The notes beneath the pieces are model-generated. The model ran no database searches. It was not told where the DNA came from and saw only the letters and a list, made by a program, of their open reading frames with translations. Below, one piece after another: positions 1 to 64,000 of a stretch of DNA of 64,000 bases (its first letter is position 1; the number at the start of each line of letters is the position of its first letter). Source of the stretch: Romanomermis culicivorax. Taxonomy: Eukaryota > Nematoda > Enoplea > Mermithida > Mermithidae. The stretch lies in the NCBI GenBank assembly GCA_963922205.1, contig CAWUHX010000273.1:310001-374000 (forward strand). The letters are read 5' to 3'. The position numbers and the translations under genes were made by a program.

Positions 1-245
1 CAAATCAAATTTTTGATGTAGAATACCGTAAAAATGCGAAAAAATCCAGATTTTTGACTTCAGAAGCCATTAGAATGCTCATTCATCTTGCGGAAAGTCG
101 AAAAACATAAGATATTCGAAAATTTAAAAATAGGAGTTCTAATTCAGTTTTTCATGATTCAATTTGGCCGGATTGGACGGATAAATGTATCACTCTTTCT
201 GTTGAGGCAACCTGTTCCTGCCACTCGGGGCTTCAGTAAAAGTTA

Positions 246-319
246 GGTTCGGTCTGGGACTTGAGCCCAGGACCTTGCGGCTACCGTCCGCACGCTCTAA
301 CCAACTGAGCCAACCGAGC
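246..319 (-). tRNA. tRNA-like sequence (tRNA pseudogene or SINE head)
   Basis: The minus strand folds into a 74-nt cloverleaf. It has a 7-bp acceptor with one mismatch, D stem GCTC/GAGC, anticodon stem TGCGG/CCGCA with a 7-nt loop, and T stem CTGGG/CCCAG. The A box reads TGGCTCAGTTGG and the B box GGCTCAAGTCC. A TTTT run follows a few bases after the 3' end, as for Pol III transcripts. The formal anticodon is GGT, but position 33 is C instead of the near-universal T, and T54 is C. The D arm and variable region resemble eukaryotic tRNA-Ile. I infer a tRNA-derived SINE head or a drifted tRNA gene rather than a working tRNA-Thr. Confidence 0.5.
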
Positions 320-1431
320 AGCGGGAAAGGCGCTCTCTTTTTGCAACAATTCGTAGTTGAGGTGGCTGCTTTGGCCACTCTCAACATTTCGGCGGTAAGT
401 CCAGAAACCAGTTTCTATGCCAACGAATACTCGTACACCGCAGAGTTGATTTACTTGGGCAATCATTAGCTTTCTATAAATTTTTATTGTCATTCTTTTG
501 CTCTGATCAATTCGTATTTAGCATCCATTTTCTGGTTCCAGCTTATTTCTTTGACTATGTTTTGTTGTTCCTTCAGTAGCTACTTCGAAAATATGCTTTC
601 GCGTCAAAGTATATCCCTCTACGGCGTTAATTTTAATCTCAAGAACGAATGTCCTGAAACGACAAATTGATTACCTCTGTTTACGTCTCATTTTATTGAT
701 GTCGATTTCCAATTTAAGCTGAAAATGGAAGTCGAAGACGTGATACAGGTGTACGCTGAACAAGTGGCTTGAAGCGAGCTGAACCAATTATCGGCACATG
801 GGATTGCTTTATCATAACACTTTGTAATAATGAAAATTTCTCTGAAATTTGAAAGCATTTATAATCTGGTAGATAGCTTTTTTATGTATCGGTTACACGT
901 TTTATCATCGTATCTGGTTTTTGCGGGTTTCGATTTTGGAATTCTCGACAAAAAATTCATATCCTCTTGTATAGGCGCTTATTCCAAAATCGATAAATCG
1001 CTTCGTCCGAGCAATTTTGTTTTAGTCCGATAAGTGTAAGTTATACATGATATGTGATGATGTTTGTGTGAACAACGAAAGATCTTTTTGTAATTTTATA
1101 TTTTCATGAAATTTTTGTAGAAAGTTATCTTACTTATCAAAGTTTTTATTCTGGTCTTTATAATAGTTATTTTAGAATAATAAATTTTCATTTATATTCG
1201 TTTCGATTATCTCTGCGGATGTACTTGCGAAAACCGTAGCTACCTGTACAGTATGCGCTCCAATTTTCGATGCGCAAGACTACCGCCATGCAACATATTT
1301 TCCTTCTATATCGATTTTCTGTCAAATGTACAAGTCCAGTGTTACTGTTTTTTTGCTTTCTTATCCAGTTACCCACCCCGATCCCTAAACCGAAGTTCAG
1401 TTGAATTAAACTTAATCACAGTTTTCCGAAT
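320..1431. other. AT-rich sequence upstream of tra2, no gene seen
   Basis: Only short chance ORFs on both strands. The tra2 promoter and 5' UTR should lie in the right part, but I see no convincing TATA box or upstream exon. Confidence 0.4.
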
Positions 1432-1634
1432 ATGGGGGACGAGGTAAAATTTTTGACCAAGTTGTACGATCCGTGGAAATTACTTGCATTGCTCTTTTAG
1501 AATGCTAGCGACAGTAGTCCGACTCAAGCACCAGGCGTCGATGTTCATGATAACGGTGTCAATGAGCCGGCCGCCCGTAATGGAAAACGCCGTAAAACGC
1601 GTTCTCGATCACGTCGTTCTTCGGCGAGTAGCAA
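1432..1634 (+). CDS. tra2: tra2 exons 1-2 (N-terminus, start of RS1)
   Basis: Exon 1 (1432-1443) codes only MGDE and is followed by a 57-bp intron. Exon 2 (1501-1634) codes a Ser/Asn/Pro-rich stretch ending in [14 protein letters not shown]. The donor GTACGT at 1635 leaves two bases, which join G at 11414 to make a Lys codon. Confidence 0.85.
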
Positions 1635-4600
1635 GTACGTGAATTCATCTCAAAACCATTTAAAGTTACAGAATGTATTAAATTTGCTCTCTAATCCCTT
1701 CTCATACCTGTAAGACCTCCGACCAGTTCGGTGGCGGGGGGTCGAAAAGAGTCGAAATTTTTCCCAAAAAAGGCCAAAAAACATATACACATTTTTTGCA
1801 AATTTGGGAATTATTACGGATGGCGGTGGCCACGCCGAAATTTCTCTGACACCGGTTTTTGGGGGTTTTCATGATGAAGGGAAGAAAGAAAAAGTGAAAT
1901 TATGCATGGGAGAAGCGCCAAAATTTGGAAGAGCGTAAACAGCGCTGCGCCCTTCGGGCGCAGCTGCTGTACCCTAAGCCTAAGCCTAAGGAAAATTTTA
2001 AAGGAAAAATAAACTCAAATTAGATTTCCAAATTTGTTGACTTTCGACCAGGGTTGGCAAAAACAAAACTTTTGAAATTTCGACTTTTTGGTTTTTTAGT
2101 GGTTTTTTATTTTTTTTAATGGTTTTTTTTGGTTTTTCTATGGTTTTTTAGTGGTTTTTTTTCTGGTTTAATTCTTTAGAATGTTTGGTACATCAAAATA
2201 ACTATGTAAAAAGTGCTGGAAGCTCCCTGTATCATCTAAGACTAGTTAGGGAGCCGTCATAAAATGGCAGCTAGAAGTATTAATCTTATCAGAAGTGTCA
2301 TTATTTTATGCCATAGGGAATCCCTGTTTAGCAATAGAAATACAGTAATGTGGGCACATAAAAAAGGAACTATGAGTGAAGAACACAAGAAAAGTAAAAA
2401 TGGAACAGAGCATGCGATATGTAAGAGGCAAATTCAAGGAAAAGATGAAAAATTACAAATAAAGAGAAATATACAATACACAATGTACGTAATCAAAACT
2501 CAAAAGAAATCAACTACAGAATTGTATCAATGCATCACATATATACATATGCACAGAGAAGTTGAAATGACACAATTTTTAGGTATACCGTTTTCGATAA
2601 GAGGGTTTTAAATTGATAGGTTATTACATATGTTATCAATATTACAAACTACAGTTCAAGGTCACACATAGACATTACAGATGTTTCCAAATTTTTGCTT
2701 TTCAAACCTGTCTGCGAGCTATAACTATAGCAAATGGGTCTTTATATATTATTCTCGCTTGCATGATAGATACATATTTTTGTATGATTTTTTCTACTTA
2801 GTAGCGACGTCAAGTCCCATAAAAATGAACCACTCAAAAGCTCCTCTCTTTGTTAACCTACAGTATGCTTAACTGATCTGTATAAAATTTTATTATTGTT
2901 GTCTCATTTATATTTTGAAATTTCGAGCTAAGAAAATTAAAAAGCTTACCGTAACAATAAATTCAGTATATTAAACTCAATCATATTTTATAACATTTTG
3001 AAGATGATATGGATCAATGGATGTCACTCCGTATGGTCGGAGTGCACTCCACGAAAGATTTAGTGTCTACTTTTTTGGGAGCAAATTATAGCAAAGTTGA
3101 CTCATATACTAAATGTGTGGTTGCAAGATGGATACAAAGGATATCGATTGATTCATATTATATCTTTTGAATACGAAATGTATCATAAAAATACGACTTT
3201 TTTCTACTTTGTAATGAAGTCAATTCAACTAAATTAATTGTTTTGTTGATTTAGATAGACACCAATACATGCCTAGAAGATCGACTAATGTGGAAAAACA
3301 GTTTCCCAATGATTTAAAAAAAAACCAAAAAACCAGAGATTTTCCAATTTTTTGGTTTTTTTAAAAAACCAAAAAACCAAAGCCTTGCCAACCCTGCTTT
3401 CGACAGTAAAGCGCGTCCTTAATCAGTGTTTTTTTGTGCCAAAACATGGTTTTTGGCACAAAAAAATTTGCGGCGGCCACTGCCATCCGTAATTTATCCC
3501 AAATTTTTTCCAAACTGGGGAGGGGGGTTGGGTATATGGTTGGCCAAATTGGGGGGGGGGTCCCCCAGCCCATACCTGTAAGACCTGCGGCCAGTTGGGG
3601 GGTGGGTAAATCCGAAATTTGGGAGGAGGGAGTCGAAAAAGTCGAAATTTTTCCAAAAAAGGGCTAATAAACATGAGGTAAATTGGGGTGACTTTGATCA
3701 GAGTATGGCACTTGATAACTATTCGAGATCAGCAGGTCATTTTTGCATGTAGACAACGCCACAGCATTTTTCAGAAACCTGAAAAAATTAGGAAATAATA
3801 GAAAAGATTCTGGTTTTGTTAGTCAAAATGAGTTGACGAAGAATATGTGGTGTTCTACAAGGGCAGAGAAAGCATTTTAACGTCGCTGTTGTGAATTTAA
3901 CCTCTATTAATATTTCTGTGGTTCCGATCCGATTAGGATTATCGAATTTTATTTAATTCTTGTTCCGGCGTCGAACGCCAGAAAATTTTTGGATTTTCAC
4001 TTTCTAAGGGGTCATTTATACTTGCCTTTTTCGGCGGAACGGAACGGAGTGCAATCGACGGAACTTAACGGAATCGAAATTTCCGTTCGGTTCGGTTGGA
4101 GCTTGCCATCGGTTGTTCACCGCAAAATCACACTGGTAGTTTTTGATCAAAAGTGGAAATTGAAACTCAAACAAAAATTGCGCAATTTTATTAATTTCTG
4201 CGTACAAAAATTTTTCTTGCACCCATCTTTAAATTTCATTTGAGATGGATATATCGACAGCCCTGCAAAAAAATTGGATTTCGTTTCCGGGCTGATTTTT
4301 CTCGATTCTGACCATCGTTTTCCCCCAAATCTTGCTTTTTGAGGGGAAAAATTTGGAAGAGTAAAGAAATTTTGGCGCTAGGATCAGACACACACCGCAA
4401 GAATTTTCCAGGGGTGTCCTCGGACTTTTCATTGAGGGGGGATAAGGGATGGGTGAGCAAACAAACAAAAAAAGTTCCGCAAGCATGTTTTTTCTACAAA
4501 ATATGCATAAAAATCATCAAAAAATTTATATTGGAAAATGTTCAGAGAGGGGTGTTTTTTTCGGGACAGGTGGTGCCCGGGTATACTCCCCTATCTTCTC

Positions 4601-7600
4601 TATGTGCATGTATGGCAAGAATATGGAACAGATGCATTTTGGCGAATTTCAGGGGGTCCAAATTTCAAAATTTTCTTCAATTTCTAGGACTTCAATTTTC
4701 ATCATTATTTGTTACCCATCTAGGGCGCGGGTGTCAACATATTTTTCAGAAAAATCAACACGTTAACTTTCTAAACTTTTTGGAACTATTGTTCCTTCCT
4801 TAGCGTTCTTGAAGTAAATTTCCGGAAAATTGATTTTCCAGCATTGCAGCACTGTTTTTTTCTCGCCGGAATTTTCCCCAAATGAAGAAAGGTGTCTAAA
4901 TTTTCCCTCATTCAAGTCATTTTTTGCTTGAAAATGCTTATATACGCTTAATTCAAGTGTTTTTGAGCTTTTTGGAACATTCTGATATTTTTAGAGACAT
5001 TAACTCATTAAAATTGAAGAGAAATTGAAATTTTCGAGTTTGAAGTCTACGCATTGTATAATAAATTTTCCAGCACACTATCCAATTGCATAATGACTTT
5101 TAATTAGGTAATAAATCGACTGTTTGGGCAACTACGATGAGAAGTGAGAGGCTAAAAAACATGTTTTGTTTCCTGCGCTCGGCGCCGGAAAAATTTTTGG
5201 GTCTTGACATTCTGCGGCGCTGGAAAATCAATTTCCCCAACGCTTACATATTCCAAGAATTGGATTCGAAATTTTTGTTCAAAGATCGTAATTTCTAGAA
5301 ATTCATCATTTGAAAAATTTTTAAATCAGTTATTTATCCGTAAACTTTCAAAAATTTCACCGAAAAGCAAAAATACTTTCATTAAGCCTTCGAATTTAAT
5401 TCATGTTAAGAGGGAAACAATTGCTTCGAAAAGTTTAGAAAGTTGATGCGTTGATCTATCTCAAAAAATGTTTCAATGGAAAAATGCAGATCTTCATGAA
5501 ATATATAGATGAAATATTGAAGATAACCAATTAAAACATGAGGTAATATTTTTTAGGCGATGAAAACTATTAAAGATTAAATGTTAAGTGAAGGTAGACA
5601 TGCTAAAAGCCGAGCCTGAGCTAGGTAATAAATAATATGATTATTAAAGTTATAGCTGGCGCGAAGCGCCTTGAATTTTGAGATTCGGATCTGCTAAAAT
5701 GCATCTTTTCTGTATCCGTACCCAAAAATTTTTTCCTTACATTCCAAAAATTTTCCACGTCTTCAAAAAGGGTATAACGCAAAGGTTCTGGTGTTTTCAG
5801 AGTGACTAAATTGCAAAAAATGAGGAAAATATTTTCAGGGAGGAGGGTCCAGGGAGGTAGGGGGATGTAAGTGCAAAAAAACAAAAAAAAGTTCTGCAAG
5901 CCTGTTTTTCATACGAAATATGCACAAAAATCATCAAAAAACCTGTCTTGGAAAAAAAATCAGGGGGGCGTTTGACGATTTTTTTGGCCGGATGGGGTAG
6001 CCAGGGTCTCAGATATGTGGGTTTACCCCACCTACCCCTACATGTATGATTGTAAATCGCTTCTCATTTCACCGGAAAAACTTTCGAACTTTTGTATTCT
6101 AAAACGCTGGAAAATGAATCTATGCTACAGACTTAAAATTTTGGTATGGGGTCCCAAAACTTTCGAAATTTTCGGGTTTTTTCGACGTGTTTTGGGGATT
6201 TTTGGGACTCTGCCGCAAAAGGTCACTTTTTTGCAAATAAAAATAAGAAATGGGATATTTCAACTGATAGAAACTGTTGTTGGAGGTTAATTTGCTCGGC
6301 CGCACCTGATAGAAAACAACGACTATCATACGCATACAGCATACATGTAAGGAGGCCCCGAGGTCTGGGCGGTTGAGCGATCTTTTTTGGGCTGGGGGTC
6401 AGTAATTCCCAAAATTTTGGGGGGGGGTCTCTCAGGGGAGAAAAATTCGATTTTTTCACGAAAAAACTCCGAAAAATAATTCAAAAAATTGGAATTTTTT
6501 CAAGAAGACGGGAAAAATGTATTTATGGCGCGGAGCGCCAAGAAAATTTACATTTTTGGCCATTTTTTGTTCGAAAATTGACATTTTTCATCAAAAAATT
6601 GACATTTTTCAGTATTTCTCCGACCAAAAGTATGAGGATCCCAACAGCTACCATATGGCTAGCCATTGAATTGGAAAATTTTGGGCAGGGGCCGTCGCCC
6701 AAAGGCTAGCCATATGGTCGAAGATTCCTGGAAGGGGGTTCCCATAGCACTCCCCCCCCCCCCCAATTACATGTATGGCATACAGCGCTTGGCGCCGGAA
6801 AATTTTCACCAAAATGTATCTTGTCGGTTCTGAACTCCCAAAATTTTTTTCGAAAATGAAAATCTTGCCGAAAACTTTTTCCTCATACCGAAAATTTCTT
6901 CCTCAGAACACCCCATTTGAGGGAAAATGGATGCTTGTGGGGGGTCGAAAAAATTCGAAAGCTTCCCCAAAAAAGGCAGTTTTTTCCAAATTTTCTCCAA
7001 TTTTTCCGAGTCTGGGGGGTGGAGAAAAGGGCTGGCCATGTCGAGGGGGAGGTCACCCTCCATTCCATCCCCAAATTACAGGTATATGTGACTATAAACT
7101 CGAAACTTTCAATATTTTTCCTAGATTTAAATGAATTAACACCTCTTAAAATATCAGAATGTTCGAAAAAGCTCACAAACACTTGAATAAAGCGTATTTG
7201 AGCATTTATATGCGGAAAACGACTTGGGGAAAAATAGGGAAGCAAATTTTGGCCCCTTACCGCATTTGGGAAAGATGGGCGGGAAAAAACGTGATTGCGA
7301 CGGAAAATTGCGTATGAGAACAAGAAAAGTAGTTCCGGCTCGTTAAATTTGCTAAAAAAAATTTATAGCATCAAAAAACATGCGAAATTCGCTCAAATAT
7401 CGAAAATAAAAATCGTCGGTACGCGTGCAGACGGAGCATCCAAACCGAAATTTTTTTTCACGACGCAATCGAAATGCTTCGGTTCGGTCGACTTCGGTTG
7501 ACTTCATTTATACTTTTAATGATCCTCCCGCGCTATGAAAACTGATATACTCTCTCAACGGGCGGAAAAACTACTTCGGTTCCGTTCCGCCGAAAAAGGC

Positions 7601-10600
7601 AAGTATAAATGACTCTTAAAACGCTGGAAAATGAACCTTCACAACGTTGGGAAATAAAAATCAGACTGATGAAGTTTAATTTGTTGTTGCGCATTCCAGC
7701 GCGAAGCGCCGGAAAAATTTCCGAGTTTCTATATTCTAAAACATTAGAAAATAAATCTCTTCAATGGATATTCGTGGATAGAAGTTCTAAAATCACAGTC
7801 TAGAATGATGTCTTCAATTTCTATTCTCAATAAACCCAAAAGTTCATGTTAAAAATGTTGGAAAAATTACAAGCATCGAGAGGAAAAATTGAAAGAATTG
7901 ATGAGAAATCTCTTTTATCACCGAAATACCTGACTGTTAACGATTAGAAAATGAGACGAGCTAACTTGATTGATAGAAACTGTTTATAATTAATTAGTAA
8001 GTGGAAGTAAATATGCTAACGTCTGCGCCTGATAAAGAATAATGATTATTATACGCCTGACTGGCGCCAGGCGCCGAAAAGATTTTGACCTTCTTAAGTC
8101 CACAAAAACGCATTTTTCGACATTGAATTCCCCAAAATTTTTTCCACAATGAGGACCATACCCAAAATTTTTTTCCTCAAAAGATCCCAGTTGAGGAAAA
8201 AAGCGGTGGTCCCCCCAATTGCAGGTATGTCCTTTCTCCGTTCATATCCATGTTGTTTGGCAGTTGCTTATTCAGGCCTCGGCGCTGAATAACATGATTG
8301 CGTTTGTTATCGGACATGCACGGCAAGAATTTTCAGGGGGACAGTTTTCGGACTTTTTGTCGGGAGTGTGGGTGGGTGAGCACAAGAACAAAAAAAAGCT
8401 CCACAAGAGTGTTTTTCATACAAGATATCATTAAATATCATCAAAAATACTGTCCTCAATAAAGTTTAGAGGTTTACTCTCCTTATGTGCATCTATATGT
8501 TTGTTATTCAACGCCCGGTCCTTTAATATAGTCATGTGCAGGGATTTTTTTCTGCACAGGCCATGTTGCAATGTGCAACTTGGAGAAAAATTTTGGTTAC
8601 ACAGTTGAAGTTAGGTTGCTTACTCGACTCTACAATCAATAAATTCTCTTAATTTTATCGAGAAAACCCTCAAAAGCTTTTTTTTATATTTCATCCGACT
8701 CGCGTCAGTTTAGGCGTTGGAAACCCAATTTTATAAACGCTTTGGAGACAGTTTTTTTGTACTCGGTCCATTTGTACTGGTACAAACGACCTCTCAAAAA
8801 CCGTTTGTACTCCAAAATTTGCGAAAAATTGCTGAAAAAAGGATTCATTGTTATAAAATGCAACAAACATGCAGTGAAATATGAATACGTTGGCTATTTC
8901 CATGAGACACATAAGAAGGCTACAAATTCAGACACATATGTAAAACACTTGATCATGAGGCACATAACATGCACTAGTGAAATACTCCACAAAAAGTTTT
9001 TATTATTATGCCACAGCTGCCAGTTTGTCCTTTTTGATGTGGACGCATAACAAACAAGTCCTACAAAGTCCATTGATACTGAATACTGACAGCTGTTGAG
9101 TAACAAAAAATTTTTTTGTCCGAAAATTTTCGTTTGTACTGGTACAAACGAAGCCCAAATTTTCGTTTGTACTCTGGACCGTTTCGTTCGTAAAGTACAA
9201 AAAACACTGTTTGGAGAGGAAATAAAAACGGTGGTATGAGTAACAAATTTTTTTGGATTTGGATGTTCTATAACGCTAGAAAATGAATCTTTTCAACTTT
9301 TATCCCCTAGCCAGAAAGTTCAATTTTCCAGTGGATTCAATGAATTTTCAGTCGGGCAATCTACAATTCAAAAACTGAGCAAGCAACTAAGAATTTGGAT
9401 TCTTCAACCAGCAAGAATGTCTACTTAGATTCAAAACGTTTTATTCACACATGTAAGTCGAAATTTTTTAAAATATCGCAAAAAAGATTTGGGAAAATAG
9501 CCGATTCAGCTTCGTGAAAAAACAACACAGGATCAAATATTAATCAATAATAAGTTTATAATTAAAAGCTATGATCATTAGCTGTAATGATATTTTCTAA
9601 CTGCGCACTAGTAATAGAATAATATAAAAAAATTATGAATGAATTGAAATCCAGCACGAATCGCCGAAAATTTTCACTATTTTCCATTTTATAAGGCATA
9701 AGAATGCATCTCCGTACAGGAAGCTCTATAGCTTAATCGAAAGAACAGTCAAGCTTCAAGTACATTGCAATGATAAATCACCTGAAATATATATTTTTAT
9801 CGGATTTTTCACTCAAAATCGTTTATTTGAAGAAACATGTAATTGGGACTAGTTTATTTCTGACATTTATGACGCAAGAGTTCCTGACCATGGTCGGCTC
9901 GATCACCTAACACCCTATGAAAAAGATTTACTTTACCTCATTTCGGTTAGTTAGTGGCGGAACTACACATGTATACGTGGTTGGAAAGTGCCGTAGGAAC
10001 TTCCTCCAGAAGTCGTCCACCATATGCCTTGCCATTGGGCTATCTCTTATAAGATTTGCCAATCCTATAGTAGGGATGGGACGAATCCAGGATTAGGATT
10101 CGCCTGGATTCGTCTTTTTTTCTAAATTCGGATCAGACATGCACGGCAACAATTTTTCAGGGGGTGAGGGTACATGGACTTTTTCCCAAGGGATAGGGGG
10201 GTCGGTGAGCAAAAAAACAAAAAAGTTCTACAAGCCTGTTTTTCATACAAAATATGCACAAAAATCATGAAAAATGCTGTCTTGAAAAAAGTTCAGGGGG
10301 GGGTGTTTTGACGATTCTTTTGGCCAGGGGGGGGTGGTCAGGGTCTCAGGTATAGGGTTTACCCCCTATGTGCATGTATGATTCGGATTCGTATTCGGTA
10401 GTCTTGCTCAAAATTTTAGACCGAATCCATTCTTGATTTGAGGTATGTTGGTAAAATGACTTTCAATCTCATTCATATGGATTATCTAATACAAAACTAT
10501 CAATTCAAATTTTATTCGACTCGCTGAAAAAACAATCAACTAATATTTGAAATTCACCAATGGCAAATTATATTTCTTAACACATGAAAAATAGTAACAC

Positions 10601-13600
10601 ATCCTGTCTCGTCTACACTCCACATTTAAATGCACATTAATATTATGAATGTCTGTTTTCATTGATTTCTTCTATCAAATTCTGCGTATTTCGGTCTCAA
10701 ACCGTCATTTTCATGTTTCAACTCGCCATTGATGCTAAATTTTCTGCTAGCAATAATTGTTGAAATTAAATGCTCTTCAACTTGCAGCTCAATGTTGAGC
10801 TTTGCTTCTTGAAAATTATATCCTATTAGTTTTCCTGCTCTGCGCAGAAAAGCATCAAAAAAATTCCCGCTCCAACCCTTAATAGTCTGCTAGGAGCAGA
10901 GAAACCCTGCTTCTATAAAATAAATATGTTTAAGTAAAATAATTACATTAACATACACAAAATGTCGTTAATAAATAGTGCGCGTTTGATTTGGCAAAAC
11001 CTAATGTAGGATTCGGATTCGCCTGAATCCTAAATAGAGATTCGGATTCGCTACTTACTAATTTCCTACTCGTTTTCGGAAACTGCATAAAACTGAATTC
11101 GTCCCATCCCTAATGACTAGCCATAGGAACTCCATACTTTCGATCAGAAAATACTGAAGAATGTCATATTGCTCGGTGCTCCACGCCATGAATACATTTT
11201 TTCGGTTGTTTACTTAAATATTTCGTCGGTTAAACCGTTTTCAGACTTTTTGACGAAAAAATCGATTTTTTTTTCTCCAGGAATCCCTCCCAAAAATTTT
11301 GCGGAATCTGTGGATCCCAGTCCCCAAAAATCGCCAAACTGGCCCCCCTCCACCTCATGGCTCCATTACATGTAATGCTTGGAACCATAGTTTTTGATTC
11401 TACTCAATTGCAGGTTGCGTTCTCGATCTCGTTCCCGTCGCCGGTCGCGTAAACACAAAAAGCGACGTAGCCCAAGTCGCAGTCGTTCGCATAGTTCATC
11501 GCGTTCACGAAGTCGTACGCCCAAACGTCGACGCAGTCGACGTTCCCGAAGTCGGAGCGCGTCGCGATCTCGCACTCGCAGGTAATGTGAATTATGTTAG
11601 ATTATGCATTGAATCGAAATTACATTTTTATGACTATGTGTCAAAACGCTTCAGCTTTTTACTATTCACGATCTCTAGTAAATATTGTAATCGAAATCTT
11701 CTATTTTGTCTTTACAGTAGATCACGCTCTCGCGGGTACAAGCGTCGTCATCGGAGCCCAAGTCGCTCCCGATCACCTGGTCGCTACCCGCGTTCCCGTT
11801 ACCTGGGCCCCAGAGTAAATCATTTTTCGCTTAATTTAATTAAGTTAGCCTTCTCGATATGCATTTAGCAAAACAACCTCAGCAGTGCGAAGTTTTCGAC
11901 GATCTCTTATCTTTTTTCAGTTTCCTTTCTGAAAATTTGTATGGGAAGAGGTATAGAAGAGCCGAAAGAAAAAAGAACTAAGGAAGAAGAAAAGAAATCG
12001 AAATGTCAAAATTTGAGGAAAAAAGAAATTCAATGAATAATTATTTACAGAGAAGCAAGAATTTCGAGAAGAAATGAAGTTCTATCCATCAATACCGTAT
12101 GAATTCTCGGTGTTTGCAAATATAGCGATTACCCGTATTCTGCTAATCTGAACATTTCCTAGCAGGAAGCACCCTCTTTGTAGTATTTTTCGAAAATGGA
12201 AGACTTCATGTCAACTTTGGCTACAGCCGTTACTAAAACAACAATTCATCGATCATCAACATTTGTAAAAAACAGGAACAGAACTACTATCCTGAAGCTC
12301 TTTTTTGGCAGTTAAGTTCTGGAATATTTTAAGACGTTAGTGTATCCGCAGCTTAGAGTTCGTAGTGTTCTAGAAAGATTTGCTTATTTTGCCGAAATTT
12401 GGTTTTTAGGATTGTCCCGCTCCAAGTCGTTGTCTTGGCGTCTTCGGTATGAATATTAATACGACTGAATCGACTTTGGCGCATTATTTTCAACCTTTCG
12501 GTAAGGTCGAGAAGATCCAGATCGTGTATGATGCTAAAGTAAGGTTATTTTTGAATTAATTTATATTTTTCGTAAGGTTTCTACTTATGCATTTAACTTC
12601 TAGACCGGTAGATCCCGCGGTTTTGGCTTTATTTATTTCGATAATGTACAAGATGCTATCGAAGTAAAATTTATTCTAAAATAGTGATGTGCTCCAGAAA
12701 AAATATCTATATCCGGATATCCATGTTTTTTGCACTTTGTACATATATCCAGATAATTTTAATGTTGTTTGCAAAGAGGAAAAAAGAAACTGGGTCAACT
12801 ATTATATAAATATATGTTTAGTGTTTTTCAGCGGCACACTCATTAGCGGTGCCGCTAATAACGGTTTGACTCCATTAGCACAAAAAAATTTTATTAGCGC
12901 GCAGTAATTGTTTCTTTCACATTAGCCGTCAAGTTATTAGCTGTCGTATTAAGCATTATTGAGAATGTGTTTATTGTAAACTTATTTTAAATCAAGACAA
13001 CACTTCTTATTTCAGAATACTATAAGCACAGGTTTTTTCCCCTAATGGGGTCTTTTGAGGAGAAAACTTTGGATATAGTTCTCATTGTGGAAAAAATTTT
13101 TGGGGATTCAAAACCGAAAAGATGTATTTTGGTGGACTTTAAAAGCTCAAAATTTTCTGGCGCGGTCATGCGTATAATAATCATTATTTTCTATCAGGCG
13201 CGACCGTTAGCATATCTACTTCCATTTACTAATTAACGCTCAACAGTTTTTATCAATCAAGTTAGCTCATCTCATTTTCTAATCGTTAACAGTCATGATT
13301 TCGCCGAAAATAGAGATTTTTCATCAATTTTCTCAATTTTTTCTCTCGGGGCTTGGAATTTTTCAAATGTTTGCAACATTAACTTTTGCGTTTATTGAAG
13401 ATAGAAATGGAAGACATCGTTCTAGACTGTGATTTTAGAACTTCTATTCGCGAATATCAGTTGCACGGATTTATTTTCCAACGTTTTATAATATAAAAAC
13501 ACGGAAATTTTTCCGGCGCTTCGCGCTGGAAGCGTGAACAAAATACACTTTTTAGTTGCATTTTAGTTTATTTCTCAAAGTTGTGAAGGTTCATTTTTCA

Positions 13601-16600
13601 ACGTTTCCGGAAGTGGAAATCCAAAAAGTTTTTCGGCGCTCTGCCGGACTGAAAAATGAATAAAATTAATTCTGATCGGAAATACAAAAATGTTAATAGC
13701 GGATATATTCATGAGGACTCTATCGTTAATATGCCTTCTCTGCTTCTGTAGAACATCAATATATTCTTCATTAGCTCATTCAATCTAACCAGAATTTTCT
13801 CATTGTTTCCTCATTTTTGCAGGTTTCTGAATCCAAAAACATCAAAATACTTGGGGTATGCTCCTAAAATACAAAGAAAAGCATCCGTAGCTTAACGTTT
13901 TTAAGAAGTGGAAAATTTTTGGAAAATGAACAAAATTCGGGTTCGGTTCTCATGTGGAAAAAATCTTCGAGGAAAAAACGTTGATTATAAGATACTAGAG
14001 ATGGGACGAATCCAGTAGTTAGTTTCCGAATCCAAATCCAATAAATTAGTAAGTACCGAATCTTTATTTAGGATTCAGGCGAATCCGAATCCTACATTAA
14101 TTTTTGCCAAATCAAACGTGCATCATTTATTAACGACTTTTTGTGTAGGTTAATGTAATTATTTTACTTTAACATATTTATTTTATAGAAGCAAATTTTC
14201 TCTCCTCCTAGCAGACTATTAAGGGTTGGCCACCTTTTTTTTGTCATTGAGGGGCCTGGGCCTTCAAAAGTTTGGAAATGTCTCCTAAAATTTTAGGCCT
14301 CGGAGCCATTTTGGCTCCTAAGATTTTGACTTATTGATTTATATAATAGTGAATTGTAGTTATATTCATTCAATTTTAGATTTGAAGTAAGTGTTTTACA
14401 GGCTCTGAAATCATAAGACATCAAAAATGTTCTGGCGCTCCGCGCTGGATCTAATCATACAATTTTTCAAATTAGTCTATTCACTGTTTTTCTACGAATC
14501 AGACTTTCTGGGAAGAAAATTCTCGACAAACAGAAAAAATAATGGGGGTTCGACATCGAAAAGATGAATTTTGGTGCATTTAACAGCAAAATCTTAATTT
14601 TTCCATTTTTTGTAACTATTATTTCAAGTATGGAGCCGAGTTCGAATTCATGATCATAATGGAGGTGACTTCCATAAATTTCAAGTTTAATTTGTATTTT
14701 TCAAACTAAGTATAAACATATTTTGTAGTTTGTAAAATGATATATACACGTTTTCGAACCTTGTATGTTTATCGAATAAGTTATACTGTAATTGGTTTTC
14801 CATCATTTTGGAGTGTCAAAATCTGAAAAAAATTTCTTTGCGTATCACCGGTAAGAAACAACAGAACAATAAGAACAGAAGCTGCTTTTTCAAAACCCTA
14901 TACAGTACGGGACAAATGGATCGCAACACTCGCTTCAAACAGCGATAGCCACTTTTTCGTTTTACGGGGAAAATGGGGGAGCAACTTTCTTCGACGAGCG
15001 ACGATTAGCGACAGCTACAATGAACATGATATTGTGCGCCTAGAACGAAAACCAAGGTAAGATACAGTGGGAATGTGCAATAGAACAATTTGTTGTCTAT
15101 AGTAGATTGTAGGAAATCTTGAAGTTGATTTTGAATTTTAAATTGAAAAATGTTGAATGATAAACTGAAAAAAATTTTCAACGGTTTAATATTTACGTTT
15201 TTTCGGGACAGAAAAATTGGTATCTTTGCCACAGCACAATTTTTTGACTAAAAGTTACGTGACTTCAAACTTGAAAATTCAAATTTTTTCCTCAATTTTT
15301 CTGAATTAGCGGGTCTACGAACACGAGAAGGCTTTAAAAAGTTCAAAAACACTTAAAAAGCGTCAATGAGCATTTATATTTAAAAGCGACTGGGAAAAAA
15401 TGGTGGGGGGGAATGTTTGACCCATTCTTCATTGCATACCTGTAATTAAGGGGTTGGGGGGAGACCCCCCCCAGTTTGGAAAAAATAGGCAAAAAGGTGT
15501 CTGTTTTTGGCTTTTTTGGGGAAAATTTCGACTTTTTTCGACCCCTCCCCCAAAATATCGGATTTACCTCCCCCCAACTGGTCGGACCTCTTACACGTAT
15601 GCTTCATTGGGGAAAAGACCGGCGGGGAAAAACCGTGACTCATGTTTCTTGCATCATATAAACAATTTTTTCACAAAAATGTGTCGATTGCTAAAAACGC
15701 TCATATGTTTCTGTGAGTTTTCAAATTTTCTTTGTGCCAAAACATACACTACTCTTGCTGGACACTGGGCTTCTCTTGAAAAATAAAAAAGCATGTTGTA
15801 AAATCTTACGGCATGCAAGTGCGGATTTAGGGGGAGCGGAGGCCAACCGCTCCCTTAACTTTTGAAATATGATTTTTTTCTGTATACCTATAGGCAAATT
15901 TGAAAATTTTTTGAATTATTTTTCGAAAAATACTTAATTTTGGGCACCGCCCCCCCCGCCTTGAAAAATTTTCTGGATCCACCACTGACGGCATGTTACA
16001 GTGAATATGGATAATTTAAAGACAACTATATACATGATAATTCCTTTTGGCAATGCAAAATGTTAATCTGTTTCAATTAGAAAGAAGGTTTTTGTTAGAA
16101 TTTGAAAAAGTGTTGAAAATAGTTACAATGTTACATATTCAAAAGCAAGATTTTGGGCGATTATGTGCATGCATATTATTTGTAAGTTTCTCTCTATGTG
16201 TTTTTCCCTCAGTTTGGGGATTTTCTCAAAGAAACAATGTGGCAATCATTTGCTCGTAGAAAAAAAATGATTTTTCTCTGGTGTAAATTCTATTTTTCTA
16301 CTTTTTCATTTTTTCCCCTAAGTGATTGCAATATTCCTGTGCATATTTAGGAGAGGCCCTGCCTTCATGAGGTTATAATCTATGCACGTGGCTGTTTTCC
16401 TTTGGAAAATAAAGTAGTAGAGAAATAGTGGGTCCTAGGGAACTTTCGGGTGGACAATTGGAATGTAGAAAGAGATCTGTTGTTCTTTGGATACAAAAAG
16501 AGAAAACTATCGTAGAGGGCAGTCGCACTGCATTAATTTTTCAGCCCATTCCCACTACTATTTCTCTACTGGTTTAGTTTCCAAAGGAAAACAGCCGTGC

Positions 16601-19600
16601 ACATAAATTATGCCCTCATAAAAGTATGACCTCTCGTAAATATGTACAGGAATATCGCATGCACCTTTGGTAATAAACGAAAGGGAGAAAAATAGAATCG
16701 ACACCGGAGAAAAATCCTCCATTTTTCCATGAGCGAGAAATTGCCATATTGTTCTTTGAGAAAATCCCTAAACTAAGCCCTAAACTGGGAGAGAAACACC
16801 AAGAGAAGCTTACAAATAATATGCATGCACATTATCGCCCAAAAACTTGCTGTTCAACGTGTAAAATTGAAACTATTTTCAAATTTTAATAAAGCCAACT
16901 TCCTAATTGAAAAAGATTAAAATTTTCCATTGTCAAAGGAACAAAAACTATCATGTATTTACTTGTCTTTAAATTAAGCATATTTACTGTAACATGCCGT
17001 AACATTTTACAACATGCTGTTTTATTTTTCCAGAGTAGCCTGGTGTCCAATACGGCTAGTGTCTGTTTTGGCACGAAAAATTTGAAAAATCACAAAAAAA
17101 TTTGCGCGTTTCTGGCAATCGACACATTTCTGTGAAAAAGACGTTTATGATATGTTGCAAAAAACTTAAACTCACTGTTTTTTCCCTGCCGGTCTTTTCC
17201 GCAAATGGGGAAAGGGGTCAAAAAAATTTTACATTGTCCCCAAGTCGTTCTTTCGGTCAAAAATGCTCATAGATGCTTTCTTTGAGTGTTTTTGAGCCTC
17301 TTCAAACCTCTTCGTGTTTTTAGACCCGTTTATTCACGAAAATTGAGGAAAAAATGTAAATTTTCTAGATTGAAGTCATGTAAATTTTTAGTCAAAAAAT
17401 GTGGCAAAAATATCAATTTTTCTGTCCGAAAAAACGTAAATATAAAATCCATTAAAAAACATTTTTCAGTTTATCGTTCAACATTTTTTAATTTAAATTT
17501 TAAATCCATTTCAAGACTTCCTATAATCTACTATAGACAATAAATTGCAGTGGCGGACACAGGGGACGGGGGGGGGGGCGGACGCCCGACCCTAAATCGT
17601 GTTCTAAAAATGAAAATTATCATGGTCATGGCTCAAAGGGAATTCAAAACAAGAAAGATGCGTTTTGGTGAACTTCAGAAAGTCAATAAGTATAATTCTC
17701 TGATCGACTCGATTATTTGATATTTTTTATTGTTGTCTCTGTTCTTTTTAAATTAGAAAAATCGTCTGTACGTCGATGCAAATAATTTAAGAAAAATATA
17801 AAAAATGCAAAAAAATTCCTGCTTCGGCCACTGAAAAACTTCTATTGTACATTCCTACAGTATCTTACCTTGACTTTCGTCCTAGGCGCACAATATTATG
17901 TTCGTTGCACCACATCCCTTTGTTCTTTGTTTCGTCGCACGCGCCTGTTGGACATCATAAATCATTTGTCAACGCATACGTACAGAATATCTTGTTTTTT
18001 TGCATACAAAATTTTTTGCACAAGGATTTCTAGGTCGATCTTTGTACATGTAGAAAGAAGCCTGTAACTGAAAACGCTGTTTGGAAATCAAATTTTGAAC
18101 AGTAATTTTTTAAAACTCGTATCAACTGATTGAATGTCTATATAATTTAATTATACAGCATATTCTACAGTGTGCTACAAGCCCATTTTTTGATATTCTT
18201 CAATTAAAAATTTTTGGCTCCCAAAATTTTAATTTGGCCCTTAAAATTTCAGGCCTAGGAGAGCCAGTAATATATAGGTTTTATTTCTTTGTGAGATTTC
18301 TTTCCCTGTTTGGATGGGATGAATCAAGTTCTAGTGATGTCAACTGTGATGCCCTGTTCGGCGTGACTATTCTCCATTTGTCCTTAACTGGGGGTGAGAT
18401 ATAGGGGGCCAGCTCGAATGAGATGAATAGAGTTATAATTTTTCGGCTAATCTAACATTTTTCAGTGAATTCAGGGAACTCAAATTCGCGCGCCTGCCAT
18501 CCACTGCCCACATTCGCTTTGATGATCAATTAATAGTGTATTCCTACTTCAGATATATAATTAATCCTTAATATGTGAATATGGCCACCACTGGTGGCCC
18601 ACCAGTAATATATGGAGGTTTTTCGAAAAAGTACTGCCACTGATAATTTTCAAATATTAGTTGATTGTTTTGTTGCGAGTCGAATGAGATTGAAAGTCAG
18701 CTTCACCAACATTACCTCAAATTAAGAATGGATTTGAATTCAGTCTAAAATTTTGGGAAAGACTACCGAATCCGAATCTGGAAAATCAGTGAAGTCGAAT
18801 CCGAATCCAGAAAGAAAGGCTGTATCCGCGATTCGTCCCATCCCTATAAGATACATAATCATTCTATCTATGGCACAATCAACATTGACAGCATTGTTTA
18901 AAAAGAAAAGTTCTTCAAAAGTACCGTTTTAACGTTACCATAGTAGCGCTCCGCGCTAATGATCGAAATTTTTCATTAGCGTGGCCGATGTTTTATTAGC
19001 GCCGCGCTAAAATAAAAGTGTATACGTTATATGTTATTTTCTTGAACTACAATATCTCAGGAAGTATTGTTGAGATGGATTATTGATTTTTCATTATGAA
19101 ACTCATATCTGAACTGAATAGCAGGGTTTTTAGCACAGTGCTAATGGAACCAGAGCTCTGGTAATGAAAATTTTTGGACGTTAGCATGCATGCTAATGAC
19201 TGAAAGGGGGAAATTGTGGAAAAAAGTTAAGAATATCAACAAATTGTAGTGAAAAATAAATAATCGTCGTTTTCACAAATAACAACATCGTCATTCTCTT
19301 AGTCACTTTTGCGTAGTGAATGACTTTGGCTCGAATCTGAATTCGCTTGGACTTAAACCTCTTGGATACTGTTTGGTTGATTTGAAAGCAGATGTTTTGA
19401 CATATGCCGAAGTTTAGACAAATCAGTAATAGTGAGTAGAAAATATAATTGTACGTTTTCTGGAGAAATCAATCGAGTACCAATATTGAAGTTGAAGTGC
19501 AATTCCAGATACAATGAAAAGATGTAAACGTTTATCGGAACAGATATCGACTTTGGCGATTCCGAAAAGCATTATTGCCGAACTAACTACTGAATATTAA

Positions 19601-20559
19601 CTTGTCGGTCAAATAATCAAGTGCATAATGTAGAAATGAGCTGATTTAAACCAATAACAAGGGGGATTTCATGAGTTACTACAATAAAAGCATGTTATCA
19701 GAATTGAAAAACTTGTACATTAGTTTGACACCAACGAAGTAACATTTGTCAACAGTGCTAACTGTGCTAATGAAATATTTTCTCATTAGCGCGAATGCTA
19801 ATGGACGCGTGCTAAAAACACTGCTGAATAGTATATAACACTTATATAATTTGAACCCTTTTGTTGTTGAAACATCGTCTAATAATACCCTTTACTTCTT
19901 TTTTGAAAACTGAAAATATCCGAATAATTTTTCGCATCCGGATATCCGTTTTTTGAAATATCCGGCGCGCATCACTGTTCTCAAATAGGATAGTTTAGTC
20001 AACTGAATTTCTGCAGTTGGAGGTTCCTCCACGGTTGGATTGTTTTACTTTTTTGGCTCTTAACTTCACATTCTAGGCGAAAGATCAAGCTGCTGGTTTA
20101 GAAATCGATGGTTATCGCTTACGTACCGATTTTTCTCTAACTCAGCGACCACATACTCCTACGCCCGGAATATATATGGGAAAACCGATCGAGTAAGGCG
20201 CTTTCGAGAATGGAACTTATCTCTTATTCTTTAACATCAAGAATTTTTCCCCTACTTATCCAATATTTTCGCAAATAGCATGATTTTCAAATGCTCAAAC
20301 GAAAATAGTTATTTTCCATAAACTGCCTTTTCCTCAACTGCGCGATTGGATGACCAACAATCGTTAACACCTGTTTTCAGTTTTAAACAGTTTGTTCTTC
20401 TTCACGAACAAAATAAGGATTATAACTTATTGCTTCTAGGAATGAGGCAGAATTTGTATTTCCTGATGTTTGGTTTTTAGGCGCAGTTACGGAGGTGGCC
20501 GCTATGGCCGTTCTCCCAGCCCTTATCGTCGGAGATCGCGTTCACGATCTTACTCTTAA
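1432..20559 (+). CDS. tra2: Transformer-2 homolog, SR-like splicing regulator, 8 exons
   Basis: A nuclear RNA-binding protein that, in the Tra2 family, binds purine-rich exonic enhancers and steers alternative splicing. Exons: 1432-1443, 1501-1634, 11414-11581, 11718-11814, 12410-12538, 12604-12663, 20077-20192, 20481-20559. All junctions are GT-AG and phases agree, giving 795 nt and 264 residues. Residues about 35-137 form an Arg/Ser-rich RS1. An RRM follows with RNP2 (LGVFGM, about 146-151) and RNP1 (RGFGFIYF, about 185-192). The Tra2-specific linker [12 protein letters not shown] is at about 224-235. A short RS2 ends RSRSRSYS. The RS1-RRM-linker-RS2 order and the linker distinguish it from other SR proteins. 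RS2 is shorter than in vertebrates. Introns 2 (9.8 kb) and 6 (7.4 kb) are inflated by transposons. The start is the first ATG before a clean donor; an upstream exon is possible. Confidence 0.92.
2049..3396. mobile_element. hAT-like non-autonomous element in tra2 intron 2
   Basis: The ends are CAGGGTTGGCAA and its inverse TTGCCAACCCTG (12-bp perfect TIR). They are flanked by a perfect 8-bp duplication CTTTCGAC (2041-2048, 3397-3404), the hAT hallmark. The subterminal DNA has T/A runs of the form GGTTTTTTAGTGG. No transposase is seen; the 115-codon ORF inside (2264-2611) matches nothing I know. Confidence 0.85.
3405..4007. repeat. Intron repeat fragments, including left part of a split E-family repeat
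   Basis: Positions 3430-3690 hold a G-rich block with GTCGAAAAAGTCGAAATTTTTCC, also found in inverse or partial form at 1700-1850 and 15435-15600. From about 3960 to 4007 the sequence TTCCGGCGTCGAACGCC starts an E-family repeat that resumes at 7617 after the insertion at 4008-7616. Confidence 0.55.
4385..4614. mobile_element. Small hAT-type MITE, family R
   Basis: It begins CAGACACACACCGCAAG and ends TATGTGCATGTATG. It aligns by eye with the copies at 8311-8499 and 10134-10380. The flanks GCTAGGAT and GCAAGAAT match at 6 of 8 positions, a worn 8-bp duplication. Confidence 0.6.
5160..5760 (+). repeat. E-family repeat copy
   Basis: It contains CGCTCGGCGCCGG and GGCGCGAAGCGCC cores about 0.5 kb apart. 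The part at 5540-5720 aligns in inverse orientation with 31137-31330 (shared motifs GAAGGTAGACATG and AAAATGCATCTTTTCTGTATCC). Confidence 0.6.
5830..6050 (+). repeat. Partial family R copy
   Basis: AAAGTTCTGCAAGCCTGTTTTTCATAC and the end CTACATGTATG align with the R elements. The left terminus is unclear and I see no target duplication. Confidence 0.45.
6340..6777. mobile_element. MITE, family M, with 8-bp target duplication
   Basis: It begins CATACATGTAAGG and ends AATTACATGTATG, an inverted pair. The flanks are an exact 8-bp duplication GCATACAG (6332-6339, 6778-6785). The target is an E-family repeat whose GGCGCC core resumes right after the element. Confidence 0.75.
7617..8235 (+). repeat. 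E-family repeat, right part (E1)
   Basis: It includes the palindromic core CAGCGCGAAGCGCCGG near 7698 and a second GGCGCCAGGCGCC near 8065. The whole stretch aligns in inverse orientation with about 13015-13640 on the far side of exons 3-6. Confidence 0.7.
8311..8499. mobile_element. Small hAT-type MITE, family R
   Basis: It begins CGGACATGCACGGCAAG and ends TATGTGCATCTATATG. It is flanked by an exact 8-bp direct repeat TTTGTTAT (8303-8310, 8500-8507). At 189 bp it has no coding capacity. Confidence 0.75.
8749..9209. mobile_element. hAT-like MITE with 8-bp target duplication
   Basis: It starts CAGTTTTTTTGTACT and ends AGTACAAAAAACACTG. Several copies of TTTGTACTGGTACAAACG lie near both ends. 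The flanks are an exact duplication TTTGGAGA (8741-8748, 9210-9217). Length is 461 bp with no real ORF. Confidence 0.85.
9210..10070. other. Intron 2 sequence with E-family remnants, no gene
   Basis: A degenerate E core is visible near 9650-9670 (CCAGCACGAATCGCCG). The rest is AT-rich and unassigned. Confidence 0.4.
10071..11112. mobile_element. hAT-like element, family C (copy 1)
   Basis: It is bounded by TAGGGATGGGACGAATCC and the inverse GAATTCGTCCCATCCCTA. It has GGATTCG-rich subterminal regions and aligns inversely with the outer parts of the 13996-18846 copy. The 8-bp flanks TCCTATAG and ATGACTAG do not match, so the duplication has decayed or one flank was replaced. A family R MITE sits inside. 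Confidence 0.7.
10134..10380. mobile_element. Small hAT-type MITE, family R
   Basis: It begins CAGACATGCACGGCAAC and ends TATGTGCATGTATG. The flanks are an exact 8-bp duplication ATTCGGAT (10126-10133, 10381-10388). It is inserted in the family C element, so it is younger. Confidence 0.8.
11414..11814 (+). CDS. tra2: tra2 exons 3-4 (RS1 domain)
   Basis: Exon 3 (11414-11581) and exon 4 (11718-11814) encode dense RS/SR dipeptides such as [17 protein letters not shown]. The acceptors are CAATTGCAG and CTTTACAG, and the donors GTAATG and GTAAAT. Both phases fit their neighbours. Confidence 0.9.
12410..12663 (+). CDS. tra2: tra2 exons 5-6 (RRM core)
   Basis: Exon 5 (12410-12538) holds RNP2 and the first helix, with [20 protein letters not shown] visible. 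Exon 6 (12604-12663) holds RNP1 RGFGFIYF. The intron between them is 65 bp and both exons start in phase 0. The short intron contrasts with the 7.4-kb one that follows. Confidence 0.92.
13015..13650 (-). repeat. E-family repeat in inverse orientation (E2)
   Basis: It aligns as reverse complement with 7617-8235 over most of its length. Shared motifs include GAACCTTCACAAC, CAGCGCGAAGCGCCGG and AATAATGATTATTATACGC. The copy is uninterrupted across the site where the element at 4008-7616 entered its partner. Confidence 0.7.
15435..15601. mobile_element. MITE, family M, in left palindrome arm
   Basis: It begins CATACCTGTAA and ends TTACACGTATG. The flanks are an exact 8-bp duplication CTTCATTG (15427-15434, 15602-15609). 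It is absent from the opposite arm, which serves as an empty site. Confidence 0.8.
15816..15987. mobile_element. 172-bp hAT-like MITE in left palindrome arm
   Basis: It begins CAAGTGCGGATTTAGG and ends GGATCCACCACTG. The flanks are an exact 8-bp duplication ACGGCATG (15808-15815, 15988-15995). The opposite arm lacks it. Confidence 0.8.
17548..17839. mobile_element. hAT-like MITE in right palindrome arm
   Basis: It begins CAGTGGCGGACACAGG and ends near CTTCGGCCACTG (inverted CAGTGGC). The left arm reads through this point without it. The flanking duplication is worn. Confidence 0.6.
19122..19823. mobile_element. hAT-like element, family B (copy 1, intact)
   Basis: It begins CAGGGTTTTTAGCACAGTG and ends GTGCTAAAAACACTG. 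The flanks are an exact 8-bp duplication CTGAATAG (19114-19121, 19824-19831). ATTAGC motifs cluster at both ends. Length is 702 bp and it is non-coding. Confidence 0.88.
20077..20559 (+). CDS. tra2: tra2 exons 7-8 (RRM end, linker, RS2, stop)
   Basis: Exon 7 (20077-20192) finishes the RRM and carries the [10 protein letters not shown] linker. Exon 8 (20481-20559) carries [20 protein letters not shown] and ends in TAA. The acceptors are TTCTAG and TTTTTAG. Confidence 0.92.
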
Positions 20560-20740
20560 AAACTGGACTCTATTCAATTTGATGTCAACGATTTGGTGAG
20601 TTTATACCGTCGTGCTCGAACATGTTTTGATTCCACCGTAATTTTGCGTCGTGTTAACGCGTACGGAATTTACCGACTGAATTTGTAAGATTTTGCGACT
20701 TCTGTTTTTTGTGTTCCGTTCTTTTATGCCATTGCCGCTG

Positions 20741-20746
20741 AATAAA
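20741..20746 (+). terminator. tra2 poly(A) signal AATAAA
   Basis: A canonical AATAAA about 180 bp after the tra2 stop, in otherwise non-coding sequence. It implies a short 3' UTR that ends before the MITE at 20823. Confidence 0.6.
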
Positions 20747-20822
20747 ATCGAATGCAAAGTCAGTTCTTTTCGAATGCGACCTTTCTGAGCAAAAAGTATG
20801 TTCGGCGGAATTCGGTGATATA

Positions 20823-21180
20823 CACTACCAGGCGAAACTAACCCTCAAAAATTCGCGTCCGGAACGCGTCTTTTTCGGCAGCACAAAGAAAACTTTCATC
20901 TTGGTAATTGACATTCATGCAATAACTGTCAATCATAGTTTTTTCATAATGTGTAGTGGATATGCACTTTGTTTTGACCTACAGTATGACAACAGTTGAC
21001 CTTTCGTTTATGTCTGGTAAATAATGTGTGCTTTCTATAGGGAGGTAAGAAGGAAGCATCAGCAAAATTCTTTGGCTTTGTGTGACACAAGCACATGGCC
21101 TGTCAATTTTATCGTCGGTACAGTGTGCTTTTCGCGTCCCAGACGCGACCGGCATAGACAGTTAGTTTCGCCTGGTAGTG
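20823..21180. mobile_element. TA-flanked MITE (Tc1/mariner-like) downstream of tra2
   Basis: A perfect 20-bp TIR, CACTACCAGGCGAAACTAAC and its inverse at 21161-21180, is flanked by TA on both sides. Length is 358 bp with no transposase. The family call rests on the TA target only. Confidence 0.7.
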
Positions 21181-21622
21181 TATCGCGTGTGGTGTGTCCC
21201 CAATACGGCGAAGCCCGCAACAGCGGGACTCAATACGACGAGTACTAAAAATTTATGTGCATTATGGGTCATTTATACTTGCATTTTTTAACGGAACCGA
21301 TCGCCAACAGCTTGAAACGTTCAGCCAGAAAATCAACTTTTGACAGGCTGTCCACCGTACCTGGAAAAGTCAGAGAATTTCAGAATGCACCTGAAAAACC
21401 TGGAAAAGTCAGGGAATTTCAGAATATTTCAACAGTTTTCGAGCATCTTGAATTACACCGTTTTCAAAGACTTTCCTCGAACTTTAATCTATTTTCTGAT
21501 AATTAATCGAAACACTACTAAATCGGCATAGTTTTTGTTTAAGCATTTTACAAGCTATGGCTTGTAGAATTTTAGTCCAACAAGCCAAAATATCTTGTCA
21601 GAATTTTTTGAGTCATGTGTTT

Positions 21623-22099
21623 TGTCACGACCTGTGACGCAGGTTCTTTCTAGTGAATACTATGCCTCAAGCAGAAAACGCAAAAAGTACACAACAACTT
21701 ATAGCAACCCTGTTGCTATATAGCCCAAAATAAGACAAAGACTTACTTGCAAGAAAAAATGTATCTTTTATTGTAAAGATAAAAGTAAAACTTGAAATTA
21801 AATAAAACTAAAATTGAATGAATGAAAATTATAACAAAACTACAATGATCATGCATATCGTATCGCGCCATATATATATGAAGCAAAATAAGATAAGAAC
21901 ATAGCACGACAAGTTGGGGTCGAAATACGAGCCTAGTACAAATGAGTTTTGGTCAAAATATGGCGGGTCATTACTGATAAGCAATGGTCAAAATATTTAC
22001 GAAAGCATAAATGGACTTTGTGGGTCGTAAACAAGTTTTGCATCAATCACTAAATGATTTACATATAAGAATCAAAGGTAACTTGTGTGGCACTTGACA
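21623..22099 (-). repeat. 3' LTR of retroelement 1
   Basis: 477 bp, bounded by TGTCACGACC and GGCACTTGACA in + orientation. It is nearly identical to 30661-31136. Confidence 0.93.
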
Positions 22100-22110
22100 C
22101 GTCCCCTCTT
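22100..22110 (-). promoter_or_regulatory. Polypurine tract of retroelement 1
   Basis: The minus strand AAGAGGGGACG abuts the 3' LTR, in the expected place for plus-strand priming. Confidence 0.7.
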
Positions 22111-22114
22111 AGCT

Positions 22115-24700
22115 TCAAACATCCTCGTTTGACGAATCAGCTTCTTCATCCAAATTGTCATTTCCAGGGAATGGGATGAATCGTAGCGGCTGCATCTTGG
22201 TCATTGATCCATAGGTTGCTCGTGTTGATAATTGATCAACTGCTTCATTCTTTTTGATCGTGGGCATGGAATTGTCTGATGGTTGCGATTCAACATTATT
22301 GGCGTGGAATTTCTTCGAGCGATTCACATGAATCGTTTCAACAACCTTCGGATTGTCACACAATTTAACCACAATGTTAGGATATTTCACACTGATTATC
22401 TTGTATGGTCCAACATAGATGGGCATCAACTTTTTGATCAATCCTTTTCGAACAATTTCTGATTCCTTAAGTATCAAATCGCCTACCTTGTAGTCAATGT
22501 CATCAGCTTTTCTATCAAATTGTGATTTATACCGTGCTTGTGATTCAATAATTTTATTTTGAACCACAGTCAATGCGTTTGTGAAGTGCTTTTTTACTTC
22601 CTGATCATACGTTTCCAAATCCATTAAATACATGGGTCGACTGTAATTCAATGTACTGTCAATTGGCAAGGATGGCTGTCGTCCATATACTAATTCAAAT
22701 GGGCTATAGCCTGTACTTTCATTGATATGAATATTTGTTGCAAATTTTGCATATGGTACATGCTCATCCCAATCAATCTGATTGCGATCAACATACATTC
22801 TCAGATGCGTGATAAGGGTCTGATTAGCTCTTTCTACTTCACCATTGGACATTGGATGGTACGCGGTGGTGTGCACTTTCTTGGTGCCAAAGAGGTTAGT
22901 CACTTCAACCATCAAATTTGACACAAAGTCTGATCCCCGATCAGATTGCAAAATTCGTGGGGCTCCATGCCTGCAAACAATTTCATTAACAAATAATCGA
23001 GCAATAGTTTCAGCCGTAATATCAGCAGTTACAAAAGCTTCAACATATTTTGTGAAATAATCTATGAACACCACAATGAATCGATTTCCAGCCTCTGTAG
23101 GCGGAAGTGGTCCAACACAATCAACTCCCAACCGGTCGAAAGGTCCAGAAATTGGAATAGGCTTCAATGAAGCAACAATTTTCTTCCGTGTAGGTTTATT
23201 TATCTGGCAAAGCTTACAGATTTTACAGTATCGTAATACATCTTGTCTCATGTTTGCCCAATAATATTTCTGTGAAATTAATTCCAAAGTTTTCTTGCCT
23301 CTATAATGACCACCAAATTCATCATCATGATGGGTGCTTATGATCAATTTCTGTAACACATCAGGAATCACTAATCTTTTCAAACCATTCTTAACAAAAT
23401 ACAAACGTGAATCTCTGACTATGTAATTCGAATTATGTTGATCATCTTTGATTTGATCAAATATCAAATTCAATGTTGGATCCTGTTTTTGCAGTAAACC
23501 TACATCAATAGGATCAGATGCAATCACATTAGAATAACCAAGATCATTACAATTAATCAAAGAGTTTGTTTCAATGTCAAAATATTTGTTTTCATCTGCA
23601 TTTGGTAATCGTGACAAACAATCAGCATTTCTATTTGCTGTACCTTTTCTTGGATTTATAACAAGTTTCACGTCAGCCAAAGCTAAACCCCAACGTGCGA
23701 TTCGTGGTAAAGGATTCGGTTTTTGTAACACTGATTTCACAGCAGTGTGATCCGTTTCCACATAAACTTCGTGTTCATACAAATAAGGACGAAAATATTT
23801 CACGAACTCAACTACTGCCAAAGTCTCAAGTTCAGTAATTGGGTAATTTTTCTCAGCAGACTTTAAACATCTACTTGCATAAGCCACAGGATGTTCAAAT
23901 CCATCACTATCAATTTGGCTGAGCACAGCACCAATTCCATTAATTGACGCATCCGTTTGCAATATAAACGGTTTTGTGAAATCAGGGTGTTTTAAAACAG
24001 GGGGTTGAATTAATTTTCGCTTAAGTAGCTCAAAAGCATTTTCATGTTCTATCGTCCAAACAAATCTTTTATCTTTTTTTAACAAATCAGTCAAAGGTTT
24101 CATGATCTGTGCACAATTTTTCACAAACTTTCGATAATAGGAAATCAGACCTAAAAATGATTTCAACATTTTTACATTAGTAGGTCGTGCAATCTTTTGA
24201 ACAGCTTCAATTTTCTTGGTATCTGGCAAAATACCGTCGGCTGTGATAACATGACCCAAATATTCGGTGGACTCATGACTGAATTTACATTTATTTAATC
24301 TCAATTTAATGTTGGCCTTTTTGAACCTGTGCAGCAATTCATCCAAACGATTCAACATTTCCTCATGAGTTTTTGCAAATACCAAAACATCATCCAAATA
24401 AACAAGACATGTTTGCCATTGTAGCCCAGACAACATAACATCCATCAAACGTTGAAATGAGGCGGGCGCATTGCATAAACCAAATGGGAGATAATTGTAC
24501 TCGAAAAGACCTATGGGGCTGGAAAAGGCAGTCTTTTCCTTGTCTTTTTCGTTGATCGGTATCGACCAGTAAGCATTTGCCTGATCCAATGACGTAAAAT
24601 ACTTCATACCATTCAAAGTATCAAGAATTTCATCAATGCGAGGCAAAGGGTAAACGTCCTTTTTTGTGACTTCATTCAATCCCCTAAAGTCTGTGCACAT
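22115..24700 (-). CDS. pol: RT, RNase H and integrase (retroelement 1)
   Basis: 861 codons. RT has MCTDFRGLN, TSLDQANAYWSIP, LPFGLCNAPASFQ and YLDD at 101-104. RNase H has QTDAS (D about 250), the TELETLAVVEF Glu, and ETDHTAV. Integrase has an HHCC zinc-binding head (HH...H, CKICKLC at about 492-498) and the catalytic triad D527, D587, E623 with 35 residues between the last two. The C-terminal GPY module (YVGPYKIISVKYPN) follows. Everything needed for reverse transcription and integration is present. The ORF ends 15 bp before the 3' LTR, so there is no downstream envelope gene. Confidence 0.95.
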   Translation of the reverse strand: MCTDFRGLNEVTKKDVYPLPRIDEILDTLNGMKYFTSLDQANAYWSIPINEKDKEKTAFSSPIGLFEYNYLPFGLCNAPASFQRLMDVMLSGLQWQTCLVYLDDVLVFAKTHEEMLNRLDELLHRFKKANIKLRLNKCKFSHESTEYLGHVITADGILPDTKKIEAVQKIARPTNVKMLKSFLGLISYYRKFVKNCAQIMKPLTDLLKKDKRFVWTIEHENAFELLKRKLIQPPVLKHPDFTKPFILQTDASINGIGAVLSQIDSDGFEHPVAYASRCLKSAEKNYPITELETLAVVEFVKYFRPYLYEHEVYVETDHTAVKSVLQKPNPLPRIARWGLALADVKLVINPRKGTANRNADCLSRLPNADENKYFDIETNSLINCNDLGYSNVIASDPIDVGLLQKQDPTLNLIFDQIKDDQHNSNYIVRDSRLYFVKNGLKRLVIPDVLQKLIISTHHDDEFGGHYRGKKTLELISQKYYWANMRQDVLRYCKICKLCQINKPTRKKIVASLKPIPISGPFDRLGVDCVGPLPPTEAGNRFIVVFIDYFTKYVEAFVTADITAETIARLFVNEIVCRHGAPRILQSDRGSDFVSNLMVEVTNLFGTKKVHTTAYHPMSNGEVERANQTLITHLRMYVDRNQIDWDEHVPYAKFATNIHINESTGYSPFELVYGRQPSLPIDSTLNYSRPMYLMDLETYDQEVKKHFTNALTVVQNKIIESQARYKSQFDRKADDIDYKVGDLILKESEIVRKGLIKKLMPIYVGPYKIISVKYPNIVVKLCDNPKVVETIHVNRSKKFHANNVESQPSDNSMPTIKKNEAVDQLSTRATYGSMTKMQPLRFIPFPGNDNLDEEADSSNEDV

Positions 24701-25524
24701 TCTATATTTTCCATTTTTTTACGAACTATTATAGCATTAGTGGACCAATCTGACTGACTTGGTCGAATAACCCCATTCTGCAGCAATTTCTGAACTTCAC
24801 TTATTATGATTTCCTTCTCCCTTGGCGAAGTTCGAAATGGCAATTTTCGAACAGGTTTGCTATCTCCAGTATCAATTTTATGCAAAAACAAATCAGTTTT
24901 TCCAGTATCCTTTTCATCCAAAGCATACAAATTAGGATATTTAGCCAACAAGCTAACAATATCTTCAGCTTGTTTATTTGACAACTGAGCACCAATATTC
25001 ACATTTTCTCTGATCCACTTTTTTCGATCATGTGGATTCATCATTTCTAACGTCACCACATCACTTTTTGTTTCAAACTTGTCACTAGAATACAGTGAGA
25101 TATTCCCAACTTGCATTCCCTCGTACAATTTTATAGGATAGGAATTTGTGTTCATCACCTGAAGTGGAATTCGATGATTTTTAACGGAACAAATTCCAGC
25201 GGCGAAGTAAACATCCTTTTGCATCACAGGTTCGAATTTCACACTTGAATTTTGCGAATACATGTTTGAAACAAGTCCATCAACAAAACAAATACTTCTA
25301 GGTGGAATATGTTTGTCTTTAACAAGTTTAACAAGTCCACGCATTTCAGGAGCATTGAATGCCATTCCGTCACATGGAATATGCAAATTCTTGAATTTTA
25401 CAGTGGAATTCTCATTGTGGAATTCAATGGTCTTAAAACGATATAGGAAATTCGTTCCTAATATAACGTCAGCAGTACAGTGTTTCTGAATGTGTACAAG
25501 AATTGTTTCACAAATATCCCGCAA
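24676..25524 (-). CDS. pol: Protease C-terminus and RT N-terminus (retroelement 1)
   Basis: 282 codons. It starts in the retropepsin C-terminal half (ADVILGTNFL, the conserved hydrophobic-hydrophobic-G motif) and runs through a linker. It then reaches the RT entry region: KYPNLYALDEKDTGKTD, LPFRTSPREKEIIISEVQKL and WSTNAIIVRKK. The last motif precedes RT block A. It overlaps both neighbours in different frames; the RT frame resumes at 24700 beside an A run. Confidence 0.85.
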   Translation of the reverse strand: MRDICETILVHIQKHCTADVILGTNFLYRFKTIEFHNENSTVKFKNLHIPCDGMAFNAPEMRGLVKLVKDKHIPPRSICFVDGLVSNMYSQNSSVKFEPVMQKDVYFAAGICSVKNHRIPLQVMNTNSYPIKLYEGMQVGNISLYSSDKFETKSDVVTLEMMNPHDRKKWIRENVNIGAQLSNKQAEDIVSLLAKYPNLYALDEKDTGKTDLFLHKIDTGDSKPVRKLPFRTSPREKEIIISEVQKLLQNGVIRPSQSDWSTNAIIVRKKMENIECAQTLGD

Positions 25525-27308
25525 TTCACAGTTATCATGGTTGAACCTTCAATAAGTATACTTGACCAATTAGCTGCTATTGGTTTTACAGTTGCAGGCA
25601 TCACTGTAACATTAGGCACCTTATCCAACACAGATGCATCAATCAAAGAAAACACAGCACCATAATCCAGCAAAGCTTTAGCAACAACACTTTGGTTCAA
25701 CAAAATTTGAACATGTGGGGTTCTCAGTCCACAACCAGCAACATTCACAGGTGTCATTCTTTGCTCTTTAGAAGCGCAAGTGATTTCTTGGAGCTCGTGT
25801 ACCTCGGCCATAGATTTTATTGAACTTTTCCATGATTCGCGGTTTCTATTTTTCATTCTTGACAAACGTAAAAGAGCACTTCCTAAATTGGCTCTAATGC
25901 TAGGTTTTTGCGAGATAATCACTGTCTTGGGGTGACTTTTACACTTAGTCAAATAGACATAGAAACCAAATCCAATTCCAAACAATACAAGCATGCAAAT
26001 TAAGAAATTTATCAACAATTGTATAGGCCCTTTTAACAAGTTACTTAGACCAGAAACCATATTTTTCTGTGAATTATCAATTACATGCTCCAAACTTGAT
26101 CCCGCTCCTTGAATGAAATTTGTCAGTCCTTTTCCTGCTCCAGACAACGTTTCAGAAACCACACCCGGTTGCAAAGACATTTGGGAAGTAAAATTTACTA
26201 GACGATGTGTCAATTGTTCAAGCATGTGAATTTTATAAATATATTGTTTTAAGAGCGCAAAATTTTCATATGGACTAGCAAACTCACTGTGAAACAAAAC
26301 AGGTGCATCAAATTGAAATATCTTTTGCCGTCTGTTCCATACAAGTTCAAGTGGAACCTTGCTGACATGCACTGGTCCAGAGTTAGTGACCCATTTACCA
26401 TTCTCGTAAAAGATACCAATGGTGTGATGTAAGCAATTCACTGTTTCGCTAAAGTAAACCAGATCTCTTGAACCTGGCGATACAAACATTATTTTTTTAT
26501 CCAGTTCAACAGGTAACAGCTTGTAACAAAAATTTCCAACCTTATAGTCATTAAAAACTTTCGACACTGTGACATTTTTGCATGTCCACACTGATAGAGC
26601 ATCGCCAGTAAACTGAGCAACAATATCAGTGCGTTGAAGAAACGCCCGGGCACCAAGCGTTGCATCAAAATTCAACAATTGCCATATCATATCCAAGTAC
26701 CTTTGAGTATGATGGCACAATTGCATCCATACAGCACGAAAATTATCAATTTCATTTTGTGTAATCCTATGTTCCAGGTAATTCAACTTAGCATTTACAG
26801 GATCAAAATCAGTGACATTGTGAACTTCACTTCCAGGTTCAACTATATGTTCAACGGTAAATTTTCGTCCATGAATTTTAATGACAATACCTTGATGAGT
26901 TTGGAGAACGTTTGTGAGATTACGTAAGCAGAGCTCATATTTTTCAGCTAATTCGACAGCAACTTGCAATTCATCAATTACTACATGCTTTCCACTAAGA
27001 ATAGCAATGTATTTTCCTTTAAATACAACGGGACACACCATTTCAAATTGAGTTTCATCCCAGATGATAGTTCCATCAAAATTAGTGCAGTGACCATCCC
27101 CAGCTTGACATCCGCCGACATTACCCAAATCAGTGAACAAATTTTTCCCATTCGAAGAAGCTGCTTTTCCTTCCTCAATAAAAAAATTTGTCACAGATTC
27201 ACAATAATCATGACAACACCACTTATAGTCAACTGTCAAAGAATTATTTGTCGTCCAAAATTTTAAAAAACTTTGTTTCGAAACTTGATCTTTGTACTGC
27301 TTCATCAA
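25458..27308 (-). CDS. Envelope-like glycoprotein fused in frame to protease (retroelement 1)
   Basis: 616 codons, opening without a convincing start (frame entered from the upstream ORF). Residues 1-430 are a Cys-rich ectodomain with several N-x-S/T sites. A segment at about 243-300 has the pattern C..V.V...CY.LLPV...FVSPGSRDLV...NC. Alternating amphipathic helices precede one transmembrane segment (about 431-453), then a basic tail. From about 530 the same frame enters a retropepsin-like region, LLDYGAVFSLID at about 546-557, where DYG stands at the usual DTG/DSG. The glycoprotein would mediate membrane fusion if functional. The fold is unassigned; the Cys pattern recalls glycoproteins of chuvirus-like negative-strand viruses, which I cannot verify here. 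Confidence 0.75.
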   Translation of the reverse strand: MMKQYKDQVSKQSFLKFWTTNNSLTVDYKWCCHDYCESVTNFFIEEGKAASSNGKNLFTDLGNVGGCQAGDGHCTNFDGTIIWDETQFEMVCPVVFKGKYIAILSGKHVVIDELQVAVELAEKYELCLRNLTNVLQTHQGIVIKIHGRKFTVEHIVEPGSEVHNVTDFDPVNAKLNYLEHRITQNEIDNFRAVWMQLCHHTQRYLDMIWQLLNFDATLGARAFLQRTDIVAQFTGDALSVWTCKNVTVSKVFNDYKVGNFCYKLLPVELDKKIMFVSPGSRDLVYFSETVNCLHHTIGIFYENGKWVTNSGPVHVSKVPLELVWNRRQKIFQFDAPVLFHSEFASPYENFALLKQYIYKIHMLEQLTHRLVNFTSQMSLQPGVVSETLSGAGKGLTNFIQGAGSSLEHVIDNSQKNMVSGLSNLLKGPIQLLINFLICMLVLFGIGFGFYVYLTKCKSHPKTVIISQKPSIRANLGSALLRLSRMKNRNRESWKSSIKSMAEVHELQEITCASKEQRMTPVNVAGCGLRTPHVQILLNQSVVAKALLDYGAVFSLIDASVLDKVPNVTVMPATVKPIAANWSSILIEGSTMITVNCGIFVKQFLYTFRNTVLLTLY

Positions 27309-27334
27309 ATAAACAGACCTACATTCAGCGTCAG

Positions 27335-30163
27335 TTACCGTAGTAACATAGGTTTCATCTCCAGTGACCCCTTTGATCCAAAAAATCCAGTGTTAGTACA
27401 TATTTTTCTGGTTTGAAGCACACATTTGTACGCATGTGAAAATTGAGGTTCACTTCTTGGCACAAAAACACTAATATTGACTCCATAAGGTTTATGCAAA
27501 TTTTTCATTGGAGACTGGTGGCAAACAACATTTTTAGGGATTTCCAAAGCATGTCCGGTTCTACTAGTTCCACATAACTGAAATTGTTTCATGGCATCAA
27601 CTTTATTAAAACCTACGTGTAAAAAAATTGGTAGCAGGACTGCACGCGCTATGCTAATGCTATACAATCTACAAATTATTATAATCAATAATTTTTTTAT
27701 CACGACGTGGCCTCGGCCGTCAACATTTCTTCGACCCGTCCAACATTGTTTATTCATTTTCGTCGCTCTTTTCATTTTCATCTGTAAACAACAATAAGTC
27801 AACAAAAATAAGAAAATCGATTTGACATAAATCCAAGTAGTACCCGACGAAAGGTCTCTGCCGGGCGTAGGCAGAGGCGATTCAGATTCGTCCTTATTAT
27901 CTTTTACAATTTTCGTGGCCGATTTATTGGCTGCGGCCGGACAAACATTATCAGTACCCCCATGTAACGGGCAAGCAAAACATATGCAAATTGCTGTATC
28001 GGCTAAACAACACAAACAAACATTTGTCTTCATTGCAACAACATCATCACAAATATTACGCCCAGCATAATTTTGTTCATGAATGACCTCTGGCTCCTCA
28101 AAAAGCCAAACAATATCAAACAATAGATCATCATCTTCGATGCTATCATTATAATTTAATTTTGATTTCAAATGTTCGGGGTTCATTTTCAGTTGATGAA
28201 AAGAACCAGATACGAATCCATTCATTGGAAACTCAGACACAAAATGATTTGATCCCAGATCATTAATCGTAAAGTTGCGATCTTCAATATCTTGCTCATC
28301 ACAAACTGATTGAGCTTCATCATCATACAAACTTATACATGTGTTTTCAAAAACTTTGTCAAGATATTCATTCAAAGCAGTAAAATCAGGATCATTCACA
28401 AAATCATCTGAACATGATTTTGAATGTCCAGTTTGCACACATAATCTTTGATAAATTTGATTATCAATCTCCAAATCACTGTCATGATTCAAAGTGAAAC
28501 ACAATGGAAAAGCCATGATCGAGTTCCTAGCTTGTACATTTTCGGCCTTTTCATAATTTCCAACAAAAATTTCCAAATCAACTGTGAACATGTCATCAAT
28601 ATCATCAACAAAATTATCATCAGGGTTCACAGTGGGATCAGAAAAAGAAACAAAATTTGGAACGTTCACACCAGATTCCGTATCAAATCCCAAATTCAAA
28701 TTTTCCATCCGTTGGTCCTCCTGACACTGACTTTCCAATTTTTGCGTGTCTATCTCAAAACCATCAAAACTTTTGTCATCAAAATTGTCAAGAAGATCTG
28801 TCGTTTGATTTTCCAAATTACCATCTGGAAAGGAATTTTCAAATTCAATTTTTGAAGTATCCACAATAGGAATTTGATCAACAAACAAATTTTCATCATT
28901 GGGACTACTCAACAACTTTTTTTGTACTGTGGGCAATAAGTTGACATTACAAAGTGAAAATTGGGTCCCATTTTGTTGGCGTCTTTCCAAAAATCCATGA
29001 TCATCAATATCTAATAATTGATCCTCAGAGGTAAATTGCTGAAACTCAGAATTATTATTGTTGATCCCAGATCTATTATAATTCGAATTTCGAGGGAGCA
29101 AATTTCTATTTCCCCAATTCTGGTTTTGTCGATTATCAACAAAATTACCTTTCCGTTTGTACTGGCTATCCCGAAGGTGATTCGATCGACTCTTCACTGT
29201 ACAACGGTCTGGATGATGACCTGGAAACGAGCAATGGCGGCACGGTTTTGTGCAATCTCGCGCTATATGGCCCCAATCCAAACAAGCGTGACACTGCCGG
29301 GATTCGGCTCGATTTGGGTTTTGGGTTGGTGGCCGTTCGAAAGCGATCCATTTAAAAACCGAGGGTTTCGGTGGTTCATTCAATTGTTGCGTTTTCGACA
29401 TCCCATCAACGGCCAATTTTAAGATTCCTTTTATCGACTTTAGCTCGCTTTGTAACTCCGCAACTGTTTGTGTCATATCTGAATTAGAATTCATTCCAAT
29501 ATTTGAGGCTACATTCAAATTAGCATCATCCCTAAATATTTGCGATTCAGTATACCTTGCAGTTTTTGCTGCCTCATTCAAAGTACCAAATTCTCTATAT
29601 TTCAAACCCTCATAAATGTTTGATCTTACACCTCTTACAAATATAGGTTTCAAAATTTGCTCACGCGCCTCGTCTTGCAAAGTGGGATATGCTGATCTAG
29701 CCAATTTTCTGAGCTTATCCACATACTCTGTGACTGATTCATTTTTCTTTTGTTTTCTATCATACAGCAACTGCTGATGCAAATCACTATCCCTTCCGTC
29801 AGGATAAAGTTCCTTGAACCCTTGAACTAGTGCCTGAAAGGTCACTGGATCCAAATCTCTCTTCAGATCATGTAATGACGCAAGAGCTGGACCAATTAGA
29901 TTTGATTCTAAATAAGCAATTTTGTACAATTCATCATTATCCCCTATGCCTTGCAAAGTCATAAAATGTGTCAATTTTTCAATCCAATCCGAAAAAGTTT
30001 CACCAAAATTACCAGAAAATGGTGGAGGGGGATTAAACATTCGAAACGGATTAAAACGAAGAAATGATTGTCTCATATTGGCCTCATTATTGCCTTCCGT
30101 TTCCTCAATTTTCAATTTCAAATTTTCAAGCTTATCCTTGATGGGTTTAGTAGCTTCTTCCAT
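27335..30163 (-). CDS. gag: Gag fused in frame to the start of the glycoprotein (retroelement 1)
   Basis: 942 codons. Residues about 45-235 form a capsid-like region with the Ty3 gag pattern (SDWIEKLTHFM, RKQKKNESVTEYVDKLRKLA). Two CCHC zinc knuckles follow at about 291-304 and 308-321. Next comes a long acidic, low-complexity segment (about 350-780). Then, without a stop, two hydrophobic segments (about 800 and 845), a likely signal or membrane region, and a Cys-containing start of the glycoprotein ectodomain (FQLCGTSRTGHALEIPKNVV). The frame then changes near 27.33 kb and the ectodomain continues in the next ORF. Typical Ty3 gag is about 300-450 residues, so the length reflects the fusion. 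The in-frame gag-glycoprotein link is also suggested in retroelement 2. Confidence 0.85.
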   Translation of the reverse strand: MEEATKPIKDKLENLKLKIEETEGNNEANMRQSFLRFNPFRMFNPPPPFSGNFGETFSDWIEKLTHFMTLQGIGDNDELYKIAYLESNLIGPALASLHDLKRDLDPVTFQALVQGFKELYPDGRDSDLHQQLLYDRKQKKNESVTEYVDKLRKLARSAYPTLQDEAREQILKPIFVRGVRSNIYEGLKYREFGTLNEAAKTARYTESQIFRDDANLNVASNIGMNSNSDMTQTVAELQSELKSIKGILKLAVDGMSKTQQLNEPPKPSVFKWIAFERPPTQNPNRAESRQCHACLDWGHIARDCTKPCRHCSFPGHHPDRCTVKSRSNHLRDSQYKRKGNFVDNRQNQNWGNRNLLPRNSNYNRSGINNNNSEFQQFTSEDQLLDIDDHGFLERRQQNGTQFSLCNVNLLPTVQKKLLSSPNDENLFVDQIPIVDTSKIEFENSFPDGNLENQTTDLLDNFDDKSFDGFEIDTQKLESQCQEDQRMENLNLGFDTESGVNVPNFVSFSDPTVNPDDNFVDDIDDMFTVDLEIFVGNYEKAENVQARNSIMAFPLCFTLNHDSDLEIDNQIYQRLCVQTGHSKSCSDDFVNDPDFTALNEYLDKVFENTCISLYDDEAQSVCDEQDIEDRNFTINDLGSNHFVSEFPMNGFVSGSFHQLKMNPEHLKSKLNYNDSIEDDDLLFDIVWLFEEPEVIHEQNYAGRNICDDVVAMKTNVCLCCLADTAICICFACPLHGGTDNVCPAAANKSATKIVKDNKDESESPLPTPGRDLSSGTTWIYVKSIFLFLLTYCCLQMKMKRATKMNKQCWTGRRNVDGRGHVVIKKLLIIIICRLYSISIARAVLLPIFLHVGFNKVDAMKQFQLCGTSRTGHALEIPKNVVCHQSPMKNLHKPYGVNISVFVPRSEPQFSHAYKCVLQTRKICTNTGFFGSKGSLEMKPMLLR

Positions 30164-30637
30164 GGCTTTTTTTTACAGTCTTTTCTAAAGCCCTAGCTTC
30201 AGCAACATCATCACCAGGCATAGTTTTAAGCTTAGTTTGTAACCTAGTACGACCCAAAAATTCAAAATCTGCTTTAGCTTCTTCAACAATCTGCCTAAAA
30301 GACTCGTATTCACTAGTTCCAAATTTTTCACTCGTTTTGGAACCCTGTTCAAAATATAAACAACAGAATTAAAATCCCAGATTTCAATTGAGAATGGGCA
30401 AAAAGAAATATCAGATTTCTGAACAAACAAGAAGTTTTGAACCCTGTTCAATCAAACACAATGAATTAAAATTCCAAATTCTAATTCAACAAACAAAAAG
30501 AAATCTTTTGATTTCCAACAAAATAATTTGTTTTAAACCCAATTCAACCAAAACAATGAAATTAAAATCCCAGATTTTAATTTAAACGAAGGAAATGAAA
30601 TTCCAGATTTTACACAAATTGCTCAAGAATGAAGAAA

Positions 30638-30655
30638 GTCCTGTCAGGCTCGCCA
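30638..30655 (-). promoter_or_regulatory. Primer binding site of retroelement 1
   Basis: Five bases inside the 5' LTR the minus strand reads TGGCGAGCCTGACAGGAC. TGG complements the tRNA CCA end. I could not identify the tRNA. Confidence 0.55.
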
Positions 30656-30660
30656 AAACT

Positions 30661-31136
30661 TGTCACGACCTGTGACGCAGGTTCTTTCTAGTGAATACTA
30701 TGCCTCAAGCAGAAAACGCAAAAAGTACACAACAACTTATAGCAACCCTGTTGCTATATAGCCCAAAATAAGACAAAGACTTACTTGCAAGAAAAATGTA
30801 TCTTTTATTGTAAAGATAAAAGTAAAACTTGAAATTAAATAAAACTAAAATTGAATGAAGGAAAATTATAACAAAACTACAATGATCATGCATATCGTAT
30901 CGCGCCATATATATATGAAGCAAAATAAGATAAGAACATAGCACGACAAGTTACGGTCGAAATACGAGCCTAGTACAAATGAGTTTTGGTCAAAATATGG
31001 CGGGTCATTACTGATAAGCAATGGTCAAAATATTTACGAAAGCATAAAAGGACTTTGTGGGTCGTAAACAAGTTTTGCATCAATCACTAAATGATTTACA
31101 TATAAGAATCAAAGGTAACTTGTGTGGCACTTGACA
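30661..31136 (-). repeat. 5' LTR of retroelement 1
   Basis: 476 bp, pair of 21623-22099. The promoter and poly(A) functions are inferred from LTR biology; no motif was decisive. Confidence 0.93.
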
Positions 31137-32580
31137 GTTTGATCATACTGGATACAGAAAAGATGCATTTTGGCGCATTTGAGAAGGTCATAATCTCAAA
31201 ATTTTCCGGCACTTCGCGCCGGTTATAACCTAAATATGCATTATTATTCATTTCCTGGCTCAGGCACTGCTTCTAACATGTCTACCTTCATTTATCATTT
31301 AATCTTTAATAGTTTAAACGTATTATCTCATGTTTTAATTGGTGATCTTCAGTATTTCATCTTGATATTCAATGAAGATTCACATTTTTTCCTTGCCATA
31401 TTTTTTGAGAAAGATCGGTACGTCAAGTCTGTAAACTTTTTGAAGTGATTATTCCTTTCTCAACGTAAAATCAATCCAAAAGCTTCATGGAAGTAGTTTT
31501 CGGAAACTTCTACTCTTCTTGCTCATATCTATTTGGCCAAGTTCATTAGAGTGTGTGAATAAATTGATGATTTTAAAATTTTTTAAACATGAAATTCCAG
31601 AAATTACGACTTTTGAATAGAAAATTCGAAACTAATTCTTCAAATAAGTGGTTGGAAAATTGATTTTCCAACATCGCAGAATGTCAATACCCAAAAAAAT
31701 TTCCGGCGTTTCAGGCAGGAAAGATTAATAGCTGTTTTTTGCTCTCATTTGTCATCACAGAGGACTTAACCATCGATTTCTCATGTAATTCAAAGTCATT
31801 ATGTTCTTGGATAGTTTGCTGGAAAATTTGTTTCACGATGCTTGTAGATTAGACATCGATCAAACTCAAAAATTTCAAATGTTGCCGGAATTTTAATGAA
31901 TTAACAGCTCTAAAATGTTATTGAATGAATGTTGAATGACATCTCTTTTTCGATCAATTGCTGTGATGCTCAATATGTACTTTCTTCTTTAAAAAATAAC
32001 CTAACATTGGAATTTATTCATGTATACTGATATTATAAAATTGGCTTGTAAAAATTTGGAATGACTTGTAAAATTTTAGGTCAACAAGCCACTTGGCTTT
32101 TGACTCGTAGGTCAAAAAAACCTGAAATCGAGGCTATAAAAAGTTTCTTCTACGAAAATATTACAAAAAATTCAATGATAAAAATAAAATTAACACACAA
32201 ACAGAATAATCACTTTACAGGCAGATACATTTTTTAAATAATTCGATGAAGCCTTTCGTCGAGCCATTGTCCAAGTACACACATTAACTACGTTTATAAT
32301 TTATACTCGTATGTCTACCAAACACATATTAATGGGTTAGGAGTTAGAGTGCCGAAACCCGTCCTTAGGACTCCTCTGATGACCTCTTTTTTCTCCCTTT
32401 TTTCTTTTTTTCTTTTCTTTTATTCTTTACATTTTTAATACAGTAAACTTTTTTATAAAATATTTTCCATTAAATGTTTTTTTATTAAATTGTGTTATTG
32501 CTATTTTCACATTATATCTATGCACATTTACATTCTTTCATTCTTCACTATATTGAGATACTTGTGAAATTTTGTTGCAG
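31137..32580. other. E-family repeat (inverse) and unassigned sequence
   Basis: 31137-31720 aligns inversely with 5160-5760, including the core TTCCGGCACTTCGCGCCGG. From about 31720 to 32580 I see no gene. A GGCTTGTAAAA/AACAAGCC motif at 32040-32100 recurs near 21550. Confidence 0.5.
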
Positions 32581-32603
32581 CATTATGTATTTATATAATA
32601 TTC

Positions 32604-32897
32604 ATGCCGGCCAAAAAAGCTGTATTTCAATCTAGTTGGATTAACCCTGATCTTCACAAAGAATGGGCTGAATGGTTGCGTGCTTCGCTTAACGATAAAC
32701 ATTCTGGGTATTGCAACATGTGTGAAAAATCGTTTAGTCTGAGTAACATGGGTCGACAAGCCATTGTAAGTCATTCCACTTCAACCAAGCACTTGGACGA
32801 AATTAAGGCGTCAAGCTCAACCGGCAATATTCATACTTTAATGCAAAGGCATTCACATTTTTATTGTTTAATGCAAAGGCAATCACATTCTTATTGA
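32604..32897 (+). CDS. Zinc-finger exon of a hAT-type transposon protein (fragment)
   Basis: 97 codons. A C2H2-type finger has C37, C40, H57 and H63 within YCNMCEKSFSLSNMGRQAIV. SSWINPDLHKEWAEWL precedes it. This finger type is common at the N-terminus of proteins linked to hAT-like transposons. TTTTGTTGCAG at about 32570-32580 looks like a splice acceptor, suggesting an internal or second exon. It lies near the right end of the hAT-like element 21344-33010. No transposase core follows, so it is probably a remnant. Confidence 0.6.
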   Translation: MPAKKAVFQSSWINPDLHKEWAEWLRASLNDKHSGYCNMCEKSFSLSNMGRQAIVSHSTSTKHLDEIKASSSTGNIHTLMQRHSHFYCLMQRQSHSY

Positions 32898-33153
32898 AAG
32901 CACTCGTGTGTGAAACAAAATCAATAAATACCTGGAAATTGTGAAAAAATTCTGGAAAAAAACCTGGAAAAGTCAGGGAATTTCATTTTAGAAAAGTGGT
33001 GGACACCTTGTTTCGATTGCGAAGGATAACTGCAAATTTCTAGAGAATGACTGACAGTAACCTCCAAACGGAACGAAAATTTCCCTTTTGTTCAGTAACG
33101 TTATGTCGATTGTATCCGTTCCGCCAGAAAAGGAGAGTATAAATACCCCTTTA

Positions 33154-34003
33154 GAGTTGACGCTGACATCCTTTTTATGATGAATACGCAAATTAGGTAA
33201 ATTAAAATTGATAGTCTATTTTTAGCTGTACTTGGCCATCTTAATTTCACATGCTTTTGTGCTGCAGCTGTGATAGATGTGCACGAACGGACCATTCCAA
33301 AATCACAAAGAATTCTGAGAGAAACATTTTTTCGAAACGTTTGAAAAAAGCTGAGGAATAAGGATTCCCTATTGTAGTTGTTCTCTAGGCAGCTTGATTG
33401 CATTGCAGAAAAATTAAATTGATGAAATAAAGGAAGTAAAATGAGATAAACAAATAAAATGGAATGAATAAAATAATTAAGCAGTAAAGGCAAGCCAAAA
33501 AACGAATGATAAAGACATGAGAAGTAAAATTATGTAGTAAAAACTACGTTAAAATAAAACAAAAATACACAACCTGAGAAAATTATACTACAAAAAATCA
33601 CAAAATAAGGAATATTCAGAGAAATAAATCGAAACAAGAAACATGCATGTGGATATGTTAATAATAAACAAACCAGAATAAAAAGCTGTTATGTGAAAAC
33701 ACATGCTATAAAACCATGTCAAAAATCTGGCGATTTGTGCCCAAATGTGTGATAACAGTGTCACGTGCCGATCAAATCAGCAAAGTCACGTGATTTTCTA
33801 TATGTTGATGTTTTATTTTCCTTGATCATTTTGTTATTTCTTTTTGTCATTTTATCTACATTTTTGTTCATGCATTTGTTTTATCTACAGTACACCCCGT
33901 TAGCGTGAGTTCCCCAAAGAGCACTCCTTGCTTACAGCTATTTTGGGTCACCTCACATGCCCTTTGTGTCAACAAATCGAGCTTCACTTTTGCTGATGCA
34001 AAT
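33154..34003. other. AT-rich sequence, no gene seen
   Basis: Between the PIF/Harbinger-like element and retroelement 2. Only chance ORFs. Confidence 0.5.
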
Positions 34004-35650
34004 TGTCAAGGAGTTAAAAATTTGTATAATTTTTGTGTAAATTTTCGTGAAAATATATATTCTAGTTATTCCTCATTTTCTCGTCACATGTGTAACGAAG
34101 AGTGAAATTTGATAAAATCTCATTTTCCGAGTTATGTAAAAAATATGTTTTTCATTTCTGTACAAATAGGTTTTCTTTCACTGCAATTTCAGTTACTTTC
34201 GTTAAGTACTTTATTTTCGTCTTTTTCGCTGCAATTAGTTACTTTCGTTAAGTACTTTGTTTTCATCTTTTTTTATTGTTTAACCGTCATTCCGAGAAAC
34301 ACCAAAAATCTACACACACATAATAATTACAAAAATATCCAACAATGGGCCTGCGCAAACAGCAGGGCCCTTTTTCGATAATCCACATAAAATTATGCAA
34401 AAGCCCAAATGTATGCAAAACACAAGCTGTGCATGCTCACACGTGACAATTTACAGTAACCACACGGTATGGCACATGTGCACTGGGATGGGCGGTCCAA
34501 GAGACTGCCCAATTTTGATTGGTTCCACGACTACGTCCATATGGATAGTCAACACCAGAATCGAGGTGATTCTCATTCTTATTCTTTGACGACTTTCAGT
34601 TCTCACGCTTACGTTTTGGGAGCCATTTTTTCGAGCGTAGGGTCGTCCCTACAACACTGTAATTGTCGACTTTTTCAAGGGCCAGGGAACCTGCCCTCTG
34701 GCCAACGACAATCGGATCGTCACTCATTGCTCACCTTTGGGGCTTTTGCATCGCATACATTATACCCATGGATGTGCAACTTTTCTCTCACCTATGGGAA
34801 CGACGGACTTTTCTTAACTTGAACCATAATTTCCTGTAAGTATTCAATTTGTTATTGTTTTTAAATATTAAAATATCCAAAAGCCCCCCTTTTCGCATTT
34901 CAACGTCACATCCATGTGACACATGTACAGTATTAGAAATGCATTAGTATTCTCTATTGTTTTCGAGAGTCTCGGTTCCTAGTTGGAAACCAGACTTTTT
35001 TTCAAGTACTTTGTTTTTGTCACACATTTTCACACTCGTAATTTACTCAGCAGGAAACGAAAAGGTTGACACATTTAAAAACAAAAAACACTTTTCCTCG
35101 AAATACAAAAATGGGTTAATATGTTTTGAACCCTCTGACAATTTGGAAAATAATTTACGTAGCAGGTCCTACTGTACTCTAACGCACAGCAGGGCTTCCA
35201 GAACCACGCCCTAAGAACATGGATGTTGACTCCCAAAATGGAGAAGATTCAGTTTTTTTGATTTTACGTGATTACACTAGCTGCTTTGATTGGTTTTTTC
35301 TCCACTTCACTCACTCGCATCTTACAGTCCGTGGGACTTTGAAACAATTTGCGTTTTGGTTTGGGGAAATTGTGTTGCCCATATTCCTTATGGGATTCAG
35401 GCTTCAAAACCAGCCGTATCCCTGCTTATCAAATTGTCATCCGTTACCCGAAAACGACCGTTATTTTCAACTAATTCGTGTCAACCTTTTAGGTCCAATT
35501 GCTACGCGCCACCCTCGCACATCTTTGTCACGCCTTCATACGTATCCCCTTATCCACCCTGTTTACTGTAAGTTATCAAATAAATAACAAAAACCCTAGT
35601 TTTAGATTGTTGCTACCTAAATCTACAGTACTTCCCGAAAACTCAAGAAA
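34004..35650 (+). repeat. 5' LTR of retroelement 2, split by a solo LTR
   Basis: 34004-34090 and 34926-35650 together align with 43315-44055, except for about 70 extra bases near 35420-35490. The right boundary is approximate. A TGG-starting primer-site candidate lies at about 35658. Confidence 0.8.
34091..34921. mobile_element. Solo LTR inserted in the 5' LTR of retroelement 2
   Basis: 831 bp, beginning TGTAACG and ending GTGACA. It is flanked by a 4-bp duplication CATG (34087-34090, 34922-34925). The 3' LTR reads straight through at this point, providing the empty site. It has no coding region, as expected after LTR-LTR recombination. Confidence 0.82.
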
Positions 35651-35726
35651 TAAATCTTGGTGACCTGATAACAGGGGGTAAATTTAGAAAAACAATGAAC
35701 CTTTTTGAATTTTAGCTGGGGTATAT

Positions 35727-37574
35727 TTGATTGTCCCCCTCTTTCTAAAAAAACATATTTTTGTCTTTTTTCGATTTTCTGATAATTGGCATGGAAAAAT
35801 CAATTCGATTTCTCCCCTTGCAAAAACTAAACAACTTTTCGATTCCCAGAAACATTTTTTTGGTTACATAACTGGATTTTGGTGCATACCAAATCTGGAA
35901 AGTAAACGTGCGGAAACATTAAGTGAAACATTTTTGCACATTGAACAAAAAGCTAAAAGTCAAATTATCGGAAAAATGCCTTTTCAAAATCTGGACCCGC
36001 TTGGTCATGTTGTTCAGGATGTGTTAGCTGCAGTCTTGGATCAAAGGCTTCAAAATCTTGAAGCCCAAATGAACAGAAAAGCAGCCCATATGGAATAAAC
36101 CATGAATGAAATTCAAGTAAATCACTTACGTGGTGACATGCTTTCTGCCAAAATTAACGATTTTCCATTCTTTTCTGGGCTGCCCCATGAAAACTTTACC
36201 AAAAAACTCGAAAAACAGATGATTTTGAAAGGGATAAAAAACGAAGACAATCAGTTGGAAAGAATTTTTTTGTTTCACCTTAAAGGTGATGCCCTCACGA
36301 AATTTGAAAATATTTCGAGTTCCGAGGATCCACCCACTGACTATGAACAATATAAAGTTGCTTTGGAAAGGGCATTCCCCAACCAATGGGACGCCTTGTT
36401 TCACAGACAAAGTTTAAAAGATCGAAAGCAAAAAAGAACAGAAACAGTAACCGCATATTTCAATGAACTTGAAAAGATGGGAAGGCTCGCCTACCCTACT
36501 CTTGACACAAATGCAAGGAACACAATTCTTGAATCAATTTTTTTAGATGGGCTTCAGGCGGACGTCCGAAAAGCCCCAAAATTTAAACATTTCACTAATC
36601 TGAATCATTTAATTGAAGAAGCAACTTTCATGGAACAGGAAATTTTGCGGCATGAGGCCAACATGGTCTGTTCCCCTTCGGCAAGGTACAACATTGGGTT
36701 GCAAGAGCCCGTTCTTGCTTTGTTACCCTCAGGAAGTAATACAAATAAACAAATTGATGAAATAAATGAAAAATTGAATAAATTATGCATACAGATGCAG
36801 CAAAATGTACTACAAAAGTGACATGCGAATAGAAAATCCATCACGTGTCATATGGGTGGCAAGGCTGGTCATTTGGCCCATGAGTGCAGGTCTAGACTGT
36901 AATGCGAAATTTGTGGGCGAAATGACCACTCAAAAAATGACTGCAAATCAAAATGCTTTCACTGTAAAAAAACGGGACACAAGAGCAGATTTTGTAGGCA
37001 GTTGAGAGTTGCTGAATGCTACACATGTAAAGAAAAAGGGCACATGAGCAGCAGTTGCCCCCAAAAATCAAAAAACGCCCAAAATAACATTCAAGGGTGC
37101 CCAAATGGGTACCCTCTTGATGGTGATGACCCTGATTTAGTTGCAGAAGTCAATAATTCATCGCAACATTGCTTTTTTGTAGGGTCTTTATTATCAATAA
37201 TGTTTGACAAGGGGTCTGAATCACTTGACTATGATGATTCACCGACTCCAACACCCAACTTAGGCATGGGCCGCCCGGCAAGTCAATCGCCTGACAGCCG
37301 CCCACCAACTACACCATGCTCGTCATGTTCCGACGACAAAATGGAAATAATACCAGTGGGCAAAAAAGAAAACCACGCCCCACAATTGGAAACACCACAA
37401 GTTGATGGCAATGGGCCTGATGAAAAACCAAACCTGGCCCTGCCGTCCAAAAGTATCAAATTCCAAAAATCAAAAGACAACCCAGGGTTTCATTATTGGA
37501 ACCCAGCTCTTTGGCGCCAAACGTGGCCACATTTCGAGAGGAAGCTCTCCCAAAACCTATTTGGAGAGGTCTAG
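35727..37574 (+). pseudogene. gag: Gag of retroelement 2, broken by in-frame stops
   Basis: One reading frame carries the whole region but is cut by stops near 36098 (TAA), 36821 (TGA), 36902 (TAA) and 37574 (TAG), with no frameshift. An N-terminal part (35727-36095) precedes the capsid-like region at 36102-36818, which has QSLKDRKQKRTETVTAYFNE, parallel to gag of retroelement 1. Zinc knuckles follow: one degenerate (CHMGGKAGHLAHEC) and three intact (CEICGRNDHSKNDC, CFHCKKTGHKSRFC, CYTCKEKGHMSSSC), against two in retroelement 1. A Pro/Ser/Asp-rich linker leads towards the glycoprotein. Confidence 0.85.
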
Positions 37575-39596
37575 GTAAAATTGATCTCAACAAAAGAAAC
37601 TCGCATGCACATACAATAAAACAAAAGTTTTTTCTGGGTGTAGCAGAAATGACCGTTATTGCCCTTGTAGCCAATGCAAAAACAAATGCATGCAGGCCCG
37701 ACGAAAGGCCGTTAAGGCAAGCAAGGCACAATAAAATAAATAATTCTTGCAGGGATTTTTTTTCATTTGTGCATACTATCGTGTGTATTTTTGTGCCCTG
37801 TGGTGGGCCGACAAATAAAAACATTTCAGCTTTGTAGAACATCGACCAGTGGGCATGCCATAGAAATCCCAAAAACTGTTGCATGTGTTAGACCACCTTC
37901 GAGTGAAAATCTGACTCTTGTCACAGGACAGGTCTATACACCTTTGGCCAAACCCAAACATACCACAGAGTTCAAGTGTACCCTTCAGACCCAAAAAATC
38001 TGTACACAAGTTGGGTTTTTCAGCTCAAAAAGTATAACTTTTGACCAAATTTCCATAAAAATTTTGACCCCTTTTGGATGCAGAATAGTAATGGAAAGGA
38101 AAACCTTCCAGGGTCAGTCTGTGAATGAAACTACCTCCGGCATTTGGTCAACAAACAATAAACTTGACCTACAGTATAAGTGGTGCTGTTTAGATAACTG
38201 TCAAACAGTAGAAAATTTCATTGTCGAAGAGGGACAAGTCGCCTCTTGGGACGGTAACAATCTTTTTAGCACCCTTGGAGATTTGGGTGGTTGTAAAGCA
38301 AACGCCAGCCATTGCTTCATGGCGGATGGTGTCGTAGTGTGGGATGAAACCCATTTAGAAAAAATTTGTCCATTTGAACTCAAAAACTCGTACAAAATCA
38401 AAGTAAGTGGGTCCCACATGGTCATTGACTATATGCAAGCAGCATTTTTTATTACAAATAACTCATTTGGGCACCCGAATTGCCCAGAACTCAAAAACGC
38501 ACTTTACACTGAGCAGGGCATTGTGGTTCCGTTTGACCCATCAAATCTTACCCAAAGTGAATCCAGTAAACAAATAAGCGCCCTTTATACGTATAATAAT
38601 GCGGAGTTTGACCCCAAAAATTTAAAACTCAATTTTCTTGAAGAAAAAATATGTAATTTTGAACTGCAAAGTTTTCAAAATGTGTGGAATGAACTTTGCC
38701 ACCAAGCCCAGCGCCATCTGGCCTTGATATGGCAGTTGTTGCACCTGGATGCAACCCTTGGAGCCAGAGCTTTTCTCCAACGAACTGACATCACAGCAGA
38801 ATTTACAGAAAACGCCATAACCCTATGGCCCTCTCATCAGATCAATGCGTCTGTGGTGTATAAAAATCACAAAATTAATGGGACTTGCTTCAAAAAACCT
38901 TCTGGTGGTGGTCAATAACAAACTCATGTTTGTGACCCCGGGTGGAACTGACCTCATAGAAGAAAGTCAGAAAGTCAACTGCAACCATATGCACGTGCCC
39001 CTATTCAAAATCAATAACACTTGGTCCAGTAAAACCAGAAAAACCCATGTTAGCAAGATCCTACTTGAAGTGATCTGCACTGCAACTTCACAGTATTCCA
39101 TTTCAATGCACCACCCCTTTTTCACGATTAGCTGGCCGGGGTATCAACCAGTCTGACTTTTTTGATACAATATATGTACAAAACGCACAACCTGGAACAA
39201 GTTGTGGACAGACTAATCAATTACACGTCAAAAATGTCTCTTTGCTCCAGCTCCATGTATGAAGTTCTCTCAAGGAGCGGCCAAGCTCTTGGTCACACCC
39301 TTTCAGGGGCCGGTCAAGCCCTAGAACACGTAATTGTCAGTACCCAACAAGGTATGACACAGGATTTAAACAATTTGCTCAAAGGACCCCTTCAAATGTT
39401 GATTAATTTGGTGGTCATAGTTGCAACTATAGTTGGAAGCCTCTATGTGTGCTTTTGGTTAAAGGGATGCTTAAACTTTGCAAGACAAACAAGAAACATC
39501 ACATATGAGCTACCAACAAGACCTCAAAATCGATCACAAATGCAACCCCTACCACCCAGTTTGGGTCAAGCACTCTTAGAACTGGCAAATATGTAG
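37575..39596 (+). pseudogene. Envelope-like glycoprotein of retroelement 2, broken
   Basis: Homologous to the glycoprotein of retroelement 1. A signal-like hydrophobic stretch (about 37740-37800) is followed by FQLCRTSTSGHAIEIPKTVA, the Cys-rich ectodomain (to about 38910), and MFVTPGGTDLIEESQKVNC in another frame (about 38928-39156). 39162-39596 then encodes amphipathic helices and a transmembrane segment LINLVVIVATIVGSLYVCFW. Shared landmarks with element 1 include the WCC and C-rich block, LIWQLLHLDATLGARAFLQR and SGAGQALEHVI. It is broken by at least two frame changes, and a TAG at 39594 separates it from the protease in the same frame. Confidence 0.75.
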
Positions 39597-39659
39597 AGTT
39601 TCCATACTAGCCATAGATATATTGCAGTACCAGATTACCAAGCTCCTTCAGCCCCAAAA

Positions 39660-40025
39660 TTGGAATCCATAAACAGCATTAAACTACATGATCAAAGAAC
39701 CCCTCACCTAAATGTAATTGTAAATAAGCAGGTTCTAGCTAATGCCATGGTTGATTGTGGAGCTACTTACACGATAATCGACAAGAAAATCACAGATAAG
39801 GTTGAAGATATTGAAATTAAACCAACAACCATTGTGCCCATAGCAGCCAATAATTTAGGTGTGGAACTTGTCGGTTCGACTTTCATCACTGTGCAAGCAG
39901 GCCCAGAAAGTCAAACCCTGTTAGCGTACGTACAAGAAAATTGCGCTGCTGACCTACTTCTGGGTTCAAACTTCTTGTTTCGGTTTACAGAATGGCCAAT
40001 AAACAATGAAAAAAGCTTTGTGTGA
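39660..40025 (+). pseudogene. pol: Protease of retroelement 2
   Basis: Retropepsin-like: AMVDCGATYTIIDKKI carries DCG where DTG/DSG is usual, and ADLLLGSNFLFRF supplies the C-terminal motif. It is in the same frame as the glycoprotein tail upstream and the RT downstream, separated from each only by single stops (TAG at 39594, TGA at about 40023). Confidence 0.75.
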
Positions 40026-40094
40026 CTCGGAAGCACGACCATCCCATGCACTGGCATAAAGTATCATCCCTTACGAAGATGTGGTGGTATTCAT

Positions 40095-41729
40095 TTGAAT
40101 CAAAATCTCATTGTGCCCCCCTGTTCCGTTACCCAATTGTCCGTTCCAGTTTCAGACATGTATAAAGGCATGCCTGTGGTTCAGCTTGAACCCAGTGACA
40201 CCCTAGTTGAAAAAGCAGGAGTTTGTTTTGCAGCTTCAGTTTCACCAAATATTGAGGGCAGAATTCGAATTTCGGTTCTGAATCCCTTAACGGACGAAAT
40301 AAAGCTTTTTCAAAATACTTGTGTGGGTAGAATGAAAAATTTCATCTCAAAAACAGAAACAATTCACAGCATACAACTTGAAGAAGCAACAACCAAAAAC
40401 ATAAATGAAAAACAAGATTTCAAGAAATGGTTGGTTGATAATATCAATTTGACAAATACTGACCTCAATGAGGAAGAGAAAAACATGATTGTGGAAATTC
40501 TAGCCCAATATCCCAACCTGTATGCTACGAATAAATCCGAGGCGGGTCGTACTTCATTAGTTGAAGACACAATTGATACACAGGGTAATACACTAGTGAA
40601 ACGACCCCTTTTTCGTACTGTCCCCAAAGAAAAAAAAATAATTCAAGAAGAAATCAACAAACTTGAGCAAAGTGGGATCATCAGCGAAAGCCAATCCCCT
40701 AGGTGTACTAATACGATTTTAGTGCGGAAAAAAGATGGCAGTTACCGTCTCTGCATCGATTTCCATGGGTTGAACAATGTGACTAAAAAGGACACATACC
40801 TCTTACCTCGCATTGACGACATTTTTGATGCCTTGCGTGGTATGCGTTACTTCACAACCCTTGATCAGGCCAATGCATATTACACCATCCCCTTCGTGGA
40901 AGGCGATTGGGAAAAGACTGCATTCAATTGTCCCTCGGGCCAATACCATTTCAATTATTTGCCCTTCAGCCTATGCAATACGCCGGCTAGTTTTCAATGC
41001 CTAATGGACGTTCTTCTGTCGGGCTTACAATGGCAGACATGCCTTGTTTACCTGGATTACGTTCTTATTCTTGCAAAAACTCACAAAGAAATGCTTACAC
41101 ACCTAGATGACATTTTGGGCCACCTGAACAAAGCTGGCCTTAAACTAAGGCTTAGAAAATGCAAATTCTCACAGTCATCTGTCCAATATTTGGGACACAT
41201 CATAAATGAAACCGGAATATTGCCTGATCCTCAAAAAGTTAAAACAATTCAAGAAATTCTGGCTCCAAAAACCATCAAAGAAGTGAAATCATTCCTAGGG
41301 CTACCATCTTATTATCAGAGGTTCATTCGGAACTGTTCACAAGTTGCTAGCCCTTCGACAAAACTTCTCAAAAAAGATGCTATTTTCCATTGGGGCCTGG
41401 ATCAACTAAAAGCATTCCAAACGTTGAAAGCACACCTCACATCAGCACCCGTTTTGCATCATCCAAATTTTTCAAAACCATTCATACTCCAAACGGATGC
41501 TTCCTTTTTAGGTGTGGGAGCCATCCTTAGTCAATACGGGGATGATTCCTTGGAACATCCCATTGCTTTCGCTAGCAGAGAGTTGAAACTTGCTATTTTG
41601 GACCCTATCTTTTTCAGCAGGATGTCATTATTCATACTGACCACACAGCAGTTAATGCGGTTCTCACAAAAGAGAACCCCAATTTGCGGATCGTTTGTTG
41701 GGGACTTGCTTTGGCAAGTTTCAAATTGA
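40095..41729 (+). CDS. pol: RT and start of RNase H (retroelement 2)
   Basis: 544 codons. RT blocks are RLCIDFHGLN, TTLDQANAYYTIP and LPFSLCNTPASFQ. The catalytic block reads YLDYV, where the second Asp of YLDD is lost, so RT is inactive as written. RNase H begins (QTDASFLGVGAILSQ), but a deletion removes the segment around the catalytic Glu, and the frame changes before TDHTAV near 41.64 kb. Confidence 0.85.
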   Translation: MNQNLIVPPCSVTQLSVPVSDMYKGMPVVQLEPSDTLVEKAGVCFAASVSPNIEGRIRISVLNPLTDEIKLFQNTCVGRMKNFISKTETIHSIQLEEATTKNINEKQDFKKWLVDNINLTNTDLNEEEKNMIVEILAQYPNLYATNKSEAGRTSLVEDTIDTQGNTLVKRPLFRTVPKEKKIIQEEINKLEQSGIISESQSPRCTNTILVRKKDGSYRLCIDFHGLNNVTKKDTYLLPRIDDIFDALRGMRYFTTLDQANAYYTIPFVEGDWEKTAFNCPSGQYHFNYLPFSLCNTPASFQCLMDVLLSGLQWQTCLVYLDYVLILAKTHKEMLTHLDDILGHLNKAGLKLRLRKCKFSQSSVQYLGHIINETGILPDPQKVKTIQEILAPKTIKEVKSFLGLPSYYQRFIRNCSQVASPSTKLLKKDAIFHWGLDQLKAFQTLKAHLTSAPVLHHPNFSKPFILQTDASFLGVGAILSQYGDDSLEHPIAFASRELKLAILDPIFFSRMSLFILTTQQLMRFSQKRTPICGSFVGDLLWQVSN

Positions 41730-43287
41730 ATATCCAGCCCAAAAGGGGCTCGGCCAACAGAAATGCAGATGCAGTTTCCAGGTTCCCATTAAAAGATGTG
41801 GAGCGGGCATTTGATATAGAAAATTTGGAAACTAGACCAGAATTAAATAGGCTAAACATCGAAAGAAAAACTCACTCGAGCACAGCCACACAACTTGAAA
41901 ACATAATTTTTGCCCTTGGATATGGGCTTGAAAATGAAAGTGATGAGAATCAGGAAATAACCAAAAACTTGGTGGAACTTCAACTTTCTGACCCTGACAT
42001 GCTGCAAATAATTAATGAAATTAATTTCTACATCATCGAAAATAATCTTTTATAGCAAAAATTCGAAAATGAATATAAAGTCTACGTTCCAAAATCATTC
42101 TGCACAGAAATTTTCAAATCGCATCACGATAGCAAATTTGCAGGCCATTTTTCCTCCAGGAAAACTTATGAAAATGTGCGACAACGATATTTTTGGCCCC
42201 AAATGCAGAAATTTGTGGAAGAATATTGCCAAACTTGTCAAAAGTGCCAATTCAACAAGCCCACTAGACATGCGATCAAAGCTGATTCGATTCCAGTTTG
42301 GGCTTCACAACCATTTGAATGAGTGGGATTGGACTGCATGGGTCCCAACCCCATTTCCAGCAATGGAAACTGTTATGTTGTAGTTTTTATCGACTACTTT
42401 ACTAAATACATAGATGCCTTTGCTACCCCTAACATAACCTCACAAAGAATTGCTTCTCTTTTTGTTGAAAAAATCGTTTGTCATCATGGAGCCCCAAAAA
42501 TCATACATTGTGACAGGGCTTGGGATTTCACATCACAACTTTTTACAAATATCACAAAGTTTTGCAACACGGAAAAAGTAGACACTACTTATCATCCCAT
42601 GGGTAATGGGGAAGTAGAAAGGTGCAATCAAACCCTCGTGACCCATATTCGCATGTACGTGAATGAAAATCATTCAGATTGGGATGATTATCTTCCCTTC
42701 GCAGTATTTCTTACAAATGTCCATGAAAATAAAAGCATTCACCTTTTGAACTTGTGCATGGGCGAAAACCCTTGCTGCCATCTGATGCAGCCTTCAGTTT
42801 CCAGAAGTCACCCTATATGGTTGATCTGAGCAAATATGCTAATGAAATAAAAAATCACTTGTCAAAAGCATTTGAAAATGTACAGGCTATTCTGTTGGTT
42901 TCACAAAATCAGTGCTCCGAACAGTACAACAAAAAATCACACAATGGAAAATATAAAACTGGAGATTTGGTCCTTTGGGAAACTAGACTCATTCGTAAAA
43001 ATCAGAGTCCTAAGCTTGTCTCACAGCAGCACGGACCATACAAAATGGTCAAAGTTGCATACCCAAATGTCGAAATCGAGCAGCGGGATACACGGAAAGT
43101 TTACAAATTGCATGTTAATGACACCATCCGGTTCCATCCCCGCATGTCTGCCATCCATTGTACCACATCATCTAACCAGTCCAGCAAAGTCAAATGTGTC
43201 AAGCATCATCAACATTCAGTCGGCTCAATTTGGCATCATTGCTTCAGTCAACACAGCCTCAAAACCTCACAACCAGGTTGCGATTGA
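41684..43287 (+). pseudogene. pol: RNase H C-terminus and integrase (retroelement 2)
   Basis: Frames 41684-42055, 42015-42383, 42323-42829 and 42754-43287 join end to end as one integrase region. The RNase H end is RGSANRNADAVSRF. Integrase residues are visible in MGLDCMGP (D), HCDRAWDF (D) and NGEVERCNQT (E). A C-terminal GPY-like module (GPYKMVKVAYPN) follows. At least three frame changes make it non-functional. Confidence 0.82.
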
Positions 43288-43303
43288 GGACGTTCGCCTT
43301 TGT

Positions 43304-43314
43304 AAGGAGGGGAA
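43304..43314 (+). promoter_or_regulatory. Polypurine tract of retroelement 2
   Basis: AAGGAGGGGAA sits directly before the 3' LTR start TGTCAAGG. Confidence 0.8.
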
Positions 43315-44055
43315 TGTCAAGGAGTGTAAAAATTTGTATATTTTTTGTGTAAATTTTCGAAAAAATATATATTCTAGTTATTCCTCATTTTCTCATCACA
43401 TGTACCATATTAGAAATCCATTAGTATTCTCTATTGTTTTTGAGAGTCTGGGTTCTTAGTTGGAAACCAGACTATTTTTCAAGTACTTTGTTTTTGTCAC
43501 ACATTTTCGCACTCGTAATTTACTCAGCAGGAAACAGAAAGGTTGACACATTCAAAAACAAAAAACACTTTTCCTCAAAATACAAAAATGGGTTCATATG
43601 ATTTGAACCCTCTGACAATTTGGAAAATAATTCACGTAGCAGTTGCTACTCTACTCTAACGCACAGCGGGGCTTCTGCAACCAGGCCCCAAGAACATGGA
43701 TGTCAGTTTGCAAAATGGAGAAGATTCAGTTTTCTTGATTTTACGTGATTACACTTGCTGCTTCAATTGGTTTTTTCTTTACGCGACTTCACTCACTCAC
43801 ATCTTACAGTCCGTCGGACTTTGAAACAATTTGTGTTTCAGTTTGGGGCAATTGTGTTGCCCATATTCTTTACCGGATTCAGGCTTCAGGCCTTCTATGT
43901 CCAATTGCTACAGGCCACCCTCGCACATCTTTGTCATGCCTTGGTACGTATCGCCTTATCCACCCTGTTTACTGAAAGTTATCAAATAAAAACAAAATTC
44001 CCAGTTTTAGTTTGTTGCTACCTAAATCTACAGTAATTCCTGAAAACTCAAGAAA
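43315..44055 (+). repeat. 3' LTR of retroelement 2
   Basis: About 741 bp, matching the two parts of the 5' LTR. The right end is set by loss of similarity after CTCAAGAAA. Confidence 0.82.
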
Positions 44056-45768
44056 GGCCATGACATAAATGAATAGCTGTAGGAATTTCAGCTAGAGATG
44101 TTCATATGTTTTGCACAGGCACTAGGTCGGCCTCAGTGCTGAGCATATTCAAAGTGAGCAAGTGCCTATGTGCACACAGGCACTGTCCTGCAAAGATAAC
44201 CTTGCAAGCATTGACCTGGGCGTCGTCCATGTCTTACTGTAGGCGCAAGTGCTTATAATTGTGTGTCACTATGTGTTATCATCGATTTTTGACCTTCACA
44301 TACTTCTCTCAATTTGGACTTTTGCAATCATGTTGTATTCTTGTTCAGATTAATTCGTTCTCTTATTAGCATCTGTCTGTGTCTACATTATTGTCCTTCA
44401 TGTGATGCAACTCATTTACATATTAGTACTGTTATCCCTGTGCTGGTCTGTATTACTGTCACTTAATCTCCCCTTGGCTATTTTGTTGAATAACTGGTAC
44501 CCTGATTGTTGGTTTAGTAGCCCACCTAGCTGATTCCCCATCCTAGCTGAGCTGCGCGCTGTGACCATCTCTTATCGGACCCTACCATAGCTGCCCTCCC
44601 CTGCTGGACTAGGTAAGTGCCAGGGTACTTTAGCATTTAGGGCAGTTAAGGGTATTCCCTCTTGAGTGGGCTCTATTCCCTCACTCTCACTCATTTATCA
44701 ACAACATCCCCTCCCTGAGGTTGAGACAAAAAGGGATCTTTTGGTTCACAATCAGGGTCCAAATGCCCAAGTCATCTCATGGGTGGCCTCATCCATTGCC
44801 AACTCTGACTGGACTAATGTTCAGCCCTAACCTGGTGGCAGTGTCCTTACCTTACAGTAGTAACCCCTAGAGCAACACCACAGTACCTATAGTCCCTTCT
44901 ATAGCCAGTACTCACCAGGTTAGGTTTACAATGGAAGCCGTCACCTCAGTGCCAGGCCCCATGGCCCCAGTTAGGATGTCATCACATGGCAATCCTATTC
45001 AAGGTGACAAGGCCTGTCCCACCTTCATGTGACATGGCAAGTTGCATTTTGGGGACATGACAATGGGTTTTTCATTTTTGGTGACATGGCGAGGCTAGTA
45101 AATTTTTCTGATTTCCATCTTTTCTGTCTTTGTGACAAACCAGACTCATTAGATCACTTAAATTTGGGTTTCTATCAACCACATTAATTTCTCATGTGCT
45201 TTTTATGTGTTTTCCTTTCTTTTTTCATTTTCTGAGTAGTATACTGTCCACCTCAACACCGATTTAGTTACAGTACACCTGTTCACAACACACACTCCAG
45301 CTACAGTATGTGTACCTGAATATCCCAGTTTTGGAAGGTTTACAACCCCCTAAACATTGGATGGTTCACAATCCCTAGGTACAGCATACCCTGCATGTTT
45401 GATCCTGGACGCCATGCTCAGCTGTGATTGTGTTATATGTGTACAGTACTCTCTTTTTCATTTTCAAATTGTGCATTGTCGGAGCTCCTCTCTTTGCCGA
45501 ATCAAGATAAGCCGAAATCTACTGTTGACACATATAACACATCTATGCATCCAACTTTCATTTTCTTATCCTTATGTATTCAACTTTTCGTTATCTTTAC
45601 TCTTCTATCGTCTTATGTACTTTTTTGTGTGACCCAAAAACTTTCTTATCAATCAAATTTTCTTTTCCAGACAAACACTTCCACTTTCCAAAGCCAATTT
45701 GTCCTATCTTTCAAAGAAAAAACAAAATCCAAATTCCTTCATTTTTATTATCAATAAATCTTTTCAAA
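44056..45768. other. Unassigned sequence, no gene seen
   Basis: Less AT-rich, with repeated TGACATGGC motifs near 45000-45100. The longest ORFs (45357-45828) overlap in three frames and look like chance. Confidence 0.5.
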
Positions 45769-45772
45769 CACA

Positions 45773-46384
45773 TGTTGTGCAGGTCTTTTCTTAAGAGGCG
45801 TAAGAAAAGATGGAGACTTCTGGTCTGAACTGACATGTTAGAACTAATCCCTTGGCTAAGCCTCGGTGATAGTGCAACAGTCCGGTTCCCCAGACCTACA
45901 ACAACAAAGATACTTTAACTTAGAAGCGGGGCCTCACCAGAGAGTCTCCTAGCTGAGACAAGGAATCCCCTCAGGGATAAACTCACTTGGATAGAACCCT
46001 TAGTGGGTTTCCCAAGGCTTGCTGACTGCAAGCTGGCACCTGGGCCTGTGGCCCTCCGCCTTCATCGATCGGCGATGTCTAAATAATAATCAAATATATA
46101 AAACAATAATTCCGATGAAATATCAAAAAGAATGTGGACTGACCACAGTCGAAAATATGCAAATAAAGACGTAGATGCTGGGAAATATTTTATGGACGCC
46201 AGCAAAATATAGCAAGAATATTATAAAAATACGATTATAGTGAATGAATGATTTTCACTATCTTTTTTGGTCTTTCTGTGGTGCTTCACTTCTATGCAAA
46301 AATGTCTGCGCCGCTGGTCGTCCATATGTTCCATTTGCATGGCGATTTCCCCATGCAACTTTGCCATCAACAGGGTGCCCAACA
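45773..46384 (-). repeat. 3' LTR of retroelement 3
   Basis: 612 bp, paired with 59678-60288. An 8-base indel near 45940 and several substitutions separate the two. The minus strand GTGAGGGG at 46385-46392 is the adjoining polypurine tract. Confidence 0.9.
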
Positions 46385-46392
46385 CCCCTCAC

Positions 46393-47132
46393 GCGTCAAA
46401 ACCGACCTACGGGAGGTAGATAAAAAACTTTTGGCCGGGTTACCCGGCATTAAAAGAATTAATCAAAAACAAAAAAAATCTAATAATCCGGCTGACTCCC
46501 GTTTTCACAGTTTGTCTCACTCGGACTCTCTTTTCACAGTCTGTCCTGATCAGACTCACATGTTGGTCATTGGACACATCAAATACCAAGGACTTCGCCG
46601 CAATGGCTGGCAAGTGATGCCCATTTTGACCTCCACTTTGATGGATACCCTCCTGTCCTAAGGAGTACGACGATGATGTCGGCGCCGAATTGGGTCGATT
46701 TCGGGTTCGGCTGCTCAGTCTGCATGCTGTGGCAAGTCATTGGTCATGGGTCTAACCGCATGCAAATTGTGTCCTGCGTCTCTATTTTTCTAAATTAAAT
46801 CAAAATACGAGATTACATTTTACAATACAACAAAGACGATGCGGAATGTACGAGTATCACAAAAATTTAAAAATGCGCTAAAATTGAGCATAAAATTGTG
46901 GCCAAAAATTTGAAAAATTTTTTTGCGGTTGCGTTTTGCACTGGTTTGTCAAAAAGAAAATTTTTGTTGGCCAGCAGCACTGAAATTTAAATAATATTTT
47001 TGAATTTTGTAATTTTTGGATTTTTTTTGGATTTTGTGATTTTATTAGTATTTTTGGATTTTGTATTTTATGAAATTAGTAATGAATATAAATGGGAAAA
47101 GATAAATTTTGGGCCAAAACATGTGCGGCTAA
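46393..47132. other. Untranslated 3' region of retroelement 3
   Basis: Between the end of the accessory region and the 3' LTR. No gene; it becomes very AT-rich at 46780-47090. Confidence 0.5.
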
Positions 47133-47462
47133 TTACTGCTGCTGCCCGCCACCTCCATAGCCTCCTCGAGGCCTTCCTCAATAGTATCTCCTCTGGCCTG
47201 GTTGGCCTCGGGTCTGACCTCCATGCTGGCCCTGATTTTGGCCTTCCTAGCTTCCACCGCGTCTACCAAGCGGTTGAAAGTTCAGATTGTAGAATTGCAC
47301 ATCCGGGTCTTGGCCTTGGTATTGCCAGTTTCCTCGGCCTCTGAAGGGTCGCTGGGGGCGCCCTCTGAAGCCTCCTCTGACTTGACCTCGCTCATACCCT
47401 GGTCTAGCCCTATATGGAGCCGGGTTTGAGAACATATTGTCTCTCCCCTGCTGCCTTTGCAT
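47133..47462 (-). pseudogene. RGG/GQ-rich C-terminal tail of the accessory protein
   Basis: In a frame shifted from the preceding segment: YERGQVRGGFRGRPQRPFRG, then after in-frame TAG (47247) and TGA, GRPRGGYGGGGQQQ and a TAA at 47133. RGG boxes bind RNA. It fits as the tail of the long accessory protein. Confidence 0.5.
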
Positions 47463-47472
47463 TGGACCACTG

Positions 47473-49300
47473 CTAGTAGAGCTGGGGTTTTTGAGTCGGC
47501 AAAGTTGAATTTAGAGATTTTGATGATGCTGATTTTGATCTAGAAAGAGGACTTTTATATGAAGTGCTTGCAGCTTCACTATACGACCTCTGGCTGGTCG
47601 CAGTAGACGATTGTTGTGTCGTTGGCGGCTGGTTCCTAGCTGGAGGAAGTCTAGGCACTTTAAACTTACTTGGGCTCTTGGCAGCCATCCACTGATATTT
47701 TTCAGCTTGCAGTCTGTCATCGCCTGGTGCTTTCCTTTTAAGACCCATTTGGTTCAACCTCTGCGAGCCCATAAAGATGTACTGATTAAAGGCTGCAATG
47801 TAGACATCATCTACTCTGTCTCCCTGGGCCTCGACGACCAGTTGTCTATTCGCAAATGAACACGCCTGGACATACCACCTACCAATTGCTGTCGGGGTGA
47901 TCGGCGCGAAATCCAACTGTAAAAATATCATTAAGGTCATATACCTAATGGCCCTAAAGATGTCTGAAGCATCATAGTCCTGAAGCCATCTGGGAATAAG
48001 AACTAAAATAATCCACTCCCAAATTTCCTCAGGGACGCATTCTCCATCAAACATGAATCCACCCTGCATTTTGAATTGTTGGCGATAATTGTCATGAATC
48101 TTGGCCATGGCATCGTTGACCATTCTATAAATAATAGGCCCTTCTTGGTGGTCAAAGGCGAAACAATTGGTGACCTCTGGATTTTCGAATGAGATTGGTC
48201 CAATTAAGTGCCTTTGTTCTCATTGCCACTCCCAATAATCAATCAGAGTTTCTGCCAATTGACCAGGAGTGACAAACTGCTGTGGCTCCCTTGCCCGTTT
48301 TTTAACCACCACATTCAGTTTGACCTTCTTGATCAACTTTTCCTCCGATTCAAGATCAGGCTTTACCAACATGCTTCCCCCAGGTTTACTACTTTTTGCG
48401 GTATAGCTTGTGGGAATGGACTTAGATTTGTCAGATGCCATACTAACCTCTTCCCCAGTTTTTGATACCATTCGCGTCTGAGTGTAGGATGCAGTGGACG
48501 CTGTTGTCCTATCCGATTTTGTTTGGCCTTTAGAGGTCTCCGTTTGCGTTTGACTCTTGGCAGTCTCCGTCCTGGTTTGACTTTAAAAAGTCTCGGTTCT
48601 CGACTTTTGACTTGCCGAAAATTCTGGGGTCGTAGTTTCCTCGGCCGTATCGTAAGTGTCATTTCCAGAACTGGTGGCGGCTGCTCCTTGTTGCTGCTGA
48701 CCTTGAGCTGCAAGTCTGCATGCTTTGGCCTCACCTAGCCTTTTCCTACGCCTTACCTTTTCTCTGGCCAAGTGTCGGATAAATTTTTCCAACATACCTT
48801 CAGCTAACATCTGCTGAACTTTTTCCTGGGAATATACTCCAGGAATTCCTTCCTGAGTGATTTTTCCCCTTTTCATCAGCTCTGTTGCTGCAATGGCTGA
48901 ATCTGAGCTATCATCGGCTAAAGCCTGCTCCTTCAGCTTCCTTTGAAGTGCCCTCTGATGCAGGAATTCCTGCTGCGTCAGCCTTGTTTGTTCCTGTATT
49001 TTGGCCTGAAGGGCCTCATGCTTCCCTTGTTCATCATGATCCCTAGGATCCTTAGCCTTGACAGGTATCTCCTGGGATGCTTCTTGCATCTTTTCCAGTC
49101 TGACATCTATTCCCGACATTTTAGACACTGCTTCCTCTATTTGAGTCTGGATCTTTTCCTCCTCAACAGCCTGTTTCTGAATTTTGACCTCCATCGCCTC
49201 TTTGTTCTCCGATGTCTGGCCCTCAGACTCCAGAATCTCACCTTCTTCTTCTTCCTCTTCAACATCCACCTCTGAACTGGACTCAGAGTCTGAATTTCAT
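47473..49300 (-). pseudogene. Accessory protein of retroelement 3, acidic coiled-coil and helical part
   Basis: One frame runs through with two in-frame stops (TAA near 48583, TGA near 48220). First comes an acidic then Glu/Gln/Lys-rich coiled-coil region (about 49269-48750), then a Ser/Thr linker with SQTRTETAKSQTQTETSK on the far side of the first stop. Last is a helical, Trp-rich region after 48123 ([33 protein letters not shown]), followed by a Ser/Pro-rich tail. The order helical core, then basic tail (next entry), recalls a capsid plus nucleocapsid, but I recognise no family. Confidence 0.5.
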
Positions 49301-50066
49301 ATCTTGGGAGCAGTTGCTTTACTTTAGCTGGCAAAACAGCTGGTGCCCGAGGTACAGATTGCATAATGGTGACGACTTCTGGCACAGGCTCGGCCGGCTG
49401 CTGTACCTGAGTTACCTGAGTTGGCTCTGCCAGCGCTGGTTGCGTTGGCGGTGGCACCACGACTACTACTGCAGCTGCTTGCATCGCATCGGCATCCAAA
49501 GCTGGTTGTTCTGCTTTGACGACTGGTGCTGGCGCTCGTGGCTGCGTTTTAGCTTGTCCTGACCCACCAGTGTGCGCTGTTTGGGAAATTGAGGGACGGT
49601 TTAACAGTACTTTAGAAACTAACTCACCAGCTGGGGTATAAGTTAATGTATACCCAGGCATATTCGAAGCAATTTCTCTCTCCCCGAAACTTTTGCTGAC
49701 AAATTCCAGTCTGAGTTCGAGCGGGTTTCCTGGTGCGTAAGTTGTTGGATAATTGGTTGGCTGTGCGTATTCCGTCATAGGATACTGCAATCCCGGTGTC
49801 AAGGTCTCGAAGCCTACGTAGTAAAAAGTTACATAAAAGTAAGGGTTTACCTTGTAAGCTGCATCCTTTAATAATGATTTGTCGTCGCCGATTTGTAAGA
49901 TTTCTTCGGCTTCTCTAAACCATAGGGGGACGAATCCAAACCAATTTTGCCAAGCGTATACCCCTTTCTTGGTTGGAAAACGGGGTTCTGAGGGTGGCAA
50001 CGTAGCTGCTAATTCTAAATAATAAGCCAGGCGGTCGCCTGACTTCCAGGACATGCGTTTAATCAT
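49290..50066 (-). CDS. Accessory protein of retroelement 3, N-terminal part
   Basis: Not recognised. It starts [20 protein letters not shown], with a W/F/Y-rich folded-looking N-terminus (about 1-150) and a Pro/Ala/Val-rich linker (about 170-260). Near 49.3 kb the useful frame changes: this frame turns basic and unlike the rest, while the neighbouring frame starts an acidic run ([17 protein letters not shown]). An indel or a ribosomal frameshift could explain this. Confidence 0.55.
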
Positions 50067-50153
50067 TTCCTGGCCTTCTCTAGTATAACTATTTAAAAAG
50101 TTATAATTTAGAAGTGCGTTAGTTTAATAATCACACTCCGCTCTCGAATGAGG

Positions 50154-51437
50154 CTATGCCAAATGATAGGCCAATGGCATGAATTTGCATATAAGCTCTA
50201 ACTCTGGAAAGTTTCGCTCGTCTAACATGCTCGATATTTTGGCCAAATTAGGCATATAAAAGTTCGTCTTATAGGGTTGCTTATGGCCTTCTATACCCAC
50301 TGGGTAATGGTTATTAGAGGAAAACACTTCCTGTAGAATATCATCAGGCTTCCTGGCTTGTTGCCAGTATAGCTTAGTGTTTTCATAAAGTGTCAAAGAG
50401 ATCTTACTGTCTAAATCCCAATAGGATCCACCTGATTTGAGATTTTCCAAAACATCTTTGGCGATATTAACACAGTCTGGTATTTGTACATCCTGGATTT
50501 CGTCGGGATCACTATCTTCCATGTACCCATCGTCCTTCAGTGGTTTGCCAACCATATTAGGCTGTACCTGATCGGTTTCCATTACTGGGGAGCCTAGCCC
50601 CATTTCTCTATTTACGTTGCCTGGTATCATTAGGTCTTGTTGATAAAAATATAAGGCAACGGTATTGATCTGTTTGGGGTCAACCTTGTCATGATTGAAA
50701 ATCTGCATTTGCATTAGCAGTTGATCGGCCATGCCATAGTGAATCACAGCAAACATGACTAATAACGAATAATATGTGTCTAGAGCTGCGTACCTAAGCT
50801 CTTCCAGCAGTATTCCTTTCTTGGCAAACCGATCACGGTTCGCCTTTAGTGAAAAATCATATTGGTAAGGGCCCACGTCTATTAAATAAAATTCCGTGAA
50901 CAATCCCTTTAACGGAAAGGTTTTGGGACAAATACCTGTTTGAAAACACTTTTTCTCCAGGTTAACCCCTACCATGGTCAAGGCGAAATGGTCTAAATCA
51001 AAGTAACGACCTTTGGTCTTCCTAAGATGTTCCCTTAAGGGGACAGCTTTGTCCCTATCCTTATTATCTCGCCCTGAACCACATACCTTATAAATACTTA
51101 CCAAGTCCTCCAGTACTGAATATCCGGCGAACAGCATGTCGGAATTGAGGAAGTCCTGGAGGCTTGTCCATTCCTTGAGCATCAAGGTTGTCCTATCAAT
51201 AACGTACGTTTGACGGTTGGTTAGCGCGCAGCTTATGTAGCGGGCAAATTGTTTTCCCATCCGATTGTCCACCTCTCTCCTTTTGAACAAGGCGGCGACC
51301 TTATCCTGATGGACTTTTTCTACGTCGAATCCACAAACTGGTTGTCCTCTGAAAATTCTCAGATAAAGAAGAAGATTCTCAGATAAAACATCTCGGATAA
51401 AGTGGAGTACTTGGCTGACTTTCCCGATGTCTACCAT
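50154..51437 (-). CDS. DEDDy-type 3'-5' exonuclease-like protein (retroelement 3 accessory gene)
   Basis: 427 codons, and the frame is open a further 30 or so codons upstream ([20 protein letters not shown]), possibly entered by splicing. Motif ExoI is VCGFDVE (D38, E40), Exo[18 protein letters not shown] (D111), Exo[18 protein letters not shown] (Y216, D220). Order and spacing match the RNase D/WRN/EXD family, which removes 3' nucleotides using two metal ions. The C-terminal 200 residues are unassigned. Unlike gag-pol in the same element, this ORF has no stops. It lies where retroviruses carry env. I know of no LTR element family defined by this domain. Activity is inference. Confidence 0.8.
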
Positions 51438-51540
51438 ACGAGGTTCCTTGGGATTAGCCAGCCAGTATCCAAAAGTGGCTTTGAACCACTGGTCCAGTTC
51501 CTGAATTCTCAGGACCCTTTTGACATTGTAATCTGAACAT

Positions 51541-52766
51541 TAAAAGATACTATTAATTTTAGTGCTTATTCCTCTTTTTTCAGCGTATTTCTCGGGTCTA
51601 TACTACACCAGCACCACAACACCAAGCGGGTTAAGTTTCGCAGAAAATAAGTTTAGTGCAGGCTTGTTAGGTGAGCCACTGATATACAAACATTGAGCTG
51701 GTAGGCAACTAACACCTAACCAAATCTTACCCTTGCTACCTCTATATGTTGGGGAGGGTAGACCTGATCCGATTGTCCACCACTTGATGGGACACCAATC
51801 TCTGACCAGCTGCTTGAGCGACCAACTATGCTATATTTATGGCGCTGTATTTACAATTTTTATAGCACTCAGAATTGATAATTTTTAATGATTTAGATAT
51901 CGAAAAATTGATATAATTTGATTTGAAAATAATTAATTTTTGATAAATTTTGATGATAAAACTTTGAACGGGCTGAACCCAAGGTTCTAGGTTTCCCTTG
52001 AATCCTCTAGCTCTCGGTGGTATCAGGTATATTTCCAAGTTTGGAAATTCCTTGATTGGCTTTGAGCTTCCGATTCTCGGTACTCCCATTTTTTGTTTCC
52101 TCTAATTTCTAACCTTGTCTGCCCTTTTGGGTGCTGAGCTGGTCTTCCAGTGACTTCTGGGCATTACCTGCGGTTTCCAAAAGTTTGATAAAAATAAGTT
52201 CGAAACTTACCGTCAATAAAGAAAAACTGGTTATCTTGCTGGTGCTGGGCTCTGCCATATTCTATGTGGCGCTCTGTGTGCGACCACTCGCGCGTCGGAG
52301 CTTGTTGGCGGTTCCGCGCGCCTTTTCCCATTTCTTTTCTTTTCGTTTCGAAATCTTTCTTTTTGGATAATAAATTTGTAAATCTTAAAAATTTTAAACG
52401 CTGAAAAAGTTTAATCTAGCAGTCCTGCTAATTTCCTTTTTACGTGCGATTCGGGGAATGTTTTACTTCTTCCTTCTGATGGAAGTTTAGAATTCAGATT
52501 TGCGGGCAGCTATGATTAGATTTTAGAAAAATGAAAAATTTGAAAATTATATTTTTTGGAAAAATGTCAAAAATATTTTGGGTTGACACTTTTGTCTAAA
52601 ATTCTGAAGAATTTTTCCCAAAGTCTGAGATAAATAGAAAAAATTTATAAAATAAATACGAATAATATTTAAACACGATAAATATTACAAAATAATACAA
52701 AATATTTATTAAAATAAGTACCTACGCATGAGATATGTACATAAATAAAAAAAAATCAGCACGAGA
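51541..52766. other. Gap between pol and exonuclease in retroelement 3
   Basis: No coding region. At the left edge, the minus strand TCTTTTAATGTTCAG before ATTACAATG resembles a splice acceptor, which would let the exonuclease ORF be read from a spliced subgenomic RNA. Confidence 0.45.
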
Positions 52767-53249
52767 TCATGCATAGATTCGCCTTGGGGAATTTCCAAAT
52801 GATTTCATTTGGTTTGGCGCTCCAGTCATAACTGTTTGTGCCATATTGGAAAGTAACGTGTTTTCGTCACATGGCGCGTCCTGGTTGGCTCGCGCTATTC
52901 GTGGCAAGACTCTAGTGGTCTTGTAACCAAAATGTTTCAACCTGCTGATTGAAACAACTTGGCGATTTAGCGGGTTGTCCCAATGTACAATGGTGACAAC
53001 ATTCTCTGCTTCTTGGGAAATGTCAGTAATTATGAACGGACCGGACCATGGTAGTCCTAATTTTTTCTGCTTATCTACTTTGAGCAGAACCCAGTTTTTT
53101 TCTTTGAACCCATTTTGTTTGGACTTTTTATCAAAGTATTTCTTCGATTTTTCGGCAGCACTCTGGATATTTTTAGCTATATCCTCGTAAAGGTTGACTA
53201 AGTGATTTGTCAACACAAATTTATATGCCTCTGCATTGCTGTCCAGCAT
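52767..53249 (-). CDS. pol: Integrase C-terminal domain of retroelement 3
   Basis: 160 codons. Basic, with KKLGLPWSGPFIITDI corresponding to the GPF/Y module of Ty3 integrases, then HWDNPLNRQVVSISRLKHFG. It is the end of pol; 1.2 kb of non-coding sequence follows. Confidence 0.82.
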   Translation of the reverse strand: MLDSNAEAYKFVLTNHLVNLYEDIAKNIQSAAEKSKKYFDKKSKQNGFKEKNWVLLKVDKQKKLGLPWSGPFIITDISQEAENVVTIVHWDNPLNRQVVSISRLKHFGYKTTRVLPRIARANQDAPCDENTLLSNMAQTVMTGAPNQMKSFGNSPRRIYA

Positions 53250-53270
53250 ACCAATATCATATGCTTTCGA

Positions 53271-54350
53271 TTAGTTTAACCCGAAGGTTGCCTCATGACC
53301 TCTAAGCAATGAAAAAGGGGATTGCCCTGTTGCTGCATGTGGCATGGGGTTATAGGCAAACACCACAGCTCTCAAATATCTTGGCCAATTATCTTTTTCC
53401 TCAATGGCCACTTTTCTGAGCTGCTTGATGAGTGTCTGATTAAACCTTTCTACTATACCATTTCCTTGTGGATGGTAGGCTGTCATATAAATTTTCTGAC
53501 ACTCTAGTAACTTGCAGATCTCTTTCATTAGATCTGAGGTAAAACAACCTCCTCTATCACTGAGTAATCTCTGTGGAGTCCCGTGTCTAAATACAATTGA
53601 TTGTAGAAAAGTATCTACAATGGTGCTAGCTGACTGATCCGGGATCAGTTCAGCTTCAACCCACTTTGTAAAATAGTCCTGGAAGACTATGACATACAGT
53701 CTCTTCTCACTTAGTGGAGAAATACTCACGATATCCACTGATACTATATCAAAGGGACCTTGTGGAATAATTGGTATCAGTGGGGGAATTTCTGTGTTTC
53801 CCTGATTAGCCATTTGACATACTGGACAAAACTTTATCCAATGCCTGACATCCTTCTCAATTCCAGGCCACCAGAACTGTTTCTTAATCATAGCAAGGGT
53901 CCTTTTGAACCCCTGATGAGTCATCATTATGGCCCCGTGGTACTGGTGCAAAGTATTGTCCCTTAGGCAGGATGGGAGGACCACCTGATCATCCGATCCC
54001 TGTCCGGCTTCGCAGCATAACACATCATTCTAGATATAAAATCCAGTATGATACTTGGTTGTCCCATTTGAACCCAATCTATCAAAGTATGGTTTTAATA
54101 CCTTTCTCTGCAAGAGGGCCATGAGATCATCTCTAATGAGCCCTTTTGGCTGCTCAGTTCCTTTGGGGTCTGCCAAAGTAAATTCTGGTTCTTTTTCTGG
54201 GTATAACCAGGTGACTCTTTTTTCCTTACCTTTTTCCTGGTTTCCCCTACTTACCGTTTCGTTGCCCTGATTGCCGTCGGGCTGGATCTGAGCCTGATTA
54301 CTCTTCTCGGCTTCCTTCGCCATGCTCCTTGTAGTTACGGCATTTACCAA
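53271..54350 (-). pseudogene. pol: Integrase of retroelement 3 with preceding linker, one internal stop
   Basis: The linker segment (54350-54030) is basic and acidic in turn and ends at a TAG; integrase continues in the same frame (54023-53271). The HHCC head is visible (HQYHG...HQG, FCPVC). The catalytic triad is D97, D156, E192 of the 250-codon segment, with 35 residues between the last two. The segment ends in TAA and the C-terminal part follows in frame. Confidence 0.87.
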
Positions 54351-54389
54351 GTCTGCATGCGAGATTGATTCTGGATCACCCTCAGAATC

Positions 54390-55046
54390 TTATGGGTAAA
54401 TTTGGGTGAATCTCGGACTTATATCAGTCCTCCGATTTTTCTTACTTTTTGGCTCCAGGTACAATGGAGTACTGTCTTCAGGATTCCGATCTGTCAGAAT
54501 TCTGAATCTCTTCACCAAATTGAGATGCTTTTTCTCAATAAGCTGTGCTTCTAGATCTTTCAGATTTCCAGACTCTCGTTTATCCCCTGAGAACATGTGT
54601 TCCCAATTAGGCGGTATCTTTTCCACTTGATCGTCTGGTTCATCCATCCTAGACAAAAAGTCTGCCATGGCATTTTGTTTTCCAGGCACATACTCTAGTT
54701 TATGGTTGAACTGAGAGATGAATGAATACCATCTCTTCAACTTACCATTGGTCATGGCATTGACCTTCATTGACAACAAGGGTTTGTGATCAGTTCTTAT
54801 GATCACTCTATGACCTACTAGGTAGTGCTTGTATAACTTTAAACCATACACTATTGCCAAGCACTCCCTTTCCGTGGCTGACCACTTCTTTTCGTCCGCC
54901 TTTAAATGTCTGCTATTATAAGCAATTACCGAGCAGTCCAACTTGGTCTCCTGGTAGAGAACTGCTCCTAGTGCCGTTCCGCTGGCATCTGTCTGAAGGA
55001 CAAAGTCCGCAGACCCATCCAAAACCAGATACCTTAGAAAAGGCAC
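54390..55046 (-). CDS. pol: RNase H of retroelement 3
   Basis: 218 codons directly after a TAA, in the same frame as RT. Catalytic-type residues sit in LQTDASGTALGAVLY (D), TERECLAIVYGLK (E) and IIRTDHKPL (D). NAMADFLSRMDEPDD closes the domain, and a charged linker follows. It ends at a TAA. Confidence 0.88.
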   Translation of the reverse strand: MPFLRYLVLDGSADFVLQTDASGTALGAVLYQETKLDCSVIAYNSRHLKADEKKWSATERECLAIVYGLKLYKHYLVGHRVIIRTDHKPLLSMKVNAMTNGKLKRWYSFISQFNHKLEYVPGKQNAMADFLSRMDEPDDQVEKIPPNWEHMFSGDKRESGNLKDLEAQLIEKKHLNLVKRFRILTDRNPEDSTPLYLEPKSKKNRRTDISPRFTQIYP

Positions 55047-56570
55047 TTACAATGGTGCTTCTTTTAGGCTCCTAAAAGCCTGATGATGAACCTCCATAAT
55101 TTCCCAAACACAGTTCTTCCCAGTTAATTTATACAATGGTTCAGTGTGTTTAGCCAACCCTGGTATGAATTTTTTACACCACTGCAACATTCCTAAAAAC
55201 CTTTGCAGTTTACGTTTAGACTCTGGGAAAGGGAAATCATTAATAGCTTTGACCTTTTTCGGATCTGGGGAAACTCCATCTGAGTTTAAGATATGTCCTA
55301 AAAAATAGACTCTCTCTGGCAGAAATTCACACTTCTCCGGCTTCAAGGTCAAATGAGCCTTTCTTAGAGCTTGCAGGACTAGCTCTAAATTAACAAAGTG
55401 TTCCTCAAACGTATTTGAGAACACAATTATATCGTCTATATATACTAGACAGATCTTCCATACATATGGATGCAAAACTCTTTCCATCATGCGCTGGAAC
55501 TCTGCTGGCGCATTTTTTACGCCAAAGGGCATGACTTTCAATTGATAAAGCCCTTCTTGGCATATGAAAGCAGTTTTTTCCTTGCTTTCTTCATCCATTG
55601 GCACTTGCCAATACCCTGTCTTGAGATCTAACGTGGTATAAAACTTTGCTTTACCTAAACAGTCTAGATAGTCTTCCATTCTAGGAATGGGATACTTATC
55701 ATCCTTGGTAACATCATTTATACCCCTAAAGTCCACTACTGGTCACTTGGTACCATCCTTTTTACGTACTAGAAATAACGGAGCTGCCCAAGGCGACTTT
55801 GATGGCTCAATTACACCCTTTTGGAGCATATCTTGGACATGCTCATGAACAAGTGGCCATAAATTAATGGCTGTCCTGTGGTACCTTTTTGCCACAGGTG
55901 CCGCATCGCCTGTATTTATTTTACAGGTTAAGTAGGGTGTAGTAGTTGGAGGATCATTGGGCTAGCTGAACACCTCTCTATATTTTGCGAGACATCGTAG
56001 AGCTTGTTCCAATTGTTCTGATGGTATGTTGGATTTAACCAGCATACTGTACAAAGCTTCCATGAATTCTTTCTCATCCGATTGAGTCGAATCAGGTCTA
56101 GCCTGGACTGCACTGGTTTGCAGCTTCTTCAAATCCTCAACTATCTTCTCCTTCAGTTGATCTTGGTTATCGGCATCACACAACACTGAATTAGTATGGC
56201 CAATTATTTGATTACTTTTCAAATGGCATCCTGATCCTGTGTTGTTGGATACCGTAACTACAAAATCATCTTTGGTACCATCTACTATGGTACTATCTAT
56301 GTGGAACCTTTCTTCATTTTCTTCAGATTCTATTATGATTCCATTAAGGCGATTTTCGCCTACCTTGTCCCAAAGCTTTGCTTTCAGAAGTATATCAGTA
56401 CCACTAGGTAATTAGATTGGGTTCACACTCACCACTGGCACCGAAACCTTTAGTAGACAAATCTTTGGCTGACATTGGTCGGCAGCACTCATCGTAGATT
56501 CTGTGGCGCTCGAGGTCATGACCTCACCAGAATTTGTTTGGGGCTGGTCGGGCCTCACGTATATCCGCTG
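55047..56570 (-). pseudogene. pol: Protease-RT linker and RT of retroelement 3, stop-interrupted
   Basis: A single frame is cut by TAA (about 56412), TAG (55962) and TGA (just before 55736), and ended by TAA (55047). RT blocks are intact: VVDFRGINDV, TTLDLKTGYWQVP, MPFGVKNAPAEFQ and YIDD. The TGA falls where related RTs usually have Arg (DGT-K-stop-PVVDFR). The thumb and connection follow (FLGMLQWCKKFIPGLAKH). Confidence 0.85.
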
Positions 56571-57695
56571 CTAATGGTTGTTGAGCGTCATCGTCCTATT
56601 CCTGAAATCTATTATGGCTCCTACCTGAGGATGAGCCAAAAAGCCTGTTCCCACAATTAAATTTTCACCTGCTTCAGGAATTACAATTGCTTCTACGGGG
56701 AACTGTCCACACAATGTATCCATCCTAAATTGGATATACCCATGGGCTTGGACTGTTTTACCATTGGCTACAGTAACATTTAATATCCTCAGATATTCAG
56801 TGTAATCTGGACCCAAAGTTTCTTTCAGAAACTTATCTGACATTACAGTACATTGAGCTCCTGTGTCAATTAAAGCCAATGTCTTACGACCTCCTATAAC
56901 AACCTCAATGTGGAATGGGGCTGTTCGGGGGTAAGTATCCAGCAAATGTAATTCCTGAGGACTAGCTGGTGTGCCTCTCTTTCCTACTTGTACCAATGGT
57001 ACTACCATTTGTGGTGCAATTGCATTCATTTGAACAATGCTACCCAATACAACATTTGGGCAGTTCACTCTCTGATTTACTTCACCCAAAGGATTCATTT
57101 GTGATTGCCTTGCAACCATTACACTCGAATAATCCTTCTGGGGCGGCTGATTTGTGAATTGACCTTGTTGAAGAGTCTGAGTTGGACCTGTAATAGCCTG
57201 AGGTGGCTGAGGTTGCTGTAATGCAGCCTGCTGTTGGTATTGCTGCATCTGCTGGAACTGCTTTTGCAGTTCTTTCTGTCTTTTGAATTCGAGAAACTCA
57301 TTATAGTCAGAATTCTGTTGGTAACACTCATGGCTATCCTGATAACCTGAATAGCCTATATTATACGCACCTCTACCTCTACTATAAAAGTTGGCATTGG
57401 GGTAACCTCCTCTACCTCTATAGTTACCTCTAGCAAAATTGTTGAAGCCTCCCCTGTTGAAGCTAGGGAAGCTGGCTCTGCCTCTGCTCCTGTGCTCGGA
57501 TAACACTCTCAATGTCCTGCAGTCTGCAGTATTATGTGTTATGTTCTTATGGAACTCACACCATGGCTTTGTCGGATCTCGGGAAACTTGATGTCCCTGG
57601 CTGGTGCCAGGTATGGCCACATCAGACCGATTTTCCATTTGTCTACTATCAACCTTTTGCTGAAGCTGATCGAACCTTTCGACCAGTTGTACCAT
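56571..57695 (-). CDS. pol: Nucleocapsid and protease of retroelement 3
   Basis: 374 codons in frame with gag. A zinc-knuckle variant WCEFHKNITHNTADC has C46, H49, H54 and C59 (CHHC). RG/RGG-rich and Q-rich stretches follow (about 68-180). Retropepsin has ALIDTGAQCTVMSDKFL with D277-T-G and a C-terminal ENLIVGTGFL. Downstream the same frame runs on past a TAG at 56571 and further stops. Confidence 0.85.
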   Translation of the reverse strand: MVQLVERFDQLQQKVDSRQMENRSDVAIPGTSQGHQVSRDPTKPWCEFHKNITHNTADCRTLRVLSEHRSRGRASFPSFNRGGFNNFARGNYRGRGGYPNANFYSRGRGAYNIGYSGYQDSHECYQQNSDYNEFLEFKRQKELQKQFQQMQQYQQQAALQQPQPPQAITGPTQTLQQGQFTNQPPQKDYSSVMVARQSQMNPLGEVNQRVNCPNVVLGSIVQMNAIAPQMVVPLVQVGKRGTPASPQELHLLDTYPRTAPFHIEVVIGGRKTLALIDTGAQCTVMSDKFLKETLGPDYTEYLRILNVTVANGKTVQAHGYIQFRMDTLCGQFPVEAIVIPEAGENLIVGTGFLAHPQVGAIIDFRNRTMTLNNH

Positions 57696-57806
57696 CTCTT
57701 TAGAAATTTTTAATAGAAGGAATTCTTTCTTACCTTTTTCGGTCTGAGCCCTAGGGGCTTCCCGAATTGGAATCTCTTCTATTTCAGGAGAATCACTCCT
57801 TGACCT

Positions 57807-59120
57807 TTAGGTTTGGGCCGGTACCTGATTACCTACAGTTTGATATGGTTGCCGAAACCCTTGTCTCTGGCCTTGCTGATATCCTTCTGACTGATTCCTA
57901 GCAACTACGGCAATTTCAGGATCATGCCCACTAGGCATACCTACTTCATTAATAACAATAGGATCCTGTTGTGTACCCATAGGTCCGTATCTTTGAAAGG
58001 CATTTTTGTACCTACGTTCAATATCATAAACCTCTACTGCTAAATCATACCAGGTTCTAAAGATATGTTTCGAATTTTTCAGTTCAGACTGAAATGTGGG
58101 ATCACTCTTATATGTAAAGGTGTCAATAATCAGCCTCTGTTTTGAATGATAATCTAAATCACCCTCGACTAGTTCCACTAATATACTGACCCTTTTTAAA
58201 AACTCTACGGCCTGTTCATTGGGTCTCTGTTGGATCTCAAACAACTCCCTGGTTAACGTTTCCAAGTTACACTCAGGTGCAAAGACATTTATAATGGCTC
58301 TCCTGGCCTCCCTATAGGTCATGTTGTCTCCTGCAACAGCCTTGGGTCTATCTTTAGAAAGAATCAGCAGTGCTTCATATTTAGCTGACTCAGGTGTATC
58401 CCTATGGAATTCCCCTTCAAGTGCTGTTAGAAAGCTAAGCACCTGCTGAATTACCATACCCTCATCTAAAAGTTTGGGTAACACACCTTTAACGATATTC
58501 CTAACAACAATCTCTTGTGCCAAATTATTTGTTGGCATTTCCCTCTGATCATAAGCTGCTGTTAACACTGGATCAATATCAGAGTTGAGAGATTGCAGCA
58601 TAACTCTATTTCGATCTCGTTGAGGTGGTACACCTATTTGATTTGATGGTATATTGTCACTGTCAAACCTATAATCCCTATATGGGAAACATGCCAGTTG
58701 ATCTGGTCTAAGGGTATTTGGATCAACTATGTTTCCTCTACCATCATAGACCACTCTTGTTAAAGTTGGATGCTGCGAAGCTATCTGATTTGAATTCCTG
58801 AAGTCTGCCGATTGCTCAGCTCCCTCGAATCGAAAATCTCTAGCTGGACCTCTCCAACTTTTGGGCTCAAAGTTAAGCCTTTGCCCTTGATCAATTTCAG
58901 GCCTATTACTAGGCCCTGCGCCTGCATTCATTTCAGCAGAGAGACGGTTGTCTATTTCTGCATCTCTATTACATGGTCTAACCTGTCTATCCGGCTCCTG
59001 TCGGCGACTGTCGGCTTCTCTCTTATTGTGCTCGGTGGCGGCATTCGCGATGATGTTGAACAAGGCTTCGATGGTCCCTTTTAATTCACCTAGCTGCGTC
59101 GCCAACTCTTGATTGGACAT
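57807..59120 (-). CDS. gag: Gag of retroelement 3 (matrix/capsid part)
   Basis: 437 codons. Starts [21 protein letters not shown] charged N-terminal half leads to an alpha-helical capsid-like C-terminal half: [20 protein letters not shown], then [20 protein letters not shown], the Ty3 gag core motif. A TAA ends it, and the same frame continues at once into the nucleocapsid-protease segment. A separate ORF at 59207-59599 lies upstream in another frame, a possible leader peptide or damaged N-terminal part. Confidence 0.8.
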
Positions 59121-59677
59121 TTCAAGAGCTCTTTCCTGCAGTTGGAATCGCTCTTGCTCCTGCGGGATCCTCTTTAATTGTCAATCAATTTAGGGGTCCC
59201 TTTCTTCTAAATTCGGTCGAAATTCGGGCGTAATAATGTCCCTCTTCGGTCCTCCCAATTCGACCTTTGGCAGTGACCTTTTAAAATTTCGCAGTGGCGG
59301 TTTATCGGCATCTGGGTTCGGATTTGTCGGGCCTGCCTCCTGCGGATTGAAGCAATCGCTGGTGGGCAATCTAAAGGTAGGCCCACATCTTGCGGCATAA
59401 AATGCATTGCATTCTGCTGCAATGCATGAACCCTCGCCCGAGTTTGATCTGGGATCACAGGGTCTGGAGCAGCATGCTGTTGCTGATCTCCATCTCCCAA
59501 ATTTACAAGATTCCCAGCACTGGCCACTCTGGGTGGTGATCTATTTAAAGTATTACCTCTCAGTATCCTTTCGTTAGGCATTTTAAATCCTGCTAACATT
59601 CTGTAGAAACCTGGAGGATTTTCTTTTCTCCTAGTCTGACTACAAAGTTCCGTGGTGAGGAGTTAAAAGCCACCACT

Positions 59678-60288
59678 TGTTGCGCAGGTCTTTTCTTAAG
59701 AGGCATAAGAAAAGATGGCGACTTCTGGTCTGAACTGACCTGTTAGAACTAATCCCTTGGCTAAGCCTCAGTCATAGTGCAACAGTCCGGTTCCCGAGAC
59801 CTACAACAACAAAGATACTTTAACTTAGAAGCGGGGCCTCACCAGAGAGCTCCCCAGTCTCCTAGCTGAGACAAGGAATCCCCTCAGGGATAAACTCACT
59901 TGGATAGAACCCTTAGTGGGTTTCCCAAGGCTTGCTGACTGCAAGCTGGCGCCTGGGCCTGTGGCCCTCCGCCTTCGTCGATCGGCGATGTCTAAATAAT
60001 AATCAAATATATAAAACAATAATTCCGACGAAATATCAAAAAAAAATGTGGACTGACCACAGTCCAAAATATGCAAATAAAGACGTAGATGCTGGGAAAT
60101 ATTTTATGGACACCAGCAAAATATTATAACAATATTATAAAAATAGGACAAATGATTTTTACTATCTTTCTTGGTCTTTCTGTGGTGCTCCACTTCTATG
60201 CAAAAATGTCTGTGCCGCTGGTCATCCATTTGTTCGATTTGCATGGCAATTTCCCCATGCGACTTTGCCATCAAGAGGGTGCCCAACA
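59678..60288 (-). repeat. 5' LTR of retroelement 3
   Basis: 611 bp. Its inner edge is followed on the minus strand by AG, then TGGTGGCTTTTAACTCC (59659-59675), a possible primer binding site. Confidence 0.9.
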
Positions 60289-60450
60289 CACAATTTTCCC
60301 ATCAAAAAAAATTTAAAAAAAATTCAAATTTTTATTCCATGCACACAAAAGTGGTACAGTATGACACTCTTAAATAAGTATAATTTATTACGTACATGTC
60401 TACTTACTGTAAAGTCATTCACCTCTTACCTTTTGCTCTTGCCATAGAGG

Positions 60451-60775
60451 GGTTTGCTGGTCTTACAGGCCTACCCCCTAATGTTGGCAATAGCAACATC
60501 TCATGTTGCTGCATAGGGATTTGTTGGTCATACAGCCCCATCTCTGACATCTGCAACAGCAACATCCCATGCTGCTGCATTGGGGTAGCTAGTCTCACAG
60601 CCCTATCCCTGATGTCTGCAACAGCAATGCCTCATGTTGCTGCATCCAGGTTTGTTGGTCTTATGGCCCTACCCCTGACATCGGCAACAGCTACATTTCA
60701 TATCACTGCATCTGGGCTCGCTGGTCTTACAGCCCTATCCCTGACGTCTGCAGCAGCAAAATGTCATTGTGGCAA
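60451..60775. repeat. 66-bp tandem repeat, about five units
   Basis: Units start at 60451, 60517, 60583, 60649 and 60715, exactly 66 bp apart. Consensus elements are GGTTTGTTGGTCTTACAGCC, CTGACATCTGCAACAGCAAC and CATGTTGCTGCAT. Because 66 is a multiple of three, a 147-codon ORF stays open across it; it is most likely not a gene. Confidence 0.82.
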
Positions 60776-62464
60776 CTCATATCCTGAGCACCTGCTATCA
60801 GCGCCTTGGGCACATGTTGGTTTACAACCCCACTCTTGACCTCTGCACCAGATTACTGTTGGTGTTTTGAGTTTGCCATTTGAGCAGTATATGGTCATTG
60901 GTGCCTCACCTTACTGCCTTTGTGCTTTAACTGGAGGTTTGAAGGAGTTACACTCAGCCTGAGCTGGTTGGCTACTCTGCCTAAGTGAATGTCTGGCACT
61001 TGTGATCAATATTCCCTGTGTTTGACATCCACAAAAACATAGTAGCCTTCTCCTATTATTTTTCATCACTTGAATTTTTCTCCTTCTCTGAGCTTTCTTT
61101 TATGATCTTCTTTAGTGTCCCCTCCATAGTGGTTCCCCAGGAGCCGCAGCACAGCCTCCGGCTGGGCCTTAAGTGTATAGGGCCCCTGTAATATACTATA
61201 ACTGCACTGAAACACCTTCATTAGCAGGCCTAATGATGTTTGAACTAGAGTCGCCACAGCCCAAAGTCTGCCTCTGTAGTTTTCCCATAGTCATCACTCT
61301 GTCCGGAAACTTGCTTGAGTCAGGCAACCCTGCTAGAGTCCCCCTAAGCAATATACACTTGTCTAAGGCTTAGTTTCCCTTTTCTACTGACTGAATGTCA
61401 GAAGGAGCACCTTGTACCCATGCATCCTTTTAATGCTAGAGTACACCTCAGCATCTTTACTTATTTAGGGCTTAGTTTCCATTTTTTACTGACTGAGTGT
61501 CAGTGAAGCACCTTGGTACCCTGCTTCTCTTCTGCAACCTCTCAACTGAATGACCTGCAAACCTGGCCACCAGCTGCATTTAATACTCCTGAAGAGTGTC
61601 TGTTCTGTTTAAAGTGTGAGCTCCCGTTTTGGGCATGGCTGTAAATACTTGTGAAGTTGTTCTCCAAGAAACCTTCTGTGTGGTCCATCTCACAGCACAG
61701 AGATCCCTATTGCTCCTGGTGAGTGGGGCCTGTTAAGTAACTGCACAGCCCCTTTATGTCAACATGGTTGTAAATTAGTTATGTCCATATTTATCCCCCT
61801 AAGTTTAGTTTAAGTTGAGCCCATTAACTTATTTTTGAGCCACTTCATGCGCTACTCCTGGTGAGTAGGATCTTGTCCACAATGAGTCCACCTTGCCATA
61901 AGGTTTGTATTTTAGTAGCCACAGTTGGCCTCCAGATAAATTTCTTTCCTGAGTGGGCTTTCCATTCTCAGACCTAATTGGACATCTACCATTTCATTCT
62001 CAGGCTGGAGTAACCACCAATTTAGCTAAAATTAGTTATTTGCACTAAAATTGTTGGGTCCACACTTCATTTTCAAACTTCAAGTTGGGGTCACCCCCAC
62101 AATTCAGGCTATGCCTACAGTTCTAACAGGTAACCAGATAAATTCTCTTCTGTGTTCACTTGACACCTATAAGCTGGTTATTTTGGTTGCTATAGCCTTG
62201 CTATTTTCATTAGCTTCCTCATTCCCATGGTCGCTAGTTCACAATTCGAAAAGAACAAGCCATTTATGCTTGTCAAAACACCATCCCGTAGAGGGAGAGA
62301 TCCTCACACGCTCCTTCTTTGCCAAGTCAAAATAGTAACATTTACTTTTTACAAAATAGAGACACCTATGCATTCTTCTTATTTAAGTACCCTGTCAGTA
62401 CCAACCAATCAGCCTCCCTCTACTCAATTTGACAGAATTGCTCAACAAGCAGAACAATGAGTTC
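60776..62464. other. Unassigned sequence, no gene seen
   Basis: Moderate GC. ACTGACTGA(A/G)TGTCAG recurs at 61385-61400 and 61485-61502 in similar contexts (CTTAGTTTCC), hinting at an old duplication. No coding region. Confidence 0.45.
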
Positions 62465-62639
62465 TAGCCACCCTACAGGAGAACAAATCCTCAAAAATGC
62501 CTAAATCTAAAGTTGACCTCCCAGCACAGATTGAGAACACAGTCCAAGCGGCATTTGAAAATGTGCTTGGACCATTGAACCAAAAGTCAGAAGTCATGAC
62601 TAGTTGGAGGCACCCTCCCCTGTCTAGTTTCATATCTCC

Positions 62640-63545
62640 CCCTATTTTTTGAGTGCTTTTGGTGAATCAATTGCTGATTTTATATCCCACTTGACCCATT
62701 TCTTCACACTGCAAAGTGTGAATGAAACTGATCATGCATATAAATTCGCCTTTTTGGAGTCATGCCTCACTGGTGCTACTTTCGTCGCCTATTGGGACTT
62801 TAGCAGTGGAACTCCACAACCTACCCACTATGATGAATTCATGACTTTTTTCAGAAATGAATTTCCCGTCAGGTGTGATTCAGATTTGCATCAGCAGCTG
62901 ATCCAAGATTGCCTGCATCAGCAATAGTCTATCTTGAACACCTCAAAAGACTGTCCTGGGAAGCTTACTCAGAACTCGTGACTGACATTAGGGATTCTAT
63001 CATTAAGTCTTTTTTTGAGAAGGTTGAAACCTGCCCTATGAGATAGTATTAAGTTCAGGGAGTTTTTGACTCTTAAAGAGACACTAAAAGCAGATTGCTA
63101 TGCAGAATCCCAGATTTTCAAGGATGAGATTCAATTCACTGCACCATCTAATGCTGCTTTCTCTTCAGAACAAAAAACCAGTGGATTTCTTCCCAACATG
63201 CAATGCAACAACAACAATGGTCATCCAGCAAATGCTGCTCCATCATCATCATCTGCCAATGAGGTACCACTTCATGGTATACACAATCGCCATCAGCAGC
63301 ACCATTGCAGCCAACACCTAACCCAGGCCAACACCTGTCGAGTGCCCATTTGCAAATGTGCTCATTCCATGGCCAGTTCACACACAGCAATACTGATTGC
63401 CAGGCACAACATCTAGCAATGCTGTTGCCACCAATGCCCACCATTGCCGTTTTTGTCAAACTCAAGTGCATACCACAGACTGATGTGACCAGCCCTGCCC
63501 ACATTTTCATCAAATTCAGATGCATCATGCGAACGCCTGTCTGCA
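62640..63545 (+). pseudogene. gag: Degenerate gag fragment related to retroelement 1
   Basis: 62649-62927 encodes ADFISHLTHFFTLQSVNETD and FRNEFPVRCDSDLHQQLIQD, parallel to SDWIEKLTHFMTLQGIGDND and DGRDSDLHQQLLYDRKQ in gag of retroelement 1. After stops and frame changes, KFREFLTLKETLKADCYAES (about 63055-63115) matches KYREFGTLNEAAKTARYTES. At 63440-63490 HCRFC with a following His and Cys looks like a worn zinc knuckle. There is no pol or LTR nearby inside the window. Confidence 0.7.
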
Positions 63546-64000
63546 ACACATTCTGCAGACAAATTTGGGTGAGAATTGATATAGTAATCCAGGTAGTGCT
63601 TCACACCAGGTACCCAGGTATTTCAGGTACCCGGGTACCCAGCTCAATTTTCTGAATGAAACCCAAGTGCTACCCGGGTACCCTGGTAGACCTGGCTACC
63701 CGGGTCTGAATATGATATTGTATAAACAAAATATTTATATACTATTACTTGTATTTATGTGCAGTTACAGAGAATGAATATATTTTCCTTTATTAATTTA
63801 GTGCATGTACCTACTCAATATGTTAACAAGGCTGCTTATGGCTCTCAAAAAGTCACAGTAATGTTTTTTTAGCAACAAAAAGTCTATGCCTTTTAACAAT
63901 GAAGCACAAAATGGAAATATAAAAAAATCTTCGAGAAATTATGCAGGTGTGAAATATTGGTACTCAATACTGTATGAGAAAACAATAAAAGTTGGAGAGG
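63546..64000. other. Unassigned sequence with GGTACCCGGGTA repeats
   Basis: 63600-63710 has clustered, self-complementary CAGGTACCC/GGGTACCC motifs. The rest is AT-rich with no gene. Confidence 0.45.

What the first reader, a model, noticed from the sequence alone, without database searches (positions are those of the whole stretch)
22115..30163. Envelope-like gene sits between gag and pol in retroelement 1
In retroviruses and env-carrying Ty3/Gypsy (errantiviruses) the order is gag-pol-env. Here a glycoprotein with ectodomain, N-glycosylation sites and one membrane anchor lies between the gag zinc knuckles and the protease, and integrase ends directly before the 3' LTR. The LTRs are near identical, so this is a recent, presumably working arrangement.
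Basis: partly seen in the sequence, partly recalled or inferred. Interest (0 to 1): 0.88.

Follow-up and report, generated by a model that had tools for sequence, protein, structure and literature searches.

The report
Envelope gene between gag and pol
In a mosquito-parasitic nematode, a large family of virus-like jumping genes carries its membrane-fusion (envelope-type) protein in the middle of one long gag-envelope-pol reading frame instead of at the end, a layout that would change how such an element makes and sorts its proteins.

Summary
Element 1 (minus strand, 21,623-31,136; LTRs 99% identical, 4-bp target duplication) encodes gag, then a mononegavirus/chuvirus-type fusion glycoprotein (PF24664, E 1.9e-18) with a signal-like segment and one anchor, then protease-RT-RNase H-integrase. 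It is no one-off: a diverged second element in the window has the same order. In the host genome (359.1 Mb, 595 contigs, as the published Romanomermis culicivorax v2 assembly) 73 glycoprotein matches were scored. 65 run in one frame from ectodomain into protease, 42 of these without a stop; 19 of 73 sit in open frames of at least 2,400 codons. Of 60 gag-side pieces read, 30 are open in that frame for all 633 codons. Of 46 protease-RT relatives that the glycoprotein search had not listed, 43 carry the glycoprotein upstream. So this is a lineage with gag, env and pol in one frame. Element 1 itself is broken in several places. Most likely reading: Env is made inside a Gag-Env-Pol polyprotein, its signal and anchor placing the ectodomain in the lumen and Gag and Pol in the cytosol. 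A spliced env mRNA is the main rival. No structure, RNA or protein data were available.

The parts
30661..31136 (-). Element 1, 5' LTR
   Evidence: 473/478 identical to the other LTR including 1 gap; coordinates
21623..22099 (-). Element 1, 3' LTR
21619..21622 (.). Target site duplication GTTT, left copy (right copy 31137-31140)
30638..30655 (-). Primer-binding-site-like stretch beginning TGGCG, just inside the 5' LTR (tRNA not identified)
   Evidence: sequence; motif by recall
22100..22110 (-). Polypurine tract and two bases before the 3' LTR
27335..30163 (-). 942-aa ORF: capsid, CCHC knuckles, acidic linker, signal-like segment and N-terminal ectodomain in one frame
29201..29293 (-). Two CCHC zinc knuckles
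   Evidence: aa 291-321
27635..27691 (-). Hydrophobic signal-like segment
   Evidence: in 58 of 60 copies a hydrophobic peak lies in the 220 residues before the glycoprotein match, in 55 of them 107-129 residues before it
27371..27592 (-). N-terminal ectodomain, 49% identical to element 2
25458..27308 (-). 616-aa ORF: fusion glycoprotein, anchor, basic tail, most of protease
   Evidence: PF24664 E 1.9e-18; one-frame alignment from before the anchor into the protease of element 2
25962..26018 (-). Transmembrane anchor
   Evidence: aa 431-449, mean hydropathy 2.51
24676..25524 (-). ORF with the end of protease and the start of RT
   Evidence: alignment to element 2 protease-RT; by Pfam only a weak A9 protease match below cut-off
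22115..24700 (-). RT, RNase H, integrase ORF (861 aa)
   Evidence: Pfam; closest solved protein Ty3 Gag-Pol
27781..27782 (-). Acceptor-like site (TTTACAG) directly followed by ATG, upstream of the signal-like segment
   Evidence: rank 4 of 452 in element 1; tentative
34004..44055 (+). Element 2: older relative with the same order; 5' LTR (interrupted) 34004-35650, 3' LTR about 43314-44055
   Evidence: LTR pieces 90-94% identical
36099..37574 (+). Element 2 gag, with internal stop
37740..39596 (+). Element 2 glycoprotein, broken in the middle, with signal-like segment and anchor
   Evidence: 38-49% identical to element 1; the 392-aa piece alone has no Pfam match
39597..43287 (+). Element 2 protease, RT, RNase H, integrase (broken)

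Best explanation
This is a lineage of Ty3/Metaviridae-type LTR elements in a mermithid nematode. An ancestor captured a Monjiviricetes-type (mononegavirus/chuvirus) fusion glycoprotein in frame between gag and protease, and the lineage has kept it there as its envelope. Shown by sequence: the order, its presence across diverged subfamilies, and in many copies one continuous reading frame from gag through glycoprotein and anchor into pol. Inferred: unspliced RNA is translated into a Gag-Env-Pol polyprotein. The internal signal-like segment sends the ectodomain into the ER; signal peptidase separates Gag from Env. The single anchor leaves its basic tail, and the protease-RT-integrase behind it, in the cytosol, where the protease cuts Pol free. 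The product would be an enveloped particle whose Pol is delivered behind the Env anchor. Fusion activity is inferred from family membership only.
For: One frame: 65 of 73 scored glycoprotein matches run from ectodomain through anchor into protease in one frame, 42 of the 65 without a stop; 19 of 73 matches lie in open frames >=2,400 codons with no stop in the match. 30 of 60 gag-side pieces are open in the glycoprotein frame for all 633 codons upstream; 25 of 60 show a CCHC-type knuckle in that frame with no stop between. In 13 subfamily representatives the capsid was found in 9, in all 9 with its main match in the glycoprotein frame. A 1,207-aa ORF from another source (P0007, 7,955-bp JGI contig) holds in one frame a gag region 34% identical to element 1, a loose CCHC-like knuckle, a hydrophobic segment and PF24664 at 27.4 bits, just over the cut-off of 27. 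Element 1 is open for 480 codons across linker and signal segment (chance about 2e-17 by composition). Persistence: 43 of 46 protease-RT relatives tested have it. Selection: element 1/2 codon-position differences in the main glycoprotein block (0.43/0.27/0.63, 260 codons) match those in RNase H-integrase (0.42/0.29/0.64). In ungapped comparisons of 30 open copies the signal zone differs 25/24/111 and the linker 32/15/84 at codon positions 1/2/3; only 653 and 493 nt could be aligned.
Against: No RNA, protein or structure data. A candidate splice acceptor lies upstream of the signal segment in 7 of 15 subfamilies, which would suit a spliced env mRNA. A fixed 1:1:1 Gag:Env:Pol output would be unusual (recalled). 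In element 2 the linker is not open in the gag/glycoprotein frame (several stops) and UAG stops sit at both junctions, though it is decayed. 11 of 60 pieces have the knuckle only in another frame and 15 of 60 show none. P0007's ORF ends before any anchor, and its pol was not seen. Capsid and glycoprotein divergence agree only modestly over 9 subfamilies (rho 0.66, p 0.053).
Confidence: 0.6

Rival explanations
1. Retrovirus-style splicing: Env (or Env-Pol) is made from a spliced mRNA whose acceptor lies about 90-125 nt upstream of the signal segment, while unspliced RNA serves Gag and Pol. The one-frame layout is then a by-product or a second route.
For: Element 1 has an acceptor-like site ranked 4 of 452 directly followed by ATG; element 2 has one ranked 7 of 480 two bases before an ATG. 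Over 15 subfamilies (15 of 18 clusters kept) the window 85-130 nt upstream scores above all 71 control windows, and all 7 sites scoring >=0 lie in phase 0, against 23 of 93 elsewhere. Some leaders hold GTAAGT-like donors.
Against: The window was chosen after seeing the data and the control windows overlap. 8 of 15 subfamilies lack a good site. No in-frame Met is conserved near the signal segment. In copies without a stop after Env a spliced product would still run into Pol. The linker is kept open in half of the pieces read.
Confidence: 0.28
2. The glycoprotein is an alternative intron: splicing it out makes Gag-Pol, keeping it makes Gag-Env.
For: Frame is the same on both sides, so excision could keep frame. 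An R. culicivorax gene model (P0001) joins gag to a piece of glycoprotein, so predictors do place introns in this region; gene models are weak evidence.
Against: Among element 1's twelve best-scoring acceptors none lies just before protease; the nearest (26,286) is inside the ectodomain, and element 2's best (39,991) lies at the end of protease. The frame runs on from tail into protease without a stop in 42 of 65 copies.
Confidence: 0.07
3. Passenger or non-fusogenic use: the domain is kept for particle anchoring or another role and is no longer an envelope.
For: Only family similarity speaks for fusion; no fold or assay.
Against: Signal-like segment, conserved cysteines, sequons and anchor are kept, with protein-level constraint like that of pol.
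Confidence: 0.05

Closest known systems
Errantiviruses and other env-carrying Ty3/Gypsy elements (Metaviridae)
   Same: Ty3-type pol, LTRs, 4-bp target duplication, captured viral glycoprotein
   Different: Known members place env after pol (recalled; also the premise of the finding). Here env lies before protease, in frame with gag and pol.
Anakin (BEL/Pao + chuvirus glycoprotein, mosquitoes; PMC7642597, passages seen)
   Same: LTR element that captured a chuvirus-type glycoprotein
   Different: BEL/Pao, not Ty3-type. The passages seen do not state Anakin's gene position; the same paper places the env of Roo, Tas and Cer-7 downstream of the polyprotein.
Jingchuvirales glycoprotein EVEs (PMC10084718, results section and passages seen)
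   Same: Related glycoprotein type; two nematode EVEs reported (Event 3, Charybdivirus-like)
   Different: The authors report no clear evidence of capture by Gypsy elements; here capture is clear and old.
Flavivirus/alphavirus-type polyproteins (recalled)
   Same: Capsid, then internal signal, glycoprotein and anchor in one polyprotein
   Different: Those are RNA viruses; here a reverse-transcribing element puts Pol behind the anchor.
TelKA elements of bdelloid rotifers (PMC5408684, passages seen, part of the abstract among them)
   Same: LTR element with fusion protein captured from negative-strand RNA viruses
   Different: Paramyxovirus F type, carried as ORF3 (the text speaks of ORF3 as downstream of pol).

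Membership tests
Metaviridae (Ty3/Gypsy) | pol order protease-RT-RNase H-integrase | tested here: met
   element 1; element 2:
Metaviridae (Ty3/Gypsy) | RT groups with Ty3-type RT | tested here: inconclusive
   Closest solved protein is Ty3 Gag-Pol, E 8.6e-120; no RT tree with reference elements was made
Metaviridae (Ty3/Gypsy) | LTRs with TG...CA, 4-6 bp target duplication, purine tract | tested here: met
Errantivirus / retrovirus-like gene order | env located after pol | tested here: not met
   env before protease in elements 1 and 2 and in 43 of 46 relatives tested
Monjiviricetes-type fusion glycoprotein (PF24664) | profile score above curated cut-off | tested here: met
   Element 1: 66.3 bits against 27. 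68 of 68 scored matches in the genome over cut-off, 0 in 14 control genomes. Not met by the element 2 piece (no match) and P0002 (17.7 bits)
Monjiviricetes-type fusion glycoprotein (PF24664) | class III fusion-protein fold | not testable with these tools
   structure prediction switched off; PDB sequence searches gave no relevant hit
Viral envelope protein | mediates membrane fusion | not tested
   needs experiment
Anakin (BEL/Pao) | BEL/Pao pol | tested here: inconclusive
   Best solved match is Ty3; no BEL/Pao reference was compared

The most novel reading that the evidence does not exclude
A lineage of reverse-transcribing elements that makes Gag, Env and Pol as one membrane-threading polyprotein, with Pol carried into particles behind the envelope anchor. 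This would be an expression and packaging strategy unlike that of any retrovirus or errantivirus that I know of, kept through long divergence, with its gag-env half also seen in another source (P0007).
Probability: 0.5. Interest if true: 0.92.

Novelty: new variant of a known kind. Interest (0 to 1): 0.84.

Why it matters
Gene order gag-pol-env is treated as nearly fixed in retroviruses and env-carrying Ty3 elements, and env capture is pictured as an addition at the 3' end (recalled). Here a negative-strand-virus-type fusion protein sits in frame in the middle of a Gag-Pol frame, in many copies and several diverged subfamilies. If confirmed, the order is not a constraint. It makes testable how such an element sets Gag:Env:Pol ratios, how it threads a polyprotein through the ER, and whether Pol can be packaged through an envelope anchor.

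Tried and rejected
One-off insertion of a glycoprotein: rejected. Assembly artefact: rejected; copies lie on many contigs, and the published v2 assembly reports QV 54.97 (PMC10879605, section 3.2 read). This also makes the frame breaks of element 1 more likely real mutations than read errors. Env elsewhere: no other glycoprotein hit in the window, including the third Ty3-type element at 52,767-59,120. Glycoprotein as an excised intron: not supported.

Led nowhere: IMG/VR scans with four queries and one genome-contig scan confirmed no relatives; PDB sequence searches with glycoproteins; NCBIfam; Rfam. Donor: GTAAGT-like sites in some leaders only. Literature: ten searches, three of which returned no paper. 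No title or abstract opening that I saw in the other listings announces an env between gag and pol; I did not read the listed papers whole. Chary and Hayashi 2025 on metazoan env-carrying retrotransposons, the likeliest place for prior art, is not held; I saw only its citation in PMC13172572.

Full report
What is there. Element 1 lies on the minus strand between LTRs at 30,661-31,136 and 21,623-22,099. The LTRs are 473/478 identical with one gap. They begin TG and end CA, the insertion is flanked by GTTT on both sides, and a purine tract AAGAGGGGA precedes the 3' LTR. The first ORF (942 aa) matches the Ty3 capsid, PNMA and Retrotrans_gag models at or just over their cut-offs and has two CCHC knuckles. 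The next (616 aa) matches Monjiviricetes_fusion, PF24664, at E 1.9e-18, with a weak Borna G match below its cut-off. It runs on into most of the protease. The third ORF holds the end of protease and the start of RT; this rests on alignment to element 2, since Pfam gives only a weak A9 protease match below cut-off. The fourth holds RT, RNase H and integrase; its closest solved protein is Ty3 Gag-Pol. It ends 15 nt before the 3' LTR.

The glycoprotein in detail. In element 1 the signal-like segment (aa 825-843 of the gag ORF) and the first part of the ectodomain are in the gag frame. The rest is in the next ORF, with one anchor (aa 431-449), five sequons before it and a basic tail, and this ORF goes on in frame into the protease. 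Frame breaks within the ectodomain, in protease and in RT, and by comparison with model P0006 also near the gag start, mean that this copy is broken. P0006, an R. culicivorax gag model, is 98% identical over 47% of the query. Seven other genome copies are 95-97% identical to element 1's glycoprotein ORF.

The second element in the window. On the plus strand at about 34,004-44,055 lies an older relative with 90-94% identical LTR pieces. tblastn of element 1 against it is collinear: gag 27% identity, glycoprotein 38-49%, anchor-to-protease 36%, protease-RT 36%, RT 61%, RNase H-integrase 39-43%. Gag, both ends of the glycoprotein, protease and RT lie in one frame, with one shifted patch in the glycoprotein and later shifts in pol. 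Its linker is not open in that frame, and its 392-aa glycoprotein piece has no Pfam match of its own, so its identity rests on the alignment. Codon-position differences in the main glycoprotein block (0.43/0.27/0.63) are close to those in RNase H-integrase (0.42/0.29/0.64) and show more constraint than gag (0.55/0.43/0.63); the other glycoprotein blocks lie at 0.41-0.49/0.33-0.35/0.54-0.65. Synonymous differences at identical residues are alike (61 of 115 against 95 of 173 in RT). I infer that the glycoprotein is as old in this lineage as its pol and constrained at the protein level.

The host. The window lies in an assembly of 359,112,060 bases in 595 contigs. The published R. culicivorax v2 assembly has 359.1 Mb in 595 scaffolds and QV 54.97 (PMC10879605, section 3.2 read). 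Five of the seven proteins found by homology are named R. culicivorax. It is a mermithid nematode.

Genome-wide test. PF24664 gave 68 scored matches (of 2,320 candidates), all over cut-off, and none in 14 control genomes. With element 1's glycoprotein ORF as query, 73 matches were reported, 71 of 4,387 candidates being scored, so counts are lower bounds from the best-matching copies. In one search, 65 of 73 span ectodomain to protease in one frame, 42 of these 65 contain no stop, and 19 of 73 sit in open frames of at least 2,400 codons without a stop in the match. I fetched the 1.9 kb upstream of 60 copies. Of the 68 rows outside the window whose match begins near the start of the query, 8 were not fetched, nor were the rows with inner matches only. 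30 of 60 are open in the glycoprotein frame for all 633 codons. 34 of 60 have a CCHC-type knuckle in that frame, 25 of 60 with no stop between; 11 of 60 have it only in another frame; in 15 none was found, partly because in element 1's own subfamily it lies further upstream. 58 of 60 have a hydrophobic peak in the 220 residues before the match, 55 of them 107-129 residues before it. These 60 fall into 21 clusters at 85% identity. In 13 representatives the capsid was found in 9, in all 9 with its main match in the glycoprotein frame. The long open frames therefore most likely cover gag, env and pol; by rule I did not read one through.

Do relatives without the glycoprotein exist? A search with the protease-RT piece gave 138 scored matches of 6,128 candidates. 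I took 46 of the 138 that one search had not listed: 40 near the top of the ranking, leaving out a contig-end, a partial and a duplicate match, and 6 from further down. I read 2.2 kb upstream of each. 43 of 46 have the glycoprotein upstream of protease, 34 of 46 with a piece in the protease frame; 3 of 46 (L082, L086, L125) show none. The same profile hits only elements 1 and 2 in the window and no shuffled fragment. In one group the glycoprotein lies about 300 residues further from protease.

Beyond this genome. P0007, a 1,207-aa ORF from a 7,955-bp JGI contig, has in one frame a gag region 34% identical to element 1 (E 5e-60), a loose CCHC-like knuckle, a hydrophobic segment and PF24664 at 27.4 bits. 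P0002, from a 1,796-bp contig, has a stretch rich in D and E by eye, a hydrophobic segment and a weak PF24664 match below cut-off (17.7 bits). Neither protein shows pol, and neither has a named organism.

How it probably works. In copies with the open frame, translation from the gag start runs into Env, and translation of Env runs into protease. The simplest reading is a Gag-Env-Pol polyprotein: internal signal, lumenal ectodomain, anchor, cytosolic Pol. The order, the frame and the codon-level constraint are shown; the cleavages and topology are inferred. For splicing: an acceptor-like site sits directly before an ATG in element 1 (rank 4 of 452) and two bases before one in element 2 (rank 7 of 480). 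Over 15 subfamilies the window 85-130 nt upstream of the signal segment outscored all 71 control windows, and 7 of 7 good sites are in phase 0 against 23 of 93 elsewhere. This window was chosen after inspection, control windows overlap, and 8 of 15 subfamilies lack a good site. No in-frame Met is conserved near the segment. Splicing may add to or replace the polyprotein route.

Compared with what is known. Dezordi 2020 (PMC7642597, passages) describes chuvirus glycoproteins captured by BEL/Pao elements. Dezordi 2023 (PMC10084718, results section and passages) finds two nematode Jingchuvirales EVEs and states no clear evidence of capture by Gypsy. Rotifer TelKA carries a paramyxovirus-type F as ORF3 (PMC5408684, passages). 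[quoted passage not shown] Troyka elements mostly encode one Gag-Pol protein and no env (PMC12440569, abstract and one section). In ten searches no listing that I saw announced an env between gag and pol. The key survey (Chary and Hayashi 2025) was not readable, so novelty is provisional.

Verdict. The copy in the window is broken. The polyprotein mechanism is my best reading (0.6), with spliced Env as the main rival (0.28).

Noticed in passing
window 52767-59120 (-): A third Ty3-type element (gag, protease, RT, RNase H, integrase ORFs) without any glycoprotein hit; RT about 38% identical to element 1.
   Followed up: partly
window 34092-34919: About 830 bp without match to the 3' LTR interrupts the 5' LTR of element 2.
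   Followed up: no
G000 contig C180, around 404-17640: Three PF24664 matches spaced exactly 8,365 bp apart, as in a head-to-tail tandem array of elements, or an assembly effect.
   Followed up: no
L118, L119, L121-L124, L126, L127: A subgroup has about 300 extra residues between glycoprotein and protease; several of these matches lie in open frames of about 3,000 codons.
   Followed up: partly
L082, L086, L125: Three of 46 protease-RT relatives show no glycoprotein in the 2.2 kb upstream; decayed, interrupted or truly env-less.
   Followed up: no
window 37572-37574 and 39594-39596: In element 2 both the gag end and the glycoprotein end are UAG stops; decay or a read-through signal.
   Followed up: no
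P0002 residues 473-476: A furin-like RGKR motif (recalled type) in the ectodomain of the distant relative; the pattern was not found in the element 1 and element 2 pieces searched.
   Followed up: no
window 47473-51437 (-): Four ORFs of 216-427 aa in a row; the three scanned have no Pfam match at E 0.01.
   Followed up: no
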